In this document: positions 1 to 64,000 of the stretch, piece by piece
Layout: the number at the start of each line of letters is the position of its first letter
Position numbering within the stretch: the first letter of the stretch is position 1
Assembly: GCF_000250735.1 (NCBI RefSeq)
Contig: NZ_AHZV01000364.1
Span: 1 to 64,000, forward strand
Direction of reading: 5' to 3'
Length of the DNA stretch: 64,000 bases
DNA from: Anaerophaga thermohalophila str. Valhall
Lineage (GTDB): Bacteria; Bacteroidota; Bacteroidia; Bacteroidales; Marinilabiliaceae
Notes under the pieces: model-generated
Databases searched by the model: none
What the model was told of the DNA's origin: nothing
Seen by the model: the letters and a program-made list of their open reading frames with translations, nothing else
Position numbers and translations under genes: made by a program

Positions 1-32
1 TCGTAATAGATAATTTATGAATAATGCAGGTT
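1..32 (-). repeat. End of an R3 repeat (truncated by window edge)
   Basis: On the minus strand this matches the first 32 bases of the R3 element at 16108 exactly, beginning AACCTGCATTATTC. Only the terminal part lies in the window, so the rest of the copy would lie to the left. R3 ends are inverted repeats. Confidence 0.6.
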
Positions 33-112
33 ATAATCTTTAGGGCTTTTGCGTGGAAAATTTTATCAGCCGGAACAAAGTAGCATAATCCTCTTTATCC
101 CTTTACTCAAAC

Positions 113-238
113 CTCCTTTAAACTTTTACAAATAACTGGTAATTAATTGTTTGTAAAACTAAAGAGCAAACAGCAACTCTCTAATATTAAAAACTTTGTG
201 TCATTGCGTCTCTGCGTTTAGGCTTTTTAACTTCCTAT
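113..238 (+). repeat. R5 interspersed repeat, uninterrupted copy
   Basis: About 126 bp, running from TTTAAACTTTTACA to a tail containing GCGTCTCTGCGTTTAGGC. Related copies lie at 13252, 20284, 49918 (interrupted) and 55549 (diverged). This copy contains the uninterrupted string CTGGTAATTAATTG, which serves as the empty-site reference for the R1 insertion at 49947. No coding potential is seen. Confidence 0.7.
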
Positions 239-250
239 TATTTACAATAC

Positions 251-353
251 TCCTTTAATTTTTTGCAATACACTGTAAACCAATTGTTTGTGTACAAGAA
301 TGTTCGTTTATTAAAATGCAGTATATCAATGTTATATGAATCATCTTATATCT
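251..353 (+). repeat. R6 interspersed repeat
   Basis: Contains CCAATTGTTTG and AAAATGCAGTATATCAA, shared with copies at 20837 (+) and 1880 (-). The left end resembles the left end of R5. The remainder of 1-502 is AT-rich with no recognised gene; it also holds the tail AAATCTAACGATCTATTG (481-500), which also follows the R6 copy at 20837. Confidence 0.6.
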
Positions 354-502
354 AACAAAACCATAAATCGCTTAAAATATGTCATTTATGCACTTTTGTC
401 AGCTTCTGGAATATGTCAGTACCTCTAAAACATTGCTATTGACTATTGACTAAAAACTACTGACTAAATTACTTATATCTATAAATCTAACGATCTATTG
501 AA

Positions 503-1639
503 TTACTTTTTCGAATTTAATTTCAGGCGTTTTTTAATATTCTTTATAGAAATGGCGTGCTTAGCCGTTCCCTGATCCCCCAGCAAAAAAGCATAAGGCT
601 TCATAGAATCAATATGTGACAAAACAATCCTTGTAATGGCCAGAAAAGGCACAATAAGCAACATTCCGGGAATACCCCAGACAATACTTGCTGCCACCAG
701 TCCGGTGATGATAAAAAAAGGATTGACCCGAACATTACCCCCTACAATGTTGGGCGTTAAGATATTGTTTTCGATAAACTGAATAATAATAAAAAGAATG
801 ACCACTCTGAAAGCCAGCGCCGGATCATTCTCTCCTATCAGTGCAAATAACAAGGGTACAGCACCACCAAGAAGAGTTCCGAAATAAGGAATAAAATTAA
901 ACAGAGCCGAAATAATTCCCAATGCGATTGGGTAACGTAGCCCGATTATCATTAGCCCGGATGAATTAATGATACACAAGATAAAAACAACAGCAAGTAC
1001 ACCTGCCATATACCGTGCAAAAACCCTGGATATCTCTCTAAGTATGGTAATTACTTCCTGACGATGCTCCCGCCCAAAAATCATCATCAAAAAATAAGCA
1101 AACTTAGTTCGGTAATACAAAAACAGAAAAATATAGACCGGAAGCAGACCGAAATTAACAATCGTACTGGTTGTAGCATTAAAAATGTCCTGAACATACT
1201 GACCACCTGATGCCAGCAAATTACCCGCCTGCTCTTTAATCAGGTTTCTTGTCTCCTCCTTGTCGAATCCGAAATGTTCGCTGATTCCGGACACCGAATC
1301 GGCAAGATTCCTCAAACCTGCCTCGGCAAGCCTTGGAAAATCTCCGGCAATCGGTGTAATTTTACTGTAAGCCAAAAGAGCTAAACTAATCAGGATACCA
1401 AGCCCGGTAATAATGGCAATAAAATTGGCCAGTATTCTTGGAATTTTGTGTTTCTCAAGCCAATTAACAACCGGATAAAACAAATATGACAATAAAAAAC
1501 CGAAAGCTATAGGCCATAAGAAATCACGTACAGCAATAAGACCATAAACAAAAAGAATAATCGCCAGTAATGAATAACTGACACGCTGTACCATCAAGTA
1601 TCTTCGTTCCGATCGGTTATATTCTACTCCTGATTTCAT
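503..1639 (-). CDS. AI-2E/PerM-family transporter
   Basis: Polytopic inner-membrane protein of the AI-2E exporter family (PF01594), 378 aa with about eight hydrophobic segments. The conserved FNFIPYFGTLLGG stretch and the later NPFFIITGLV segment are family hallmarks. The family includes putative autoinducer exporters and ion antiporters; the substrate here is unknown. The open frame extends upstream to 1684, but those 15 codons are encoded by the R4 repeat. The ATG at 1639, immediately after R4, is therefore preferred. The next ATG (MVQRVSY) is a less likely alternative. The gene is monocistronic on the minus strand. Confidence 0.85.
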   Translation of the reverse strand: MKSGVEYNRSERRYLMVQRVSYSLLAIILFVYGLIAVRDFLWPIAFGFLLSYLFYPVVNWLEKHKIPRILANFIAIITGLGILISLALLAYSKITPIAGDFPRLAEAGLRNLADSVSGISEHFGFDKEETRNLIKEQAGNLLASGGQYVQDIFNATTSTIVNFGLLPVYIFLFLYYRTKFAYFLMMIFGREHRQEVITILREISRVFARYMAGVLAVVFILCIINSSGLMIIGLRYPIALGIISALFNFIPYFGTLLGGAVPLLFALIGENDPALAFRVVILFIIIQFIENNILTPNIVGGNVRVNPFFIITGLVAASIVWGIPGMLLIVPFLAITRIVLSHIDSMKPYAFLLGDQGTAKHAISIKNIKKRLKLNSKK

Positions 1640-1737
1640 CAGTATAAAAGTTAGTCTAAGATATTGGTCTGATGGAACTCGCATGATTGGGTTTATACAT
1701 GTTCACTTGTAACAAACCTTTGTCATACTTGTTTCAT
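1640..1737 (-). promoter_or_regulatory. R4 leader repeat ending at a start codon (copy a)
   Basis: 98-nt repeat read on the minus strand, from ATGAAACAAGTATG to TATACTG, followed directly by the permease ATG. Positions 1-14 can pair with CATGCGAGTTCCAT at positions 53-66, leaving non-paired purines in the middle of the stem. An inner GGTTT/AAACC stem is also possible. The same arrangement precedes three other genes in the window. The function is not known. Confidence 0.6.
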
Positions 1738-1879
1738 CAACCTGATTGATCTATTTCCGGACAACGAAGTTAGTGAAAGTCTTGAAGGATGTAACTAAAG
1801 GTTACATTGTTTTTTTTCAACAAATAATCTCTATCATTTCTTGATCCATAATAGAATCAATAAATCAGCAGGTCTTTAG

Positions 1880-1987
1880 ATATAAGATGTTAGATGATTT
1901 TTACAACCTTGATATACTGTATTTTAAGAAACAAGCCTGTTTAGATACAAACAATTGGTTTGCAGGTTATTGCAAAAGTTTAATGAA
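1880..1987 (-). repeat. R6 interspersed repeat, reverse copy
   Basis: The minus strand reads TTAAACTTTTGCAATAACC, then CCAATTGTTTG, then ACAGTATATCAAGG, matching the R6 copies at 251 and 20837 with substitutions. It lies in the gap between the divergent permease and miaB genes. The flanking 1738-1879 and 1988-2123 are AT-rich with nothing recognised. Confidence 0.55.
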
Positions 1988-2123
1988 GTATTGAGAATAG
2001 TTGGTTAATTTTTAGGATAAAGGTGACAGACAGAAGTTTAACAGACAGAAGGCAGAAGTAATAAATTTTGCAGAAAAGAATTTTTCAGTTTGTTCCGGAA
2101 ATTTGCGTGATAAGCAAGCATAG

Positions 2124-2268
2124 ATGAGTGCGGTATAAAAAGCATATTTTTGTCAAAATCAAGGCGTTTTAAATTTTTGTACCGGAGTTAACTCGTTGTT
2201 AATGAGGATGCAAAAATTTAAAACAACACAGAGTTTGGCAACAAAGATGCTTTTTAGACCGGGCTCAT
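2124..2268 (-). repeat. R2 palindromic element, 145 bp
   Basis: Terminal inverted repeats of about 22 bp (ATGAGYSCGGTMTAAAAAGC type) and perfect inner arms GTTTTAAATTTTTG / CAAAAATTTAAAAC. It is the same length as, and differs at about five positions from, the copy at 26554, which is in the opposite orientation. It has no ORF. The architecture is that of a MITE or palindromic repeat. Confidence 0.7.
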
Positions 2269-2330
2269 AGATGTTTTAAGATTACTTTATCTGTTTATCC
2301 TTTTTAATTATCTTTGCAGAAACTAACGTA

Positions 2331-2409
2331 GCTGGTTTTCCACATTAAGAATATGAATAAATGCCTGCATGCGAGTTTTATTCGATCTTAATAAATAAAT
2401 TTTATACTA
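2331..2409 (+). repeat. R4 repeat copy c, followed in tandem by copy b
   Basis: Holds the R4 core GCATGCGAGTTTTATTCG and the end TTTTATACTA, but lacks the first 17 positions. The next base starts ATGAAACAAGCATG, the beginning of the next R4 unit, so R4 units sit head to tail here. The ATG at 2410 opens only a 4-codon frame (MKQA), so no gene follows this copy directly. Confidence 0.55.
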
Positions 2410-2483
2410 ATGAAACAAGCATGACAAGGTTTGCCTTAATAGATCATTAGATTTTTAGAGATGTAAGATGAAATGAACATAAA

Positions 2484-2651
2484 TAGTACGTGTCTATAAA
2501 CTCGCAAAAAAATTTTTACAGTATGTGTGTCTGCTCAGAAAGTGCCGGTTGCAAGGCTTGCGAAGCCGCCAAAACCGCAGTTTACTAATCGTAAATAAGT
2601 GTTTTGGCGGCAAGCGTAACACAGCAAATGGGACCTTATGGACAAACACTA
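2484..2651 (-). repeat. R1 palindromic element, copy 1 (B subtype)
   Basis: About 168 bp in reverse orientation: TAGTGTTTGTCCATAAGG outer end, central arms of the CGCCAAAA / TTTTGGCG type, ACTTTCTGAGCAGACAC internal end, and an outer end that is partly complementary to the first. It splits R4 copy b: the GGTTTGCC left of it (2429-2436) and the GGTTTACC right of it (2655) look like a duplicated site. Confidence 0.7.
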
Positions 2652-2654
2652 AAT

Positions 2655-2734
2655 AGGTTTACCACGATAAGAATACGAATAAATGCTTACATGCGAGTTC
2701 CATCAGACCAATAACTTAGACTAATTTTATACTG
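2655..2734 (+). promoter_or_regulatory. R4 leader repeat ending at a start codon (copy b, split by R1)
   Basis: The distal part of an R4 unit, with ACATGCGAGTTCCATCAGAC and TTTTATACTG, directly followed by the miaB ATG at 2735. The proximal arm ATGAAACAAGCATG lies at 2410-2423. The segment between (2437-2654, which includes R1 copy 1) separates the two arms, so the R4 hairpin can no longer form locally. Confidence 0.55.
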
Positions 2735-4114
2735 ATGAAATACCATCTGATAACACTGGGATGCCAGATGAATATTGCCGACAGTGAAAGGGTAAGTGCT
2801 GTGCTGGAAAAAATGGGCTATGAATGGACCGAAAAAGAAGAAGAGGCCAACCTCCTGGGAATGCTGGCCTGCTCAGTACGTCAGAAACCGATAGATAAGG
2901 TCTATAATAAAATAGCCGAATGGAACCGTTGGAAGAACCGGCGCAATCTCATAACATTTATCTCAGGCTGTATATTGCCTGCGGACAAAGAAAAACTACT
3001 GAAACAATTCGACATCATATTTGCCATGAGCGAATTGTCACAGTTGCCCGACATGATCCGAAACTACGGTGTGGTCAACGAAGCTTCGGTGCATATTCCC
3101 GAACTTCGAACACCAGAAAACAAAAATATTGTAGGTCTTTGGGGAATTAAGCCTAAATATCAGTCTACATTCGAAGCATTTGTTCCAATCCAGAATGGTT
3201 GCGACAAATTCTGCACTTTCTGTGCTGTTCCTTATACCCGGGGACGGGAAGTTTCGCGCCCATCGGGCGAAATTATTGATGAAGTGCGCCACCTGGTGAA
3301 TCAAGGCTATAAATCAATTACTTTGCTGGGACAAAATGTTAACTCCTACGGCCTGGATAAAAAAGGAAAAGAAATAGGGTTTGCCGAATTGCTGCGCAGA
3401 ATTGGAGAATTTGGCAATAATTCGGGAAAAAAATTCTGGACATACTTCACCTCTCCGCATCCACAAGATATGAACAGGGAAGTAATTGAAGTAATTGCTC
3501 AATATCCTTGCCTGGCCAAACAAATTCATCTTCCAATGCAAACCGGAGACGATAAAGTATTGATTAAGATGAACCGCAAACACTCCATGGCAAAATACCG
3601 GAAAATAATCAATGACATCCGTGAACTTATTCCACAGGCCACCTTGTTTACTGATATTATCGTCGGTTTTACAGGGGAAGATGAGAAAGCATTTCAAAAC
3701 ACTGTAGCTGCAGTCAATGAATTCAAATTCAATATGGCTTTTATTGCCATGTATTCACCAAGACCGGGAGCTGCCAGCTACAGGTGGGACGACGATGTGC
3801 CACAGGAGGTAAAAAAGGAACGTCACCACAAATTGTCAGAAGTCATGAAACATCACACCAGAGCTTACAATGAAAGCCTGATTGGAAAAACACTGAAAGT
3901 CCTGGTCAACGGGCAGGATCGCAAAACCGGCTTCAGCAAAGGACTTACCGAAGGCAAAATTACTGTGCGGCTCGATCGTTATGTCCCGGATATTACAGGT
4001 AGTATTATAGATGTGAGAATTACTTCAGCTGCTGACATGTCGCTCAGTGGAGAAATTATTAAAAACGTCAGGATTAATCACGAACAACCCGTTGCAAACC
4101 CAATGACAGACTAA
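2735..4114 (+). CDS. miaB: MiaB-type tRNA methylthiotransferase (radical SAM)
   Basis: 459 aa. The UPF0004 domain carries Cys10, Cys46 and Cys79 as ligands of the auxiliary cluster. The radical-SAM motif is Cys156-x3-Cys160-x2-Cys163 in NGCDKFCTFCAVPYTRGR. A TRAM domain follows near the C-terminus. The family 2-methylthiolates i6A37 of tRNA. The first-cluster motif reads LACSVRQ rather than the usual NTCxVRE, and the third region reads SGCILPADK; from memory this resembles MiaB proteins of candidate-phyla bacteria. The gene starts right after an R4 repeat and is followed 18 bp later by a second methylthiotransferase. Confidence 0.85.
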   Translation: MKYHLITLGCQMNIADSERVSAVLEKMGYEWTEKEEEANLLGMLACSVRQKPIDKVYNKIAEWNRWKNRRNLITFISGCILPADKEKLLKQFDIIFAMSELSQLPDMIRNYGVVNEASVHIPELRTPENKNIVGLWGIKPKYQSTFEAFVPIQNGCDKFCTFCAVPYTRGREVSRPSGEIIDEVRHLVNQGYKSITLLGQNVNSYGLDKKGKEIGFAELLRRIGEFGNNSGKKFWTYFTSPHPQDMNREVIEVIAQYPCLAKQIHLPMQTGDDKVLIKMNRKHSMAKYRKIINDIRELIPQATLFTDIIVGFTGEDEKAFQNTVAAVNEFKFNMAFIAMYSPRPGAASYRWDDDVPQEVKKERHHKLSEVMKHHTRAYNESLIGKTLKVLVNGQDRKTGFSKGLTEGKITVRLDRYVPDITGSIIDVRITSAADMSLSGEIIKNVRINHEQPVANPMTD

Positions 4115-4132
4115 AACAACAGAAAAGAATCA

Positions 4133-5518
4133 ATGGAAATCATTACAAACAATAAACTTCATCAGAAAATATCCATGCTCCCCGGAACAGGCCGCAGAGT
4201 AGCATTCAAGACGCTGGGTTGCAGGCTCAATCAATACGAAACGGATGCACTGGCCACCCAGTTCGATCAGGCCGGTTACCAAATTGTTGATTTCAATGAC
4301 CAGGCCGATGTAGTGGTTGTCAACACCTGCACTGTAACTAACAAAAGTGATCAGAAATCGCGCAACCTCATCAATCAGGCAGCCCGAAACAACAAAGGTG
4401 CAGTGGTGGTTGTTACCGGTTGCATGGCAAACAACCATAAGGAACAACTTGAAAGTGAAAAGAAAATAACCTACGTAGTCGAAAATAACCGAAAAGGCAA
4501 TATCAGGGAACTGGTAGATGCCCACCTGCGTGGAGAAATCGTTCATCCATCCGGAATAGCGGGCGACGTATTTCATTACAGCAGTGTGGATAAAAGTCTG
4601 CATACCCGCAGTGCCATTAAAATACAGGACGGCTGCGATAATTACTGTACCTTTTGTATTATTCCCACTGTTAGAGGCCGTGCCGTCAGCCGGCCATTGC
4701 CCCAAATTGTTGAGTATGTTCGTCAAACACTTGACAACGGTTTTAAAGAATTGGTAATAACAGGTGTTAACATAGGCCGGTACCATTGGAAGGACAAAAG
4801 ATTTGAAGACGTAGTTGAAGCCATCCTGGAAATTCCCGGTGATTTCAGAGTACGTATTTCATCTTTGGAACCCGACGGTTTTGGAGACCGTTTTTACGAT
4901 CTCTTTAAACACCCTAAACTTGCTCCTCATCTACACCTTTGCCTGCAAAGCGGATCGGACAAAGTGCTGCTTCGTATGCGCCGGATGTATAGTCTGAAAC
5001 AATTTGCAGACATCCTGGAACGGTTCAGAAGCATTCGCCCCAACTTTAACTTCACTACGGACATGATCGTTGGCTTTCCGGGTGAGACCGATGCCGATTT
5101 CAGGGCCAGCCTGGAAGCTGTACAACGCTTTCAATTCAGCCACGTTCATACTTTCAAATATTCGGTACGCCAGGGAACCCGTGCTGAACGTATGGAAAAC
5201 CAGGTCCCTGAAAAATTGAAGGCCGAACGTTCTGCAATACTCAGAGAATTATCAGAAAAAAATCAAATGAAAATCTATTCGTCGTTCATCGGAAAAACTC
5301 AGCGGGTTCTTATTGAAAAAATCGACAGAAACGGTTTTGCAACCGGATATGGTGAACATTACATTCCATTTCGCTTTTATGCCAGGCAACTCGAAAAAAA
5401 CACCTTTCATAATGTTAGAGCCGTCCGAACAGAAGTTTTCGATGAAAAAGTGAGATTGTTCGGGCAAATTGTTCAGACAAGAAGCAGCAAAGAATTCAAA
5501 TTAGACCGATTACAATAA
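4133..5518 (+). CDS. mtaB: MtaB-type tRNA (t6A37) methylthiotransferase
   Basis: 461 aa, radical-SAM methylthiotransferase. Auxiliary-cluster Cys30 (KTLGCRLNQYETDAL), Cys66 (VVNTCTVT) and Cys97; radical-SAM Cys169, Cys173 and Cys176 in DGCDNYCTFC. The LGCRLNQYETDAL signature is typical of MtaB/e-MtaB, which converts t6A to ms2t6A at position 37 of ANN-decoding tRNAs. About 20 residues precede the usual start, so the true start could be internal, but no better ATG is seen. It forms a pair with the upstream miaB. Its 3' end overlaps the restored end of the GH65 gene on the other strand by 9 bp. Confidence 0.85.
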   Translation: MEIITNNKLHQKISMLPGTGRRVAFKTLGCRLNQYETDALATQFDQAGYQIVDFNDQADVVVVNTCTVTNKSDQKSRNLINQAARNNKGAVVVVTGCMANNHKEQLESEKKITYVVENNRKGNIRELVDAHLRGEIVHPSGIAGDVFHYSSVDKSLHTRSAIKIQDGCDNYCTFCIIPTVRGRAVSRPLPQIVEYVRQTLDNGFKELVITGVNIGRYHWKDKRFEDVVEAILEIPGDFRVRISSLEPDGFGDRFYDLFKHPKLAPHLHLCLQSGSDKVLLRMRRMYSLKQFADILERFRSIRPNFNFTTDMIVGFPGETDADFRASLEAVQRFQFSHVHTFKYSVRQGTRAERMENQVPEKLKAERSAILRELSEKNQMKIYSSFIGKTQRVLIEKIDRNGFATGYGEHYIPFRFYARQLEKNTFHNVRAVRTEVFDEKVRLFGQIVQTRSSKEFKLDRLQ

Positions 5519-7909
5519 AAACTCCTTACAATCGCCTTCACCCAGTTCATAAACTTTATCCACAAAACCAATTTGAATCTGAGGCGAACGCCCCGACTCA
5601 AAGGAGACTTCAACACGTCGCTGAGTAAAGTGCAGCCATATCCAATGACCACGATACCTGATACGCATATTGAATCCTTTAATCTCCCTCGGGAGCCTGG
5701 GGTTCAGCCAAAGTATGCCGCCCCGGATTTCCAGTCCGGTATAGCAACGCTAAATCATATCTACCGTTCCGGCCATGGCTCCAAGGTGAATGCCCTCAGC
5801 CGTTGTTCCGCCCTGAATATCTTCGAAATCGCTTTTGAGCGACTCCTGGAAAATATGATAAGATTCTTCGCGATCGGTACGTGAAAAGACCCAGGAATAA
5901 ACCAGACGGCTTAAAGTAGAGCCATGTGAGCTTCTTTTAATATAATAGTCCACCATATCAGGAATAGTTTCCCTGTTAAACTGATATCCTATGCGGCGGA
6001 ACAAAGATTCAAGCTCGTCGGCCGAAAGCAGATAGAACAACATCAACACATCGGCCTGTTTACTGACTTTGTAACGGTTAGGACTATCCCCTTCGGCTTT
6101 CAATATTCTGTCGAGACGCTGTATATCGCCATATTTCTTACGATACTTTTCAAAATCCAGTTCTTTAAGCTTTTCATATCCTTCGAACTGGCTGATAATT
6201 CCGTTATCCATGAATGGGACAAACATATTTCGACTGATCTCCTCCCAACGTTCAATTTCTTCGTCATCAATCTTAAGGTCGGTAAATAATTCACGTTTGC
6301 GGGTATCCGAAAGCAGATCAATGAAGTCCAGAGCAGTACGCAAGACCCAAACCGCCATCACATTGGTGTAGGCATTATTGCTGAGTCCCGGTTTATCAGA
6401 ATCAGGGTATTGAGTGTGAAATTCATCGGGCCCGACCACTCCATTAATTTCAAATTTTTCCCGTTTTTCGTTGTAGGTTGCCAGGCTCGACCAAAAACGG
6501 GCAATCTCGAACATCATTTCAGAACCATAAGCTGTCAGAAATTCAATATCCCGGGTTGCTTCGTAATACTGATAAATATTAAAAGCAATGGCAACACCCA
6601 CGTGACGCTGAAGGTAGGTGTTATCCGGATCCCACTTCCCGGATTTGGGATTGAGGTGAACCACCTGACTCTCTTCTCTTCCATTGCTCCCGCTCTGCCA
6701 GGGATACATAGCCCCTCTGCACCCTGCTTTCCGGGCTGCTCTCCGGGCTGCCGGAAGACGGTGATAACGATACATCAGTAATGAGCGTGCCAACTCTGGC
6801 AACTGTAGGTTCAAAAAAGGAAAAACAAACAATTCATCCCAGAAAATATGTCCCCGGTATGCTTCTCCATGCCAGCCACGAGCAGGAATCCCCACATCTA
6901 GCCCTATGGTATTATTGGAAGCTGTTTGAAGAATATGAAAAATATGAAGGCGCAAAATCATCTGGGTAGTATCCCCGTCCTTGATATCAATATCGCACCT
7001 GTGCCACAATTCGGCCCAGGCATGAGCATGAGATTCCAGTAGTTCTTCGAACATACCCGCATCCGATAATACATTTCGAGCCTCAAGAACCGGCTCCGTG
7101 ATTGCCCTGTCACGTGAAGAAAAGAAAGAAACAATTTTTTCTATTCTCACTGCTTGCTTTTCATAGCATTGCAAGTCAAAGAGATGAGCTACATAGCCTA
7201 CTTTTTTGAAATATTGCCGCTCAACAAAAATTTCCTTTTCACCGTGATAAGCTCTTGTTCTTGCAGCCTGAACCACCCTGGTTTTAGACTGATTGGCCTG
7301 AACCCTCAAATAAATGCTTTCATCATCAAATTGTCCTATTTCGAGAGGCTGAAGATGCGCTGAACTCAGATCTCTGTATCGCGGTACACCGCTGTTTATG
7401 ACTGTTCCATCCAATGCAGAACGAATCTGAATCTTTCCTGACCAGTTTTCAGGCGTAATTGTCCACTCAATCCCTGCAAAATGTGGATTATTCATATCAA
7501 CAAACCTGCGACTAATCAACGATGTTTCCTTCCCATCTTCTTCCCTGAATTTTAATGTACGTTTGATTACGCCACGATATAAATCAAGCTCTTGCCTGAA
7601 ATGCAATAATTCAACATCATCAATTCTAAACCAGTTGCCATTCTCATGTCTGAAAGTAAGACTCAACCAATTGGGCCAATTCACCAAATCTTCATTCTCA
7701 ACAATACGGCCCGAAACTTCGGAACGTGCCCTGTTGTATCCGCCGGCCAGATAAGTTCCGGGATAATGACAACCACCTGCATCACATTCTTCGGCTGCCC
7801 CGCGTGTAGCGAAATAGCCATTCCCCAAGGTAAACAATGCTTCCCGAAGGGGCTCATGATCGGGAATATAATCCTCGTATATTACTTTCCAAAGGTCGTT
7901 TTGATTCAT
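5510..7909 (-). pseudogene. GH65 glycoside phosphorylase interrupted by an in-frame TAG
   Basis: Family 65 disaccharide phosphorylase (maltose/kojibiose/trehalose phosphorylase type). The first 719 codons hold the N-terminal sandwich and (alpha/alpha)6 barrel, the candidate catalytic acid Glu496 in VGPDEFH, and the phosphate-site motifs SSHGSTLS and DIQGGTTAEGIH. A TAG at 5752-5750 follows GTVDMI. The same frame then stays open for 79 codons (RCYTGLEIRGGILWLNP...) to TAA at 5512-5510, giving the usual C-terminal domain. Relatives have Gln at this spot (from memory), so CAG to TAG is the likely change. TAG ends normal genes nearby, so recoding is unlikely. It could be a real nonsense mutation or a base error. 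The substrate cannot be assigned. Confidence 0.85.
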
Positions 7910-8120
7910 ATCATTATATTTTTAAGCAGAAAGAAAATTTCTTAGCCTGATGGTAAAAAAAATGTACCAAACCCCATGAAATTATAACCTTTTTGTCCGA
8001 TAACGGTTAGTTTTATGTTGTCAAATAAAAAAGGTCATATTTGAAGATTCTTAATTGAGAATATCGAAAAAACGAATCCGATTTTCTTAAAATTAGTAAA
8101 AATTGTTAGGATTCCAATAA

Positions 8121-8128
8121 TATCTTTG
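8121..8128 (+). promoter_or_regulatory. Bacteroidota -7 promoter element for the DUF493 gene
   Basis: TATCTTTG matches the TAnnTTTG consensus, 20 bp upstream of the ATG at 8149. No clear TTTG -33 box is seen. Confidence 0.5.
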
Positions 8129-8148
8129 CACCAAAAGAGTAAATAAAA

Positions 8149-8421
8149 ATGGCAATGAAAGACTACAGAAACCTTAGACGCATACTGGGAGAACAGGAAA
8201 AATGGCCACAATTGTATATGTTCAAATTTATTGTTCCCAACCAGCATGGGAAAGTGGACAGAGTAGTGTCAATGCTGCCGAAGAAAGGAGAATTTTCTTT
8301 TAACCACACGAAAAGCATGCGTCATGTGGCCGTGACTTGCAAAGCGGTAATGAAACACCCTGATGAAGTAATTAAAATAACAGAGGAAATAACAACAATA
8401 GAAGGCGTGATTGACCTGTAG
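8149..8421 (+). CDS. DUF493 (YbeD-like) family protein
   Basis: 90 aa, small cytosolic protein of the DUF493/YbeD family with an ACT-like alpha/beta fold. The FKFIVPNQHGKVDRVVSMLP segment and the closing KITEEITTIEGVIDL fit the family. YbeD-type proteins are often thought to be allosteric regulators; no partner is evident here. It has its own TAnnTTTG promoter and lies divergently from the GH65 gene. Confidence 0.75.
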   Translation: MAMKDYRNLRRILGEQEKWPQLYMFKFIVPNQHGKVDRVVSMLPKKGEFSFNHTKSMRHVAVTCKAVMKHPDEVIKITEEITTIEGVIDL

Positions 8422-8455
8422 ACTCAGGTAGTTTAAAGGAAATTGGCCTTCAACT

Positions 8456-8549
8456 ATGAAACGAGCATGGAAAAGATTGCCATAGCAAGAATATGTATAA
8501 GTTCTTGCATGCGAGTTCCATTCGATCATATTAAACAAATTTTATACGA
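8456..8549 (+). promoter_or_regulatory. R4 leader repeat ending at a start codon (copy d)
   Basis: 94 nt from ATGAAACGAGCATGG to TTTTATACGA, followed directly by the ATG at 8550. The arms ATGAAACGAGCATG and CATGCGAGTTCCAT pair with a tandem G-A/A-G mismatch in the middle. A second perfect stem, GCAAGAA/TTCTTGC, lies in the loop. Confidence 0.6.
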
Positions 8550-9684
8550 ATGAAATACATCTTCATAATAGCTGCTTTTCATGCATTTTTTTTTGCGGCA
8601 TTGTTATTTCTGAAAAAACCAAAACATCTACACGACAAAACACTGACTTACTGGCTAATATATCTTGGGTTATTTGCAGCTGCTTATGCATGGACTTCAA
8701 ATACTCTGTTTCTTCAGAACCACTTTTTCTCCGGATTGCTGGTATCATTATTCATGCTTCACGGACCATTTTTGTATATGTATTTATCCGCTTTAGCTTC
8801 TAAAAAACACAATCTTAAAAAAACGTGATTATCTGCATTTTCTTCCGTTTGTTCTTTTCGTGATGTATTTGCTCATCTCTTTCAAATTCCCGGAGTATTC
8901 CGAGAGAATTAGAATGGATCATGTTTCACATAGCATCAGTCCACCAACATTATTCAGCATTTTTCTTATTCTCACAGCTCTGTCTGGCCCCTTTTATTTT
9001 GTATTGTCTGCCAAATTGTTTAAAAAGTTCGACATCAATATTTTCAATAACTTTTCGTTTTCCGAAAATATAGATCTTGACTGGTTAAGAAAGCTCGTAT
9101 TAATTTTTGGAATAATCTGGTCAGCCTTGATTTTCATTGCTGTCATTCATCATGTGTTTCATCTGTTTTCCATGATTTTTTGCACTGACGGGTTGTTTCT
9201 TTCTTTGTCTCTCTTCATAATTCTTGTAGGATTTTTTGGTCTTAGACAGAAAGCCATCTTCATTAATTACTCCGCCGAAAATCAGGATTTTGTAACAAAA
9301 CCCAAAAAAAGTGTTTCTGGATTGCACCTGAATGAATCGGATATTTCACGGTATACAAAACAAATAAAGAACTATATGAATTCTGAGAAGCCTTACCTTA
9401 ACCCAAACCTTACACTCCCACAACTATCCAACGAATTAAATATTCCAACACACCATCTTTCTAAAGTAATCAATGAAAACTTTGAAATGAACTTCTTTGA
9501 ATTCGTAAACCATTATAGAATTGATGAAGTGAAGAAAAAAATGAGCGAACCTGAAACAAACAGCCTTTCATTACTGGGCATCGCTTATGAAAGTGGTTTT
9601 AACTCTAAATCTGCTTTCAACAGGGTATTTAAAAATATCACCAACATGACACCGAGTGAATTCAAAAAAACAATAGACGCCTAA
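8550..9684 (+). pseudogene. Membrane-anchored AraC-family regulator, frameshifted at an A7 run
   Basis: N-terminal integral-membrane module with about seven hydrophobic segments, followed by an AraC-type double helix-turn-helix at the C-terminus (PTHHLSKVINENFEMNFF ... GIAYESGFNSKSAFNRVFK). The first frame ends in TGA at 8826-8828, just after an A7 run (8817-8823). Removing one A joins it to the second frame through KKRDYLHFLPFVLF and gives 377 aa of normal architecture. Such proteins are thought to sense a signal through the membrane part and bind DNA. The R4 leader abuts the start. This could be homopolymer error, decay or slippage. Confidence 0.75.
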
Positions 9685-9797
9685 CACTCAACTCATCAAC
9701 TACATTCCAAACAACCTTTTTTACAAACAGGCACTAATTATTTCTCACAAAGAGGTCTTACTTTATGAAGTAGGTCGCACAAACTTAAACTCACCTA

Positions 9798-9805
9798 TAC
9801 TTTTG
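9798..9805 (+). promoter_or_regulatory. Bacteroidota -7 promoter element for the DUF6448 gene
   Basis: TACTTTTG matches TAnnTTTG, about 34-40 bp upstream of the start codon of the next gene. Confidence 0.45.
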
Positions 9806-9839
9806 CTTCACAAGAATTATTAAAACCACTTAAAATTTA

Positions 9840-10451
9840 ATGATTATGAATGCAAAAGTAAGAGTTACTAAAAGCCTAAAAATTAAGAGTTTTCTCCCCT
9901 TCTTTGTAATGATTGTTCTGTTAACAGCAGGAACAATACCAGGTTATGCTCATTGCGACTCATTGGATGGACCTGTTATCAAAGATGCAGAAGCAGCACT
10001 GAAAACAAACAACGTCAGTCTGGTGTTTAAATGGATTAATGAAGAACAGGAACAGGAGATTACATCACTATTCAAGAAAACATACGATCTACAGGATGGC
10101 GATCCTGAAATCTATGAACTGGTGAAAAACCATTTTTTTGAAACACTGGTTAGATGGCACCGGGAAACAGAGAATGCCCCTTATACAGGGCTAAAAGCAG
10201 CCGGAACAACAGAAAAAATAATACAGTTGAGTGATAAAGCTATAAAAGATAAAGACATTAACGATCTTATCAACAAGCTTAACAACCACACTGAACAGGT
10301 GATAAAAGACAGATTCGAAAAAGTACTGTTGTTGAATGAAATCAAAAATGAATCTGAACAAAAAGGCAGAAAATTTGTCGAAGCCTATGTGGATTACACA
10401 CATACCATTGAAGCCCTGCATGATGTTTTGGAGCATGGCACATCACATTGA
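9840..10451 (+). CDS. DUF6448 family secreted protein
   Basis: 203 aa from the first ATG; the ATG two codons later (9846) is an equally good start. A basic N-terminus plus hydrophobic segment ending near GYAHC suggests a signal peptide. The mature part begins HCDSLDGPVIKDAEAALKTN, the typical opening of DUF6448 proteins, and is otherwise helical and charged. The molecular role of the family is unknown. It lies 81 bp upstream of a type II NADH dehydrogenase on the same strand. A GATGACAGG/CCTGTCATC inverted repeat sits in the gap. Confidence 0.65.
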   Translation: MIMNAKVRVTKSLKIKSFLPFFVMIVLLTAGTIPGYAHCDSLDGPVIKDAEAALKTNNVSLVFKWINEEQEQEITSLFKKTYDLQDGDPEIYELVKNHFFETLVRWHRETENAPYTGLKAAGTTEKIIQLSDKAIKDKDINDLINKLNNHTEQVIKDRFEKVLLLNEIKNESEQKGRKFVEAYVDYTHTIEALHDVLEHGTSH

Positions 10452-10532
10452 ACAACATGTTTATTTACCTGGATGACAGGCTCTTTGCCTTTTATTCGGT
10501 GAAGTACCTGTCATCTATACTACAAATAAATT

Positions 10533-11837
10533 ATGCATACAAAAGAAACAATTACAAACTCAGACATCAATCATAACAAAAAGCAAGTCATTGTAGTCGG
10601 GGGCGGGTTTGCAGGACTACAGTTGGCAAGAAACCTGGACAAACGATATTTTAATGTGTTGCTGATCGACAAGATCAATCATCATCAGTTTCAGCCCCTT
10701 TTTTACCAGGTGGCTACCTCACAAATAGAACCAGCCAGCATTTCTTTTCCTTTCAGGAATATCTTTAAAGGTCAAAAACACATCCAAATCAGAATGGCAG
10801 AGCTGTTACGGGTGAAGCCCGACCAACAAACCATAACCACAACAACAGGAGATTTTGAATACGATTACCTGATTATTGCCACTGGATGCAAAACCAACTA
10901 TTTTGGAAATCCCAACATCCAAAATAATTCATTTTCATTAAAAACAACTTTTGATTCCATTACCATTCGGAATCATATCCTGCTTACCTTCGAAAAAGTG
11001 ATTGCGGCAAAAAAAGAAGATCGTGAAAGCTTGCTCAATCTCGCCATTGTTGGTGGAGGGCCTACCGGGGTTGAACTTGCAGGCGCTTTCTCGGAAATAA
11101 AAAATGAGATTCTCCCAAAAGATTATCATGATGTGGACTTCTCAACATTCACCATACGTCTGATTGAAGGTAGCGACCGCATTCTGGGAAATATGAGTCC
11201 GCAATCGGGAAAAGCGGCTGCCCGGTACCTAAAAAAAATGGGAGTAATTCTTCAGACCAACACATTTGTGAAAAATTACGATGGAGAAACCATTACTCTT
11301 AGCACGGGAGAAACCATTAAAACAAAAAATGTTATCTGGGCTGCAGGTGTAACAGGAAATCCAATTGAAGGATTGTCAGAAAATGTTTTAGTTCCGGGCA
11401 ACAGAATAAAAGTTGACCGCCAAAACAAAGTTAATAGATTCAGTAACATTTTCGCGGTTGGAGACATTGCCTACATGGAAACCCCAAAATATCCGAAAGG
11501 GCATCCGCAAGTAGCCAATGTAGCCATTAATCAGGCCAGACTATTGGCAAAAAATCTGAAACGAGCATTACTCAACAAACCGTTGAAAGATTATGAATAT
11601 GTAGACCTGGGTTCCATGGCCACTATTGGGAGAAATAAAGCGGTTGTAGACCTCCCATTTATTAAATTCAAAGGATACCCGGCATGGCTGGTTTGGATGT
11701 TCCTGCACCTGATGCTCATTTTGAGCGTCAGAAACCGGCTCATCATTTTTATTAACTGGGCATGGCTTTATATCACCAAGAACACATCGCTTCGGCTGAT
11801 ACTGACCCCCGGCAGAAATACCCGAAACAACCACTAA
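10533..11837 (+). CDS. ndh: Type II NADH dehydrogenase (NDH-2-like flavoprotein)
   Basis: 434 aa NAD(P)/FAD-dependent oxidoreductase. The FAD-binding GGGFAGLQLARNL motif lies near residue 23 and the NAD-binding VGGGPTGVELAGAF motif near residue 173. IFAVGDIAY is the second FAD contact. A hydrophobic C-terminal segment (MFLHLMLILSVRNRLIIFI) would tether it to the membrane. The family passes electrons from NADH to quinone without pumping protons. The last 4 bp overlap the convergent racemase gene. Confidence 0.85.
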   Translation: MHTKETITNSDINHNKKQVIVVGGGFAGLQLARNLDKRYFNVLLIDKINHHQFQPLFYQVATSQIEPASISFPFRNIFKGQKHIQIRMAELLRVKPDQQTITTTTGDFEYDYLIIATGCKTNYFGNPNIQNNSFSLKTTFDSITIRNHILLTFEKVIAAKKEDRESLLNLAIVGGGPTGVELAGAFSEIKNEILPKDYHDVDFSTFTIRLIEGSDRILGNMSPQSGKAAARYLKKMGVILQTNTFVKNYDGETITLSTGETIKTKNVIWAAGVTGNPIEGLSENVLVPGNRIKVDRQNKVNRFSNIFAVGDIAYMETPKYPKGHPQVANVAINQARLLAKNLKRALLNKPLKDYEYVDLGSMATIGRNKAVVDLPFIKFKGYPAWLVWMFLHLMLILSVRNRLIIFINWAWLYITKNTSLRLILTPGRNTRNNH

Positions 11838-12545
11838 ACTATATCAGACTCTTCCCGACAACACCTTACAATTTCATTTATATGAATTTTTGTAGTATTA
11901 AGAACCGGTATGCCGTAATATTCATCATCGGGCAGAATCAATGGCAATTCGGTACAACCCATAATGACACCATCTATTCCATTGGTCTGCTTCATCTCAT
12001 CTATAATCTGAAGGATTCCGTCCCGTGTTTCGTTTTTGAAGATCCCCAGCTCTATTTCTGAGAAAAGTTTTGTATTTAGATACTTTTTTTGAGTTTCACC
12101 GGGAACCGTAATTTCCATCCCCGACTTTTTAAATACATCACTAAAAAATGAGTTATTCATGGTTATACCTGTACCCAACAAGCCGCAATTCTTCAACTTC
12201 AAACGTCTGGCTTCGGAAGCAGTGGCATCAACAATACTAAGCATAGGCACATCAACCCTGCTTTGCAACTCGTCAAAAAACAAATGAGGCGTATTGGCTG
12301 TCAATGCAATAAAGTCGGGACCAGCTTTTTCAACTTTTTTTGAGTTTTTCCGACAGATAATCTACTGCGCCGCGCTCATCACCGGAATTTACCAATCCTA
12401 TGAATCTGGAGAGATTGACGCTGTAAATAATGATATCCGGATAGTTTAAATCGTCACTTTCAGCTTTAAACTTATCAATAATCCCCTGATAATATTCCAC
12501 TGTTGATTCAGGCCCCATTCCACCGATTAATCCAATTTTATTCAT
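11834..12545 (-). pseudogene. Aspartate/glutamate racemase family protein, frameshifted at an A7 run
   Basis: The start is at 12545 (MNKIGLIGGMGPESTVEYY, the family signature). The frame breaks after SEKLKK at an A7 run (about 12335-12341); removing one A continues VEKAGPDFIALTANTPH and gives 236 aa. Candidate catalytic residues are Thr of TANTPH and Cys of MGCTELPLIL, as in the YgeA-type amino-acid racemases, which use Thr/Cys. The racemised amino acid is unknown. As read, the protein is split. It is convergent with the NDH-2 gene. Confidence 0.75.
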
Positions 12546-12590
12546 AATATTCTATTTTTCAGAAGTGTTATAAAACACAACCACGATAAT

Positions 12591-13031
12591 TCATCTTTGT
12601 AACAGCAGACGCCATTTAAAGGCAAGCATTATCAAAGAAAAAACCTTCAACAATTCAAGCAATATGTAGTACAAATGTACTGGTGATTTGGAAACAGAAT
12701 TGCCATCAATAATAGCCATTGCTCTTTCCGAGAGCACCGGCAATAAAACAAAGGTCTGCAAAATCAGCACAAGAATCACTACCCCTGAGAATAATTTCAC
12801 TTCTCTGTTCAAATCGCCAAATTGCTGAATAACTATAAGCAAATAACCGAAAACCAGAACCCATTCAAGCAAATTGAGCGCCCGAAAAACTTTCATTCCG
12901 ATACCAAGCCCTATTGACAGAGTAACCCCAGGAGCCTGGAACTTGAGCCATGCTTCCATAAAACTTATGGAACTAACAGCCCCGGCCCAAAACACCAATA
13001 TTATTACAGCAAAAAAAGCAGATAATCTCAT
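12591..13031 (-). CDS. Small integral membrane protein, unknown
   Basis: 146 aa with four predicted membrane segments. There is a weak resemblance to TMEM205-like/DUF4149 proteins around the ALNLLEWVL segment, which I would not rely on. The open frame extends to 13046, but the first five codons (MNFIL) are R4 repeat sequence. The ATG at 13031, directly after R4, is preferred. It lies 45 bp upstream of the racemase on the same strand, so co-transcription is possible. Confidence 0.6.
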   Translation of the reverse strand: MRLSAFFAVIILVFWAGAVSSISFMEAWLKFQAPGVTLSIGLGIGMKVFRALNLLEWVLVFGYLLIVIQQFGDLNREVKLFSGVVILVLILQTFVLLPVLSERAMAIIDGNSVSKSPVHLYYILLELLKVFSLIMLAFKWRLLLQR

Positions 13032-13128
13032 CAGTATAAAATTCATCTAAGTTATTGGTCTGATGGAACTCGCATGATTGAAGGTTATACATGTTCTTTA
13101 GTGACAAACCTTGCCATGCTCGTTTCAT
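13032..13128 (-). promoter_or_regulatory. R4 leader repeat ending at a start codon (copy e)
   Basis: 97 nt on the minus strand from ATGAAACGAGCATGG to TTTTATACTG, then the ATG of the membrane-protein gene. The outer arms pair around a tandem G-A mismatch. The inner AAGGTT/AACCTT stem corresponds to GGTTT/AAACC in copy a, a compensatory difference. Confidence 0.65.
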
Positions 13129-13251
13129 TTAGAAATACTTTTTATTTCAGCACAAAAATAAAAAGACCATTAATAAAGGACAATTTTATCCTTTATTTTT
13201 TACTATTTGTTTTTCATATTTGTTTTTCACACCCTCCTCTAAATCAATACA

Positions 13252-13380
13252 CCGTTAACCTTTTACAGATGTATGGTGATTAATTGTTTACGCAATTAAT
13301 GACACAAGCCGCAACTCTCTCATAATAAAAATTTTGCGTCATTATATCTCTGTGTTTAGGCTTTTTTTAACTGACTATTG
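13252..13380 (+). repeat. R5 interspersed repeat
   Basis: About 129 bp from CCGTTAACCTTTTACAGATG to TAACTGACTATTG, same layout as the copies at 113, 20284 and 49918. The rest of the 13129-13251 gap is AT-rich with no recognised content. Confidence 0.65.
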
Positions 13381-13493
13381 CTAAATTTAAAGAAATCGAA
13401 AAAGCAGGGGTCATTTCAAGAAGTGTTATCCAACAATTTACAAAACCAAGTTGTTATGATGGAATAAAAGATGGTTCTATATTCAGAAGATAG
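13381..13493 (+). other. Possible 3' remnant of a coding sequence
   Basis: Directly after the R5 end, one frame stays open for 36 codons with normal-looking composition (KFKEIEKAGVISRSV ... YDGIKDGSIFRR) and stops at TAG 13491-13493. There is no start, and the frame continues into the repeat. I do not recognise the sequence. It may be the tail of a gene truncated at the R5 boundary, or chance. Confidence 0.25.
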
Positions 13494-13537
13494 ATGCCAG
13501 ACTATTGATGCCAATTTCACCAAATAAAAAATAAACT

Positions 13538-15216
13538 ATGAGCAACCAACTGAACAAATACAGCCGTCTAATAACGCAGGACGAAAGTCTGCCGGCAGCT
13601 CAGGCGATGCTTTATGCCATCGGAATGAATGAAGATGACCGAAAAAAGCCCAGGTAGGCATCGTGAGTACCGGCTTCCAGGGAAACCCCTGTAACATGCA
13701 TTTGAACGATATTGCCGCATTAGTAAAGAAAGAAGTCGACCGGCAGAAAAATCTTTACGGTCTCATTTTTCACACCATAGGGGTAAGCGATGGCATTACC
13801 AACGGAACTGAAGGCATGAAGTATTCACTTCCGTCGAGAGAGCTTATTGCAGACTCCATCGAAACCGTAGTCAGTGCCCAATTCTATGATGCTGTCATCC
13901 CCATTGTGGGTTGCGACAAAAACATGCCCGGGGCCATGATTGCGCTGGGCAGGCTCAATCGTCCAGCCATTCTAATGTATGGCGGAACAGTAAAGAAAGG
14001 ACACTGGAAAAATAAAGACCTGAACATTGTATCGGCCTTTGAAGCCTATGGAGAAAAGCTGCGTGGAAACATTTCCGAATTCGACTATAAAGGTATTATT
14101 AAACACAGCATCCCCGGTGCCGGCGCTTGCGGAGGAATGTACACCGCCAACTCAATGGCCGCTGCAATAGAATGCATGGGAATGAGCCTGCCATTTACAT
14201 CATCCAACCCGGCCGTTAGTCAACAAAAAAGAGATGAAGCCCACACCATCGCTTCAGCTATAAAAACAGTGCTTGAGAAAGACATCAAACCACGGGACAT
14301 AATGACGAGCAAAGCTTTCGAAAACGCTATCACCCTCATTATGGCACTCGGTGGTTCTACCAATGCAGTGATGCATCTTATCGCCATGGCTAAATCGGTA
14401 GATGTCCCCCTTACTATAGACGATTTCCAGAAAATCAGCAATAAAACACCATACCTTGCTGATCTTAAACCAAGCGGCACCTTTCTCATGGAAGACTTGC
14501 ATAACATTGGCGGTATTCCTTCGGTTATGAAATTTTTGCTCAAAGAAGGTTTTTTAGACGGCAACCCTATGACAGTTACCGGCAAAACAGTCGGAGAAAA
14601 TCTTGAAGGTGTTCCAGATTTGAAAAAGGGACAGAAAATTATTTTTCCGGTCAGCAAACCCATCAAAACAAGCGGACATATTCAAATTCTTTATGGCAAT
14701 CTGGCCACCGAAGGAGCCGTTGCCAAGATCACCGGTAAAGAAGGCGATTACTTCAATGGTCCTGCCCGTGTATTTGAGGATGAAAAATCGGCCATTGAAG
14801 GGATTCGCTCCGAGGTAAAGCCTGGCGAAGTCATCGTTATCCGCAACAGTGGCCCCAAAGGTGCACCGGGAATGCCCGAGATGCTCAAGCCGACAGGAGC
14901 CGTCATGGGAGCAGGTCTGGGAAAAGATGTGGCACTCATCACCGATGGTCGCTTTTCTGGTGGCTCGCATGGATTTGTGGTCGGACACATCACCCCCGAA
15001 GCCTATAGCGGCGGACTAATAGGCTTGCTTAAAAACGGAGACATCATTACCATTGACATCAATAAAAATTTGATTGAAGCCAAGCTGAGTAAAGAAGAAA
15101 TTGAGATGCGTAAAAAATCATGGAACGGCCCAGTCCAAAACCCTGCAACAGGTATTCTCAAAAAATTCAGAGAACAGGTATCATCTGCTTCCGAAGGTTG
15201 CGTAACCGATGGTTAA
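13538..15216 (+). pseudogene. ilvD: Dihydroxy-acid dehydratase, frameshifted near the N-terminus at an A6 run
   Basis: IlvD/Edd family Fe-S dehydratase that makes 2-keto acids in branched-chain amino-acid synthesis. The ATG at 13538 opens [14 protein letters not shown] and reads 37 codons to NEDDRKK. An A6 run (13642-13647) then shifts the frame into a stop (TAG). One extra A continues [19 protein letters not shown] and yields 559 aa, the normal length. Cluster-ligand Cys are seen in [17 protein letters not shown] and GAGACGGMY. From 13663 onward the frame is intact for 517 codons. No other ilv genes are nearby. Because only one base is missing, the gene may be functional in the organism. Confidence 0.85.
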
Positions 15217-15248
15217 AAATATAATCAAACACCAACATTATCATTAAT

Positions 15249-15264
15249 TAGTGTCTGTCCATAA
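15249..15264 (+). repeat. R1 end fragment
   Basis: TAGTGTCTGTCCATAA is the outer end of R1 and nothing else of the element follows. It stops immediately before the stop codon of the DUF4870 gene (15267-15265). Confidence 0.5.
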
Positions 15265-15627
15265 TTACTTGATTAGCCTGAGGTTGAACGGGTACCGGTA
15301 GGAACGCCCTTCATTGGTTTCCATAATAGCCTTTATCACAAAAATGATGGTCAGAATTACAATTGCAATTAAAAGCGGAATACCAATTAAAACGACGCTC
15401 AGTAGTCCGGCAATCATGGCAGCAATCGCCACAGTGATCTGGAAATTCAGAGATTCTTTTCCTTCCTGATCAACAAAAGGATACTCATCTTTCTTTATTG
15501 CCCAGATGATCAGTGGTCCAATTACATTCCCAAACGGGATTATTAACCCGGCAAATGCTGCCAGATGGCAATACATCCCCCAGTTTTTTTCATCTGGAGT
15601 CATGGTTGGATAAATTTCATTTTGCAT
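15265..15627 (-). CDS. DUF4870 domain-containing membrane protein
   Basis: 120 aa. The conserved WGMYCHLAAFAGLIIPFGN opening and the DQEGKESLNFQITV motif are diagnostic for DUF4870, a family with three membrane segments and no proven function. The C-terminus ends YRYPFNLRLIK, also typical. It stands alone, convergent with ilvD. Confidence 0.85.
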   Translation of the reverse strand: MQNEIYPTMTPDEKNWGMYCHLAAFAGLIIPFGNVIGPLIIWAIKKDEYPFVDQEGKESLNFQITVAIAAMIAGLLSVVLIGIPLLIAIVILTIIFVIKAIMETNEGRSYRYPFNLRLIK

Positions 15628-15771
15628 AATCGATTCACTTTATCATCTTATTAAATCTGTTTTAGACGGCAGCTCATTTTATGGGATATTCCAAATCCCC
15701 CTGTAAAATTATTATCTTTTTCTGACAAGTAAATAATAATTACGTCAGATTATTAGATTTTTAAATATAAG

Positions 15772-15937
15772 TAGTGTTTGTCCATATAGTACCATCTGCT
15801 GTGTTACGCTTGCCGCCAAAATACTCATTTACGAAAAGTAAACTGCGTTTTTGGCGACTTCGCAAGCCTTGCAACCGGCACTTTCTGAACAGACACAAAT
15901 ATTGTGAAAATTTTTGCGAGTTTATAGACGAGCACTA
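15772..15937 (+). repeat. R1 palindromic element, copy 2 (B subtype)
   Basis: About 166 bp: outer end TAGTGTTTGTCCATA, central arms CGCCAAAA / TTTTGGCG around a TACTCATTTACG hairpin, GCTTGC paired with GCAAGC, internal end ACTTTCTGAACAGACAC, and outer end TTATAGACGAGCACTA. No ORF. Confidence 0.7.
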
Positions 15938-15939
15938 AG

Positions 15940-15986
15940 TAGTGCCTGTCTGTAAAGTAGGAAAGGTTTCCTGCTTATCATGTGTA
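15940..15986 (+). repeat. R1 outer-arm fragment with AGTAGGAAA/TTTCCTGCTT hairpin
   Basis: TAGTGCCTGTCTGTAAAG followed by a short hairpin equals the outer arm of the R1 copies at 20506 and 49947. It begins 2 bp after copy 2. Downstream, 16028-16070 carries a reverse fragment of the R5/R6 left end. The rest of 15628-16107 is AT-rich with nothing recognised. Confidence 0.45.
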
Positions 15987-16107
15987 AGGAAAATATTGTA
16001 AGCCCCCCTTTCTGTCCCATAAAAAATTAATTACCAGTAACGTGCAAAAGTTTAACGAACTATTATAATAATCAATAAATTTTAAAGAAAAACACTAACT
16101 TTGTTTT

Positions 16108-16285
16108 AACCTGCATTATTCATAAATTATCTATTACGATGCTCAACTATCGGTAAAACACAAGCGTCCTCATCAAATTTGATTTGAAAATAGTTCACTA
16201 TTTCCTGCATCAAATTTGTCTGCGGTTGCTTGCGGTTTTTGATATTTGAACATCTCATGACGAAAACTTATGAATAAAGCAGGTT
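16108..16285 (+). repeat. R3 palindromic element, about 178 bp
   Basis: Inverted ends AACCTGCATTATTCATAA / TTATGAATAAAGCAGGTT, with an internal GAAAATAG/CTATTTC hairpin and repeated CATCAAATTTG. Solo ends of the same family lie at 1-32 and 54342-54375. No ORF. Confidence 0.6.
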
Positions 16286-16457
16286 AAAGAAACGAGAATA
16301 TCAAAAATTACCATAAAGATTATCAGATTTTTAGATACAAGATTTAAGATGTAGTGAAACGAACCCCGATTACTCCCCTATAAATCGGGGCAGGCAGGGA
16401 CAAATTTCATTTTACCAATAAATTAGACATATTTCATACTGCTGAAAACCCAAATTA

Positions 16458-17576
16458 ATGCATCCAACCAAACTAACCATACTGATTGCCGATGACATGG
16501 ACAGTATTGCCGAATTTATTAAGGCGCAGCTGACCACGTTGAACGATAATATCGAGTTTTTGCGTGCTAAAGACGGCTATGAGACCTATCGTATTGCTCT
16601 TGAGTCGGCCCCCGACCTGATCTTACTTGATTGGGAAATGCCGGAAATTTCAGGGATGGATGCATTGAAAAACCTAAAGCTCAATTGTGAAACACAAGAT
16701 ATCCCGGTTATTATTATATCAAGCTTTTCGAGTTCAGACAAAGTTAAAGAAGCACTTGAGACCGGGGCCATAGATTATGTTCGCAAACCCATAGAAACCG
16801 ATGAACTCATTGCGCGTGCCCGTTCGGCAATGACGCTTGCCAATACGCTTAAAGAACTCAAATATCAGAAACAGCAATTGGAAGCAGAACAGAAAAAAAC
16901 CCACCGGATTCTGAAGAATATTCTTCCAGCCGAAGTAGTAAAATCGTTGAAAAGCGGTGAGGTCATTCAACCCAGACCCTACAGAAATGTCACCATACTC
17001 ATAGCCGATCTGGTCAACTTCACAGAAAAGGCAACACGTATGTCTCCCAGAAAGCTACTGGACGAATTGCGTATTATATTCACCAAATTCGACGAAATAT
17101 CTCAAAAGCATAATTGCGTGAGAATAAAAACAATAGGGGATGCCTATATGGCTGTGAGCGGAATGTTTAGCAACTCAAAAGAGCATGCACTGCGGGCAGC
17201 TAAAGCCGCCAATGAGATGCGCGATTTCATAGTGGAACGTAACCGGAAAAACGGCGTGCAATGGGAAGTCAGAATCGGCCTTAATTCAGGGGAAATTATT
17301 GCCGGTTTCATCAGCGAACACAATCTTTCTTACGACATTTTTGGCGATAATGTTAACATTGCTGCCAGAATGCAAACATATAGCGGTCCCATGCAGATCA
17401 ATATTTCCGAAACGACCAAAAAACTGCTGGAACCTCATTATACATTTGTACGCCGGGTTCCACAAAAAGTAAAGGGTAAAGGCATGATAGAAATGTATTA
17501 TCTTCACAAACCCAAAATGCCTGAGGGGACGAATGGTAAAAAGCAAAACCCTGAATCAACGCCTAAAGTTATTTAA
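16458..17576 (+). CDS. Receiver-class III adenylate cyclase
   Basis: 372 aa, two domains. The receiver (residues 5-125) has the acidic pocket in ADDMD, phospho-acceptor Asp58 in LILLDWEMP, and Lys in YVRKP. A coiled linker (about 130-150) leads to a class III cyclase. Metal-binding Asp residues are in IADLVNFT and TIGDAY. The KTIGD Lys and the YDIFGDNVNIAARM motif (Asp, Asn, Arg) point to ATP rather than GTP as substrate. It would turn a phosphorylation signal into cAMP. The cognate kinase is not adjacent; the nearest kinase-like gene, at 21198, lacks its own phospho-His. Confidence 0.85.
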   Translation: MHPTKLTILIADDMDSIAEFIKAQLTTLNDNIEFLRAKDGYETYRIALESAPDLILLDWEMPEISGMDALKNLKLNCETQDIPVIIISSFSSSDKVKEALETGAIDYVRKPIETDELIARARSAMTLANTLKELKYQKQQLEAEQKKTHRILKNILPAEVVKSLKSGEVIQPRPYRNVTILIADLVNFTEKATRMSPRKLLDELRIIFTKFDEISQKHNCVRIKTIGDAYMAVSGMFSNSKEHALRAAKAANEMRDFIVERNRKNGVQWEVRIGLNSGEIIAGFISEHNLSYDIFGDNVNIAARMQTYSGPMQINISETTKKLLEPHYTFVRRVPQKVKGKGMIEMYYLHKPKMPEGTNGKKQNPESTPKVI

Positions 17577-17640
17577 TCAGATTTTCAGGATGTAAGATTC
17601 ATCTTAGTTCTTATATCTAAATATCTTTGATAAAATAACA

Positions 17641-19331
17641 TCATCCTTTCTTCTGAAGCGGCCTGTATTTTATCCGATGTGGCGTATCATCTCCAATACG
17701 ACGTTTCTTGTTTTCCTCGTAATCGGAATAACCTCCCTCGAAAAAGTATACGTTTGAATTTCCTTCGAATGCCAGAATATGAGTTGCTACCCGGTCGAGG
17801 AACCAGCGATCGTGAGACACAATAACGGCACATCCTGCAAAATCATCAAGCCCTTCTTCAAGTGCCCGTAAAGTATTCACATCAATATCGTTGGTGGGCT
17901 CATCGAGCAAAAGGACATTGGCCTCTTCCTTCAGAGTCATAGCCAGATGCAGCCGATTGCGCTCACCGCCAGAAAGCATTCCGCACTTCTTTTGCTGATC
18001 CACTCCCGAAAAATTGAATCTTGCAATATAGGCTCTGGCATTGATTTCGCGTCCCCCCATTCTCAGTGTTTCATGGCCTTCCGATATTACTTCATAGACC
18101 GTTTTCTCCGGGTCAATATCCGTATGCGATTGATCAACATACCCTGTTTTCACAGTGTCGCCTATTTCGAAAACACCGCTGTCAACAGTCTCCTGTCCCA
18201 TAATCATGCGGAAAAGCGTAGTTTTTCCTGCTCCATTGGGACCAATAACCCCGACAATTCCGTTGCGTGGCAATTTAAAATTAAGATTATCAAACAACAA
18301 CCGGTCACCATAAGCTTTGGCAACATTATGTGCTTCGATGACCTTTTCGCCCAGTCGGGGTCCGTTGGGTATAAAAATCTCCAGTTTTTCCTCCTTTTGC
18401 TTAACATCTTCCTGCATCAAACTTTCATACGCAGAGAGGCGGGCTTTAGACTTGGCCTGACGGGCTTTGGGGGCCATGCGCACCCATTCAAGCTCTCTTT
18501 CGAGCGTTTTTCTCCTTTTCGAGGCATGCTTCTCTTCCATTTCAAGCCTTTTGGCTTTCTGTTCAAGCCATCCTGAATAATTACCTTTCCATGGAATACC
18601 TTCTCCGCGGTCGAGTTCCAGTATCCAGCCGGCAACGTTATCCAGAAAATAACGGTCGTGAGTAATGGCAATAACAGTTCCTTTATATTGCTGCAAATAG
18701 TATTCGAGCCATTGCACCGATTCAGCATCCAGATGGTTGGTAGGCTCATCAAGCAATAGAATATCGGGTTCCTGAAGTAACAACCGGCACAAAGCAACAC
18801 GACGGCGTTCCCCACCCGACAACTCGCTAACCGGCTGATCTTCGGGTGGACAGCGCAATGCATCCATCGCTCTCTCGAGGCGGGTATCAAGATTCCAGGC
18901 GTCGTACTGATCGATTTTCTCCTGCAGTTTAGCCTGCTCATCCATAAGGGACTGCATTTTATCGGGATTTTCCAGCACCTCAGGATCACCAAATTTCAGG
19001 TTTACTTCCTCGTAGGCATTAAGGATGTCAACAATATCCCTGACCCCTTCCTCTACAACCTGTTTTACAGTCTTTGAATCATCAAGAACCGGTTCCTGCT
19101 CAAGAAATCCAACCGAATAGCCGGGAGAAAAAACCACCTCTCCCTGATATTCTTTCTCCACTCCGGCAATTATCCTGAGCAACGTGGATTTTCCTGACCC
19201 GTTAAGCCCGATAATACCGATTTTGGCCCCATAAAAAAAGGAGAGGTATATATTATTTAATACTTTTTTTGCGGGGGGAAAATTTTGCTCACCCCCACCA
19301 TGCTGAAAATTACTTTCTTATCTTCTGACAT
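17641..19331 (-). pseudogene. ettA: Energy-dependent translational throttle protein EttA (ABC-F), frameshifted at an A7 run
   Basis: ABC-F ATPase with two nucleotide-binding domains and no membrane segments. Walker A motifs GLNGSGKST and GPNGAGKTT, signatures LSGGERRRVAL and LSGGERNRLHL, Walker B LLLDEPTNHLD and LLLDEPTNDID, and the linker arm between. EttA binds the ribosomal E site and gates the first elongation step according to ATP level. The natural start at 19331 (MSEDKKVIFSMVGVSK) breaks after PPQKK at an A7 run (19264-19270); eight As would give 563 aa. As read, only a frame lacking the first strand survives, open to a TTG at 19182. The single-base lesion suggests an error. Confidence 0.85.
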
Positions 19332-19390
19332 AAAAATTCAAGAGTTTATCAAACAGTCACGAAACATCAAAAAATTCCTGCAAATGACCA

Positions 19391-20239
19391 TTACCGTATC
19401 TTTTTCAGATCTTTTTCCTGAAAAGCGTCATCTGCTGCTTTTTTGGCCATTTCGTAATCGAAGTAGTAAATAGTGGGCTCTCCGGCTCCCACAAGCATTT
19501 TGTAGACTCTTGCTCTGATGCGGGTATGCTCAGGTCCTACTTTATGTAAAAATACAACATCTTCACGTCTGTCCTTTATCGCTTGTGCCACTTCCTCACG
19601 CGTAACAATTTCGAATTCATGAGGATAAATATCTTTGATCTCGGCTTCTGTATCGATCTCTTTTGCCAGTTCATCTTTCACCAGATAAAGCGTTTTGCTC
19701 TGCAACTCATCTTTTTTCTTCCGGTTGTAAAAATTAAACGGATCGCTTCCAATCAAAGAAGGATCCTCAAGCATCAATTTAACATGGTTTTGCATAAACC
19801 TGAGAAATGCTTCGAGCTTATAACTGTAAGTGTCGTCTTCTACATCGACATATCCCAGCGGAAGTGAACACAAATCGGGCATGTTGCCGACACTTTTGGC
19901 CCTTTCGGCCATGAGCAGGCTAAGAAACTTATAGCGTGCTTTTGTCCTGTCTTTTTCAAACGAGGCTATGGTAATCATCAAAAAAGAATAATCGGAATTG
20001 TTGCGATAAGCTTCAAATTCGGCATCATCAATAAATTCATAAGGCGTAATGGTCCATGTATTCTCCATTATGTTCCTGATGACCAGATTGAAGTCACTCA
20101 TCGGATTTTTCTCAAGTAAAACGAGCGTTTTACTTTTCATAAAATTCTGATAATCTTCCAGTTCAGGAACATGCTCCTGAGCAGGAGAGTATGCCTGAAA
20201 AGCTATCAGCATCAATAAAAGTAAGGACAGCTGCTTCAT
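19391..20239 (-). CDS. Secreted protein of unknown function
   Basis: 282 aa. Residues 1-20 (KQLSLLLLMLIAFQAYSPAQ) form a signal peptide. The mature part is charged, mostly helical, with no membrane segment and no motif I recognise. It starts 60 bp upstream of ettA on the same strand. R5, two R1 copies and R6 lie in the 958-bp gap to its divergent neighbour. Confidence 0.6.
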   Translation of the reverse strand: MKQLSLLLLMLIAFQAYSPAQEHVPELEDYQNFMKSKTLVLLEKNPMSDFNLVIRNIMENTWTITPYEFIDDAEFEAYRNNSDYSFLMITIASFEKDRTKARYKFLSLLMAERAKSVGNMPDLCSLPLGYVDVEDDTYSYKLEAFLRFMQNHVKLMLEDPSLIGSDPFNFYNRKKKDELQSKTLYLVKDELAKEIDTEAEIKDIYPHEFEIVTREEVAQAIKDRREDVVFLHKVGPEHTRIRARVYKMLVGAGEPTIYYFDYEMAKKAADDAFQEKDLKKIR

Positions 20240-20283
20240 GTTATTTCTTTTTTATCAGTTTAAAATTAATCGAATTCAATGCT

Positions 20284-20411
20284 CTGTTAAACTTTCACGA
20301 ATGTCTGAAATTAATTATTTGCACAATCAATGACACAAATCACAACTCTCTCATAATAAAAACTTTGTGCCTTTGCGTCTTTGCGTTTAGGCTTTTTTTA
20401 ACTGACTATTG
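20284..20411 (+). repeat. R5 interspersed repeat
   Basis: About 128 bp; left end CTGTTAAACTTTCACGAATG, right end GCGTTTAGGCTTTTTTTAAC then TGACTATTG. The segment 20412-20505 between it and the R1 copies shows nothing recognised. Confidence 0.65.
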
Positions 20412-20505
20412 AATTCAATCAGTCGCCAAAATAAACAAAAAAATTGCGATATTTAAGTTCTGATTGCAACATTTGATCATTTAGACAGGAATGCATCTGA
20501 TTATA

Positions 20506-20672
20506 TAGTGTCTGTCCATAAAGTGCCATTTACGGTGTTACGCTCGTCCGAAAATTACTCATTTACGATGAGTAAACTCCGTATTTTCGGACTTCGCAAG
20601 CCTTGTAAATAACACTTTCTGAACAGACACATGATAAGTAGGAAATTTTTCCTACTTTATAGACATGCACTA
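20506..20672 (+). repeat. R1 palindromic element, copy 3 (A subtype)
   Basis: About 167 bp: TAGTGTCTGTCCATAAAGTG end, central arms TCCGAAAAT / ATTTTCGGA, TTACTC/GAGTAA inner hairpin, ACTTTCTGAACAGACAC, then an AGTAGGAAA/TTTCCTACTT hairpin and TTATAGACATGCACTA end. The left end can pair with either of the two right-hand ends. Confidence 0.75.
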
Positions 20673-20676
20673 TATA

Positions 20677-20834
20677 TAGTGTCTGTCCATAAAGAACATT
20701 TGCTGTGTTACGCTTGCCGCCAAAATACTCATTTACGAGTAGTAAATTCCGTTTTTGGAGGCTTCGTAAGCCCTGCAACCGGCACTTTCTGAACAGACAC
20801 ACATATTGAAAAAATTTATGCGAATTTATACAAC
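20677..20834 (+). repeat. R1 palindromic element, copy 4 (B subtype), in tandem with copy 3
   Basis: Starts 5 bp after copy 3. Central arms CGCCAAAA / TTTTGGAG carry one mismatch; the tip is TACTC/GAGTA. The outer right end (GCGAATTTATACAA) has decayed. Confidence 0.7.
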
Positions 20835-20836
20835 AG

Positions 20837-20940
20837 TCCGTTAAACTTTTACAATACGTTGCAAACCAATTGTTTGTGATTAATAGGTTATATTAATTAA
20901 AATGCAGTATATCAAGATTATATGAATCGTCTTATATCTT
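20837..20940 (+). repeat. R6 interspersed repeat
   Basis: CCGTTAAACTTTTACAATAC, CCAATTGTTTGTG and AAAATGCAGTATATCAAG, as in the copies at 251 and 1880, followed by the same ATCTAACGATCTATTG tail. Confidence 0.6.
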
Positions 20941-20975
20941 ATATCTAAAAATCTAACGATCTATTGTTATAGATA

Positions 20976-21112
20976 CGCAGTATATAAAGAGGTATTTTTG
21001 TCAAAGCTATGTTGTTAAGGGTATGTAATAAACTTGTATGGATTTTTTCGCTTTCGAATCGCCACGTATTACACACCCGGATTTTTGAACACAGATTGCC
21101 ACATTATTAATG
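20976..21112 (-). repeat. Degenerate R2-like element
   Basis: The sequence GTATATAAAGAGGTATTTTTGT and, 100 bp on, CACAGATTGCCAC ... AATGAGC recall the two ends of R2 (GGTATAAAAAGCATATTTTT and GGCAACAAAG ... CTCAT), but the match is poor. The remaining bases to the next gene at 21198 are AT-rich. Confidence 0.3.
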
Positions 21113-21197
21113 AGCGGTAATAATTCTCGTTAACACTGAGATTGAAAAAGAATTTTTTAGGTGAAAATCAGGAGTAATTTAATTAATAACCAGGACC

Positions 21198-22949
21198 ATG
21201 CTCACAAATTTTTTAAACAGAATTGTCAGCTTGTTTATACCGGAAAGAGAAGACAATGCCGACATGGATTCCAAGACCAAGACCTTACTTATTAATATCA
21301 CCAACTTTCTTTTCTTCTTCATCGTACTGGTTGAGGGTATTATTTCTCTCATTGATGAAAACCTTGTATTAGCAGCGCCGCTGTTGTTTATTGTTTTAAC
21401 ATTTGCCCTTAATTATTATTTCAGCTCACGCGACGAACAGGACGTAAATTTCCAGAACTTTTATCTGCTTCTTCTTTTCCTGACTTTTCTGATTTTCACC
21501 CTCACCGGCGGAAATTCAGGTTTCGATGGTTACTGGTCTGTTTTTTTCCCTTTACTTTCGATTACTATTGCCGGCAGAAAAAGAGGCGGAGTTTGGGCGC
21601 TCTCACTGCTTGCCGCCATGCTGCTGTTTTTTGTGATCCCGATTAAAACTATTTCATGGATAACGGAGTACTCAACCGGACAAAAAATTTTTCTAACCGG
21701 CTCTTACATTATCGCCTTTGTTATAGGCTATACTTTTCAGTTTATTCGCTCTGAAGTATCTCTTGAAAAAGACCGGCAAATTCTCGAATCGGAAAACCAA
21801 AACCGTGCACAGGAAAGTTTAATCAATAAATTATCGTATCAAATCAGAACCCCGTTGAACAACATTACCGGCATCCTTGAGTTGCTCGATAACTCGGTAA
21901 TGAACGATAAGCAACGCGACTACATTAATACCATTCAGGCTTCAACCAATAATCTGGTAGATGTTGTCAATAATCTTGTTTTTTCATCAAAGACCGTCTC
22001 TCATGAGCCGGAGAATATTACCAGTTTTAATCTGTATACGGTACTAAACAATACCATCAGACTTTTTTCTGGCAAACCCGGTATGGACAGAACAAGATTT
22101 AATCTTTCTCTCTCTGCGGGTATCCCGACATCTATTACCGGAAACAGCGTGAAGATCAAACAAATTTTTCTGAATATTATAAACAGTATTCTAAAAAATA
22201 ATGACATGCCAAACCGGTTTGTCACTATAGAAGTCAACCGAATGGACGGGATGCCCGGAAAAGTGGAGTTGTTGTTTCGCATTATTACCAATATGACGAT
22301 TCGGGCAGAGAACTCAGGACTTTCAGATGAAGGATTTTATAATTCAAAAGACATTGACAGGATCAATAACAGCCGTCTTATTGATTATCTGGATCTGGGT
22401 ATAACTATGAAAATTATTGAATCGGAAGGCAAGTCGTTTTCCATCTTCACCGAAGAAAACAAAACCATTTTCGAATTTAGCTCCACCCTCTCGGAAAAAA
22501 TCGACACTGAAGACACCATTAGCGACAAACACAAAAATTACCTGAACGAAGAAACACAAAAGCCTGGTATTGATTTAAAAGATGCAAATATTCTTCTTGC
22601 TGAAGATAACCTTAGTAACCAGCAAATAATCATTCTGTACATCAAAAATGCTGTAAAAAAGGTTGATGTTGCCCTTAACGGTAAAGAAGCCCTGGAAAAG
22701 TTCGGGCGAACTAAATACGACCTGGTGCTCATGGACATTCAAATGCCTGTGATGGACGGCATTAAGGCCACTCAGAAAATAAGGGAAATTGAACAAAGTA
22801 CCAGCTCACATACACCAATCATCACCGTAACAGCCAACGCTTTTCCCGAGGACAAAGAACGATGTCTTGCTGCGGGAATGGATGATTACATCAGCAAACC
22901 TTTCCAGCCCGATGAATTATTGCAGATGATAAAAAAACATCTGCAGTAG
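21198..22949 (+). CDS. Hybrid histidine kinase-like protein with degenerate kinase and intact receiver
   Basis: 583 aa. About six membrane segments (residues 30-185), then a HisKA-like helix reading LSYQIRTPLNN, where the canonical LSHEIRTPLN phospho-His is Tyr214. The ATP-binding half is also weak: no DxGxG lid (RIITNMTIRAE sits there). The C-terminal receiver (about 463-583) is complete, with Glu469-Asp470, phospho-acceptor Asp513 in LVLMDIQMP, and Lys in YISKPFQP. It likely cannot self-phosphorylate and may act as a scaffold or be phosphorylated by another kinase. It is convergent with the SpoIIE sensor gene. Confidence 0.75.
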   Translation: MLTNFLNRIVSLFIPEREDNADMDSKTKTLLINITNFLFFFIVLVEGIISLIDENLVLAAPLLFIVLTFALNYYFSSRDEQDVNFQNFYLLLLFLTFLIFTLTGGNSGFDGYWSVFFPLLSITIAGRKRGGVWALSLLAAMLLFFVIPIKTISWITEYSTGQKIFLTGSYIIAFVIGYTFQFIRSEVSLEKDRQILESENQNRAQESLINKLSYQIRTPLNNITGILELLDNSVMNDKQRDYINTIQASTNNLVDVVNNLVFSSKTVSHEPENITSFNLYTVLNNTIRLFSGKPGMDRTRFNLSLSAGIPTSITGNSVKIKQIFLNIINSILKNNDMPNRFVTIEVNRMDGMPGKVELLFRIITNMTIRAENSGLSDEGFYNSKDIDRINNSRLIDYLDLGITMKIIESEGKSFSIFTEENKTIFEFSSTLSEKIDTEDTISDKHKNYLNEETQKPGIDLKDANILLAEDNLSNQQIIILYIKNAVKKVDVALNGKEALEKFGRTKYDLVLMDIQMPVMDGIKATQKIREIEQSTSSHTPIITVTANAFPEDKERCLAAGMDDYISKPFQPDELLQMIKKHLQ

Positions 22950-22979
22950 AGACGCATGATTGTGCGTCTCTACTGCAGA
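22940..22979. terminator. Perfect 17-bp hairpin between convergent genes
   Basis: Arms TCTGCAGTAGAGACGCA and its exact complement around loop TGATTG. It contains the TAG stop of the upstream gene and ends 1 bp before the stop of the gene on the other strand. Another GCGTCTCTAC half-arm lies 12 bp on, inside the coding end of that gene. There is no long T tract, so termination by this hairpin is inferred. Confidence 0.6.
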
Positions 22980-22980
22980 C

Positions 22981-25900
22981 TCACGACTCATGCGTCTCTA
23001 CATATTTTTTTATTTTCAATGGCTTAAAACCAATAACCAGCATGTCATCGACCTGTTCATTTTCTCCATTCATCCATTCTTCAATTTTTTGATGCAGAAT
23101 AGACTTCTGATCTGAAAAAGAAAGACGATGAATATTCAGCAGCAGTAATCGGAATCTCCTGTATTTGAATTTTTTATGATCGGGACCTCCAAACTGATCA
23201 GGCAAACCGTCGGAAAAGAGATAAATAACATCGTCTTCTTTCAGCATTATTTCTTTCTCTGTAAAAACGGGTGATTCGCCGTCTTTTAAATATCCGACGG
23301 GGAATCGGTCACCTTTGTAACTGTGAATTTCATTATCTCTGATTAAATAGAACCCGTTATATGCACCTGAGAACTCTAATTTTTTATTTTTCCGGTCAAT
23401 CACGATCAGAGCCATATCCATGCCGTCGCTGATATTAACTTCAAAAGATTCGGAAGGTTGTTCCCGGTGAAGCGTACGAATGAGTTCACTATTCATGGTT
23501 TTCAGAATCCCGGAAGGTGACTCAACGCCCTGAATTTCTACAATATTTTTCAGCAGGTCTATACCTATAATCGACATAAAAGCCCCGGATACACCATGTC
23601 CTGTACAATCGACAGCGGTTACAAAAATTTTCTCATCTTTCTCAAGAAACCAGAAGAAATCGCCGCTTACAATATCTCTTGCTCTTAAATAAACAAATGA
23701 CTCGGGGAAAACATACTGAAAAGATGTCTCGAAAGGAAGCATTGCCCTCTGGATTCGACGTGCATAATTAATACTGTCTGTCAAACTGCGATTTATCCTG
23801 GTAAGTACCTCCCGCTGAGCTTCAATTTGCTTTTTATTTAACTGTTTTTTCCTGAAGTTCCTTGTTTGCCTTCCGATAATGCCGAATACGGTAATTAATG
23901 AAAAGATGGATGCAAAAATGAGAGCAAAGACATAGAATGCAATAGCATAATTTGACATCCAAAGAGGAGGATTCACGATAATCTCCATTTCGAGAGGATC
24001 GTTATTCCAGGTAAAATCATTGTTCGAAGCAATAATTTTCAGGGTATAATCCCCCGGCAGTAAGTTGGAAAAAGAAACTTTATTTTCGGAAGTGACGGGT
24101 CTCCAGTCAGGATCATATCCCTCCAAAAATACTTTATATCTGTTTTTTGAAGGCTGAGTGAATTCAAGGCCTGAGTACTCAATTTCAACACTTGTAAAAG
24201 GTCTGTATTTGATTTCCAATTGTTTGCAATTGGGCCAATAAACATCTGTATCATCCCCTCGTTGGGTAACCATTATATTCGTCAGAGCAATTAATGGTTT
24301 GGTGAGATTGTAGTCAATCGAGTCGGGATGAAATCTGCATAAACCATCGGTGCTTCCAAAGAACAAAGTTCCCGCGCGATTCTTAAAAACACTGTTATTA
24401 TTGAAGACGTACCCTGGTAAGCCGTCAACAATATCAAAATTATAAACCGTTCCATCCGGATTTAGACAGGATATTCCTTTATTTGTTGATACCCACGTAC
24501 GATTGGTATTGTCTGATATTACAGCTTTTATCATGTCGTTATCCAGTGCCGAATTGCCTTGTATGAGTTGTGGATAAAACTCAGGAGATACAACCTCCCA
24601 AACACCCGATCTGGTGCCCACCAATATCTTTCCATGATAGGACAAACTGATTGACAAAACCGAGGTTCTTAACCTGATGTCATTTCCTCCGATAAACGGC
24701 AAACTTCTTATTCTTTTGCTGTCACGCTCCAGATAGTTTAATCCATCTGAAGTACCAATCCATAAATTTCCTTCCTCGTCAAGGCAAAGAGCATTAATAT
24801 GGTCACTTAATAAACCTGTTGAATCTCTTCTGTCAGAAAAATAGCTGAACACATTTCTGCCATCAAACCGGTATAGACCAAAACGGGTTCCAATCCACAA
24901 ATTACCATCAAAATCGTTTTGAAGCGCATAGATGTGATTTTTTTGAAGAAGGTTTTCAACGCCAAAGTCAAGTCCGTTCTCAAACTCTACAAACTTGTCG
25001 CCAACAGCTTTGTAATAATACAATCCGCAATTGGTACCCGCCCACAGTCTTCCCGAATTGTCTTTATACAATTCGTATACAGCAAAAGGCCCGGCATGGG
25101 CGTCATTTTCACACTGGATAAAATAGTTCTTCACCCTTTTGCTTTTAGGATAATACCTTAAAATGCCGGAATCGATGGTCCCGAGCCAAAGACTTCCATC
25201 CTCCTCCTGATAGACACTTTGAAAATTGCAGGAGTTTAAATCATTCTGAACAAGCGTACTGTTGCATGGAATGGAGTGAAACTTTGGTGGCGACAGATTA
25301 ATTTTAAACACTCCGTTAAAACGACTCCCGGCCCATATAATACCCGACCTGTCTTTAATAACGGTTGTGATGTGGTTATTTATTTTCCTTCCCCGCGGAT
25401 CAGGAAAGTCCATTCTGCGTCCTGTTTTTGGATTTATTACTTCTATACCCCGATTGGATGCAGCAAAAACAGAACCATCCTCAATATGAAGCAATTCATT
25501 TATTGTTAATTCCTCGCTACCGGGTGAAAAAGAAAAATTCTGGTCAAACAAAACACTATCCCCAATTTGCAGCAATTTCAACCCTGTTGACGAGGCCACC
25601 AAATACTTGTCTGAATCTGACGGGCAACGCAATATATCGTATATAGCCGCCTGACACGAAAACCCGTCATCGGAACGGTCCGAAAAGCGTGTAAAATGCC
25701 TGTTCAGGATGTTAAATCTGTTCAGGCCATCCTTGGTTCCAACCAGTAAGGAAGTATCGGATTCCTGAATCAGTGGTGACCTCGATATTTCAGTTACATT
25801 AAATACATTGCTGAAATGTCCGTAATTCTCAAAACCAGCTGCTTTTCCCTTATATAAAGAAAGATAAGTTTGTGTCTTTACCCATATCCGTCCTTGATTA

Positions 25901-26352
25901 TCAACCAGTAATCCAAAAACTGTATTTTCGGGGAGAGAATTTATCGAATCGGGATCTGCAAGAAAACAGGAAAATTCTCCGGTCGAATAGTCAAGCTTGT
26001 TGAGACCACTGTTTCTGGTACCTATCCATAAGTCATTATTCTTATCCTGAGTGATGGCAAGAATGTGATTTCCGGAAATTGAATTCTCGTCCGAAGGATC
26101 ATGCCTGAATGTTTTAAATTCATATCCGTCATAACGGTTCAGGCCATCTTCCGTTCCGATCCACAGAAAACCGAAACTATCCTGAAATACCACAGTTACA
26201 GAATTATTTGAAAGGCCTTCCCTGATTGTAAAATTAGGGATATCTCCTTTACTCGTGGCAAAAGCAGTGATAAAGTGAAATGTCACCAACAACAATAACA
26301 GAATGGAGTATGTAGACACTTTTCTCACAGAATAATGGTTTGGTATTAACAA
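22981..26352 (-). CDS. Two-component-regulator propeller / Y_Y_Y / SpoIIE-type phosphatase sensor
   Basis: 1123 aa. Signal-anchor at the N-terminus, then two beta-propellers of repeated motifs such as GFLWIGTEDGLNRYDG and GNLWIGTSDGLNYL. A Y_Y_Y domain (about 700-790), a membrane helix (about 795-820) and a coiled linker follow. The cytosolic output is a PP2C/SpoIIE serine-phosphatase domain instead of the histidine kinase usual for this sensor class. Metal ligands are visible: Asp893 and Asp898 (DIVSGDF), Asp915 (VDCTGHG), Asp1048 (FSDG) and Asp1102/1103 (VDDM). It would sense a periplasmic, perhaps glycan, ligand and dephosphorylate a Ser/Thr target, such as an anti-sigma antagonist; neither is encoded nearby. 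Confidence 0.85.
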   Translation of the reverse strand: MLIPNHYSVRKVSTYSILLLLLVTFHFITAFATSKGDIPNFTIREGLSNNSVTVVFQDSFGFLWIGTEDGLNRYDGYEFKTFRHDPSDENSISGNHILAITQDKNNDLWIGTRNSGLNKLDYSTGEFSCFLADPDSINSLPENTVFGLLVDNQGRIWVKTQTYLSLYKGKAAGFENYGHFSNVFNVTEISRSPLIQESDTSLLVGTKDGLNRFNILNRHFTRFSDRSDDGFSCQAAIYDILRCPSDSDKYLVASSTGLKLLQIGDSVLFDQNFSFSPGSEELTINELLHIEDGSVFAASNRGIEVINPKTGRRMDFPDPRGRKINNHITTVIKDRSGIIWAGSRFNGVFKINLSPPKFHSIPCNSTLVQNDLNSCNFQSVYQEEDGSLWLGTIDSGILRYYPKSKRVKNYFIQCENDAHAGPFAVYELYKDNSGRLWAGTNCGLYYYKAVGDKFVEFENGLDFGVENLLQKNHIYALQNDFDGNLWIGTRFGLYRFDGRNVFSYFSDRRDSTGLLSDHINALCLDEEGNLWIGTSDGLNYLERDSKRIRSLPFIGGNDIRLRTSVLSISLSYHGKILVGTRSGVWEVVSPEFYPQLIQGNSALDNDMIKAVISDNTNRTWVSTNKGISCLNPDGTVYNFDIVDGLPGYVFNNNSVFKNRAGTLFFGSTDGLCRFHPDSIDYNLTKPLIALTNIMVTQRGDDTDVYWPNCKQLEIKYRPFTSVEIEYSGLEFTQPSKNRYKVFLEGYDPDWRPVTSENKVSFSNLLPGDYTLKIIASNNDFTWNNDPLEMEIIVNPPLWMSNYAIAFYVFALIFASIFSLITVFGIIGRQTRNFRKKQLNKKQIEAQREVLTRINRSLTDSINYARRIQRAMLPFETSFQYVFPESFVYLRARDIVSGDFFWFLEKDEKIFVTAVDCTGHGVSGAFMSIIGIDLLKNIVEIQGVESPSGILKTMNSELIRTLHREQPSESFEVNISDGMDMALIVIDRKNKKLEFSGAYNGFYLIRDNEIHSYKGDRFPVGYLKDGESPVFTEKEIMLKEDDVIYLFSDGLPDQFGGPDHKKFKYRRFRLLLLNIHRLSFSDQKSILHQKIEEWMNGENEQVDDMLVIGFKPLKIKKYVETHES

Positions 26353-26406
26353 CTATGCAATATAGCCAATATATCACTACTACAGATTAATTCGTGTATC
26401 TTATTC

Positions 26407-26553
26407 ATGAGTCCACTCCTAAAAGCCTCTTTTTGCCAATCTCATTGTTGCAGAAATATTTTACACCCTCATTAACAACCAGTAAACTCCGATTCAAAAA
26501 TTTCCTACGCCTCAACCTCAATAAAAACATCTTTTTGGGAAGCAGAATCATTC
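26407..26553 (+). repeat. Degenerate R2 element
   Basis: About 147 bp aligning loosely to R2 (ATGAGTCCACTCCTAAAAGC end, CCTCATTAACAACCAGT centre, AACATCTTTTTGGG), immediately next to the well-kept copy at 26554. Confidence 0.45.
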
Positions 26554-26698
26554 ATGAGCCCGGTCTAAAAAGCATCTTTGTTGCCAAACTCTGTGTTGTT
26601 TTAAGTTTTTGCATCCTCATTAACAATAAGTTAACTCCGGAACAAAAATTTAAAACGCCTTAATTTTGACAAAAATATGCTTTTTATACCGCACTCAT
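26554..26698 (+). repeat. R2 palindromic element, 145 bp
   Basis: Ends ATGAGCCCGGTCTAAAAAGC and GCTTTTTATACCGCACTCAT are inverted repeats. The inner arms GTTTTAAGTTTTTG / CAAAAATTTAAAAC nearly pair. About 97 percent identical to 2124-2268 by eye. No ORF. Confidence 0.7.
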
Positions 26699-26740
26699 TC
26701 ATACAGAAGGCATCACGAAAATATAAAAAAACTAAATTAA

Positions 26741-26781
26741 AAAATCCGGTAATGCTCATTAAAAAAGCACCACCGGATTTT
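26741..26781 (-). terminator. Terminator-like hairpin downstream of citrate synthase
   Basis: AAAATCCGGT / ACCGGATTTT arms separated by 21 bases, giving a stem flanked by A/T runs on both sides. A second hairpin, AACCTGCTT / AAGCAGGTT (26791-26816), lies between it and the gene end. Confidence 0.6.
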
Positions 26782-26827
26782 GACCAATTTAACCTGCTTC
26801 ATTCTTAAAGCAGGTTTAGATGTCTGG

Positions 26828-28159
26828 TTATTTCGCTTCAGCGGCCGGGCTATTAAAACCAACCTTATCCATAAACCATTCAAGGTTCTGCGATTTGGGC
26901 CGTTCAATAGGCAGACCGTACAACCTGTCCCATATAAGCTGGGTGAGTACTCCCAATGCCCTGGAAACTCCAAAAAGCATTGTATACACAGGATACTCTG
27001 TAATACCATAGCTCGATAACAAACTTCCGGATATAGCATCGACATTAGGCCATGGATTTTTTACTTTCCCTGTCCGCCCCAAAATATCCGGAACAACCTC
27101 ATAAACCTGCTTGACCAGCTTAATCAAAGGTGCTTCGGGAATATACTTATTGGCAAAATCGAGCTGAACAGCAAAACGGGGATCGGTTTTACGCAAAACA
27201 GCGTGGCCATACCCGGGTATTACCCTGCCCGAATCAAGAGTTTTTTGGGCATACTCCCGAACCTGATCCGTTGTGGGGGCGTCAGTGCCCAACTCATCAA
27301 TCATCCGCTGGAGCCAGTGCATAACATTCTGGTTGGCCATACCGTGAAGCGGGCCTGCAAGACCGTTCATACCGGCAGAAAAGCTGTAATAAGGATTGGA
27401 TAGTGCCGAGCCCACCAGATGTGTGGTATGTGCCGAAACATTACCGCCTTCATGATCCGCATGGATTACCATATACAACCGCATCAGACGCTTTACCTCC
27501 TCGCTGTCGAACCCCATCATATGGGCAAGATTCCCTGCCCAGTCAATCGAAGGATCGATATCTATATACTGCTCATCGTGAAAAACCCGCCTGTAAATAT
27601 AGGCTGCAATCACCGGCAGGCGGCTGATCAAATCCATTACACCTTCATACATAGGGTCCCAGTAATCCTTTTTATCCATTCCTGCAAGATAGGCGCGCCT
27701 AAAGTGAGATTCGGTGCTCATAGCCAAAATAGCAGCATTAAACTGAATCATTGGATGAGCACTTTTGGGCAATGCATTAATGACATCAAATGCATGCGGC
27801 GGTATGTTTTGAGCTCTTTGGGCCCAGGATTCACTAAGAAACTTCACATCATCATCTGTGGGAAGCTCTCCAAGCAACATCAGATAAAATAATCCTTCGG
27901 GTAATGGTTCTCCACCTTCATTGATTTTGGGAAGTTTTTCACGTAATTCGGGAATTGAATACCCTCTGAAACGGATTCCTTCGTCAGGATCGAGTTTTGA
28001 GGTACAGGTAAGTAATGAAACCACACCTTTCATCCCGGAAAACACTTGATCGAGGGTAACTTCCTGAATAACCTTGTCGCCATGTTCCTTCTGGATTTTT
28101 TTTACCAATTCGGCCTGAGGCCGTCCAATGGTGATGAGTTTTTCTTTAATATAATCCAT
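26828..28159 (-). CDS. gltA: Citrate synthase (eukaryotic/mitochondrial-like type)
   Basis: 443 aa. Condenses oxaloacetate and acetyl-CoA in the TCA cycle. Catalytic regions are present: HADHEGGNVSAHT, SAGMNGLAGPLHGMANQ and VIPGYGHAVLRKTDPR. The length and the GYSIPELREKLP start match the Si-type enzyme used in many Bacteroidota rather than the hexameric NADH-sensitive type. It is followed by two hairpins and lies downstream of eno on the same strand, with a terminator in between, so it is probably its own unit. Confidence 0.9.
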   Translation of the reverse strand: MDYIKEKLITIGRPQAELVKKIQKEHGDKVIQEVTLDQVFSGMKGVVSLLTCTSKLDPDEGIRFRGYSIPELREKLPKINEGGEPLPEGLFYLMLLGELPTDDDVKFLSESWAQRAQNIPPHAFDVINALPKSAHPMIQFNAAILAMSTESHFRRAYLAGMDKKDYWDPMYEGVMDLISRLPVIAAYIYRRVFHDEQYIDIDPSIDWAGNLAHMMGFDSEEVKRLMRLYMVIHADHEGGNVSAHTTHLVGSALSNPYYSFSAGMNGLAGPLHGMANQNVMHWLQRMIDELGTDAPTTDQVREYAQKTLDSGRVIPGYGHAVLRKTDPRFAVQLDFANKYIPEAPLIKLVKQVYEVVPDILGRTGKVKNPWPNVDAISGSLLSSYGITEYPVYTMLFGVSRALGVLTQLIWDRLYGLPIERPKSQNLEWFMDKVGFNSPAAEAK

Positions 28160-28280
28160 ATTCTAAAAAATTATAATTAGTTAAATTGGTTGATTCGGCA
28201 ATAAAGAAATAAGAAGTCAAAACCTGCTAATCAAACAAAAAAAAATTAAAATTGTTCTGCCTCCCCCGGGTGAGACAAAA

Positions 28281-28310
28281 AAGCCGGACAGGGAAATTCC
28301 GCTGTCCGGC
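28281..28310 (-). terminator. Rho-independent terminator after enolase
   Basis: GCCGGACAG / CTGTCCGGC stem around a 10-base loop; on the minus strand it is followed by TTTTTTGT. Confidence 0.85.
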
Positions 28311-28370
28311 CTCTTTGTGTTAGATGTGGGATAGTTATTAAAACTACCTTACAGATGTCAAACAAAAAAA

Positions 28371-29687
<1,317 letters not shown>

Positions 29688-29775
29688 TTATATCAGTTAA
29701 TTATCAATTTTCCGAATGAAATAGAATATCCGGTTTTTCCGGCATTCAAATATCATAACATCCTGGCAATTTGTC

Positions 29776-29808
29776 AAAAAAAAAGGATAAAGCTATAACC
29801 CTTTATCC
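29776..29808 (-). terminator. Rho-independent terminator ending the ribosomal cluster
   Basis: GGATAAAG / CTTTATCC stem with an 8-base loop; on the minus strand a run of nine T follows. It lies 43 bp beyond the rplQ stop. Confidence 0.9.
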
Positions 29809-29851
29809 CCTTTTTAAGAATTTTTAAATCAAAAAACCTTAAACCGGTTTA

Positions 29852-30496
29852 TTATTCTTTCTTTTCTTCTTGTTCGCTATCGGAAGCCTGCTCTTTCGAG
29901 GTTTCTGCAGATTCATTTTTTACCTCCTCAGTATTTTCCTCTGATGCTTTGGAAGATGAATTTTCTGCAGCAACTCCGGCAGAAGCAGTTTCAGTCGAAG
30001 TTTCAGAAGGTGTATCGGCAGATGAATCAACCTTAGTTTCAGCTACTGGCTGAGCACCTGACTTTTTAGCCCCACCACGACGACCTCTTCTGGTGCGTTT
30101 TTTCTCGGCACCATCGGATTTGGCCGACAACATGTTTTCGTTATAGTCAACAAGTTCTATATAACAAATTTCTGCAGCATCACCCTGGCGATTCCCAAGC
30201 TTCAGAATCCTTGTGTATCCACCGGGACGATTGGCCACCTTCTCTGATACATCACGAAACAATTCGGATACAGCTTCTTTGTTCTGCAAATGGCTGAATA
30301 CAACCCTGCGTGAATGGGTGTTGTCGGTTTTGGACTTATTGATCAGAGGCTCCACATACATGCGCAAGGCTTTTGCTTTGGCAACCGTAGTTTTTATTCT
30401 CTTATGAATGATAAGAGAACTCGCCATATTGGAGAGCATGGCCTTACGATGAGCACTCGTGCGGCTTAAGTGATTAAATTTCTTTCTATGTCTCAT
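29852..30496 (-). CDS. rplQ: Ribosomal protein bL17 with long acidic tail
   Basis: 214 aa. Residues 1-125 are the normal bL17 core ([38 protein letters not shown]). The last 85 residues form a basic patch ([11 protein letters not shown]) and then a low-complexity Ser/Glu/Thr/Ala-rich acidic tail that most bL17 proteins lack. It is the last gene of the alpha operon, 5 bp after rpoA, followed by a strong terminator. Confidence 0.95.
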
Positions 30497-30501
30497 TTCA
30501 A

Positions 30502-31494
30502 TTATTCCTTGTCTAATTTATACTTCGAAATATCCATACCGAAATTCAGACCCATGTTATCCAGAAGGTCATCCAGTTCGGTAAGCGACTTTTTCCCGAA
30601 ATTGCGGAATTTCAGCAAGTCGTTCCGGTTATATTGAACCAACTCACCAAGTGTTTCAACATCTGCAGCCTTAAGACAGTTAAGGGCACGTACAGAAAGA
30701 TCCAGATCCACAAGTTTGGTCTTCAGCATCTGACGCATATGAAGTACTTCCTCGTCGAACTCATCACCACTGGTCTTTTCTTCAGAATCCAAGGTAATTT
30801 TTTCGTCCGAGAACAACATAAAGTGCTGAATCAATATTTTGGAAGCTTCTTTCAGTGCATCCTTCGGATGGATAGATCCATCGGTCTGGATTTCCAGAAT
30901 TAGTTTTTCGTAGTCGGTTTTCTGCTCTACCCTGAAGTTCTCGACATCGTATTTCACATTACGTATTGGCGTATAGATAGAGTCAATGGCAATAGTACCA
31001 AGCTCCTGGTCGGCGTTCGCATTTTCGCTGGCCGGAACATACCCTCTTCCTTTGCCGATGGTAAGTGTCATTTGAATCTTAACATCAGGGTCCATGTGAG
31101 CAATCTCGAGTTCGGGATTAAGCACTTTAAACCCGTTAAGAAATTGCTCGAAATCACCAGCTTTCAGAACTTCCTTACCGGTTATATTAACGGTAATTTT
31201 TTCCTGATCGTGGTCTTCTACAGATTGCTTAAACCTGACCTGCTTAAGATTCAGAATAATTTCGGTAACATCATCCACAACCCCCGGAATGCTGGAGAAC
31301 TCATGGTCAACACCCTCAATCTTCACAGTTGTTATCGCATATCCCTCGAGTGAGGACAACAAGATTCTTCTTAAGGCATTTCCAATAGTAATACCATATC
31401 CCGGCTCAAGAGGACGAAATTCGAATCGCCCGAATTTATCGTCAGCCTCGAGCATAATGACTTTGTCAGGTTTTTGGAACGCTAATATTGCCAT
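30502..31494 (-). CDS. rpoA: RNA polymerase alpha subunit
   Basis: 330 aa. The N-terminal dimerisation and assembly domain contains [22 protein letters not shown]. The C-terminal domain for UP-element and activator contacts contains [16 protein letters not shown] and [15 protein letters not shown]. Standard position between rpsD and rplQ. Confidence 0.98.
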
Positions 31495-31503
31495 AAGAAT
31501 ATA

Positions 31504-32109
31504 TTATTTAGAGTACAATTCAACGATCAACTGTTCTTTAATATTTTCGGGTATTTCAGACCTTTCAGGCACATTAAGAAATTTACCCTGCATGGAACTT
31601 TCGTCCCACTCCAGCCAGGAATATTTCTGAACACTTGAATTACTTAACGAAGTATTAATCACTTCGAGCGATTTTGATTTTTCACGAACTCCGACAATCT
31701 GGTCGGGTTTAAGTGTATAAGAAGGAATATTAACAACATTCCCGTCTACTGTGATATGGCGATGCAAGACCAACTGCCGTGCAGCAGCACGTGTAGGTGC
31801 TAACCCCATACGATAAACCACATTATCGAGTCGTGATTCAAGCAATCCGAGTAAAACTTCACCGGTAATTCCCTTTTTACTGGTAGCCTTTTTAAATAAA
31901 TTGCGGAACTGCTTTTCCAGCAAACCATAAGTATACTTAGCCTTTTGTTTTTCCTTCAGCTGTACACCATATTCGCTGGTTTTCCGGCGACGTGAATTTC
32001 CATGTTGTCCGGGAGGATAATTTTTCCTTTCGAAATACTTATCAGGTCCGTAAATGGACTCCCCAAATTTACGGGCGATTTTGGTTTTTGGACCAATATA
32101 TCTAGCCAT
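31504..32109 (-). CDS. rpsD: Ribosomal protein uS4
   Basis: 201 aa. Early-assembly 30S protein with an S4 RNA-binding domain ([20 protein letters not shown]). N-terminus [17 protein letters not shown] is of the zinc-less form. A 143-bp gap with direct AAATTTTTGATTT repeats separates it from rpsK. Confidence 0.97.
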
Positions 32110-32252
32110 TCTACTAAATTTTTGATTTTAAATTTTTGATTTCAAATGATGAATATGACAGCCGCAAGATTATAGAGAGGAGGTTAATAATATAACCCAC
32201 CATAATTCAAAACTCAAAATCAAAAACTTATGGTTAACAACTAGTTAAACAA

Positions 32253-32642
32253 TTAAACTCTTCTTCTTTTGGGAGGACGGCATCCGTTATGTGGAAGCGG
32301 AGTTACATCAACAATTTCTGTAACATCGATGCCACTGGAATGAATCGCACGAATAGCTGATTCACGACCATTACCGGGGCCTTTAACAAATACTTTAACT
32401 TTTCTCAGTCCAAGGTCGTGTGCCACTTTTGCACAATCGCTGGCGGCAATCTGTGCAGCATACGGTGTGTTCTTTTTAGAACCACGGAAACCCATTTTAC
32501 CGGCACTGGACCACGAAATCACCTGACCGTTGTTATTGGTCAGTGAGACAATGATATTGTTAAAGGAAGAATGAATGTGGGCCTGTCCCACGGCTTCCAC
32601 TTTAACAACTTTTTTTCTTTGACTTCCCGTCTTTTTTGCCAT
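32253..32642 (-). CDS. rpsK: Ribosomal protein uS11
   Basis: 129 aa. Platform protein of the 30S subunit. It ends [18 protein letters not shown], the conserved tail near the mRNA exit and anti-Shine-Dalgarno region. Confidence 0.97.
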
Positions 32643-32652
32643 AACTCACTAA

Positions 32653-33021
32653 TTATTTCTTCTTGTTAGCAACAGTTTTCTTCTTGCCTTTACGTGTACG
32701 GGCATTGTTTTTTGTCGACTGACCATTTACCGGAAGGCCGATACGGTGGCGAATACCACGGTAACATCCAATATCCATCAATCGTTTGATGTTAAGCTGA
32801 ACCTGAGACCTCAGTTCTCCTTCGGTAGTAACACTTGAACTAATAATCTCACGAATCTTTGTCAACTGTTCATCGGACCAGTCCTTGACTTTGGTATCAC
32901 GGCTAACACCGGCCTTATCAAGCACCTTTCCGGCAGTGCTCCGTCCGATACCATAAATGTAGGTCAGAGCAACTTCTCCTCTTTTATGGGTAGGAATATC
33001 TACACCTGCAATTCTTGCCAT
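32653..33021 (-). CDS. rpsM: Ribosomal protein uS13
   Basis: 122 aa. 30S head protein contacting the 50S subunit and P-site t[22 protein letters not shown] start and [16 protein letters not shown] motif; basic C-terminal tail. Confidence 0.97.
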
Positions 33022-33032
33022 ATTCGAAAATT

Positions 33033-33149
33033 TTATCCTTGACGTTGTTTAAACTTCGGGTTTTTCTTATTAATCACATATAAGCGTCCCTTGCGCCGAA
33101 CTATTTTGCAGTCGGAGCTACGCTTCTTAACGGATGCTTTAACTTTCAT
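33033..33149 (-). CDS. rpmJ: Ribosomal protein bL36 (zinc-less form)
   Basis: 38 aa, from the ATG at 33149 to TAA at 33033-33035. [19 protein letters not shown] ... [11 protein letters not shown] is a full bL36. Only one Cys remains, so the zinc-ribbon ligands of the C+ form are absent. It sits between infA and rpsM, as expected. Confidence 0.95.
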
Positions 33150-33165
33150 GTCAATATTTCTTTGA

Positions 33166-33384
33166 TTATTTGTACCTGTAACTAATTCTCCCTTTGGTCA
33201 GGTCGTAAGGCGACATTTCCACCTTAACCCTGTCGCCCGGCAAAATTTTAATATAATGCATTCTCATTTTGCCGGATATATGGGCTGTAATGATATGCCC
33301 GTTTTCCAATTCCACGCGGAACATGGCATTGGACAGTGCTTCGATAATTGTACCGTCTTGTTCTATAGAAGCTTGTTTGGCCAT
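33166..33384 (-). CDS. infA: Translation initiation factor IF-1
   Basis: 72 aa OB-fold protein that blocks the A site during initiation. [19 protein letters not shown] start and [18 protein letters not shown] motif are typical. It lies between map and rpmJ. Confidence 0.97.
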
Positions 33385-33399
33385 AAGCTGTGTATCTTT

Positions 33400-34185
33400 T
33401 TATTTTTCAGACTGCAAATGTAATACTTCTTCTACAAATTTAAAACTGGATAATATATCAGCTTCATTTTTCCCTACTGCAACAGTATGCTCAAAATGAG
33501 CAGAAACCTTACGGTCTTTTGTACGAATAGTCCAACCATCGGCTTCCTGTACAATGTGTCTCTTGCCAAAATTGATCATTGGTTCAATGGCAATTACCAT
33601 TCCTTCTTTAAGTTTCACGCCATTGCCTCTTCGGCCGTAATTTGGAACCTCGGGCGATTCATGAAGGTTTTTACCGACACCGTGACCAACCATTTCTCTG
33701 ACAACAGAGAAACCGTATTTTTCGGCATACGACTGAACAGCATATCCAATATCACCTACTCTTTTCCCTTCTACTGCCTGTTCAATCCCTTTGTACAAAG
33801 ATGTTTTTGTTACATCAAGGAGCGTCCGGATTTCTTCATCAACATTGCCAACGCAAAAGGTATAGGCAGAATCTCCATAGAAACCGTTAAGTAAAACACC
33901 ACAATCAACAGAAACAATATCTCCATCCTTTAACGGTGTATCGTTCGGAATGCCATGAACAACCTGATCATTGACCGACGTACACAGAGAATTGGGAAAC
34001 CCCTGATAATTCAGAAAAGCAGGAACACCTCCATGATCTCTGATAAACTCTTCTGCAACTTTATCCAGCTTTAACGTGGTAACACCTGGTTCTATCATTC
34101 TGGCAATTTCGCCATGTGTTTTAGCTACCAGCATGTTACTTTCACGAAGCAACTCTATCTCTTCTTTCGTCTTCAAATAGATCAT
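33400..34185 (-). CDS. map: Methionine aminopeptidase type I
   Basis: 261 aa. Removes the initiator Met from new proteins. The five metal ligands are visible: Asp in SVDCGV, Asp in GDSAYT, His in GHGVGKNLHE, Glu in AIEPM and Glu in FEHTVAV. It directly follows secY; adenylate kinase, common at this place in other phyla, is absent. Confidence 0.96.
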   Translation of the reverse strand: MIYLKTKEEIELLRESNMLVAKTHGEIARMIEPGVTTLKLDKVAEEFIRDHGGVPAFLNYQGFPNSLCTSVNDQVVHGIPNDTPLKDGDIVSVDCGVLLNGFYGDSAYTFCVGNVDEEIRTLLDVTKTSLYKGIEQAVEGKRVGDIGYAVQSYAEKYGFSVVREMVGHGVGKNLHESPEVPNYGRRGNGVKLKEGMVIAIEPMINFGKRHIVQEADGWTIRTKDRKVSAHFEHTVAVGKNEADILSSFKFVEEVLHLQSEK

Positions 34186-34206
34186 TCCAAATAACCAACC
34201 CTTCTG

Positions 34207-35544
34207 TTAATACATTGCAGCACCTCCGCCGGTACGTCCTTTAATTCTTCCCGATTTCATTAATCCATCATAATGTCTCATCAGCAAATGGCTTTCAATT
34301 TGCTGAAGTGTATCTAAAACCACACCAACGAGAATCAGGAGTGATGTACCTCCATAAAACTGCGCAAATGTCTGATCTACACCTGCCAACATAGCAAAAG
34401 CAGGAAGAATAGCTACAATGGCCAGAAAAATTGACCCTGGCAGTGTAATTTTTGACATCACCGAATCAAGAAATTCCATTGTTTTTTTCCCCGGTTTCAC
34501 TCCCGGTATAAATCCGCCGTTACGTTTCATATCCTCAGCCATTTGCTGCGGATTAATTGTTATAGCGGTATAGAAATAAGTAAAAAGGATAATCAATAAA
34601 GCAAACGTGAAATTGTACCAAAACCCGGTGAAATCGGCAAAGGTAGCAGCAAAGCCGGTTGCAGCCTCACTTTCGGCAAAACCGGCTATGGTAATAGGGA
34701 TAAACATAATAGCCTGAGCAAAGATAATAGGCATTACTCCCGCTGCATTAACCTTGAGTGGAATATATTGTCTCACACCACCATATTGTTTATTGCCAAC
34801 AATCCGTTTAGCATACTGAACCGGCACACGCCGGGTTCCCTGTACCAAAAGTATAGTGCCTGCAAAAACAAAGAACAAAACGACCAACTCAATAAGCAAC
34901 ATTACAAGACCTCCGCCTTCTTCAAGACGTGAAACGAATTCGGCAATTACAGCAAAAGGCAAACGGGCTATAATACCAATCATAATAATCAGTGAAATAC
35001 CGTTACCAATACCCTTATCTGTAATTCGCTCTCCCAGCCACATAACAAACATTGAACCGGCTGTGAGAATAATAGTAGAAGTTACTGTAAAGCCCCATCC
35101 TGAGGTGGCAAAAGCTGTATCGGGCAATTGTGCATGCAGGTTGGCAATATAACCGGGCGCCTGGAACAATAGTATAATAACCGTCAGATAGCGGGTTATC
35201 TGATTGATCCTGCGACGTCCGCTCTCACCTTCCCGCTGCAAGCGTTGAAAATATGGTATAGCAATTCCCAGCAACTGAACAACAATAGAGGCAGAGATAT
35301 AAGGCATAATCCCCAACGCAAAAATCGAAGCATTGGAAAATGCACCTCCGGAAAACATGTTCAATAGTCCGAGAACACCACTGCTGGTTTGGGCCTCCAG
35401 ATTGGCCAATTGATTTGGATCAATACCCGGAATAACAACAAACGACCCCAAACGGTAGATAAGAATAAAACCAAGTGTGGTCAAAATACGGGACTTTAAG
35501 TCCTCTATCTTCCAGATATTTCGGATGGTTTCTAAAAACTTCAT
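34207..35544 (-). CDS. secY: Protein translocase subunit SecY
   Basis: 445 aa, ten membrane helices. Forms the SecYEG protein-conducting channel. Conserved FSGGAFSNASIFALGIMPYI and YVPLKVNAAGVMP-like (YIPLKVNAAGVMPIIF) segments are seen. It lies downstream of rplO, with a hairpin in the 73-bp gap. Confidence 0.97.
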   Translation of the reverse strand: MKFLETIRNIWKIEDLKSRILTTLGFILIYRLGSFVVIPGIDPNQLANLEAQTSSGVLGLLNMFSGGAFSNASIFALGIMPYISASIVVQLLGIAIPYFQRLQREGESGRRRINQITRYLTVIILLFQAPGYIANLHAQLPDTAFATSGWGFTVTSTIILTAGSMFVMWLGERITDKGIGNGISLIIMIGIIARLPFAVIAEFVSRLEEGGGLVMLLIELVVLFFVFAGTILLVQGTRRVPVQYAKRIVGNKQYGGVRQYIPLKVNAAGVMPIIFAQAIMFIPITIAGFAESEAATGFAATFADFTGFWYNFTFALLIILFTYFYTAITINPQQMAEDMKRNGGFIPGVKPGKKTMEFLDSVMSKITLPGSIFLAIVAILPAFAMLAGVDQTFAQFYGGTSLLILVGVVLDTLQQIESHLLMRHYDGLMKSGRIKGRTGGGAAMY

Positions 35545-35577
35545 GAGTATAATTTTCTATATTAACAGACAAACAAG

Positions 35578-35608
35578 GGCCCTCACGCATAAAAAACGAG
35601 TAAGGGCC
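35578..35608 (-). promoter_or_regulatory. Hairpin between rplO and secY
   Basis: GGCCCTTAC / GTGAGGGCC on the minus strand (one G-U pair) around a T-rich 13-base loop. No T tract follows. It is inside an otherwise tightly packed operon, so it may be an attenuator, RNA-processing site or mRNA stabiliser. Confidence 0.45.
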
Positions 35609-35617
35609 TGGCTCTGT

Positions 35618-36064
35618 CTATAATTCTTCGGCAGTTCCCTGAGCAGCTTCAATGGCTTCCTTAGCTTTCTTTGAAAAGGCATGTGCTTTAACATTCACCT
35701 TTGCTTTGAGTTCGCCATCACCTAAAACTTTTACCAGATCATGTTTACCAACAAGACCTGCGTTGTAAAGTACTTCAGGTGTAAAATCCGTTACATTCAG
35801 TTTATCAACAAGATATTGAATCGTACGTACATTAATAGATTTATACTCTTTACGGTTAATATTTTTAAACCCGTATTTCGGTACTCTTCTCTGCAAAGGC
35901 ATTTGGCCACCTTCGAAACCAAGTTTCTTGGAATATCCCGAACGTGATTTGGCCCCTTTATGACCACGGGTAGAGGTACCTCCCAGTCCGGAACCCGGCC
36001 CGCGTCCAAGGCGTCTCCTGTAGTGGGTGGAGCCTTTTGCTGGTTTAAGATTATGTAATTCCAT
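35618..36064 (-). CDS. rplO: Ribosomal protein uL15
   Basis: 148 aa. Late 50S assembly protein. MELHNLKPAKGSTHYRRRLG start and the RGHKGAKSRSGYSKKLGFEG extended region are characteristic. Confidence 0.97.
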   Translation of the reverse strand: MELHNLKPAKGSTHYRRRLGRGPGSGLGGTSTRGHKGAKSRSGYSKKLGFEGGQMPLQRRVPKYGFKNINRKEYKSINVRTIQYLVDKLNVTDFTPEVLYNAGLVGKHDLVKVLGDGELKAKVNVKAHAFSKKAKEAIEAAQGTAEEL

Positions 36065-36094
36065 GATTTATAGCGATAAAACGTTCAACCAAAA

Positions 36095-36271
36095 TTATCT
36101 TTCAACACTCACCAGGTGTTTTACTTTTTCTATCATCCCGAGGATATTAGGAGTGTCCTCATGTTCCACGGTACCGTTCAGTTTCTTCAGGCCAAGTGCA
36201 TCGAGTGTGCGTTTTTGCTGTTTGTTGCACCTGATGCGACTTTTAACCTGGGTCACTTTTATTTTAGCCAT
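36095..36271 (-). CDS. rpmD: Ribosomal protein uL30
   Basis: 58 aa, from ATG 36271 to TAA 36095-36097: MAKIKVTQVKSRIRC ... LGMIEKVKHLVSVER. Normal place between rpsE and rplO. Confidence 0.95.
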   Translation of the reverse strand: MAKIKVTQVKSRIRCNKQQKRTLDALGLKKLNGTVEHEDTPNILGMIEKVKHLVSVER

Positions 36272-36282
36272 TTTAAAGTATT

Positions 36283-36801
36283 TTATCCGTTAAAAACTTT
36301 ATCCAGGGTCACTCCGCGTTGTTGTGCAACAGTGCGGGCATCACGCATTTCACATAATGCGTTAATAGTAGCCTTCACGAGGTTGTGAGGGTTGGCCGAA
36401 CCTTGAGATTTAGCCAATACATCAGTAACACCTGCACTTTCAAGAACTGCACGCATAGCACCTCCGGCCACAAGACCGGTACCATGCGATGCAGGTTTCA
36501 TAAAAATTTGTGCACCACCATATTTTGTGACCTGCTCATGGGGAATGGTTCCGTTAAGAACCGGAACGCGCACTAGATTTTTCTTAGCCGCTTCCACGCC
36601 TTTGGCAATAGCGGTAGTAACCTCATTGGCTTTCCCGAGGCCCCAGCCTACGATACCATCTTCGTTACCAACCACGACAATAGCAGAAAAGCTGAATGTG
36701 CGTCCACCTTTCGTCACTTTGGTAACACGATTAATAGCTACCAGGCGGTCTTTAAGTTCGATATCGTTATTATTCCTAACTTTTTTAGTATTTCCAGCCA
36801 T
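36283..36801 (-). CDS. rpsE: Ribosomal protein uS5
   Basis: 172 aa. Fidelity protein with the RNA-binding S5 domain ([20 protein letters not shown]) and the C-terminal [16 protein letters not shown] motif. Confidence 0.97.
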
Positions 36802-36806
36802 AATGT

Positions 36807-37163
36807 TTAGAATTTAAGACCGGCCTCTCTTGCAGCATCGGCCAATTGTTTAACTCTACCATGATACAAATACCCGTTCCGGTCGAAAACAACATTTTCG
36901 ATTCCGGCTTTAAGGGCTCTTTCGGCAATCAATTTACCAACCATGGCAGCCTTTTCACTTTTATTTCCACTTTGTGAAGCAATATCCTTAACAAGGGAAG
37001 ATGCTGCCACCAGTGTATTCCCCGATTTGTCGTCAATCAGTTGAACAGAAATTTGTTTGTTGCTGCGGTAAACCGACATCCGGGGTTTTTCGGCGGTACC
37101 GGAAATATTTTTCCGAACACGCTTTTTGATTTTCAGTCTTCTATTTAGTTTTGAAAAAGCCAT
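36807..37163 (-). CDS. rplR: Ribosomal protein uL18
   Basis: 118 aa, 5S rRNA-binding protein. The core [18 protein letters not shown] and the ending [18 protein letters not shown] are diagnostic. Confidence 0.97.
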
Positions 37164-37186
37164 ATCAAATAACTTATTTACTCAGA

Positions 37187-37738
37187 TTAAACCTTAGCAC
37201 TCTTACCAGCCTTGCGACGAATTTGTTCACCAAGATAGCGAACACCTTTTCCTTTGTAAGGTTCCGGTTTACGCAACGAACGTAATTTGGCACAAACCTG
37301 ACCCAGAAGCTGCTTATCAGCCGATTCAAGCGTAATCAGGGGATTACTTTTTCTGTCGGTTTTAGCTTCCACTTTAACTTCTTTGGGCAACTCAATATGA
37401 ATGGCGTGAGAATATCCCAACGAGAGTTCCAGAATTTGCCCGTTATTTTGTGCACGATAACCAACCCCCACAAGCTCAAGCTGTTTCTTGTATCCTTCAG
37501 ATACGCCAATAACCATGTTATTGATGAGGGAGCGGTACAATCCGTGCATGGCCTTGTGCTTTTTCTCGTCTGAGGGCCTTTTCACTTCTATATTTCCGTC
37601 ATTAACTTCAACGATCATATCGGGATTAATTTCCTGGTGAAGTTCTCCTTTCGGACCTTTAACGGTAACCACATTATCCTTGACCGTTACGTTAACACCG
37701 GAAGGTATGCTGATTGGTAAAATTCCTATCCTTGACAT
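37187..37738 (-). CDS. rplF: Ribosomal protein uL6
   Basis: 183 aa from MSRIGILPISIPSGV. The frame is open upstream to 37795, but those 19 codons lie in the rpsH-rplF gap and partly inside rpsH, so the ATG at 37738 is chosen. C-terminal motif EPYKGKGVRYLGEQIRRKAG is conserved. Confidence 0.96.
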   Translation of the reverse strand: MSRIGILPISIPSGVNVTVKDNVVTVKGPKGELHQEINPDMIVEVNDGNIEVKRPSDEKKHKAMHGLYRSLINNMVIGVSEGYKKQLELVGVGYRAQNNGQILELSLGYSHAIHIELPKEVKVEAKTDRKSNPLITLESADKQLLGQVCAKLRSLRKPEPYKGKGVRYLGEQIRRKAGKSAKV

Positions 37739-37754
37739 AACTAAAACCTCCTTT

Positions 37755-38150
37755 TTAATATACGTAACACAAAACTTCACCACCCACCTTTTCATTGCGG
37801 GCTTCTTTATCTGTCATAACCCCTTTACTGGTGGATATGATCGCAATACCCAGGCCATTGAGAACACGCGGTACCGAGCGATATCCGGTATATTTTCTCA
37901 AACCGGGTGTGGACACACGCATCAACTTTTTAATGGCCGGTTCTTTGGAAGCGGGATCGTACTTCAGGGCAATTTTAATGATACCCTGCTTACCGTCTTC
38001 CATGATCTTGTAGTTAAGGATATAACCTTTATCATACAATATTTTGGTCATTTCCTTTTTCAGGTTGGAGGCAGGTACCTCCACAACCCTGTGCCGTGCC
38101 ATGACGGCGTTCCTGATTCGTGTCAGGTAATCTGCAATTGGATCTGTCAT
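37755..38150 (-). CDS. rpsH: Ribosomal protein uS8
   Basis: 131 aa from [16 protein letters not shown]. The frame extends 12 codons further up, but the family start is this ATG at 38150. The ending [20 protein letters not shown] is conserved. uS8 can repress the spc operon translationally in other bacteria. Confidence 0.96.
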
Positions 38151-38205
38151 CTTCTTAAGTTTAAATTGATCCCGGAAGCGGGACAATATTTAACACTTAC
38201 TCTCC

Positions 38206-38475
38206 TTACCAACTGGCTTTTTTTACACCGGGGATTAATCCGGCAGAAGCCAGTTCACGAAAAGTAATCCTGCTAACACCAAACTGACGCATATATCCTT
38301 TAGGACGTCCGGTAATTTTGCACCGGTTATGTTGTCTGACCGGAGAACCATTACGAGGTAATTTTTGCAATGCCTCGTAATCGCCTTCTGCTTTCAGACG
38401 CGCCCTTTTCTCTGCGTATTTGGCAATAAGTTTTTCCCGCTTTCTGTCACGGGCTTTCATGGATTCTTTTGCCAT
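38206..38475 (-). CDS. rpsN: Ribosomal protein uS14 (zinc-less form)
   Basis: 89 aa, the long C- form without CxxC pairs. [16 protein letters not shown] start and [20 protein letters not shown] motif. Confidence 0.96.
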
Positions 38476-38480
38476 ATTAA

Positions 38481-39038
38481 CTAATTCTTTTTAAGATTTT
38501 TAAACGGTAAGCCGAATTCCCGGAGTAAAGCATAAGCTTCTTCATCGGTTTTTCCTGAGGTGACAAAGGTAATATTCATACCCATAATTTTATTCACCGC
38601 GTCAATATTAATTTCAGGAAAAATGATTTGCTCCTCAACGCCGAGGGTATAATTTCCACGCCCGTCGAGTTTGCTGTTCACACCTTTGAAGTCGCGAATA
38701 CGTGGTAATGCAACACGAATTAAACGTTCCAGAAATTCGTACATATTATCGCGGCGCAGCGTAACGCTTGCACCGATGGGCATTCCTTTACGCAACTTAA
38801 AATTGGAGATATCTTTCTTTGAGTATCTGGGTACAGCTTTCTGGCCTGTGATTGTTGTTAATTCATTAACAGCTACATCAACTAATTTCTTATCGGCCAC
38901 AGCATCACCTACCCCCTGATTAAGAACAATTTTCTCCAATCTGGGTACCTGCATCACCGTTTTGTAGCCAAACTCTTTCATAAGAGCCGGTACAATTTGT
39001 TCTTTATACTGTTTTTCTAATGTCGGTGTATAGCTCAT
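38481..39038 (-). CDS. rplE: Ribosomal protein uL5
   Basis: 185 aa, 5S rRNA-binding protein at the central protuberance. [19 protein letters not shown] start, and [19 protein letters not shown] motif. It shares one base with the end of rplX. Confidence 0.97.
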
Positions 39039-39358
39039 TACTTGATCTCCTCTCCTGATTTTTTAGAATAACGAACCAATTTTCCCTGGTCGTTTCGTCT
39101 GCGACCAATACGGGTGGCTTCTCCTGAAGAAGGGTCCTTCAGGTTTAGATTGGAAATATGAATCGGGGCCTCCTTCTTGATGATTCCGCCCTGTGGGTTT
39201 TCAGAATTGGGTTTGGTATGCTTACTTACCATATTAACCCCTTCCACGATGGCGCGCTTCTTTTCGGGAAAGACCTCCAGGACTCTTCCTTCCTGTCCTT
39301 TGTTGACACCGGCATTGACAATAACGATGTCGCCTTTTTTGACATGTAATTTTCCCAT
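39038..39358 (-). CDS. rplX: Ribosomal protein uL24
   Basis: 106 aa, assembly initiator of the 50S subunit. KOW motif [19 protein letters not shown] and the [15 protein letters not shown] segment. Confidence 0.97.
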
Positions 39359-39379
39359 AATTTCTTAACTCTTTAAAAT

Positions 39380-39745
39380 TTAAAGCACTTCAGGCGCCAA
39401 TGAAACAATTTTCATGTATCCGTCGCGTAATTCACGCGGTATGGGGCCGAAGATACGTGTCCCACGCATCTCGCCCAGGTTATTGATAAGCACACAGGCG
39501 TTATCGTCGAAACGGATATAAGAGCCGTCGGCGCGCCTAACTTCTTTTTTGGTACGAACGACCACCGCTTTACTAACGGTGCCTTTCTTCATATCGCTTG
39601 AAGGCAGGGCACTCTTAACAGTTACCACAATACGGTCGCCTACCGAAGCATATCTGCGTCCGGTACCACCGAGGACCCGGATACAGAGCACTTCTCTGGC
39701 GCCACTATTGTCGGCAACATTCAATCTGGATTCTTGCTGTATCAT
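39380..39745 (-). CDS. rplN: Ribosomal protein uL14
   Basis: 121 aa. [19 protein letters not shown] start and [16 protein letters not shown] motif; it sits at the subunit interface. Confidence 0.98.
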
Positions 39746-39747
39746 GA

Positions 39748-40005
39748 TTACTTAGCTCTTTCAAGGATTTCAACTAATCTCCAACGTTTGGTTTTGCTCA
39801 GGGGCCGGGTTTCCATAATCCGGACGGTATCCCCTATATTGCAGGCATCTTCGGCATCGTGCACGTGAAACTTCTTTGTCTTTTTCACAAATTTCCCGTA
39901 CATGGGGTGTTTCTCACGAACCACGACAGCAACAACGATGGACTTGTTCATCTTGTCGCTCACGACAACACCTGTTCTTTCTTTTCTAAGATTTCTGGTT
40001 TCCAT
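39748..40005 (-). CDS. rpsQ: Ribosomal protein uS17
   Basis: 85 aa, OB-fold 16S-binding protein. [19 protein letters not shown] start and [18 protein letters not shown] motif. Confidence 0.97.
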
Positions 40006-40009
40006 CTAC

Positions 40010-40210
40010 TTACTGTTTTTCATTTAATTGCTTCTGACGCAGAATTGTTTTCATGCGTGCAATGTCACGGCGGGTCTGCTTAATCTTCATAGGATTCTCC
40101 AAAGGAGAAATGGTATGATTAAGTTTCATGCGAACCAGCTCCTGACTTAAGGTGTCGATGCGCTCCTCAATTTCCTGAGGTGTCATTTCTCTAATTTCAG
40201 AACTTTTCAT
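40010..40210 (-). CDS. rpmC: Ribosomal protein uL29
   Basis: 66 aa helical hairpin protein near the peptide exit. MKSSEIREMTPQEIEERI start; the ARMKTILRQKQL ending is typical. Confidence 0.95.
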   Translation of the reverse strand: MKSSEIREMTPQEIEERIDTLSQELVRMKLNHTISPLENPMKIKQTRRDIARMKTILRQKQLNEKQ

Positions 40211-40215
40211 ACCTC

Positions 40216-40647
40216 TTATTCATTTGAAGATTCAACAAAATCCCGACGCACTACAAACTTGGTAGTAACGGGTAGCTTTTGAGCAGCCAGACGCAGGGCT
40301 TCTTTGGCTACATCGTAAGGTACTCCGTCGCATTCAATAAGCATGCGTCCGGGTGTTACCGGGGCAACAAATCCTTCGGGGCTACCTTTCCCTTTTCCCA
40401 TCCTAACTTCCGCAGGCTTTTTGGTAATTGGTTTATCAGGAAAGATACGTATCCAGATTTGTCCCTGGCGTTGCATATAACGTGTCACTGCAATACGGGC
40501 GGCCTCAATCTGACGACCGGTAATCCATTTCGTTTGCAGCGATTTGATTCCAAAAGAGCCGAATGCCAGTTCATGCCCTCTCTGGGCGTTCCCCTTCATT
40601 CTTCCCTTTTGTTGCCTTCTGTATTTTACTTTTTTTGGTTGTAACAT
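40216..40647 (-). CDS. rplP: Ribosomal protein uL16
   Basis: 143 aa. [19 protein letters not shown] start and [15 protein letters not shown] loop that reaches towards the peptidyl-transferase centre. Confidence 0.98.
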
Positions 40648-40678
40648 CGTTAATGTTCAATTAAAGGTTAACGAATGA

Positions 40679-41386
40679 CTACTTTCTTCTCTTTTTGAAT
40701 CCGCCTTTGCCACGGCCACCACCGGTCTCTTTCACATTGAAGTTGGGTGAAAGATCGGGTTTTCCGTAAATTTCTCCCTTACAAATCCAGACTTTGATTC
40801 CAATCAAACCGGTTTTTGTGAGGGCCTCGGCCTTAGCGAAGTCAATATCGGCGCGGAAAGTATGAAGGGGGGTACGACCTTCTTTATACATTTCGGAACG
40901 GGCCATTTCGGCACCGTTCAGACGGCCTGAAACCTGAATTTTTATCCCTTCTGCCCCCATTCTCATGGTGGAAGCAATGGCCATTTTTACAGCACGGCGG
41001 TAGGCAATACGCCCCTCGAGCTGTCGTGCAATGTTATTGGCCACAATAAGGGCATCCATTTCAGGACGTTTCACTTCGAAAATATTGATCTGTACTTCCT
41101 TATCGGTAATTTTTTTCAACTCCTCTTTCAGCTTGTCCACCTCTTGTCCGCCTTTACCAATAATAATACCCGGGCGGGCAGTATATACGGTAATGGTAAC
41201 AAGCTTGAGTGTACGCTCAATTACAATCCGTGAAACACTGGCCTTGGCCAGACGAGCATTGAGGTAGTTACGTAGCCTGGAGTCCTCCAACAGCTTATCG
41301 CCGTAATCTTTCCCACCGAACCAGTTGGAATCCCATCCGCGGATAATTCCTAATCTGTTACTTATTGGATTTACTTTTTGTCCCAT
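40679..41386 (-). CDS. rpsC: Ribosomal protein uS3
   Basis: 235 aa. KH domain with [37 protein letters not shown] start. Part of the mRNA entry channel. Basic Gly/Lys-rich end ([14 protein letters not shown]). Confidence 0.97.
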
Positions 41387-41396
41387 CTAGCTCAAT

Positions 41397-41807
41397 TTAA
41401 TTTTCTTGATTTTCTAACTTACTGTCAACCTTAATGGTAACGTGGTTCGACCGCTTACGTATGCGGTGTGCACGTCCTTGTGGGGCTGGTCTTAATCTCT
41501 TTAATATCCGACCTGAGTCCACATAAATCTCTTTAATATAGAGATTGGCATCTTCCAGCCGGACGTCCTCGTTTTTTTCTTTCCAATTGGCGATGGCTGA
41601 CAACAAAAGTTTCTCAACACGACGGGAGGCCTCCTTGGTGGAAAACTTCAGGACGTCGAGTGCCTGGTTTACTTCCATTCCCCGAACCATATCGGCTACA
41701 AGCCTCATCTTACGGGGGGAAGTAGGCACATTGCGAAGCCTGGCCACATATTCCTGTTTCCTGGCTTCCTTTAATTTTTCTGCTCTTATTCTTTTTCTTG
41801 CACCCAT
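41397..41807 (-). CDS. rplV: Ribosomal protein uL22
   Basis: 136 aa. Core [19 protein letters not shown] and the tunnel hairpin [18 protein letters not shown]. The N-terminal 22 residues are rich in Lys/Arg/Glu. Confidence 0.97.
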
Positions 41808-41842
41808 TTTTTTGTCATTAAAAAATTAGAACTCCCGGGCGA

Positions 41843-42112
41843 TTATTTCTTTTTGCTCCCTGCGTGACCACGGAAGGTACGCGTAGGAGCAAATTCGCCC
41901 AACTTATGTCCTACCATATTTTCGGTAATATAAACGGGAATGAATTTATTTCCGTTATGTACCGCAATGGTATGCCCCACAAACTCAGGGGCAATCATCG
42001 ATGCACGGGCCCATGTTTTAATGACCGACTTCTTGCCGGATTCATTCATTTCTGAAATCTTACGTTCCAGCTTGTAATGAATATAGGGTCCTTTCTTTAA
42101 CGATCTGCTCAT
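41843..42112 (-). CDS. rpsS: Ribosomal protein uS19
   Basis: 89 aa 30S head protein. [19 protein letters not shown] start and [20 protein letters not shown] ending. Confidence 0.98.
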
Positions 42113-42133
42113 AATTCAAAAACAATTAACCGG

Positions 42134-42958
42134 TTACTTTTTCCTTCTTTCGAGAATGTACTTGGATGAAGCCTTCTTGCGGTTTCTGGTTTGATAACCT
42201 TTGGCAAGAACGCCTTTCCTTGATCTTGGGTGTCCGCCGGAAGCGCGGCCTTCACCACCACCCATCGGGTGATCGACCGGGTTCATAACCACACCACGAA
42301 CACGCGGACGACGGCCGAGCCAGCGTGAGCGACCGGCTTTACCCGATTGCTCAAGAGCATGGTCGGAATTACCAACTGCACCAACAGTGGCGCGACAAGT
42401 GGTAAGTACCATCCTCGATTCTCCGGAAGGTAATTTCACAACGGCATATTTTCCTTCGCGAGCAGAAAGCTGAGCAAAGGTTCCGGCGCTACGGGCCAGT
42501 GCACCTCCCTGACCGGGATGCAGTTCTACATTATGGACAATGGTACCCAGTGGAATATCTCCCAATGGAAGTGCATTTCCTATTTCGGGAGGAATTCCTG
42601 TTCCTGACTGCACCTTGTGTCCAACCTGCAACCCGTTAGGTGCAAGAATGTACCGTTTTTCACCATCTTCATATACCAGCAAAGCGATTCGTGCACTACG
42701 ATTGGGATCGTACTGAATGGAATCAACTGTTGCAGGAACACCGTCTTTATTTCGCTTGAAATCGATTACCCGGTACTTCCTCTTGTGGCCGCCGCCGATG
42801 TAACGCATGGTCATTTTTCCAGTGTTGTTACGTCCGCCGGACTTTTTCAGTGGCCGCAATAAGGACTTCTCTGGTACATCTGAGGTAATCGTGTCAAATG
42901 CACCAATAATTTTGTTTCTCTGCCCCGGTGTTGTGGGCTTTAATTTTCTTACTGCCAT
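42134..42958 (-). CDS. rplB: Ribosomal protein uL2
   Basis: 274 aa. Subunit-association and peptidyl-transferase support protein. [17 protein letters not shown] start and [17 protein letters not shown] loop with the conserved His. Confidence 0.98.
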
Positions 42959-42963
42959 GTCAA

Positions 42964-43254
42964 TTAAATATTGCTAAAGAAATCAATCTTATCTCCTTCG
43001 GCTAATGTTACAATTGCTTTTTTGAAAGAATTGGTACGCCCGCTGATGATACCGCTTTTGGTATAGCGTGTTTTCTCTTTACCAGAATAATTCATTGTAT
43101 TTACACTGGTAACTGAAACGCTATACATTTCCTCCACGGCTTTTTTAATCTCAATTTTATTGGCGCTTTTGTCCACTATAAAGCCGTATCGGTTCAGGGT
43201 ATCGCCAAGCCACGTCATTCTTTCCGTTACTATAGGCTTAATAATTACATCCAT
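42964..43254 (-). CDS. rplW: Ribosomal protein uL23
   Basis: 96 aa. Docking site of trigger factor and SRP at the exit tunnel. [16 protein letters not shown] start; the [20 protein letters not shown] core is typical. Confidence 0.95.
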
Positions 43255-43265
43255 GACTCAGTATG

Positions 43266-43895
43266 TTAAGCGTTAAAATGTTGCGCGATTTCTTCAACCG
43301 AACTTTCGGCGAAAACAAGCGACTGGGCATTCATTATATTGTAGGTATTAAGACCTGAAAGCGTAGAAACCTGAGACTTCGGGACATTTCGCGATGAAAG
43401 ATAGACGTTACGATCCATTTCCTTAAAAACAATCAGTGTCTTTTTACCGTCCAGATTAAGATTCTTGCGAATACTTACAAACTCTTTGGTTTTTGGTGCT
43501 TCCAGCTTAAAATCTTCTACTACAACAATGGCGTTGTTTCTGGCCTTATAGGCAAGAGCCGATTTGCGTGCCAGTTGCTTCAACTTTTTATTCAACTTAA
43601 ACCGGTAGTCCCGGGGTTTCGGGCCGAAAGCACGGCCTCCGCCACGAAAGACGGGAGATTTAATGCTTCCGGCACGGGCAGTACCCGTACCCTTTTGTCT
43701 TTTGATCTTTTTGGTACTCCCGGCTATTTCTGCTCGCTCTTTTGTCTTATGAGTGCCCTGACGGTTATTGGCCAGATACTGTTTTACATCAAGATAGATG
43801 GCATGATCATTGGGCTCAATACCGAAAACAGAGTCGGGCAATTGCACTTTCCTGCCGGTTTCCTGTCCTTGTATGTTAACTACGTTCAGTTCCAT
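43266..43895 (-). CDS. rplD: Ribosomal protein uL4
   Basis: 209 aa. Tunnel-lining protein with the [20 protein letters not shown] loop. In other bacteria uL4 regulates the S10 operon. It shares one base with the end of rplC. Confidence 0.97.
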
Positions 43896-44512
43896 TACTT
43901 TTCGATAATTAGATATGAACCCTTAGGTCCAGGAACAGACCCTTTAACCATCAACAGGTTATTTTCGGGAATTACTTTAATTACTCTCAGGTTTTCAACT
44001 TTAACTCGGTCACCGCCTGTACGGCCGGCCATTCTCATGCCTTTGAACACCCTCGACGGGAAAGAAGACCCTCCCAATGACCCGGGAGCCCTTAGTCGGT
44101 TGTGCTGACCATGAGTCTGATCGCCAACGCCACCAAAACCGTGACGTTTTACAACACCCTGAAACCCTTTTCCTTTGGAGATCCCTGTGATATCGACAAA
44201 AGTATCTTCATCAAAGATATCCACGGTTAAAACATCACCCAGTTTCAGTTCCTGTTCAAAATCTTTCAATTCAACCAGCTTGGCCTTGGGAGTGGTACCA
44301 GCCTTCTTAAAATGCCCTTTCATGGGATTGGTGGTACTTTTCTCTCTCTTTTCGTCAAAAGCCAACTGAACGGCTTCATACCCGTCGGTCTCATTGCTTT
44401 TGACCTGGGTGACGATGCAAGGACCAGCTTCGATAACAGTGCATGGAATATTTTTTCCCTCGGCACTGAAAACGGAAGTCATTCCGATTTTTTTTCCAAT
44501 TAATCCTGGCAT
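43895..44512 (-). CDS. rplC: Ribosomal protein uL3
   Basis: 205 aa. [19 protein letters not shown] start and the [19 protein letters not shown] loop reaching the peptidyl-transferase centre. Confidence 0.97.
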
Positions 44513-44536
44513 TGCTTAAAGATTTAAAAATTCAGA

Positions 44537-44842
44537 TCACACTTTAATTTCAACCTCCACGCCGCTGGGAAGTTCCAGTTTCATGAGGGCATCAATGGTT
44601 TTGGCTGTCGAACTGTAAATGTCAATCAACCGTTTGTATGATGCCAGCTCAAACTGCTCGCGGGCCTTCTTGTTAACGAAGGTGGAGCGCAAAACTGTAA
44701 AAATCCGCTTATGCGTGGGAAGCGGAATGGGACCGCTGACGACAGCCCCGGTAGTCTTTACCGTCTTCACGATCTTCTCGGCAGATTTATCCACCAAATT
44801 GTGATCGTACGACTTTAGTTTGATTCTTATTTTTTGATTCAT
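44537..44842 (-). CDS. rpsJ: Ribosomal protein uS10
   Basis: 101 aa. [20 protein letters not shown] start and [17 protein letters not shown] motif. It directly follows fusA, with no tuf gene between, so the str and S10 groups run together. Confidence 0.98.
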
Positions 44843-44863
44843 AATCGTTGATGAGAACTGTTT

Positions 44864-46981
44864 CTATAATAATTCAACTTTACCTTTTGCCTCTTTTACG
44901 ACTTCTATGGCGATATTTCTGGACACTTCTTCAAAATGGCTGAATTCCATCGAAGATGTCGCCCTGCCGGATGAAATGGTTCGCAAAGCAGTAACATAAC
45001 CAAACATTTCTGCAAGCGGTACTTTAGCTTTGACAACCCTGGCTCCGGCCTTGGATTCCATTCCTTCCACCTGACCACGTCGTTTGTTGAAATCAGAAAT
45101 AATGTCGCCCATATATTCTTCGGGGGTAACCACTTCAACCTTCATAATAGGCTCCAGTAATACCGGCTTAGCTTTCATGCAGGCTGCCTTAAATGCCTGA
45201 CGAGCAGCAATCTCAAACGAAAGCTGGTCAGAATCAACGGGGTGAAATGAACCATCAAGCAGTTCAACTTTAAGACTGTCGACATTAAAACCGGCCAAAA
45301 CTCCGTTTTTCATGGCTTCTTTGAAGCCTTTCTCTACTGAAGGAATAAATTCTTTGGGGATATTACCCCCTTTTACAAGATCGATGAACTGAAGGCCATC
45401 TTTCCCAGCGGCTTCGTCGGCAGGACCGATGCGAACAATTATATCGGCAAACTTACCACGACCACCGGTCTGTTTCTTAAATACTTCTCGATGTTCGACG
45501 GTTTTCGTAATGGCTTCTTTATAGTTAACCTGCGGGCGTCCCTGATTACATTCAACCTTAAACTCTCGCCGCAACCGGTCAATAATGATTTCAAGATGCA
45601 ATTCACCCATTCCGCTAATTACAGTTTGTCCGCTTTCTTCATCTGTTTCGACACGGAATGTCGGGTCTTCTTCGGCCAGCTTTGAGAGTCCGTTACCCAG
45701 CTTGTCCATATCTTTCTGACTTTTGGGCTCAACGGCAATACCAATCACAGGCTCAGGGAATTCCATAGATTCGAGCGCAATGGGGTGTTTTTCATCGCAA
45801 AGCGTATCACCGGTTCTGATGTCTTTAAATCCCACACCGGCGCAAATATCTCCGGCAGATATGGTATCTTTGGGTAACTGTTTATTAGACTTCATTTGGT
45901 AAAGCCGGGAAATTCTCTCCTTTTTTTGAGTTCGTGAATTCCAGACCTGCGAACCAGCATTTATTACCCCGGAATAAACACGCATAAAAGCCAGCCGTCC
46001 TACAAAAGGATCGGTAGCAATCTTAAAGGCAAGAGCGGTAAAGGGAGCGTTCTCATCATGCGGACGGGCTTCTACTTTACCGGTATTGGGGTTGGTACCT
46101 TCAATCTCGGCCACATCAATAGGAGAGGGAAGGAAACCGATAATGGCATCAATCAATCGTTGAACACCCTTATTTTTGAAAGCCGAACCACAAAGCATGG
46201 GCACAACCTTCATGTCAATAGTTGCCTTTCGAAGGACTTCAATCAGCTGTTCTTTTGTGATGGAATCAGGGTCTTCAAAGTAACGCTCCATCAGTTCGTC
46301 ATCGTACTCAGCCACTGACTCAATGAGTTTTCCACGCCACTCTTCAACCTCATCAGCCATATCGGCAGGTATATCCTGAAGCGCATAATTTGTTCCCAAA
46401 ACATCATCGTCGAACCAGACAACAGCCTTATTTTCAATTAAGTCTACAACGCCCCGGAAGTCATCTTCAGCTCCAATAGGTATCTGAACCGGCACCGGAT
46501 TGGCACCCAGAACCTCTTTCACCTGACGAACTACTTCAAAATAGTTAGCGCCGGAACGGTCCATTTTGTTGACAAATCCCAGGCGGGGTACACCATATTT
46601 ATTAGCCTGACGCCACACTGTTTCAGATTGCGGCTCAACACCTCCTACAGCACAAAAAACTGCAACCGCACCATCGAGTACCCTGAGTGAACGTTCTACT
46701 TCAACAGTAAAGTCAACGTGGCCGGGGGTATCGATGATATTAATTTTATATTCTTCGTTATTATATTTCCATTGAGTGGTAATGGCAGCGGAAGTAATGG
46801 TAATACCTCTCTCCTGCTCCTGCTCCATCCAGTCCATCGTAGCAGAACCATCGTGGGTCTCACCAATTTTATGAGTCATACCGGTGTAAAACAAAATCCG
46901 CTCGGTAGCGGTTGTTTTTCCGGCATCAATGTGAGCCATGATTCCGATGTTTCTGGTATATTTCAAGTCTGCCTTTGCCAT
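44864..46981 (-). CDS. fusA: Elongation factor G
   Basis: 705 aa, five-domain translocase GTPase. G1 [10 protein letters not shown]2 [12 protein letters not shown]3 DTPGHVDF and G4 NKMD motifs. Domain IV tip and C-terminal domain are complete ([15 protein letters not shown] end). Confidence 0.98.
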
Positions 46982-47014
46982 AATATTAAGGTATCCTCTT
47001 CTTTTAAGTTAAGT

Positions 47015-47491
47015 TTAAAATCTAAAATGAGCGAAAGCACGGTTGGCTTCAGCCATCTTGTGCATATCTTCTTTCCTTTTGAAGGCTCCGCCTTCCTGGT
47101 TATATGCCGCAACAATTTCAGCAGCCAGTTTTTCAGCCATCGACTTACCGCTGCGCTTACGGGCAAATGCAATCAGGTTTTTCATACTAACCGACACCTT
47201 TCTGTCGGGGCGGATTTCCGTTGGAACCTGAAATGTAGCCCCACCAACGCGGCGGCTTTTGACCTCTACTGCCGGGGTAATATTTTCCAATGCCTTTTTG
47301 AACATCTCGAGTGGTGACTTACCTTCTTTCTCTGCTTTGTCGGCAATACGGTCTATAGCATCATAGAAAATACCGTAAGCAACAGACTTTTTACCATCGA
47401 GCATCAGATTATTCACAAACTGGGTCACCAAAATATCATTGAATCTTGGATCGGGAAGAATAATTCTTCTTTTTGGTTTACTTTTTCTCAT
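47015..47491 (-). CDS. rpsG: Ribosomal protein uS7
   Basis: 158 aa, primary 16S head-binding protein. [18 protein letters not shown] start region and [19 protein letters not shown] motif. Confidence 0.98.
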
Positions 47492-47609
47492 CTCTTCTTT
47501 TTGTTTATTAGCATTTTTATTGGCTGCATCCGTGTCTTCAACGACCGATGGTCATTTACTCAACCTTTGTTTACAAACCAATAAACAAAACCAAACAGTG
47601 AAACATTAA

Positions 47610-47984
47610 TTACTTCTTAGGACGTTTAGTTCCATACTTTGAGCGACGCTGTGTGCGACCTTCAACACCCGAAGCATCCAAGGCACCGCGTACAAGATGG
47701 TAACGAACACCCGGTAAATCTTTCACCCTGCCTCCGCGTACAAGCACAATTGAGTGCTCCTGAAGGTTATGACCTTCGCCCGGGATGTAGGCGTTTACCT
47801 CTTTACCGTTGGTCAACCTAACACGTGCAACTTTACGCATGGCCGAGTTTGGTTTTTTGGGTGTAGTAGTGTAAACCCTCACACAAACACCACGACGTTG
47901 CGGACAAGCATTCAATGCAGGCGACTTACTTTTCTCCACCTGTTTCTTCCGTCCTTTCTTTACTAACTGATGAATTGTTGGCAT
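47610..47984 (-). CDS. rpsL: Ribosomal protein uS12
   Basis: 124 aa from [15 protein letters not shown]. The frame is open 16 codons further up to 48032, but those codons are outside the family and lie in the promoter-proximal leader. The decoding-centre motif [17 protein letters not shown] includes the Lys of streptomycin resistance sites, with Lys as in wild type. First gene of the cluster, preceded by two TAnnTTTG elements. Confidence 0.97.
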
Positions 47985-48029
47985 ATATTCAACTATTTTA
48001 AACTTAAAATACTCTTTTAAAATGGGTTG

Positions 48030-48037
48030 CAAAGGTA
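48030..48037 (-). promoter_or_regulatory. Proximal TAnnTTTG promoter element of the rpsL operon
   Basis: Minus-strand TACCTTTG, 46 bp upstream of the rpsL ATG; perfect match to the Bacteroidota -7 consensus. Confidence 0.6.
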
Positions 48038-48102
48038 GTATTTTTCAATTAAAATCTCATTGATTCTCAATATTTTTCACCTCTTTGCACAAAAAAGCGG
48101 TG

Positions 48103-48110
48103 CAAAAGTA
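48103..48110 (-). promoter_or_regulatory. Distal TAnnTTTG promoter element of the rpsL operon
   Basis: Minus-strand TACTTTTG, 119 bp upstream of the rpsL ATG. The 300-bp gap 47985-48288 otherwise holds AT-rich sequence with CAATTGAAAA repeats. Confidence 0.55.
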
Positions 48111-48288
48111 CTAATTTTCAATTGAAAAATCATAACAACATCTGACTTTTTATTGTAAAGAATTGGTTAAAAATGGTTTTATCCGAAGATTAATGTTCTG
48201 GAATTTTTTCCCTGCCCGTATCTTCTGCTTTTTGACGAAGTATTGTATATCTTTTTTACCTTGCAACAAAATTTAAACTTTTCGAATT

Positions 48289-49869
48289 ATGTACCGATAT
48301 AAAATTTTTCTTGCACTTCTGGTAGTGCCGGCCGGCATCGTTTTCAGCCAAACAGAACAACAGGCAAAAAACAAAGGCTTGCAAAATATAAAGGCAGAAG
48401 AAATGGCTGCCGATCTGGAATTTCTTTCAACCGATATTCTTGAAGGAAGAGAAGCCGGCAAAAAAGGCGCTGAACTGGCTGCTTATTACATAGCATCACA
48501 GTTCAAAAAATGCGGTTTAATTCCTTTAAATGAAGATCATAGAATACCTTCTTCTCTGACAAACTATTTCCAACCCGTTGATTTGGTCTGGGAAACAGTT
48601 GATGAAACAGGTATTACAATTTCTGCTAAAAATAAAAGCATCATTCTTAATGAGGGAGTTGATTTTGCTCATAAACGCGTTGACCATTCTTTTGTCATCT
48701 CCGGAAAACTTTTTTTCGGTGGCTTTGGGTTAAATGAGGCCCCGGATGTTACTTTCCCGAAAAACACGGAAAATAAAATTTTGATCAGGGCGGCAGGATA
48801 TCCGGCTGCAAAAGATTCGCTCTCCGAAGGATTCAAAAAATATAATGAACTATCAACGAGCGAACTTGAGAGACTAAAAGAAGAGAAAGCAAAAGAGGCA
48901 GGAGTAATTGCCATCCTGGAATTTGACCCAGAAAATCCTTTCCCTTTCAAAGAAAAAAGAGAGTCGGCTGCTTATGCCGAAAAAGAACTTACCAAATATT
49001 CATCGGGAATATACAAGCGAGTTGTAAGAAGGGCGAATACGGTTTCTTCTGAAAAAATTCCGGTATTCACCATTTCACACAGAACACTTTTTTATTTTTT
49101 CCCGGAATTAGAAAACAAACAGAAAGATATTATTTCAGGCTCCACCCCAAACATAACGGGAAAGGGGACACAACCCACAATTCAAATGTCGGCTACCATT
49201 CATTCCGAACCTTTTGAAAGCTCAAATATTGTGGGAAAAATAGAAGGCAAAAACAAAGATGAATTTATTGTCATCGGTGCCCATTATGATCACCTGGGAT
49301 TCTATGACGGCTATATATGGAATGGTGCTGACGACAATACCTCAGGTATCGCAGGTGTTTTAGCCCTGGCGAAAGCGTTTTCCGAATCGGGGATCACCCC
49401 TGAACACACAATGATTTTTGCTGCATGGACTGCCGAAGAGAGAGGTTTGCACGGCTCCACGCATTTTGTAAAGACTTTCAAGAATCCATCACGGATTAAG
49501 CTTTATCACAATTACGATATGATTGGGAGAAGTCCGGACCCGGAAATATCCGATTCTTCAGTCTCTTTAATCTACACATCAAAATTGGATGCGGCTGAAG
49601 CACTGAGCAAGCAGCACAATAAGAGCTACCGGTTAGGTTTAAACATTCGATATGCCCCGGTGGAAAATCCGACGGGAGGAAGTGATAATGCCCCTTTTGC
49701 GCAAGAGGATATTCCCATTATCTGGTTTCATACCGGAGGGCATCCCGATTATCACGGGCCATTCGACCATTTTGATAAAATAGACTGGTCAAAGCTTGAG
49801 AAAATAGTCAGGTTAAGTTATCTGAATTTGTGGGAAATTTCGGCTCCAGCCACTCAAACAGGTCATTAG
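48289..49869 (+). CDS. Secreted M28-family zinc aminopeptidase
   Basis: 526 aa. Signal peptide in residues 1-22 (MYRYKIFLALLVVPAGIVFS). A protease-associated-like insertion precedes the M28 catalytic domain. Two-zinc ligands are His and Asp of AHYDHLG and GADDNTSG, the catalytic Glu of WTAEERGL, Asp of YDMIGR and His of YHGPFDHFDKID. Likely a periplasmic or secreted aminopeptidase for peptide scavenging. A possible promoter has TTTG at 48231 and TACCTTG at 48257. Confidence 0.88.
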   Translation: MYRYKIFLALLVVPAGIVFSQTEQQAKNKGLQNIKAEEMAADLEFLSTDILEGREAGKKGAELAAYYIASQFKKCGLIPLNEDHRIPSSLTNYFQPVDLVWETVDETGITISAKNKSIILNEGVDFAHKRVDHSFVISGKLFFGGFGLNEAPDVTFPKNTENKILIRAAGYPAAKDSLSEGFKKYNELSTSELERLKEEKAKEAGVIAILEFDPENPFPFKEKRESAAYAEKELTKYSSGIYKRVVRRANTVSSEKIPVFTISHRTLFYFFPELENKQKDIISGSTPNITGKGTQPTIQMSATIHSEPFESSNIVGKIEGKNKDEFIVIGAHYDHLGFYDGYIWNGADDNTSGIAGVLALAKAFSESGITPEHTMIFAAWTAEERGLHGSTHFVKTFKNPSRIKLYHNYDMIGRSPDPEISDSSVSLIYTSKLDAAEALSKQHNKSYRLGLNIRYAPVENPTGGSDNAPFAQEDIPIIWFHTGGHPDYHGPFDHFDKIDWSKLEKIVRLSYLNLWEISAPATQTGH

Positions 49870-49917
49870 ATTATTGGATTTAAGATATTGACAAAAAGAG
49901 TCTTTAAGAGTAATACT

Positions 49918-50215
49918 CCGTTAAACTTTTACAGATGTCTGGTAATTAGTGCTCGTCTATAAAGTAGGAAAAGTTTCCTACTTATCATGTGTCTGTTCAG
50001 AAAGTGTCATTTACAAGGCTTGCGAAGTCCGAAAATACGGACTTTACTCATAGTAAATGAGTAATTTTCGGACGAGCGTAACACAGTAAATGGCACTTTA
50101 TGGACAGACCTAATTAATTGTTTACACAAATAACAACAAAAGCCACAACTATATCATAATAAAAACATTGCATCATTGCGTCTCTGCGTTTAGGCTTTTT
50201 TTTAACTGACTATTG
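49918..50215 (+). repeat. R5 repeat interrupted by an R1 element
   Basis: R5 left part CCGTTAAACTTTTACAGATG ... CTGGTAATTA at 49918-49948. R1 follows, then the R5 remainder TAATTAATTGTTTACAC ... TAACTGACTATTG. Removing R1 and one TAATTA restores the string seen in the copy at 113. Confidence 0.75.
49947..50112 (-). repeat. R1 palindromic element, copy 5 (A subtype), inserted in R5
   Basis: About 166 bp, reverse orientation: TAGTGCTCGTCTATAAAGTA with AGTAGGAAA hairpin, GTGTCTGTTCAGAAAGTG, central arms TCCGAAAAT / ATTTTCGGA, and CACTTTATGGACAGAC end. Flanked by TAATTA at 49943-49948 and 50111-50116, read as a 6-bp target duplication. Confidence 0.75.
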
Positions 50216-50260
50216 TAAGAGTGAACCCGGTATTTAACCACAAAAGACGGGAACAAATTG

Positions 50261-50268
50261 TATATTTG
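50261..50268 (+). promoter_or_regulatory. TAnnTTTG promoter element of fabD
   Basis: TATATTTG, 42 bp upstream of the fabD ATG. No clear -33 TTTG. Confidence 0.5.
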
Positions 50269-50310
50269 CAACCCCGAAAATCAATGTAAATTCATTAAAA
50301 CCAATAAACA

Positions 50311-51198
50311 ATGAAGGCATACGTATTTCCCGGGCAAGGCGCCCAATACGTTGGAATGGGAAAAGATGTTTATGAGAACGATCCCATAGCCAAAAAACTT
50401 TTTGAAGAGGCCAACGAGATTTTAGGCTTTCGCATCACCGATCTTATGTTTGAAGGAACGGAGGAAGACCTGAAACAAACAAAAGTAACACAACCTGCGA
50501 TTTTCTTACATTCAGTTATTCTGGCCAAAACACTTGGAAACTCGTTTCAACCCGAAATGACAGCCGGCCATTCTTTAGGAGAATTTTCGGCACTGGTGGC
50601 TGCCGGGGCATTGTCCTTTGAAGATGGTTTAAAGCTGGTTTACCAGAGAGCCTTAGCCATGCAAAAAGCCTGTGAGATAAAACCGTCAACAATGGCAGCA
50701 ATTGTGGGGTTGGATGACAACATTGTTGAAGAAGTCTGTGATTCGATTGATGATATTGTCGTTGCAGCCAACTATAATTGCCCGGGGCAGCTGGTGATCT
50801 CCGGCACCTTCGAAGGCATTGATAAGGCATGCGAGCTATTGAAAGAAAAGGGGGCCAAAAGAGCACTTAAATTACCCGTTGGCGGAGCCTTTCACTCTCC
50901 CCTGATGGAACCTGCTCGTGCCGAGCTTGCCGACGCCATTAACAATACACAATTCAACATCCCGATTTGCCCGGTTTATCAAAACGCAGATGCCAAACCG
51001 CAGACCGATCCTGCTAACATTAAACAGAACCTGATTGCGCAGCTCACAGCACCTGTCAGGTGGACACAGACGGTTCAGAATATGCTTGCCGACGGCGCCG
51101 ATCATTTCACGGAAATCGGTCCTGGAAAAGTGCTGCAGGGATTGATTAAAAAAATTGAAAGAAGTGTGACAACCGAGGGTATTAGTCAACTTCAATAA
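50311..51198 (+). CDS. fabD: Malonyl-CoA:ACP transacylase
   Basis: 295 aa. Loads malonate on acyl carrier protein for fatty-acid synthesis. Oxyanion-loop FPGQGAQYVGMG, nucleophile Ser in AGHSLGEFSAL, catalytic His in GGAFHSPLM. Full length. It has its own TAnnTTTG element. It ends at a hairpin shared with the convergent neighbour; no other fab genes are near. Confidence 0.95.
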   Translation: MKAYVFPGQGAQYVGMGKDVYENDPIAKKLFEEANEILGFRITDLMFEGTEEDLKQTKVTQPAIFLHSVILAKTLGNSFQPEMTAGHSLGEFSALVAAGALSFEDGLKLVYQRALAMQKACEIKPSTMAAIVGLDDNIVEEVCDSIDDIVVAANYNCPGQLVISGTFEGIDKACELLKEKGAKRALKLPVGGAFHSPLMEPARAELADAINNTQFNIPICPVYQNADAKPQTDPANIKQNLIAQLTAPVRWTQTVQNMLADGADHFTEIGPGKVLQGLIKKIERSVTTEGISQLQ

Positions 51199-51205
51199 AT
51201 TTCTG

Positions 51206-51234
51206 AAAACGGGTGCGCATCAGCCACCCGTTTT
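51206..51234. terminator. Bidirectional terminator between fabD and the PPDK_N-type gene
   Basis: AAAACGGGTG / CACCCGTTTT stem around a 9-base loop; T-rich on the plus side and T-rich on the minus side, with the stem overlapping the stop of the minus-strand gene. Confidence 0.8.
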
Positions 51235-54214
51235 ATTTATTCCACATCACCACAGCTTTTTGTTGTTTACCATCCATCAGAATTGTCAAGGGTTTATCAA
51301 ATCTTACATGAATAAAATAACCTGTGTTATCAATCACCTGCTGATTACTTAAAAATTCAAGGTCGACAAACTCATTTTTGTTTTTGGTGTGTACTGAAAA
51401 ATAACCGACATTCATTGAAGTCACGTTATGAAAAAAATGTGAACCTAAAGATGCATCCAGCGGAAAATCCGGGAGCCCCATCTCAACAATTACCCGTGCG
51501 TGAGAAATTTGCGACCAATATACAGGGATACCTGTAAAGGGATCGCGTGTTCCCCATCTTCCGGGACCTATTAAAACATATTCGCGCTCTTCTTTTTCCA
51601 TCTTTTTGTTGATTCCGGCCATCTCAGCCGCCATTTCACGGGTCTTTGTCCTGTCGAATTTATCCACATTCATAAAAATAACATCCCGGATATGATTGTA
51701 CCGGCCATTTCCCATCCCTTTCTCCGATTTCAGGATGACACGTTCGTCTTCGACCTCAGAAAAATCCACATCCAAATGTTTTTCAAGACGAATCAGAGGT
51801 TTTATCTGCAACAACCACAGTGTCGGATTGCCTTTATCTCCCTCATCCAGGTCTAAAGCAAACTCAATCTCAACAGGTGCCCCCATTGCCTCTCTGAAGT
51901 AACGTAACAACATGTCGAGTGTGCGTGGCAAAGGAACCAAATCATATTTTAAGATATCGGCGAAATTCAATACTCTCGGGCCACGAATGGAAAAATCGTT
52001 GACCAGCCGATCGTTATTAATATCATAAACAGTGGCACAATGTTTCAGATTTCCGTCTTCTTCGGCCTCACTAATATCTAATTTTCTGATAAAGGCATCT
52101 TCCCCGTCATTCAATAAATCGGCATTGTCTTCTTCCAGGTCTACTGCATAAAAATATTCCTGCGAGTCTTTTATCTGGTCGCTCAGTGAGCTTAGTTCAA
52201 GACCCGGATAACGCGGACAAAAACGCCATGCTTTTTCACCGCCAACAACATATTTGCCAAGTCCGACACAAATTACAGCGAAACCGTCGCCGGGTTTCAT
52301 ATATGAAAACGGATAGTAATTGAAAGACTGTGCCACGCCGCTAACGTGAGGATAAAACCTGTTGTGTGCTTTTTGTCCCACCAGTTTCTGAATAATTACC
52401 GCCATTTTTTCTTCATCAATTTTATAATGAACCGCATCGAAATAAGCACGGGCAGTAGGACTGAAAATAGAGGCATAAACCAATTTTACAGCCGTTGCAA
52501 GCTGGTTAAATCTCACTTCGGGGTTGGGATCATTATTCGGAAGGACATAAGTAGAAAAAACACCGGCAAAAGGTTGTAAAAGGCTGTCCTCAAAAAGTCC
52601 TGATGACCTTACAGCAATCGGTGCATCCATGTACTCGATATACTGACGCAGCTTTCTTTCAACTTCATTACTGAGTTTGGCATTTATTATTTTCTGTTTT
52701 ATCTGATCAAAATCCTTTTCTTCATAGATAGACTTTAAAAGATTATTTTTCTCAAGAAATGTGGTAAACTCAGCGGCCCCGACAATGGTTGTAGGCGGAA
52801 TTTTTATATTCAGATCAGGAACAATGGAAGCAAAATCAATATTCTCGATAAAATTACTGAGAAATGCCAGGCCCCTTCCTTTCCCTCCGAAAGAACCGTC
52901 GCCGATACGCATAACGAACCGATCCATATTTACCATGGCCGGATCGAACTGAACGACACGCCCCCTCATGCGCTCAATCCTGGCCTCCTCAAATACATCA
53001 AGAATTTTCTGACGTAATTTTGTTGTGCTTTCAAAATCTTCAATTCTGTATGGTCGCAGTCGTTTGGCTATAGATATCTCTCCACGTGCCATGAGCCAGG
53101 TAGAAATTCCGTTTCGACGGGCATGATACAAAAGCGACTCCGGAGGAACTTCCTTCAGGCACCGAATAAACTCCTTCAGGTTTCTTGCGGTAGCCAGGGT
53201 TACTCCGCGTGAATTGGTAAACACAAAATTTCCGAAGCCAAGTTTCTGATGGATGAAATTGTAAATATCCATGCTCAGGGTATCGGAATTTTTGTCAATA
53301 AAATCGGCACCCACTTCCTCTGCCTTCTTCGCATTGCCGGGATCAGAAGACTGAAGCAGGGTAGGAAGATTAACCTTGCTTTTTACATAGCGAATCAGAT
53401 CAACACCTGCATTTTCATCCGGTTGCCCGTTGCGTGAATATTTAACATCAGAAATAACACAGATAAGATTATCGAGATATTTGTCCACTATCTCCACTGC
53501 TTCTTCGTAGGTACTCACTAAAAGAACTTTGGGACGAACTCTCATTTTGAGTATCTTATGTGTCTGATCCGAGGTTTCTTCGGTAAGAATATTCTGTGTT
53601 TGCGTCATTATAATGGAATAGAGCATCGGAAGATACCGGGTGTAATACCTTTGAGAGTCCTCAACCAAAAGAATAATGCGAACATCGCCCACCTTTACAT
53701 CGTTTTCGGCGTTGAGCTTATCCTCTACATATTTTATCATTGCAAGAAATACCCGTGAATCGCCGTTCCACACAAATACCTTATCAATACTTCCCCCGGG
53801 CGAAGAAGGTTCATCGAAATACTTAAGATCTTCGTTATTATTCACCATCAGAAGAATGGGTAAATCGGGATAAGACCTCCGGATTTCCCGGCTTAATGAT
53901 ACGGGCATCTTTTTATCGAGACCGGCCATCAGGATAACCATGTCGAATTTGCGCTCGGCCATAAGCGACAAAGCCTCATCATAAGTGGCAACGCTGGTAA
54001 TTCGTGGTGCTGAAAAAAGATTGAGTTGAAGATATTCCCCGAAAATTTTGTCGAAAAAACGTCCTTCCCTGACAATCGAATAAGAATCATAATAGGTAGC
54101 AACCAAAAGAACCTCGGTTACTTTGAAAGACATCAGTTCCTGAAAAATATCCTGGTCGGTCTTTTTGCGTTTATATATTTTGGAAAGCTCAACATAGTGA
54201 TTTCCACTGCTCAT
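51233..54214 (-). CDS. PEP/pyruvate-binding (PPDK_N) protein with receiver-like N-terminal domains
   Basis: 993 aa. Residues about 30-160 and 175-330 look like two receiver folds. The first has LMAG where the phospho-Asp should be. The second keeps an acidic LLVEDS start and Asp in VISDVKYS, but is split by an insertion. The centre (about 440-700) is the ATP-grasp half of pyruvate phosphate dikinase/PEP synthase (GDGSFGGKGRGLAFL, PIAVRSSGLFEDS, QPFAGVFSTY). The phospho-His swivel domain and PEP barrel are missing, so it is not a full dikinase. The C-terminal GPGRWGTRDPFTGIP region is unrecognised. Such proteins are widespread in Bacteroidota; the role is unknown. Confidence 0.75.
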   Translation of the reverse strand: MSSGNHYVELSKIYKRKKTDQDIFQELMSFKVTEVLLVATYYDSYSIVREGRFFDKIFGEYLQLNLFSAPRITSVATYDEALSLMAERKFDMVILMAGLDKKMPVSLSREIRRSYPDLPILLMVNNNEDLKYFDEPSSPGGSIDKVFVWNGDSRVFLAMIKYVEDKLNAENDVKVGDVRIILLVEDSQRYYTRYLPMLYSIIMTQTQNILTEETSDQTHKILKMRVRPKVLLVSTYEEAVEIVDKYLDNLICVISDVKYSRNGQPDENAGVDLIRYVKSKVNLPTLLQSSDPGNAKKAEEVGADFIDKNSDTLSMDIYNFIHQKLGFGNFVFTNSRGVTLATARNLKEFIRCLKEVPPESLLYHARRNGISTWLMARGEISIAKRLRPYRIEDFESTTKLRQKILDVFEEARIERMRGRVVQFDPAMVNMDRFVMRIGDGSFGGKGRGLAFLSNFIENIDFASIVPDLNIKIPPTTIVGAAEFTTFLEKNNLLKSIYEEKDFDQIKQKIINAKLSNEVERKLRQYIEYMDAPIAVRSSGLFEDSLLQPFAGVFSTYVLPNNDPNPEVRFNQLATAVKLVYASIFSPTARAYFDAVHYKIDEEKMAVIIQKLVGQKAHNRFYPHVSGVAQSFNYYPFSYMKPGDGFAVICVGLGKYVVGGEKAWRFCPRYPGLELSSLSDQIKDSQEYFYAVDLEEDNADLLNDGEDAFIRKLDISEAEEDGNLKHCATVYDINNDRLVNDFSIRGPRVLNFADILKYDLVPLPRTLDMLLRYFREAMGAPVEIEFALDLDEGDKGNPTLWLLQIKPLIRLEKHLDVDFSEVEDERVILKSEKGMGNGRYNHIRDVIFMNVDKFDRTKTREMAAEMAGINKKMEKEEREYVLIGPGRWGTRDPFTGIPVYWSQISHARVIVEMGLPDFPLDASLGSHFFHNVTSMNVGYFSVHTKNKNEFVDLEFLSNQQVIDNTGYFIHVRFDKPLTILMDGKQQKAVVMWNK

Positions 54215-54341
54215 AATACTTACAAATTAATAGTGAAACTCAAAAACAAGGTAGGCCATTTTGTTGAAAAAACAAAAGTGATCTTGCAGTTATGACTGTC
54301 TTCAGATTACAATAGATACGAGATTTTTAAATATAAGATTT

Positions 54342-54375
54342 AACCTGCTTTATTCATAAATCATCTATTACAAAG
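54342..54375 (+). repeat. Solo R3 end
   Basis: AACCTGCTTTATTCATAA then ATCATCTATTAC matches the first 34 bases of R3 at 16108; the rest of the element is missing. The gap 54215-54692 otherwise holds R1 copy 6 and a decayed R4. Confidence 0.45.
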
Positions 54376-54409
54376 TTTACCACTACTTTTCACTGTCTGC
54401 CCCGATAAT

Positions 54410-54566
54410 TAGTGTCTGTCCATAAAGAGCCATTTACTGTGTTATGCTCGTCCGAAAATTACTCATTTACGAGGAGTAAACTCCGTATTTTCGGACTTCG
54501 CAAGCCTTGTAAATGACACTTTCCGGACAGACACACATACTGTAAAAATTTTTTTGCGAGTTTATT
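54410..54566 (+). repeat. R1 palindromic element, copy 6 (A subtype)
   Basis: About 157 bp: TAGTGTCTGTCCATAAAG, central arms TCCGAAAAT / ATTTTCGGA with ACTCAT tip, ACTTTCCGGACAGACAC; the outermost right end is altered to GCGAGTTTATTGGGG. Confidence 0.7.
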
Positions 54567-54587
54567 GGGGACTATTCGGGTACAGAA

Positions 54588-54640
54588 ATCACGTATAAAT
54601 TCTTTCATGCGAATTCTAATTGTTATAAAATACAATACCC
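54588..54640 (+). repeat. Decayed R4 copy (copy f)
   Basis: CGTATAAATTCTTTCATGCG then AATTCTAATTG and TTATAAAATACAA resembles the R4 centre and end. No gene starts after it, in contrast to copies a, b, d and e. Confidence 0.35.
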
Positions 54641-54692
54641 GGAACATAACCGGGCATTGCAATCTGTGTGATAAGTTCCTTTAAAAGGCAGG

Positions 54693-55562
54693 CTAAATTC
54701 CCAGATTTTCTTTCATTTCGCGGAGCAGTTTCTGGCGCAGTGGTTTAAGATTGTCACCGGAGAAACCAATAATGAATTTTCCGGTCCAATAAAGATAAAT
54801 TGTTCCGTTAAAAGGGTCTTTAATAACAAAATCCCCTTCCGCCGGTTCTTCAATTTCCTGCCCGGCAAATTCGTGATACTTATTAATCAGCTCTTTCACC
54901 TCGTCATGAGTTTGCCGTTCAATAACAAACATAGTCAGTTTTCCTTTGTCAGTCTTATAATTTGCACGATAAGCACTACCGAGAAATTCAAGCCCCATAA
55001 AAGTATTTGAAACAAACTGTCGTGAATTAACAATCAAATTTTCCCGTGGCATGGCTTCGATGATCCCGGGCAGCTGATGGTCCTCATTTAAAGTATCGGC
55101 CAGATTACGAGCGGAGGACAAAAGCACACCGCTTCCGGCATCCTTCTCCCTGTAAGAATTCATTTTAACGTAATAGCGTCCTGTTACAAAATTAAGAATC
55201 GCCTCCTCGTAATATCCCTGGGCTCCAATACGCTTCACCTTTGCTTCGGGCGGACGTTCCATGCTGTAAATGCCATAAGCATGAACCGGATCTCCATGGT
55301 CGTAAACTTCCAGAGTAATTTCGGCATCCCCTTTTGAGTAACGCACAACCCACAACTTCTGAAAGTTGTAGCTAAAGTAAAACTCTGAAGCCCCGTTGAT
55401 ATGATCAAACAGATTGGAAGAATCAAATACTTCTATTTCTCCATCCTGCTCCCAACCGGAAATATGCGGAGCCTGAAACGAATCGGCAAATACTGCAAAA
55501 GAGACCAATAATGCCGGTAAAAGAAAGAAAGTTCTCATATAAATAAAGAATTGTTTATACAA
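54693..55562 (-). CDS. DUF6599 family secreted protein
   Basis: 289 aa from the first ATG; the ATG at residue 9 (MRTFFLLPALLVSFAVFADS) gives a cleaner signal peptide and is a good alternative start. The body holds GWEQDGEIEVFDSSNLFDHI and NGASEFYFSYNFQKLWV, the family's conserved opening, and later EVYDHGDPVHAYGIYS. Function unknown. Found next to redox genes in some bacteria; here the upstream gene on the same strand is an aldo/keto reductase, separated by an R5 remnant. Confidence 0.65.
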   Translation of the reverse strand: MYKQFFIYMRTFFLLPALLVSFAVFADSFQAPHISGWEQDGEIEVFDSSNLFDHINGASEFYFSYNFQKLWVVRYSKGDAEITLEVYDHGDPVHAYGIYSMERPPEAKVKRIGAQGYYEEAILNFVTGRYYVKMNSYREKDAGSGVLLSSARNLADTLNEDHQLPGIIEAMPRENLIVNSRQFVSNTFMGLEFLGSAYRANYKTDKGKLTMFVIERQTHDEVKELINKYHEFAGQEIEEPAEGDFVIKDPFNGTIYLYWTGKFIIGFSGDNLKPLRQKLLREMKENLGI

Positions 55563-55777
55563 TCAATGGCACAAGACACAATGCGGATTCGATAAAGTAA
55601 ATCATCTCATTTGGTCTCATGCTTCACCCAAATGAGTGATTTCCGAAATCGGGGTTAACCTGGCTTTCGTAAAAGTTTTTATCAATAAATATATACCCTC
55701 AGCGAAAATTAGGTCTTATATATAAAAATTTTGCGTCATTGCTTTTCTGCGTTTAAGCTTTTCTTAACTGACTATTG
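55549..55777 (+). repeat. Diverged R5 copy
   Basis: GAATTGTTTATACAATCAAT at the left and TTTGCGTCATTGCTTTTCTG then CTTAACTGACTATTG at the right. About 100 bp of unrelated sequence in the middle and the R5 start is missing. Overlaps the 5' end of the DUF6599 gene by a few bases. Confidence 0.4.
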
Positions 55778-55786
55778 GAAATTACC

Positions 55787-56962
55787 TCAAACCAAAAATT
55801 CTGAGGGCACATTCTGAATCCTTGCTATGTCGGAGATCTTTTTTCGCACATCAAATCCCGCACGGCAATGAACAGAACATTCCATACATCCGCTGCAAGG
55901 ATTATCAGAAACACCCGCGGCCAGCACCGTTTCTCTGGCTTTAGCAGGGTAAGAATAGGCATAATTATACATATAGGAACGCATCAGATCGGAAACCGGC
56001 AAATGATGTGAACACTGACCTTCGCACTCATTGCAACCTTTGCAGAACATTCCTGTTTCGTGCAGTGCAAGTTCAAGGTCGTTCTTTTCCTTATTATCCA
56101 GTTGAACATCGGAGGCCACCGACCAGTTTTCCATCAACATCTCGTAAGAAACAATGCCTGGAATACAGGTATGCACATGTGGATTGGAGAGTGCCCATTT
56201 CAAAGCAGCCTTACAGTTAACAGGCTTTGTTTTCTGCTCATCAAGCCAGCCACCAGCCATGTTTTTCATCCCTATAATGCCGATCCCGGCATCGTGTGCC
56301 CGCTTAAGTGCATTATTGAGATGTTCGTCATCAGCATATCGAAAATTGTAGGTGGTAAGAATCACTTCATAAAAACCGTTATCCACGGCAGCATTGATTA
56401 AATCGGCCATATTTCGATGCGTAGAAAACCCAACATGTTTTACCTTGCCTTCTGATTTAGCCAGTTTCAGGGCTTCTATAAAATTCTCATTGTAAAGGTG
56501 CTTGGTATCACTAACTGCATGCAGGTACAAAATATCAACATACTCCATCTGTAAACGACGAAGACTCACATCAAGCATATCCAGAAAATCACGGGTCGAA
56601 GCGTCACGTCCGGGATTGATTTTAGTAGCAATAATAAATGAATCACGAGGTTTGTCTTTAAAAAAGTTACCCACCATTTCTTCATTTCTACCTTCCTGAT
56701 AACCATGAGCGGTATCAAAATGAGTAATTCCAATATTATAGGCAGCCTTAAGAATATTGGGATTATCTGCACGCATAACGCCCATGCTTACAATTGGCAA
56801 CCTGATACCCGTGTTGCCAAGGGTACGGTAAATTACATCATTTTTTTTCAGCTGGTTGAAAGAATTAGCAGATGCGTGATTCCGGCCACCGGCCACAAAG
56901 CCTGCTGTAGCAGCAGTTCCCAACTTCAGAAAATTGCGGCGATTTAAAGAGGAATTGGTCAT
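55787..56962 (-). CDS. Tat-exported aldo/keto reductase with C-terminal 4Fe-4S motifs
   Basis: 391 aa from MTNSSLNRRNFLKLG; the frame is open 13 codons further up (57001). The RRNFLKLGTAATAGF twin-arginine signal directs export. The AKR barrel holds Asp and Tyr of DTAHGYQEG, Lys of ATKINP and His of YLHAVSD. Two Cys clusters follow: CKGCNECEGQC and CSGCMECSVHC. It probably reduces an unknown carbonyl in the periplasm or cell envelope with electrons through Fe-S centres. The NADPH-binding ability of an exported form is unclear. Confidence 0.85.
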   Translation of the reverse strand: MTNSSLNRRNFLKLGTAATAGFVAGGRNHASANSFNQLKKNDVIYRTLGNTGIRLPIVSMGVMRADNPNILKAAYNIGITHFDTAHGYQEGRNEEMVGNFFKDKPRDSFIIATKINPGRDASTRDFLDMLDVSLRRLQMEYVDILYLHAVSDTKHLYNENFIEALKLAKSEGKVKHVGFSTHRNMADLINAAVDNGFYEVILTTYNFRYADDEHLNNALKRAHDAGIGIIGMKNMAGGWLDEQKTKPVNCKAALKWALSNPHVHTCIPGIVSYEMLMENWSVASDVQLDNKEKNDLELALHETGMFCKGCNECEGQCSHHLPVSDLMRSYMYNYAYSYPAKARETVLAAGVSDNPCSGCMECSVHCRAGFDVRKKISDIARIQNVPSEFLV

Positions 56963-57031
56963 AGCGTTTTGATTTAGTTGTTTTCCGGGTTGTTTTATCA
57001 CTTAAATTTACAGAAGAAATCTGCCAAAAAC

Positions 57032-57068
57032 AAAAAAAGCCATCCTCTCGAAACGAAAGAATGGCTTT
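57032..57068 (-). terminator. Rho-independent terminator after rng
   Basis: On the minus strand AAAGCCATTCTTTCG pairs with CGAGAGGATGGCTTT (two G-U pairs, TTT loop), then a T run. Lies 69 bp past the rng stop. Confidence 0.85.
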
Positions 57069-57136
57069 CTGTATGTTTATCAATGTTTTATGAATTAAAA
57101 CTTCACACGTAATAAACAGATGCCGGAGTATAATAA

Positions 57137-58696
57137 TTACACGCCGGGATGAATAATCTGTTTCTGAGTATTGTCGTCATAAAATTTATATTCAAGAAAC
57201 GCAAGAGAATCGGAGGGTTTCACCTTTATACCAAATCCAAGATCGAACTTCCATTTTAAAATCTGAGATGGAAATCCCTGCTTAAGATAGGCATAAATAT
57301 AAGGATGAACCCACAGGGTCAACTTCTTCTTATTCAGCTCTTGCACTACAAACCGGATTTTGTCATTCAAAGTATCGGCAAACAGGATAGAGGGAGCAAT
57401 TTCTCCCTTCCCTTTACATACGGGACACTTTTCACTGGTGTCGATATGCATTTCGGGCCGTACTCTTTGACGGGTGATTTGCATCAGCCCGAACTTACTC
57501 AGTGGCAAAATATTATGCTTGGTTCTGTCAGCATCCATGGCTTCTTTCATCTTTTCAAAGACGCGCTGACGATGTTCGGATAATTGCATGTCAATAAAAT
57601 CGACTACAATGATCCCTCCCATGTCCCGAAGCCTTAATTGCCTGGCAATTTCTTCTGCTGCAGCAAGGTTTACTTCCACAGCATTTGATTCCTGGTCGGA
57701 TGCCGAGCGCGATCTGTTGCCACTGTTTACGTCAATAACATGCAGCGCTTCGGTATGTTCTATAATAAGATATGCGCCGCTTTTGAATGAGACGGTACGC
57801 CCAAAAAGGGCCTTAATTTGTTTTTCAATTCCAAACTGGTCGAAAAGAGGAGCATTCCCCTTATAAAGCTTTACAATTTTTTCTCTTCCGGGAGCAATAA
57901 GTTCTACATATTCTTTTACTTCCCTAAAGATTTCGATATCGTTTATATACACCGAATGAAAAGAAGGATTGAGAAGATCTCTCAAAATAGCAGAGGTACG
58001 GCCAATTTCACCGAGAACAAGTCCGGGTGCCTTAATATCGCGAACTCTGGCAATGGAATCTTCCCAACGTTTAACAAGAGTCCGAAGCTCTTTATCCAGT
58101 TCGGCCACTCTTTTCCCTTCGGCTACAGTACGAATAATGACACCGTAGTTTTTGGGTTTAATACTGAGCAGCAAACGTTTCAGACGGCTTCGTTCTTCTG
58201 GAGAATCGATTTTCTGACTCACCGAAACTCGGTCGGAGAAAGGAATAAGAATGAGGTTTCGGCCAGCAATGGAAATCTCGGAAGTGAGCCTGGGCCCTTT
58301 GGTTGAAATAGGCTCTTTGGCAACCTGAACGAGCACTTCCTGTCCACCTGTTAGTACTTCGGAGATGGTTCCGTTTTTATTAATATCGTTTTCCGGTTTG
58401 AATTTGTGCAATGAGACACTTCCCTTTTTGGCTTTCGACTGTTTGAGATACTTGTTAAGACTTAAGAATTGTGGTCCCAAATCGAGATAATGCAAAAATG
58501 CATCCTTCTCATAACCAACATCCACAAACGCAGCATTCAATCCGGGCATTATTTTTTTCACTTTGCCCAGATAAATATCGCCAACTGCAAACTTCACATT
58601 GCTTGGTTCACGTCTCAGTTCAACGAGACGTCTGTCTTCGAGCAAGGCAATAACAAGTTCGCCGGGAGTTACATCTACAAATAGTTCTGCACTCAC
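57137..58696 (-). CDS. rng: Ribonuclease G/E family endoribonuclease
   Basis: 519 aa. S1-like domain near residues 35-110 (VGDIYLGKVKKIMPGLNAAF). DNase I-like catalytic core with Asp of HVIDVNSG and Asp of VVDFIDM as Mg ligands; zinc-link CPVCKGKG. It matures 16S rRNA and decays mRNA. No RNase E-type scaffold tail. The small mS38/bS22-like gene and HU lie just upstream on the same strand. Confidence 0.93.
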   Translation of the reverse strand: MSAELFVDVTPGELVIALLEDRRLVELRREPSNVKFAVGDIYLGKVKKIMPGLNAAFVDVGYEKDAFLHYLDLGPQFLSLNKYLKQSKAKKGSVSLHKFKPENDINKNGTISEVLTGGQEVLVQVAKEPISTKGPRLTSEISIAGRNLILIPFSDRVSVSQKIDSPEERSRLKRLLLSIKPKNYGVIIRTVAEGKRVAELDKELRTLVKRWEDSIARVRDIKAPGLVLGEIGRTSAILRDLLNPSFHSVYINDIEIFREVKEYVELIAPGREKIVKLYKGNAPLFDQFGIEKQIKALFGRTVSFKSGAYLIIEHTEALHVIDVNSGNRSRSASDQESNAVEVNLAAAEEIARQLRLRDMGGIIVVDFIDMQLSEHRQRVFEKMKEAMDADRTKHNILPLSKFGLMQITRQRVRPEMHIDTSEKCPVCKGKGEIAPSILFADTLNDKIRFVVQELNKKKLTLWVHPYIYAYLKQGFPSQILKWKFDLGFGIKVKPSDSLAFLEYKFYDDNTQKQIIHPGV

Positions 58697-58811
58697 AACA
58701 TGTATTAAGTTAAATATACATTATTTCAAAGAACGACTCAACAGATACAACAAAAGAACAAACAACACAGTGGCTGTTTGTTCTTCAGTATCTTCTTATG
58801 CGGTTAAAAGA

Positions 58812-58904
58812 CTACTTTCTCTTTTTATGGCGGTTCTTCCGCAGTCTTTTTTTCCGCTTATGTGTTGCCATCTTATGCCGCTTTCTTTTTTTTCCACTTG
58901 GCAT
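58812..58904 (-). CDS. Tiny basic AURKAIP1/COX24-type (bS22/mS38-like) protein
   Basis: 30 aa, from ATG 58904 to TAG 58812-58814: MPSGKKRKRHKMATHKRKKR, then LRKNRHKKRK. 21 of the 30 residues are Lys, Arg or His. It matches the short AURKAIP1/COX24 domain proteins of Bacteroidota, relatives of mitochondrial mS38 and mycobacterial bS22, which bind 16S rRNA near the decoding site. A ribosomal role is inferred. It lies between HU and rng, 29 bp after HU. Confidence 0.8.
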   Translation of the reverse strand: MPSGKKRKRHKMATHKRKKRLRKNRHKKRK

Positions 58905-58933
58905 AGTAATTCAATTTAGCAAGTTAAACATTT

Positions 58934-59218
58934 TTACTTAACGTTGTTCTTCACCTTCGTCACAAAACTTTTTGAAGGTTTGAACGAAGGAATGTAGTGC
59001 TCGGGAATAATAATGGTAGTATTCTTCGAAATATTGCGGGCAGTCTTCTCTGCACGCTTTTTCACGATAAAACTACCAAATCCTCTCAGGTATACATTCT
59101 TACCTTTTACGAGGTTTCCTTTTACTGTTTCCATGAAGGCTTCAACAGTTTTCTGAACTGTAACCTTCTCAATTCCAGTATTCTTCGAAATTTCGTTAAC
59201 AATATCAGCCTTTGTCAT
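58934..59218 (-). CDS. hup: HU-family DNA-binding protein
   Basis: 94 aa nucleoid protein. MTKADIVNEISKNTGIEKV start, GRGFGSF-like LRGFGSFIVKKRAEKTARNI motif and the arm ending PSKSFVTKVK. It shares a divergent promoter region with mutY. Confidence 0.92.
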   Translation of the reverse strand: MTKADIVNEISKNTGIEKVTVQKTVEAFMETVKGNLVKGKNVYLRGFGSFIVKKRAEKTARNISKNTTIIIPEHYIPSFKPSKSFVTKVKNNVK

Positions 59219-59277
59219 CTCTTTGTAAAATTATTTAATTATCAACTAATTAGACGTAAATTTTCATTTTCAGTGTG

Positions 59278-59285
59278 CAAAGATA
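59278..59285 (-). promoter_or_regulatory. TAnnTTTG promoter element of the HU gene
   Basis: Minus-strand TATCTTTG, 60 bp upstream of the HU ATG. Confidence 0.55.
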
Positions 59286-59317
59286 AAGGAATTCCATAAG
59301 AAAAAAAATAAAACCCC

Positions 59318-59325
59318 TATTTTTG
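59318..59325 (+). promoter_or_regulatory. TAnnTTTG promoter element of mutY
   Basis: TATTTTTG, 16 bp upstream of the mutY ATG at 59341. An in-frame TTG start at 59323 would lie inside this element, so it is not chosen. Confidence 0.55.
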
Positions 59326-59340
59326 CATAAATTTTTAATA

Positions 59341-60400
59341 ATGACCAATTTCCAAACAATAATCAGAACCTGGTACCAAAAAAATGGAAGACATCTTCCA
59401 TGGCGCGAAACCAGTGATCCTTACAAAATCTGGATATCGGAAATAATACTTCAACAAACACAGGTTAAACAAGGTTTAAATTATTACCAGCGCTTTATCA
59501 GGAAATTTCCTGATGTACAGGCATTGGCCAATGCTTCCGAAAACCAGGTAATGCAACAATGGCAAGGCCTTGGTTATTATTCCAGGGCCAGAAATCTTCA
59601 CCTTGCTGCAAAAACCATTGTTACTGAATACAATGGCTTGTTTCCACAAACATACAAAAAAATACTGAAATTAAAAGGCATAGGTACATATACTGCAGCA
59701 GCAATTGCATCTATTGCTTTCGGAGAACCACGACCAGTCGTCGACGGAAATGTATACAGGGTGCTTTCAAGACTTTTCATGGCAGACATTCCAATTGACC
59801 GAACCGAAGGGAAAAAATATTTCGAAAAAAAAGCATCGGAACTCCTGGACCAAAAAAGTCCGGGAACCCATAACCAGGCTATGATGGAACTCGGGGCTCT
59901 GATTTGCAGGCCTGCTTCTCCCATCTGCCGGGAATGCCCCGTTTCAGCTTTTTGTAAAGCTGCTGCACATGGGAAACAAACACTCTTCCCTGTCAGAAGT
60001 AAAAAAATCTCCAGAAAAAAAAGAATGGCTCCATTTCCTGATTATCTCACAAAACGGACAAACGGTTGTTCAAAAAAGGACGGAAAACGATATATGGAAA
60101 GGCCTTTATCAGTTTCCACTCATAGAAACAAAAAAATACAGTTCATCTGATACAATTCGAAAAAGATTGAAAAAAACATTACCTGACGGCATAAGAATTG
60201 AAAAAACACATCAGGAAAAGCACTTGCTTACTCATCAGGAGTTGAATGCTACATTTTATAATTTAGTATGTCCAAAAAATGTGGAAATTCCTCAAACTTT
60301 TAATCAACTCGAAAACGAATTGATAAAAAACGAAAACATTCTGGGGTTACCTTTCCCCCAACTGATTCAAAAAAATTTATTAAAACTTATTAAGCCTTAA
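59341..60400 (+). pseudogene. mutY: A/G-specific adenine glycosylase MutY, frameshifted at an A8 run
   Basis: Removes A from A:8-oxoG pairs. The catalytic half reads intact: LPWRETSDPYKIWISEIILQ, QGLGYYSRARNLH, helix-hairpin-helix LKGIGTYTAAAIASIA with catalytic Asp of VVDGNVYRVL, and 4Fe-4S Cys in CRPASPICRECPVSAFC. After KKISRK an A8 run (about 60015-60022) shifts the frame; with seven As it continues EWLHFLIISQNGQTVV, the NUDIX-like 8-oxoG reader domain, to 60400 (352 aa). As read, the protein would end at 60150 without the reader domain. Confidence 0.85.
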
Positions 60401-60507
60401 AAATCAACACCCTAAACGATAAAACTTAATAATTTTCATTTCTGATTATGAAACGCGAGCAAAAGTTTAGTATTTTAGCTGATTAGAATCCCAAAAACCC
60501 TGTTACA

Positions 60508-60999
60508 ATGATAAACAAAGTAATTTTGGTCGGAAACGTAGGGAAAGACCCCGATGTAAGATATTTCGACAACAACGAAGGCGTTGCCAATTTTCCTCTG
60601 GCCACAACCGAACCGGGTTTTACCACCCGCGATGGGAGGCAAATCCCGGAAAGGACCGAATGGCACAACATAACCGTACGTCGCGGACTTGTAAAAGTAG
60701 CTGAGTCATATATCAGGAAAGGTACACAGCTATATATTGAAGGTCGGCTTCGCACACGCTCCTATGAACAAGACGGCGTTACCAAATACATTACAGAAGT
60801 TATTGCCGACACACTTAAATTGTTAGGAAAAAAATCGGATAATCCGGCGGTCGGGGACAACCAGTCAGCCGCCCAAACAGCATCGCCTTCGGGAGGAAAC
60901 AATTTCGCACCTCAATCACAAAACGAACCAACGGGTAACGAAGGTTTCAGCGCAGGTGACAATGAAGATACTCCTCAGGAGGACGATTTGCCATTTTAG
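60508..60999 (+). CDS. ssb: Single-stranded DNA-binding protein
   Basis: 163 aa. OB fold in residues 1-105 (INKVILVGNVGKDPDVRY, EWHNITVRRGLVKVAESYI). A Gln/Asn/Pro/Gly linker and the acidic tip EDDLPF, which recruits repair partners. The order mutY-ssb-gldE-gldD is a known Bacteroidota arrangement. Confidence 0.95.
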   Translation: MINKVILVGNVGKDPDVRYFDNNEGVANFPLATTEPGFTTRDGRQIPERTEWHNITVRRGLVKVAESYIRKGTQLYIEGRLRTRSYEQDGVTKYITEVIADTLKLLGKKSDNPAVGDNQSAAQTASPSGGNNFAPQSQNEPTGNEGFSAGDNEDTPQEDDLPF

Positions 61000-61004
61000 T
61001 TAAA

Positions 61005-62351
61005 TTGATAAATTGTCATTCTTTGGAAACTGACTTATTTCTGTCACATTTTCCCGTGGTGGTTACCAATATTATATTCCACCCTCCAACAACGAGTATT
61101 ATTATTGCCATCATCGCTACCCTGATGTTATTGGCAGGGTCTGCCCTTGTTTCAGGCTCGGAGGTTGCTTTTTTTTCTCTAAAGCCCGATGATGTAAACC
61201 ACCTGAGAACTGAAAACTCGAAACGCAGCCAGCAAGTTATTAAACATCTGGAAAACCCGGAGTTACTACTGGCGACCATACTTATCCTCAATAACTTTAT
61301 AAACGTCGGGATTGTTATACTTTCCGCTTATATTTCTTCCGCAGTAATATCGTTTGGAGAGAATACCACACTCAAATTCATTTTTGATGTTATAATTATC
61401 ACCAGCATAATACTGTTTTTCGGAGAAATATTTCCAAAGGTTTTTGCAGGGCAGTCGCCACGGAAATTTGCCTCACGAATGGCTCTACCGCTCAGGAATG
61501 CAGCAAAAATGTTAAAACCTGTAAGCGTGCTCCTCGTTCGATCATCGGAATACGTAAAAAACAAGGCCGCGCAAAAGGCTAAAAACCTGTCGCTCGACGA
61601 CCTTTCTGATGCCCTTGACCTTACAGGAGATGAGGTGTTTGAAGAAAAACAAATTCTCAAAAGTATTGTCACTTTCGGAAACATCAATGCCGAAGAAGTT
61701 ATGACTGCAAGAGTGGATGTTACCGACCTGGAAATAAAAAGCGACTTCAACAAAGTACTTTCGGTTATTGTCGAATCGGGTTATTCGCGGATACCGGTTT
61801 TCGAAGAAACCCCAGACAATGTAAAGGGTATTTTGTATGTTAAAGATTTGTTGCCCCACCTTGGTAAAGACAATACTTTCAGATGGCAAAACCTGATCAG
61901 ACCTGCCTACTATGTACCCGAGACAAAGCGTATTAATGATCTTCTGACTGAATTTCAGGCCAACAAAATACACATGGCCATTGTTGTGGATGAATATGGC
62001 GGTACATCCGGAATCGTAACACTGGAGGACATACTAGAAGAAATTGTAGGCGAAATCAGTGATGAATTGGATGAAGAAGAAGATTTTTTCTCTGTTCAAC
62101 CCGATGGGTCGCTGGCTTTTGAAGGAAAAACGCTCCTGAAAGACTTCTTCAAAATCACCGGAATCGATGAGGACGCATTTGATGATATAAAAGGAGAAGC
62201 CGAAACTCTTGCAGGGCTACTTCTCGAAGTGAAAGGCGTCATCCCGGAAAAGCATGAAATTATCGAAATTGGTCCGTATAAGTTTACGATTCTGGCAGCT
62301 GATAAACGACGAATCAAAAAAATCAAATTTGTTCAAAAAGGGAAATTATGA
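61005..62351 (+). CDS. gldE: Gliding-motility-associated protein GldE (CorC/HlyC-like)
   Basis: 448 aa from a TTG at 61005, 5 bp after ssb. No ATG lies in the first 39 codons, so the start is uncertain (GTG at 61057 or 61060 are alternatives). DUF21 membrane domain with about four helices (ALVSGSEVAFFSLKP, LILNNFINVGIVILSA). A CBS pair follows (MTARVDVTDLEIK, MAIVVDEYGGTSGIVTLEDI). A CorC-type transporter-associated domain follows. GldE supports GldD in gliding and type IX secretion in Flavobacteriia. Stop overlaps gldD by 4 bp. Confidence 0.88.
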   Translation: MINCHSLETDLFLSHFPVVVTNIIFHPPTTSIIIAIIATLMLLAGSALVSGSEVAFFSLKPDDVNHLRTENSKRSQQVIKHLENPELLLATILILNNFINVGIVILSAYISSAVISFGENTTLKFIFDVIIITSIILFFGEIFPKVFAGQSPRKFASRMALPLRNAAKMLKPVSVLLVRSSEYVKNKAAQKAKNLSLDDLSDALDLTGDEVFEEKQILKSIVTFGNINAEEVMTARVDVTDLEIKSDFNKVLSVIVESGYSRIPVFEETPDNVKGILYVKDLLPHLGKDNTFRWQNLIRPAYYVPETKRINDLLTEFQANKIHMAIVVDEYGGTSGIVTLEDILEEIVGEISDELDEEEDFFSVQPDGSLAFEGKTLLKDFFKITGIDEDAFDDIKGEAETLAGLLLEVKGVIPEKHEIIEIGPYKFTILAADKRRIKKIKFVQKGKL

Positions 62352-62935
62352 AAGAATTCAAAACTGTCGTCCCATACTTCGTACTCCCTATACTGATCAT
62401 CTTCCTGATGATGTCGTGCAACAATGCACAGCCCCCAAAACCCAGGGGCTATTTCAGAATAGCTCTCCCCGACAAGGAATATGTACCCATCGACACCATA
62501 CTGCCTTATTGCTTTGAGCGCCCTGTATATTCAAAAATAGTTCCGGACCACAGCTATAACAAAGAGCCATATTGGATCAACCTGAGATTTCCACAATTCA
62601 AAGCACAGGTACACATCAGTTACAAGCCCGTTGAAAGCAATCTTTATCAATTACTTGAAGACAACCGTGAGCTGGCTTTTAAACATACCGTTAAAGCCGA
62701 TGCTATCAGGGAACGCATGTTTGAATCGCCCGAAAAAGATGTTTACGGAATACTTTATGAAATTAAAGGGAATACAGCCTCTCCCGTCCAGTTTTTTGTT
62801 ACCGACAGCGCAAGGCATTTTCTAAGGGGTTCGTTGTATTTCAATCTTGTGCCCAATAAAGATTCCATCGCCCCGGTACTTGAGTTTATCAAAGATGATA
62901 TCACCCATTTAATTGAAACCATCGAATGGCAATAG
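62348..62935 (+). CDS. gldD: Gliding-motility lipoprotein GldD
   Basis: 195 aa. Hydrophobic signal and lipobox-like LMMSCNNAQ (Cys near residue 20). The PKPRGYFRIALPDKEY opening of the mature protein is conserved in GldD. Required for gliding and type IX secretion in Flavobacterium; the exact role is unclear. Translationally coupled to gldE by a 4-bp overlap. Confidence 0.9.
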   Translation: MKEFKTVVPYFVLPILIIFLMMSCNNAQPPKPRGYFRIALPDKEYVPIDTILPYCFERPVYSKIVPDHSYNKEPYWINLRFPQFKAQVHISYKPVESNLYQLLEDNRELAFKHTVKADAIRERMFESPEKDVYGILYEIKGNTASPVQFFVTDSARHFLRGSLYFNLVPNKDSIAPVLEFIKDDITHLIETIEWQ

Positions 62936-62991
62936 TTGCATTGATGTAAGGAAGTCAGATGATTTATACAGGATGTTAACACATTATAGAA

Positions 62992-63627
62992 ATGGCAATT
63001 GTCTTCGAAAACGAAAATTCTCATCAAACCAGAGTCGCAGTATGGGAAATTACAGAAAGCGAAGAAGCGCTAAAACAGATGCTCCCGCCCCTTAAAAAAA
63101 ATGAAACAGATTTTTTGCAAAGCATTTCTTTTGCCCCCCGCCGAAAAGAATGGCTGGCATCAAGGGTCTTAATATATCGATTGACCGGTCTTTATCCCGA
63201 AACCGGATACAAGGACAATGGCCAACCTTTTGTAACTAACTGCCGGGAAAATATCAGCATTTCGCACACCAGAAAATTTGCGGCCATAGTGTTGTCAAAA
63301 AGTTCCATGCCCGGTATCGACATAGAATATCCTTCGGATCGGATACGCAAAGTATCCAAACGATTTCTTAACCCGCTTGAAAAAAATTTCATAAAAAATC
63401 CATTTACAGAAGTTCAGCTGGGGCTGATATGGTGTTGCAAAGAAGCTATTTTTAAGACTGCCGGCATTCCAGGCCTCGTCTTTAAAGACAATATCATAAT
63501 ATCGCCGTTTACGCCGGTTCATCAACAAGGGAGCATTAATGCCAGCCTGTCTGTCTCGGGTTTAAATAAAACTATTTATTTAAATTACATTTTAGACAAA
63601 AACTTTTATTTGGTTTGGACAAAATAA
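62992..63627 (+). CDS. 4'-phosphopantetheinyl transferase superfamily protein
   Basis: 211 aa. Transfers the phosphopantetheine arm of CoA to a carrier protein. Motifs ISISHTRKFAA, GIDIEYPSDRI (Mg site) and WCCKEAIFKTAG are all present. The length fits the Sfp-like, two-lobed type (about 220 aa). It could activate acyl carrier protein or a secondary-metabolite carrier. It lies 56 bp after gldD. Confidence 0.85.
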   Translation: MAIVFENENSHQTRVAVWEITESEEALKQMLPPLKKNETDFLQSISFAPRRKEWLASRVLIYRLTGLYPETGYKDNGQPFVTNCRENISISHTRKFAAIVLSKSSMPGIDIEYPSDRIRKVSKRFLNPLEKNFIKNPFTEVQLGLIWCCKEAIFKTAGIPGLVFKDNIIISPFTPVHQQGSINASLSVSGLNKTIYLNYILDKNFYLVWTK

Positions 63628-63659
63628 TTTTTAAAGGAGTTTAAGAGTTTCAAACTTCA

Positions 63660-63667
63660 TATATTTG
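63660..63667 (+). promoter_or_regulatory. TAnnTTTG promoter-like element
   Basis: TATATTTG between the PPTase stop and the next gene; the ATG of that gene is 78 bp on. Confidence 0.4.
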
Positions 63668-63744
63668 TTTTGAAAAAATACCCTAAACAGTTGTTTTGAA
63701 AGTACAAATTTATATAGAACGTCACCTCCGCGAATAAAAAAAAG

Positions 63745-64000
63745 ATGCTTGCCCTGCTTATCGATCCCGACAAATGCAGAGGTAAAATTCTGGAGCAACA
63801 AGCAGGTCTGATAAATTCTCACCGGCCTCATTTAGTATTGGTTGGAGGCAGTCTTACCAGCTATCCGGTAAATGATGTTGTGAAATATCTTAAAGAAAAT
63901 ACGGATGTTCCGGTTGTACTGTATCCCGGTCATCCCTCTCAAATATCCTTCAGTGCCGATGCCTTGTTGTTTCTTTCCATGATATCCGGCCGAAACCCGG
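63745..64000 (+). CDS. GGGP/heptaprenylglyceryl-phosphate synthase family protein (PcrB-like), cut by window end
   Basis: Partial, 85 codons: MLALLIDPDKCRGKIL, PHLVLVGGSLTSYPV and VPVVLYPGHPSQIS, the opening of the TIM-barrel geranylgeranylglyceryl-phosphate synthase family that couples prenyl diphosphate to glycerol-1-phosphate. The family normally has about 18 more residues before LALLIDPDK. Here the in-frame upstream sequence meets a stop within 10 codons, and an A8 run (63736-63743) sits directly before the ATG, so a missed start or a further indel is possible. Confidence 0.7.
   Translation, partial: MLALLIDPDKCRGKILEQQAGLINSHRPHLVLVGGSLTSYPVNDVVKYLKENTDVPVVLYPGHPSQISFSADALLFLSMISGRNP

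Follow-up and report, generated by a model that had tools for sequence, protein, structure and literature searches.

R4, a short non-coding repeat of Bacteroidota, is probably a mobile element that inserts at ATGAA and rebuilds start codons

The window, a stretch of 64,000 nucleotides from the draft genome of Anaerophaga thermohalophila str. Valhall (G000; 4.54 Mb in 371 contigs; other G numbers denote other genomes and L numbers sequence stretches), carries units of a repeat termed R4 (Table 1). Four R4 copies lie where the initial annotation had placed them, and each is followed immediately by the ATG of an open reading frame (ORF) of the same sense. The unit at the permease gene is common to G001, but the G001 copy belongs to another subtype. 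In an ortholog comparison, the sequence upstream of the miaB-like gene in G023 differs and lacks R4, and no R4 was found upstream of the orthologs of the small membrane protein gene in G032, G023 and G018; this protein has no Pfam match. The gene behind the third copy had been called an AraC-type regulator. An AraC HTH domain is indeed present, but the ORF that directly adjoins the unit encodes only 92 aa and lies in another frame; it is seemingly the first part of a frameshifted regulator that continues in the AraC HTH ORF, and the region 8550-9684 thus looks like one gene split into two frames by a frameshift, a sequencing error or pseudogene formation. The two complete head-to-tail units reported at 2331-2436 turn out to be one 5'-eroded unit followed by a fragment, which another repeat continues; true tandem pairs and triplets of R4 are present elsewhere in this genome.

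Table 1. R4 units and adjoining genes in the window
Feature	Position	Strand	Evidence and remarks
AI-2E family permease gene	503-1639	-	PF01594, E 6e-54; start codon adjoins R4 unit 1635-1737
R4 unit, GAAAC...CTGAT	1635-1737	-	nhmmer/CM match, E 1.6e-14; adjoins ATG at 1639-1637
Degenerate, 5'-eroded R4 unit	2319-2410	+	E 2.1e-14 for 2319-2414; no long ORF behind
5' fragment (first ~31 nt) of a further R4 unit	2411-2441	+	E 0.01; head to tail with unit 2319-2410
5'-truncated R4 unit (without first ~15 nt)	2654-2734	+	BLAST and nhmmer/CM; directly upstream of miaB-like gene
miaB-like radical SAM gene (UPF0004/radical SAM)	2735-4114	+	PF00919 and PF04055
R4 unit with CATTCG/CGAATG version of stem P2	8456-8549	+	E 1.6e-16
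92-aa ORF starting at R4 unit 8456-8549	8550-8828	+	seemingly first part of a frameshifted regulator
AraC HTH ORF, other frame than 8550-8828	8860-9684	+	Pfam
Small membrane protein gene starting at R4 unit 13032-13128	12591-13031	-	
Full-length R4 unit	13032-13128	-	E 6.2e-17
Weak remnant, 3' half of R4 unit, ending in CTGCTGAA, ATG lost	16380-16446	+	E 0.0011

Other repeats also occur in the window. A second interspersed repeat, TTAATTGTTTGT...GCAGTATATCAAGGTTGTAC GAATCATCTTATATCTAAAAATCTAACGATCTATTG, has many copies, including those at 108-154, 245-291, 1885-2004 and 13245-13291; at least 16 cases of an R4 unit nested inside it are seen, and a copy of this second repeat lies near the RAYT transposase gene of this genome (L191). 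A third repeat of about 150 nt (2120-2270) is matched by many G001 copies at up to 98% identity, i.e. it appears to be very recent or strongly homogenised. The fourth is an inverted pair (2508-2689 and 15734-15915) with many copies in G001, G023 and G032.

An R4 unit is non-coding, about 75-120 nt long, and consists of GAAACGAG, a stem-loop of variable length and sequence, CGAGTTCCATNNG, an A/T-rich segment of 20-30 nt and a terminal CNNAT; the consensus in this genome reads (AT)GAAACGAGCATG..GGTTTGCCACAA..AGAAYATGTATAAATGCTTGCATGCGAGTTCCATCAGACCAATAACTTAGACTAATTTTATACTGAT(GAA). In stem P1, AAC-GA-GCATG pairs with CATGC-GA-GTT around tandem G-A mismatches. This is the pairing of ATGAAACGAGCATG with CATGCGAGTTCCAT that the initial annotation had correctly recognised, while overlooking the second stem, P2, in which CATNNG pairs with CNNATG (CATCAG in the 5' arm, and in the 3' arm a CTGATG that contains the ATG of the gene). 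The description of R4 as structured is borne out by strong covariation. Specifically, P2 is paired in 98.5% of the cells of a phylum-wide alignment, where one position shows four Watson-Crick pair types and its neighbour three, and double-changed cells number 37 against 11.2. Perfect NNG/CNN complements are found in 87 of 116 cases, whereas shuffling yields 18.9 on average and never more than 36 in 2000 rounds; as a guard against circularity, the 3' arm was placed in this count solely by the first ATGA 20-44 nt after NNG. Both stems are also supported when the units of this genome are aligned by themselves. Additionally, P1 is kept while its sequence changes: short units keep GAAACGAG and CGAGTTCC but enclose inner stems of the TCCCGAA/TTCGGGA type, distant units have GAAATGAG..GCGAATTCC with GAAAC..GTTCC changed to GAAAT..ATTCC, a C-G to T-A exchange in P1, the P1 of G290 has GC/GC in place of the tandem G-A mismatches, and that of L362 is fully paired (AAACCTGCTTT/AAAGCAGGTT). 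The DNA folds similarly on both strands, and wobble pairs point to neither strand. The internal GTTCCAT has two mutually exclusive pairings that are visible in the sequence.

R4 is abundant in this genome and patchily distributed in the phylum. One window copy used as a BLAST query gives 42 matches in this genome, and a covariance model built from 35 units (R1) detects at least 150 copies with E-values from 1.9e-20 to 2.1e-9; the same model matches 30 of the 61 genomes in a sample of relatives. The core pattern ATGAAACGAGCATG N{34,50} CGAGTTCCATNNG matches at least 113 stretches of GTDB genomes, and among the matches listed are Marinilabilia, Anaerophaga, Thermophagus, Sunxiuqinia, Draconibacterium, Labilibacter, Parabacteroides, Odoribacter, Paludibacter, Dysgonamonadaceae and Cytophagales MAGs. 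A second covariance model built across genera (R2) finds R4 in 22 of 247 evenly drawn Bacteroidota genomes, at 1 to at least 17 copies each, and the same architecture recurs in at least seven families. No R4 match was obtained in plasmids and phages, and no published description was found in the open-licence literature, by sequence or keyword. On a 4.6-kb IMG/VR contig (L341), an R4 unit at 512-582 lies ahead of a small membrane protein gene; by eye, the proteins of this contig look like those of Mu-like transposable phages.

R4 sits before GAA, most often inside ATGAA, and ATGAA then stands at both ends of the unit. Paralogous sites inside another interspersed repeat are either empty, reading ...ACGAATCATCTT, or filled, reading TTGTAC|GAAACGAG...ATACTGAT|GAATTATCTT, and the right end of filled nested sites also reads ...ACTGAT|GAATTATCTT; the unit therefore extends from GAAACGAG to CNNAT and is placed before GAA. 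The final AT of the unit and the G of the target form ATG, by which the start codon is rebuilt. An ATGAA target would lead one to expect just what had been noted earlier, namely that the gene's ATG takes the place where a next unit would start. Among orthologous sites, L059:4095-4143 is matched in G032 (L159) by agttcaATGAAAAAG without a unit, with ATGAAAAAG as start codon, and a site filled in G005 (L193:9849) is free of the unit in G000 and G001, where it is the start codon of a gene that looks TrkA-like by eye. A further unit, at L074:6151 of G000, has its empty counterpart at L192:12850 of G001, where the ATGAAA target ATGAAAGAAGTTGAATAA lies near the 3' end of an ORF and is not a start. 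These comparisons reveal no loss of target bases, with GAA or ATGAA at both junctions. Between L074:16117 and G001 L192:3580, the right-hand junction matches and the sequence further upstream differs; in several of the comparisons extra unmatched sequence lies to the left of the unit, so that the right junction alone is precise there. The left flank of first units has AT before GAAAC in 65 of 95 cases and AC in 17, mostly of the nested class. One split copy (L013:5264-5485) contains just about 130 nt of unrelated sequence. Furthermore, G000 and G001 differ in R4 subtype and unit number at the starts of orthologous genes, which points to fast turnover. The proposal of a mobile or duplicated 5' leader is upheld by units that are almost identical while the genes behind them are unrelated, by relatives with empty sites and by the turnover at orthologous sites, although movement is something we infer from presence and absence.

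Start codons are occupied far more often than the target predicts. In this genome, where counts come from about 550 kb of stretches chosen around R4 copies plus the model search, terminal non-nested units were compared with control ATGAA sites that have non-coding upstream DNA: 56 of 105 units adjoin the start of an ORF that encodes 60 aa or more, while the control sites do so in 83 of 449 cases (odds ratio 5.0, p = 2.5e-12). In a wider set, the proportions are 36 of 56 for units and 186 of 732 for control sites (odds ratio 5.3, p = 5e-9). Of the 20 readable units in the distant set found by the model, 15 stand at the start of an ORF of more than 100 aa, and some of the N-termini resemble metG, kdpB, bamD or rdgB (names given by eye). 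The Pfam families behind the units of this genome comprise AI-2E permease, UPF0004/radical SAM, PAPS_reduct, DXP reductoisomerase, His_biosynth, ATP-grasp_2 (SucC-like) and biotin carboxylase. The genes led by R4 in this genome, dozens in number, are thus functionally unrelated (miaB-like, dxr, hisA, sucC-like, permease, AraC, pyruvate carboxylase-like). The link to start codons is largely explained by the ATGAA target, yet it stands at about five-fold odds above that expectation. Copies at genes and away from genes are equally recent (median nearest-neighbour identity 0.931 and 0.928), and therefore a slow loss of non-genic copies fails to explain the excess. Because the youngest copies (18 of 30 at genes) show it as strongly as the old ones, the excess probably arises from a landing preference or very early selection. 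The initial annotation had let the link to gene starts depend on a start-codon tendency and on covariation among copies; both are present, and the link is not refuted.

Taken together, these findings make it probable that R4 is a short non-coding, non-autonomous mobile element specific for ATGAA. The earlier observation is real and was understated, and we have good confidence in a mobile, target-specific element. An R4 unit inserted at a start-codon ATGAA keeps the reading frame whole and forms the final ~100 nt of the 5' leader, and its own ATGAAAC at the beginning would offer a fresh landing site, from which head-to-tail arrays would result. GTTCCAT can pair with any of three partners, namely the upstream ATGAAAC of its own unit, the ATGAA that lies downstream and the ATGAA of a new target, and we propose with moderate confidence that the target may be picked by base pairing with this internal sequence, as by the guide sequences of IS200/IS605 elements. 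That a folded single strand is moved by an enzyme encoded elsewhere is a weaker suggestion, and a guided single-strand step is plausible but stays somewhat on the doubtful side. More speculative is the broad picture of a phylum-wide class of elements moved by a putative enzyme, whose internal guide reads ATGAA by pairing and which insert there, rebuild the ATG within their own stem and rewire dozens of leaders per genome. Neither a transposase, recombinase or cargo gene inside or consistently beside R4 units nor an autonomous element with a gene between R4 halves was found in the sequences examined. Counting against our explanation, a selfish element that follows the ATGAA target only should have ~19-25% of its copies at starts, whereas 53-64% are observed.

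The usual mobile elements damage genes or land between them. The target of R4 is also a very common start-codon context of the A/T-rich genes of Bacteroidota, so its insertion spares the protein and replaces the leader. If the units affect expression, each such genome would hold dozens of natural leader swaps before core genes, among them dxr, hisA and the sucC-like gene. A gene for the mobilising enzyme should be common to the R4-positive genomes, patchily distributed as they are.

The start-codon excess is also what a mobile cis-regulatory leader would show, one that is kept at gene starts for a promoter, a translation-initiation region or an RNA switch. This reading is compatible with a mobile ATGAA-specific element, and we consider it a possible but rather unlikely account. 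The five-fold odds, the start codon inside the covarying stem P2, the A/T-rich segment just before the ATG and the persistence of the architecture across the phylum speak for it, as do the two mutually exclusive pairings of GTTCCAT; in its switch version, to which we likewise give no great weight, GTTCCAT would pair either with the ATGAAAC of its own unit or with the start codon of the gene. On the other hand, the genes are unrelated and hence give no hint of a common ligand or regulon, roughly half of this genome's copies lie away from genes and look equally young, non-genic copies have the same 3' end, and the ATGAA rule also holds at sites that are not starts. A regulatory role of R4, as judged from such sequence features, is possible.

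Less probable by far is the identification of R4 as the REP of a RAYT (TnpA-REP, HUH Y1) transposase of the Bacteroidota subclasses of Quentin et al. 2018 (PMC6006769). Y1 transposases would be the first enzymes to suspect of mobilising R4. High copy number, a hairpin with a guide-like foot and mobilisation in trans all fit, as do the "atypical secondary structures" by which Bacteroidota RAYTs are flanked (PMC6006769), and on the gene-opposite strand the order target, linker, guide, hairpin equals that of an IS200/IS605 left end. An R4-like unit is also found inside RAYT genes of G002: on L183, a unit with a CAGAA/TTCTG stem lies at 2154-2246 and again at 4867-4959, near the N-terminal end of two RAYT genes, and in the second gene the frame is open across at least part of the unit. 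However, a search for Y1 in the 61 relatives and 36 other R4 genomes, with inspection of RAYT flanks, did not support this identity. The repeats at the RAYT genes inspected are different ones, GTAG...CTAC and CGAAGTC...GACTTCG, and the R4 consensus lacks a GTAG-type tetranucleotide 5' of the hairpin, at its foot. R4 is not near 35 other Y1 loci, with the exception of one R4-dense contig, a few chance-like neighbours and the R4 relatives inside the G002 RAYT genes. Moreover, R4 occurs without a Y1 match in G008 (98% complete), G016 (95%), G015 (76%), G065, G068, G084 and G094, some of which are incomplete assemblies; the R4 genomes without Y1 include 4 of the 36 assemblies picked for R4. The RAYT gene of this genome (L191, 3100-4500; 187 aa, NHVH ... 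YIHNNP) has palindromes on its flanks, GTAGTC..GACTAC and CGAAGTC..GACTTCG, which are probably its own REPs. A weak Y1 transposase domain lies at G000:C335:6010-6288 (L147) within a 1399-aa open frame, and similar large Y1-containing frames occur in G001, G006, G023 and others.

It is very improbable that R4 is a vertically inherited riboswitch or structured leader that is repeated in appearance only. Such an RNA would account for the covarying secondary structure and its phylum-wide conservation, but units are alike within a genome while orthologous genes elsewhere lack them, and the empty sites, when tested, refute it. In addition, units are nested in other repeats and also lie away from genes, the functions of the downstream genes are not coherent, and no known Rfam family was matched, either overlapping R4 in window 1-20000 (E<=5) or at 17 R4 loci from other genera. 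Chance or ordinary segmental duplication, for which nothing but the repeat-rich genome speaks, can practically be dismissed in view of model E-values down to 1.9e-20, the start-codon excess (p = 2.5e-12) and the precise junctions, which refuted it when tested.

Several known systems share traits with R4. A hammerhead-ribozyme core (CTGATGA...GAAAC) was rejected because CTGATG varies as a base-paired arm, and so was an integron attC site, for which AAC/GTT is present but the unit boundaries appear to miss the attC crossover. In putative mobile promoters, one upstream sequence is reused before non-homologous genes. R4 likewise places one upstream sequence before non-homologous genes; unlike them, it stops precisely at the ATG and shows both a definite target for insertion and a structure of its own, and promoter activity is putative. 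The MITEs of Bacteroidota, such as those described in Porphyromonas gingivalis (PMC4596501), are short non-coding mobile repeats of the same phylum. R4 differs from them in having neither terminal inverted repeats of the DDE type nor a target duplication; its ends are direct (GAA/ATGAA), and its symmetry is that of the P1/P2 hairpin pair.

REP/REPIN sequences resemble R4 as hundreds of short hairpin units that are mostly intergenic, apparently moved in trans and present in patchy, lineage-specific variants. R4 departs from them with its 95-105 nt and two stems, its landing at start codons, a core that is recognisable across families and the missing GTAG foot; the RAYT genes inspected here are flanked by REPs other than R4.

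In IS200/IS605 elements, the cleavage site is paired by a guide that lies at the foot of the hairpin (PMC6006769). R4 differs from them in its target, ATGAA (TTCAT), and in having one shared guide beside one hairpin instead of two; no autonomous copy was found, and no R4-Y1 linkage was seen, with several R4 genomes lacking Y1 genes (gaps in drafts or MAGs are possible). Like them, R4 has a subterminal hairpin and an internal sequence complementary to the target or cleavage site, is bordered by the target on one side and by its equivalent on the opposite side, keeps a fixed orientation to the target, forms head-to-tail junctions and inserts beside a fixed short target without base loss. On the gene-opposite strand, the order is TTCAT target, 25-nt linker, ATGGAAC, hairpin and GTTTCAT. 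There, ATGGAAC at the foot of P1 pairs with TTCAT, with NNG/CNN as a covarying extension, and by analogy with the IS200/IS605 guides it may be a putative guide for the target.
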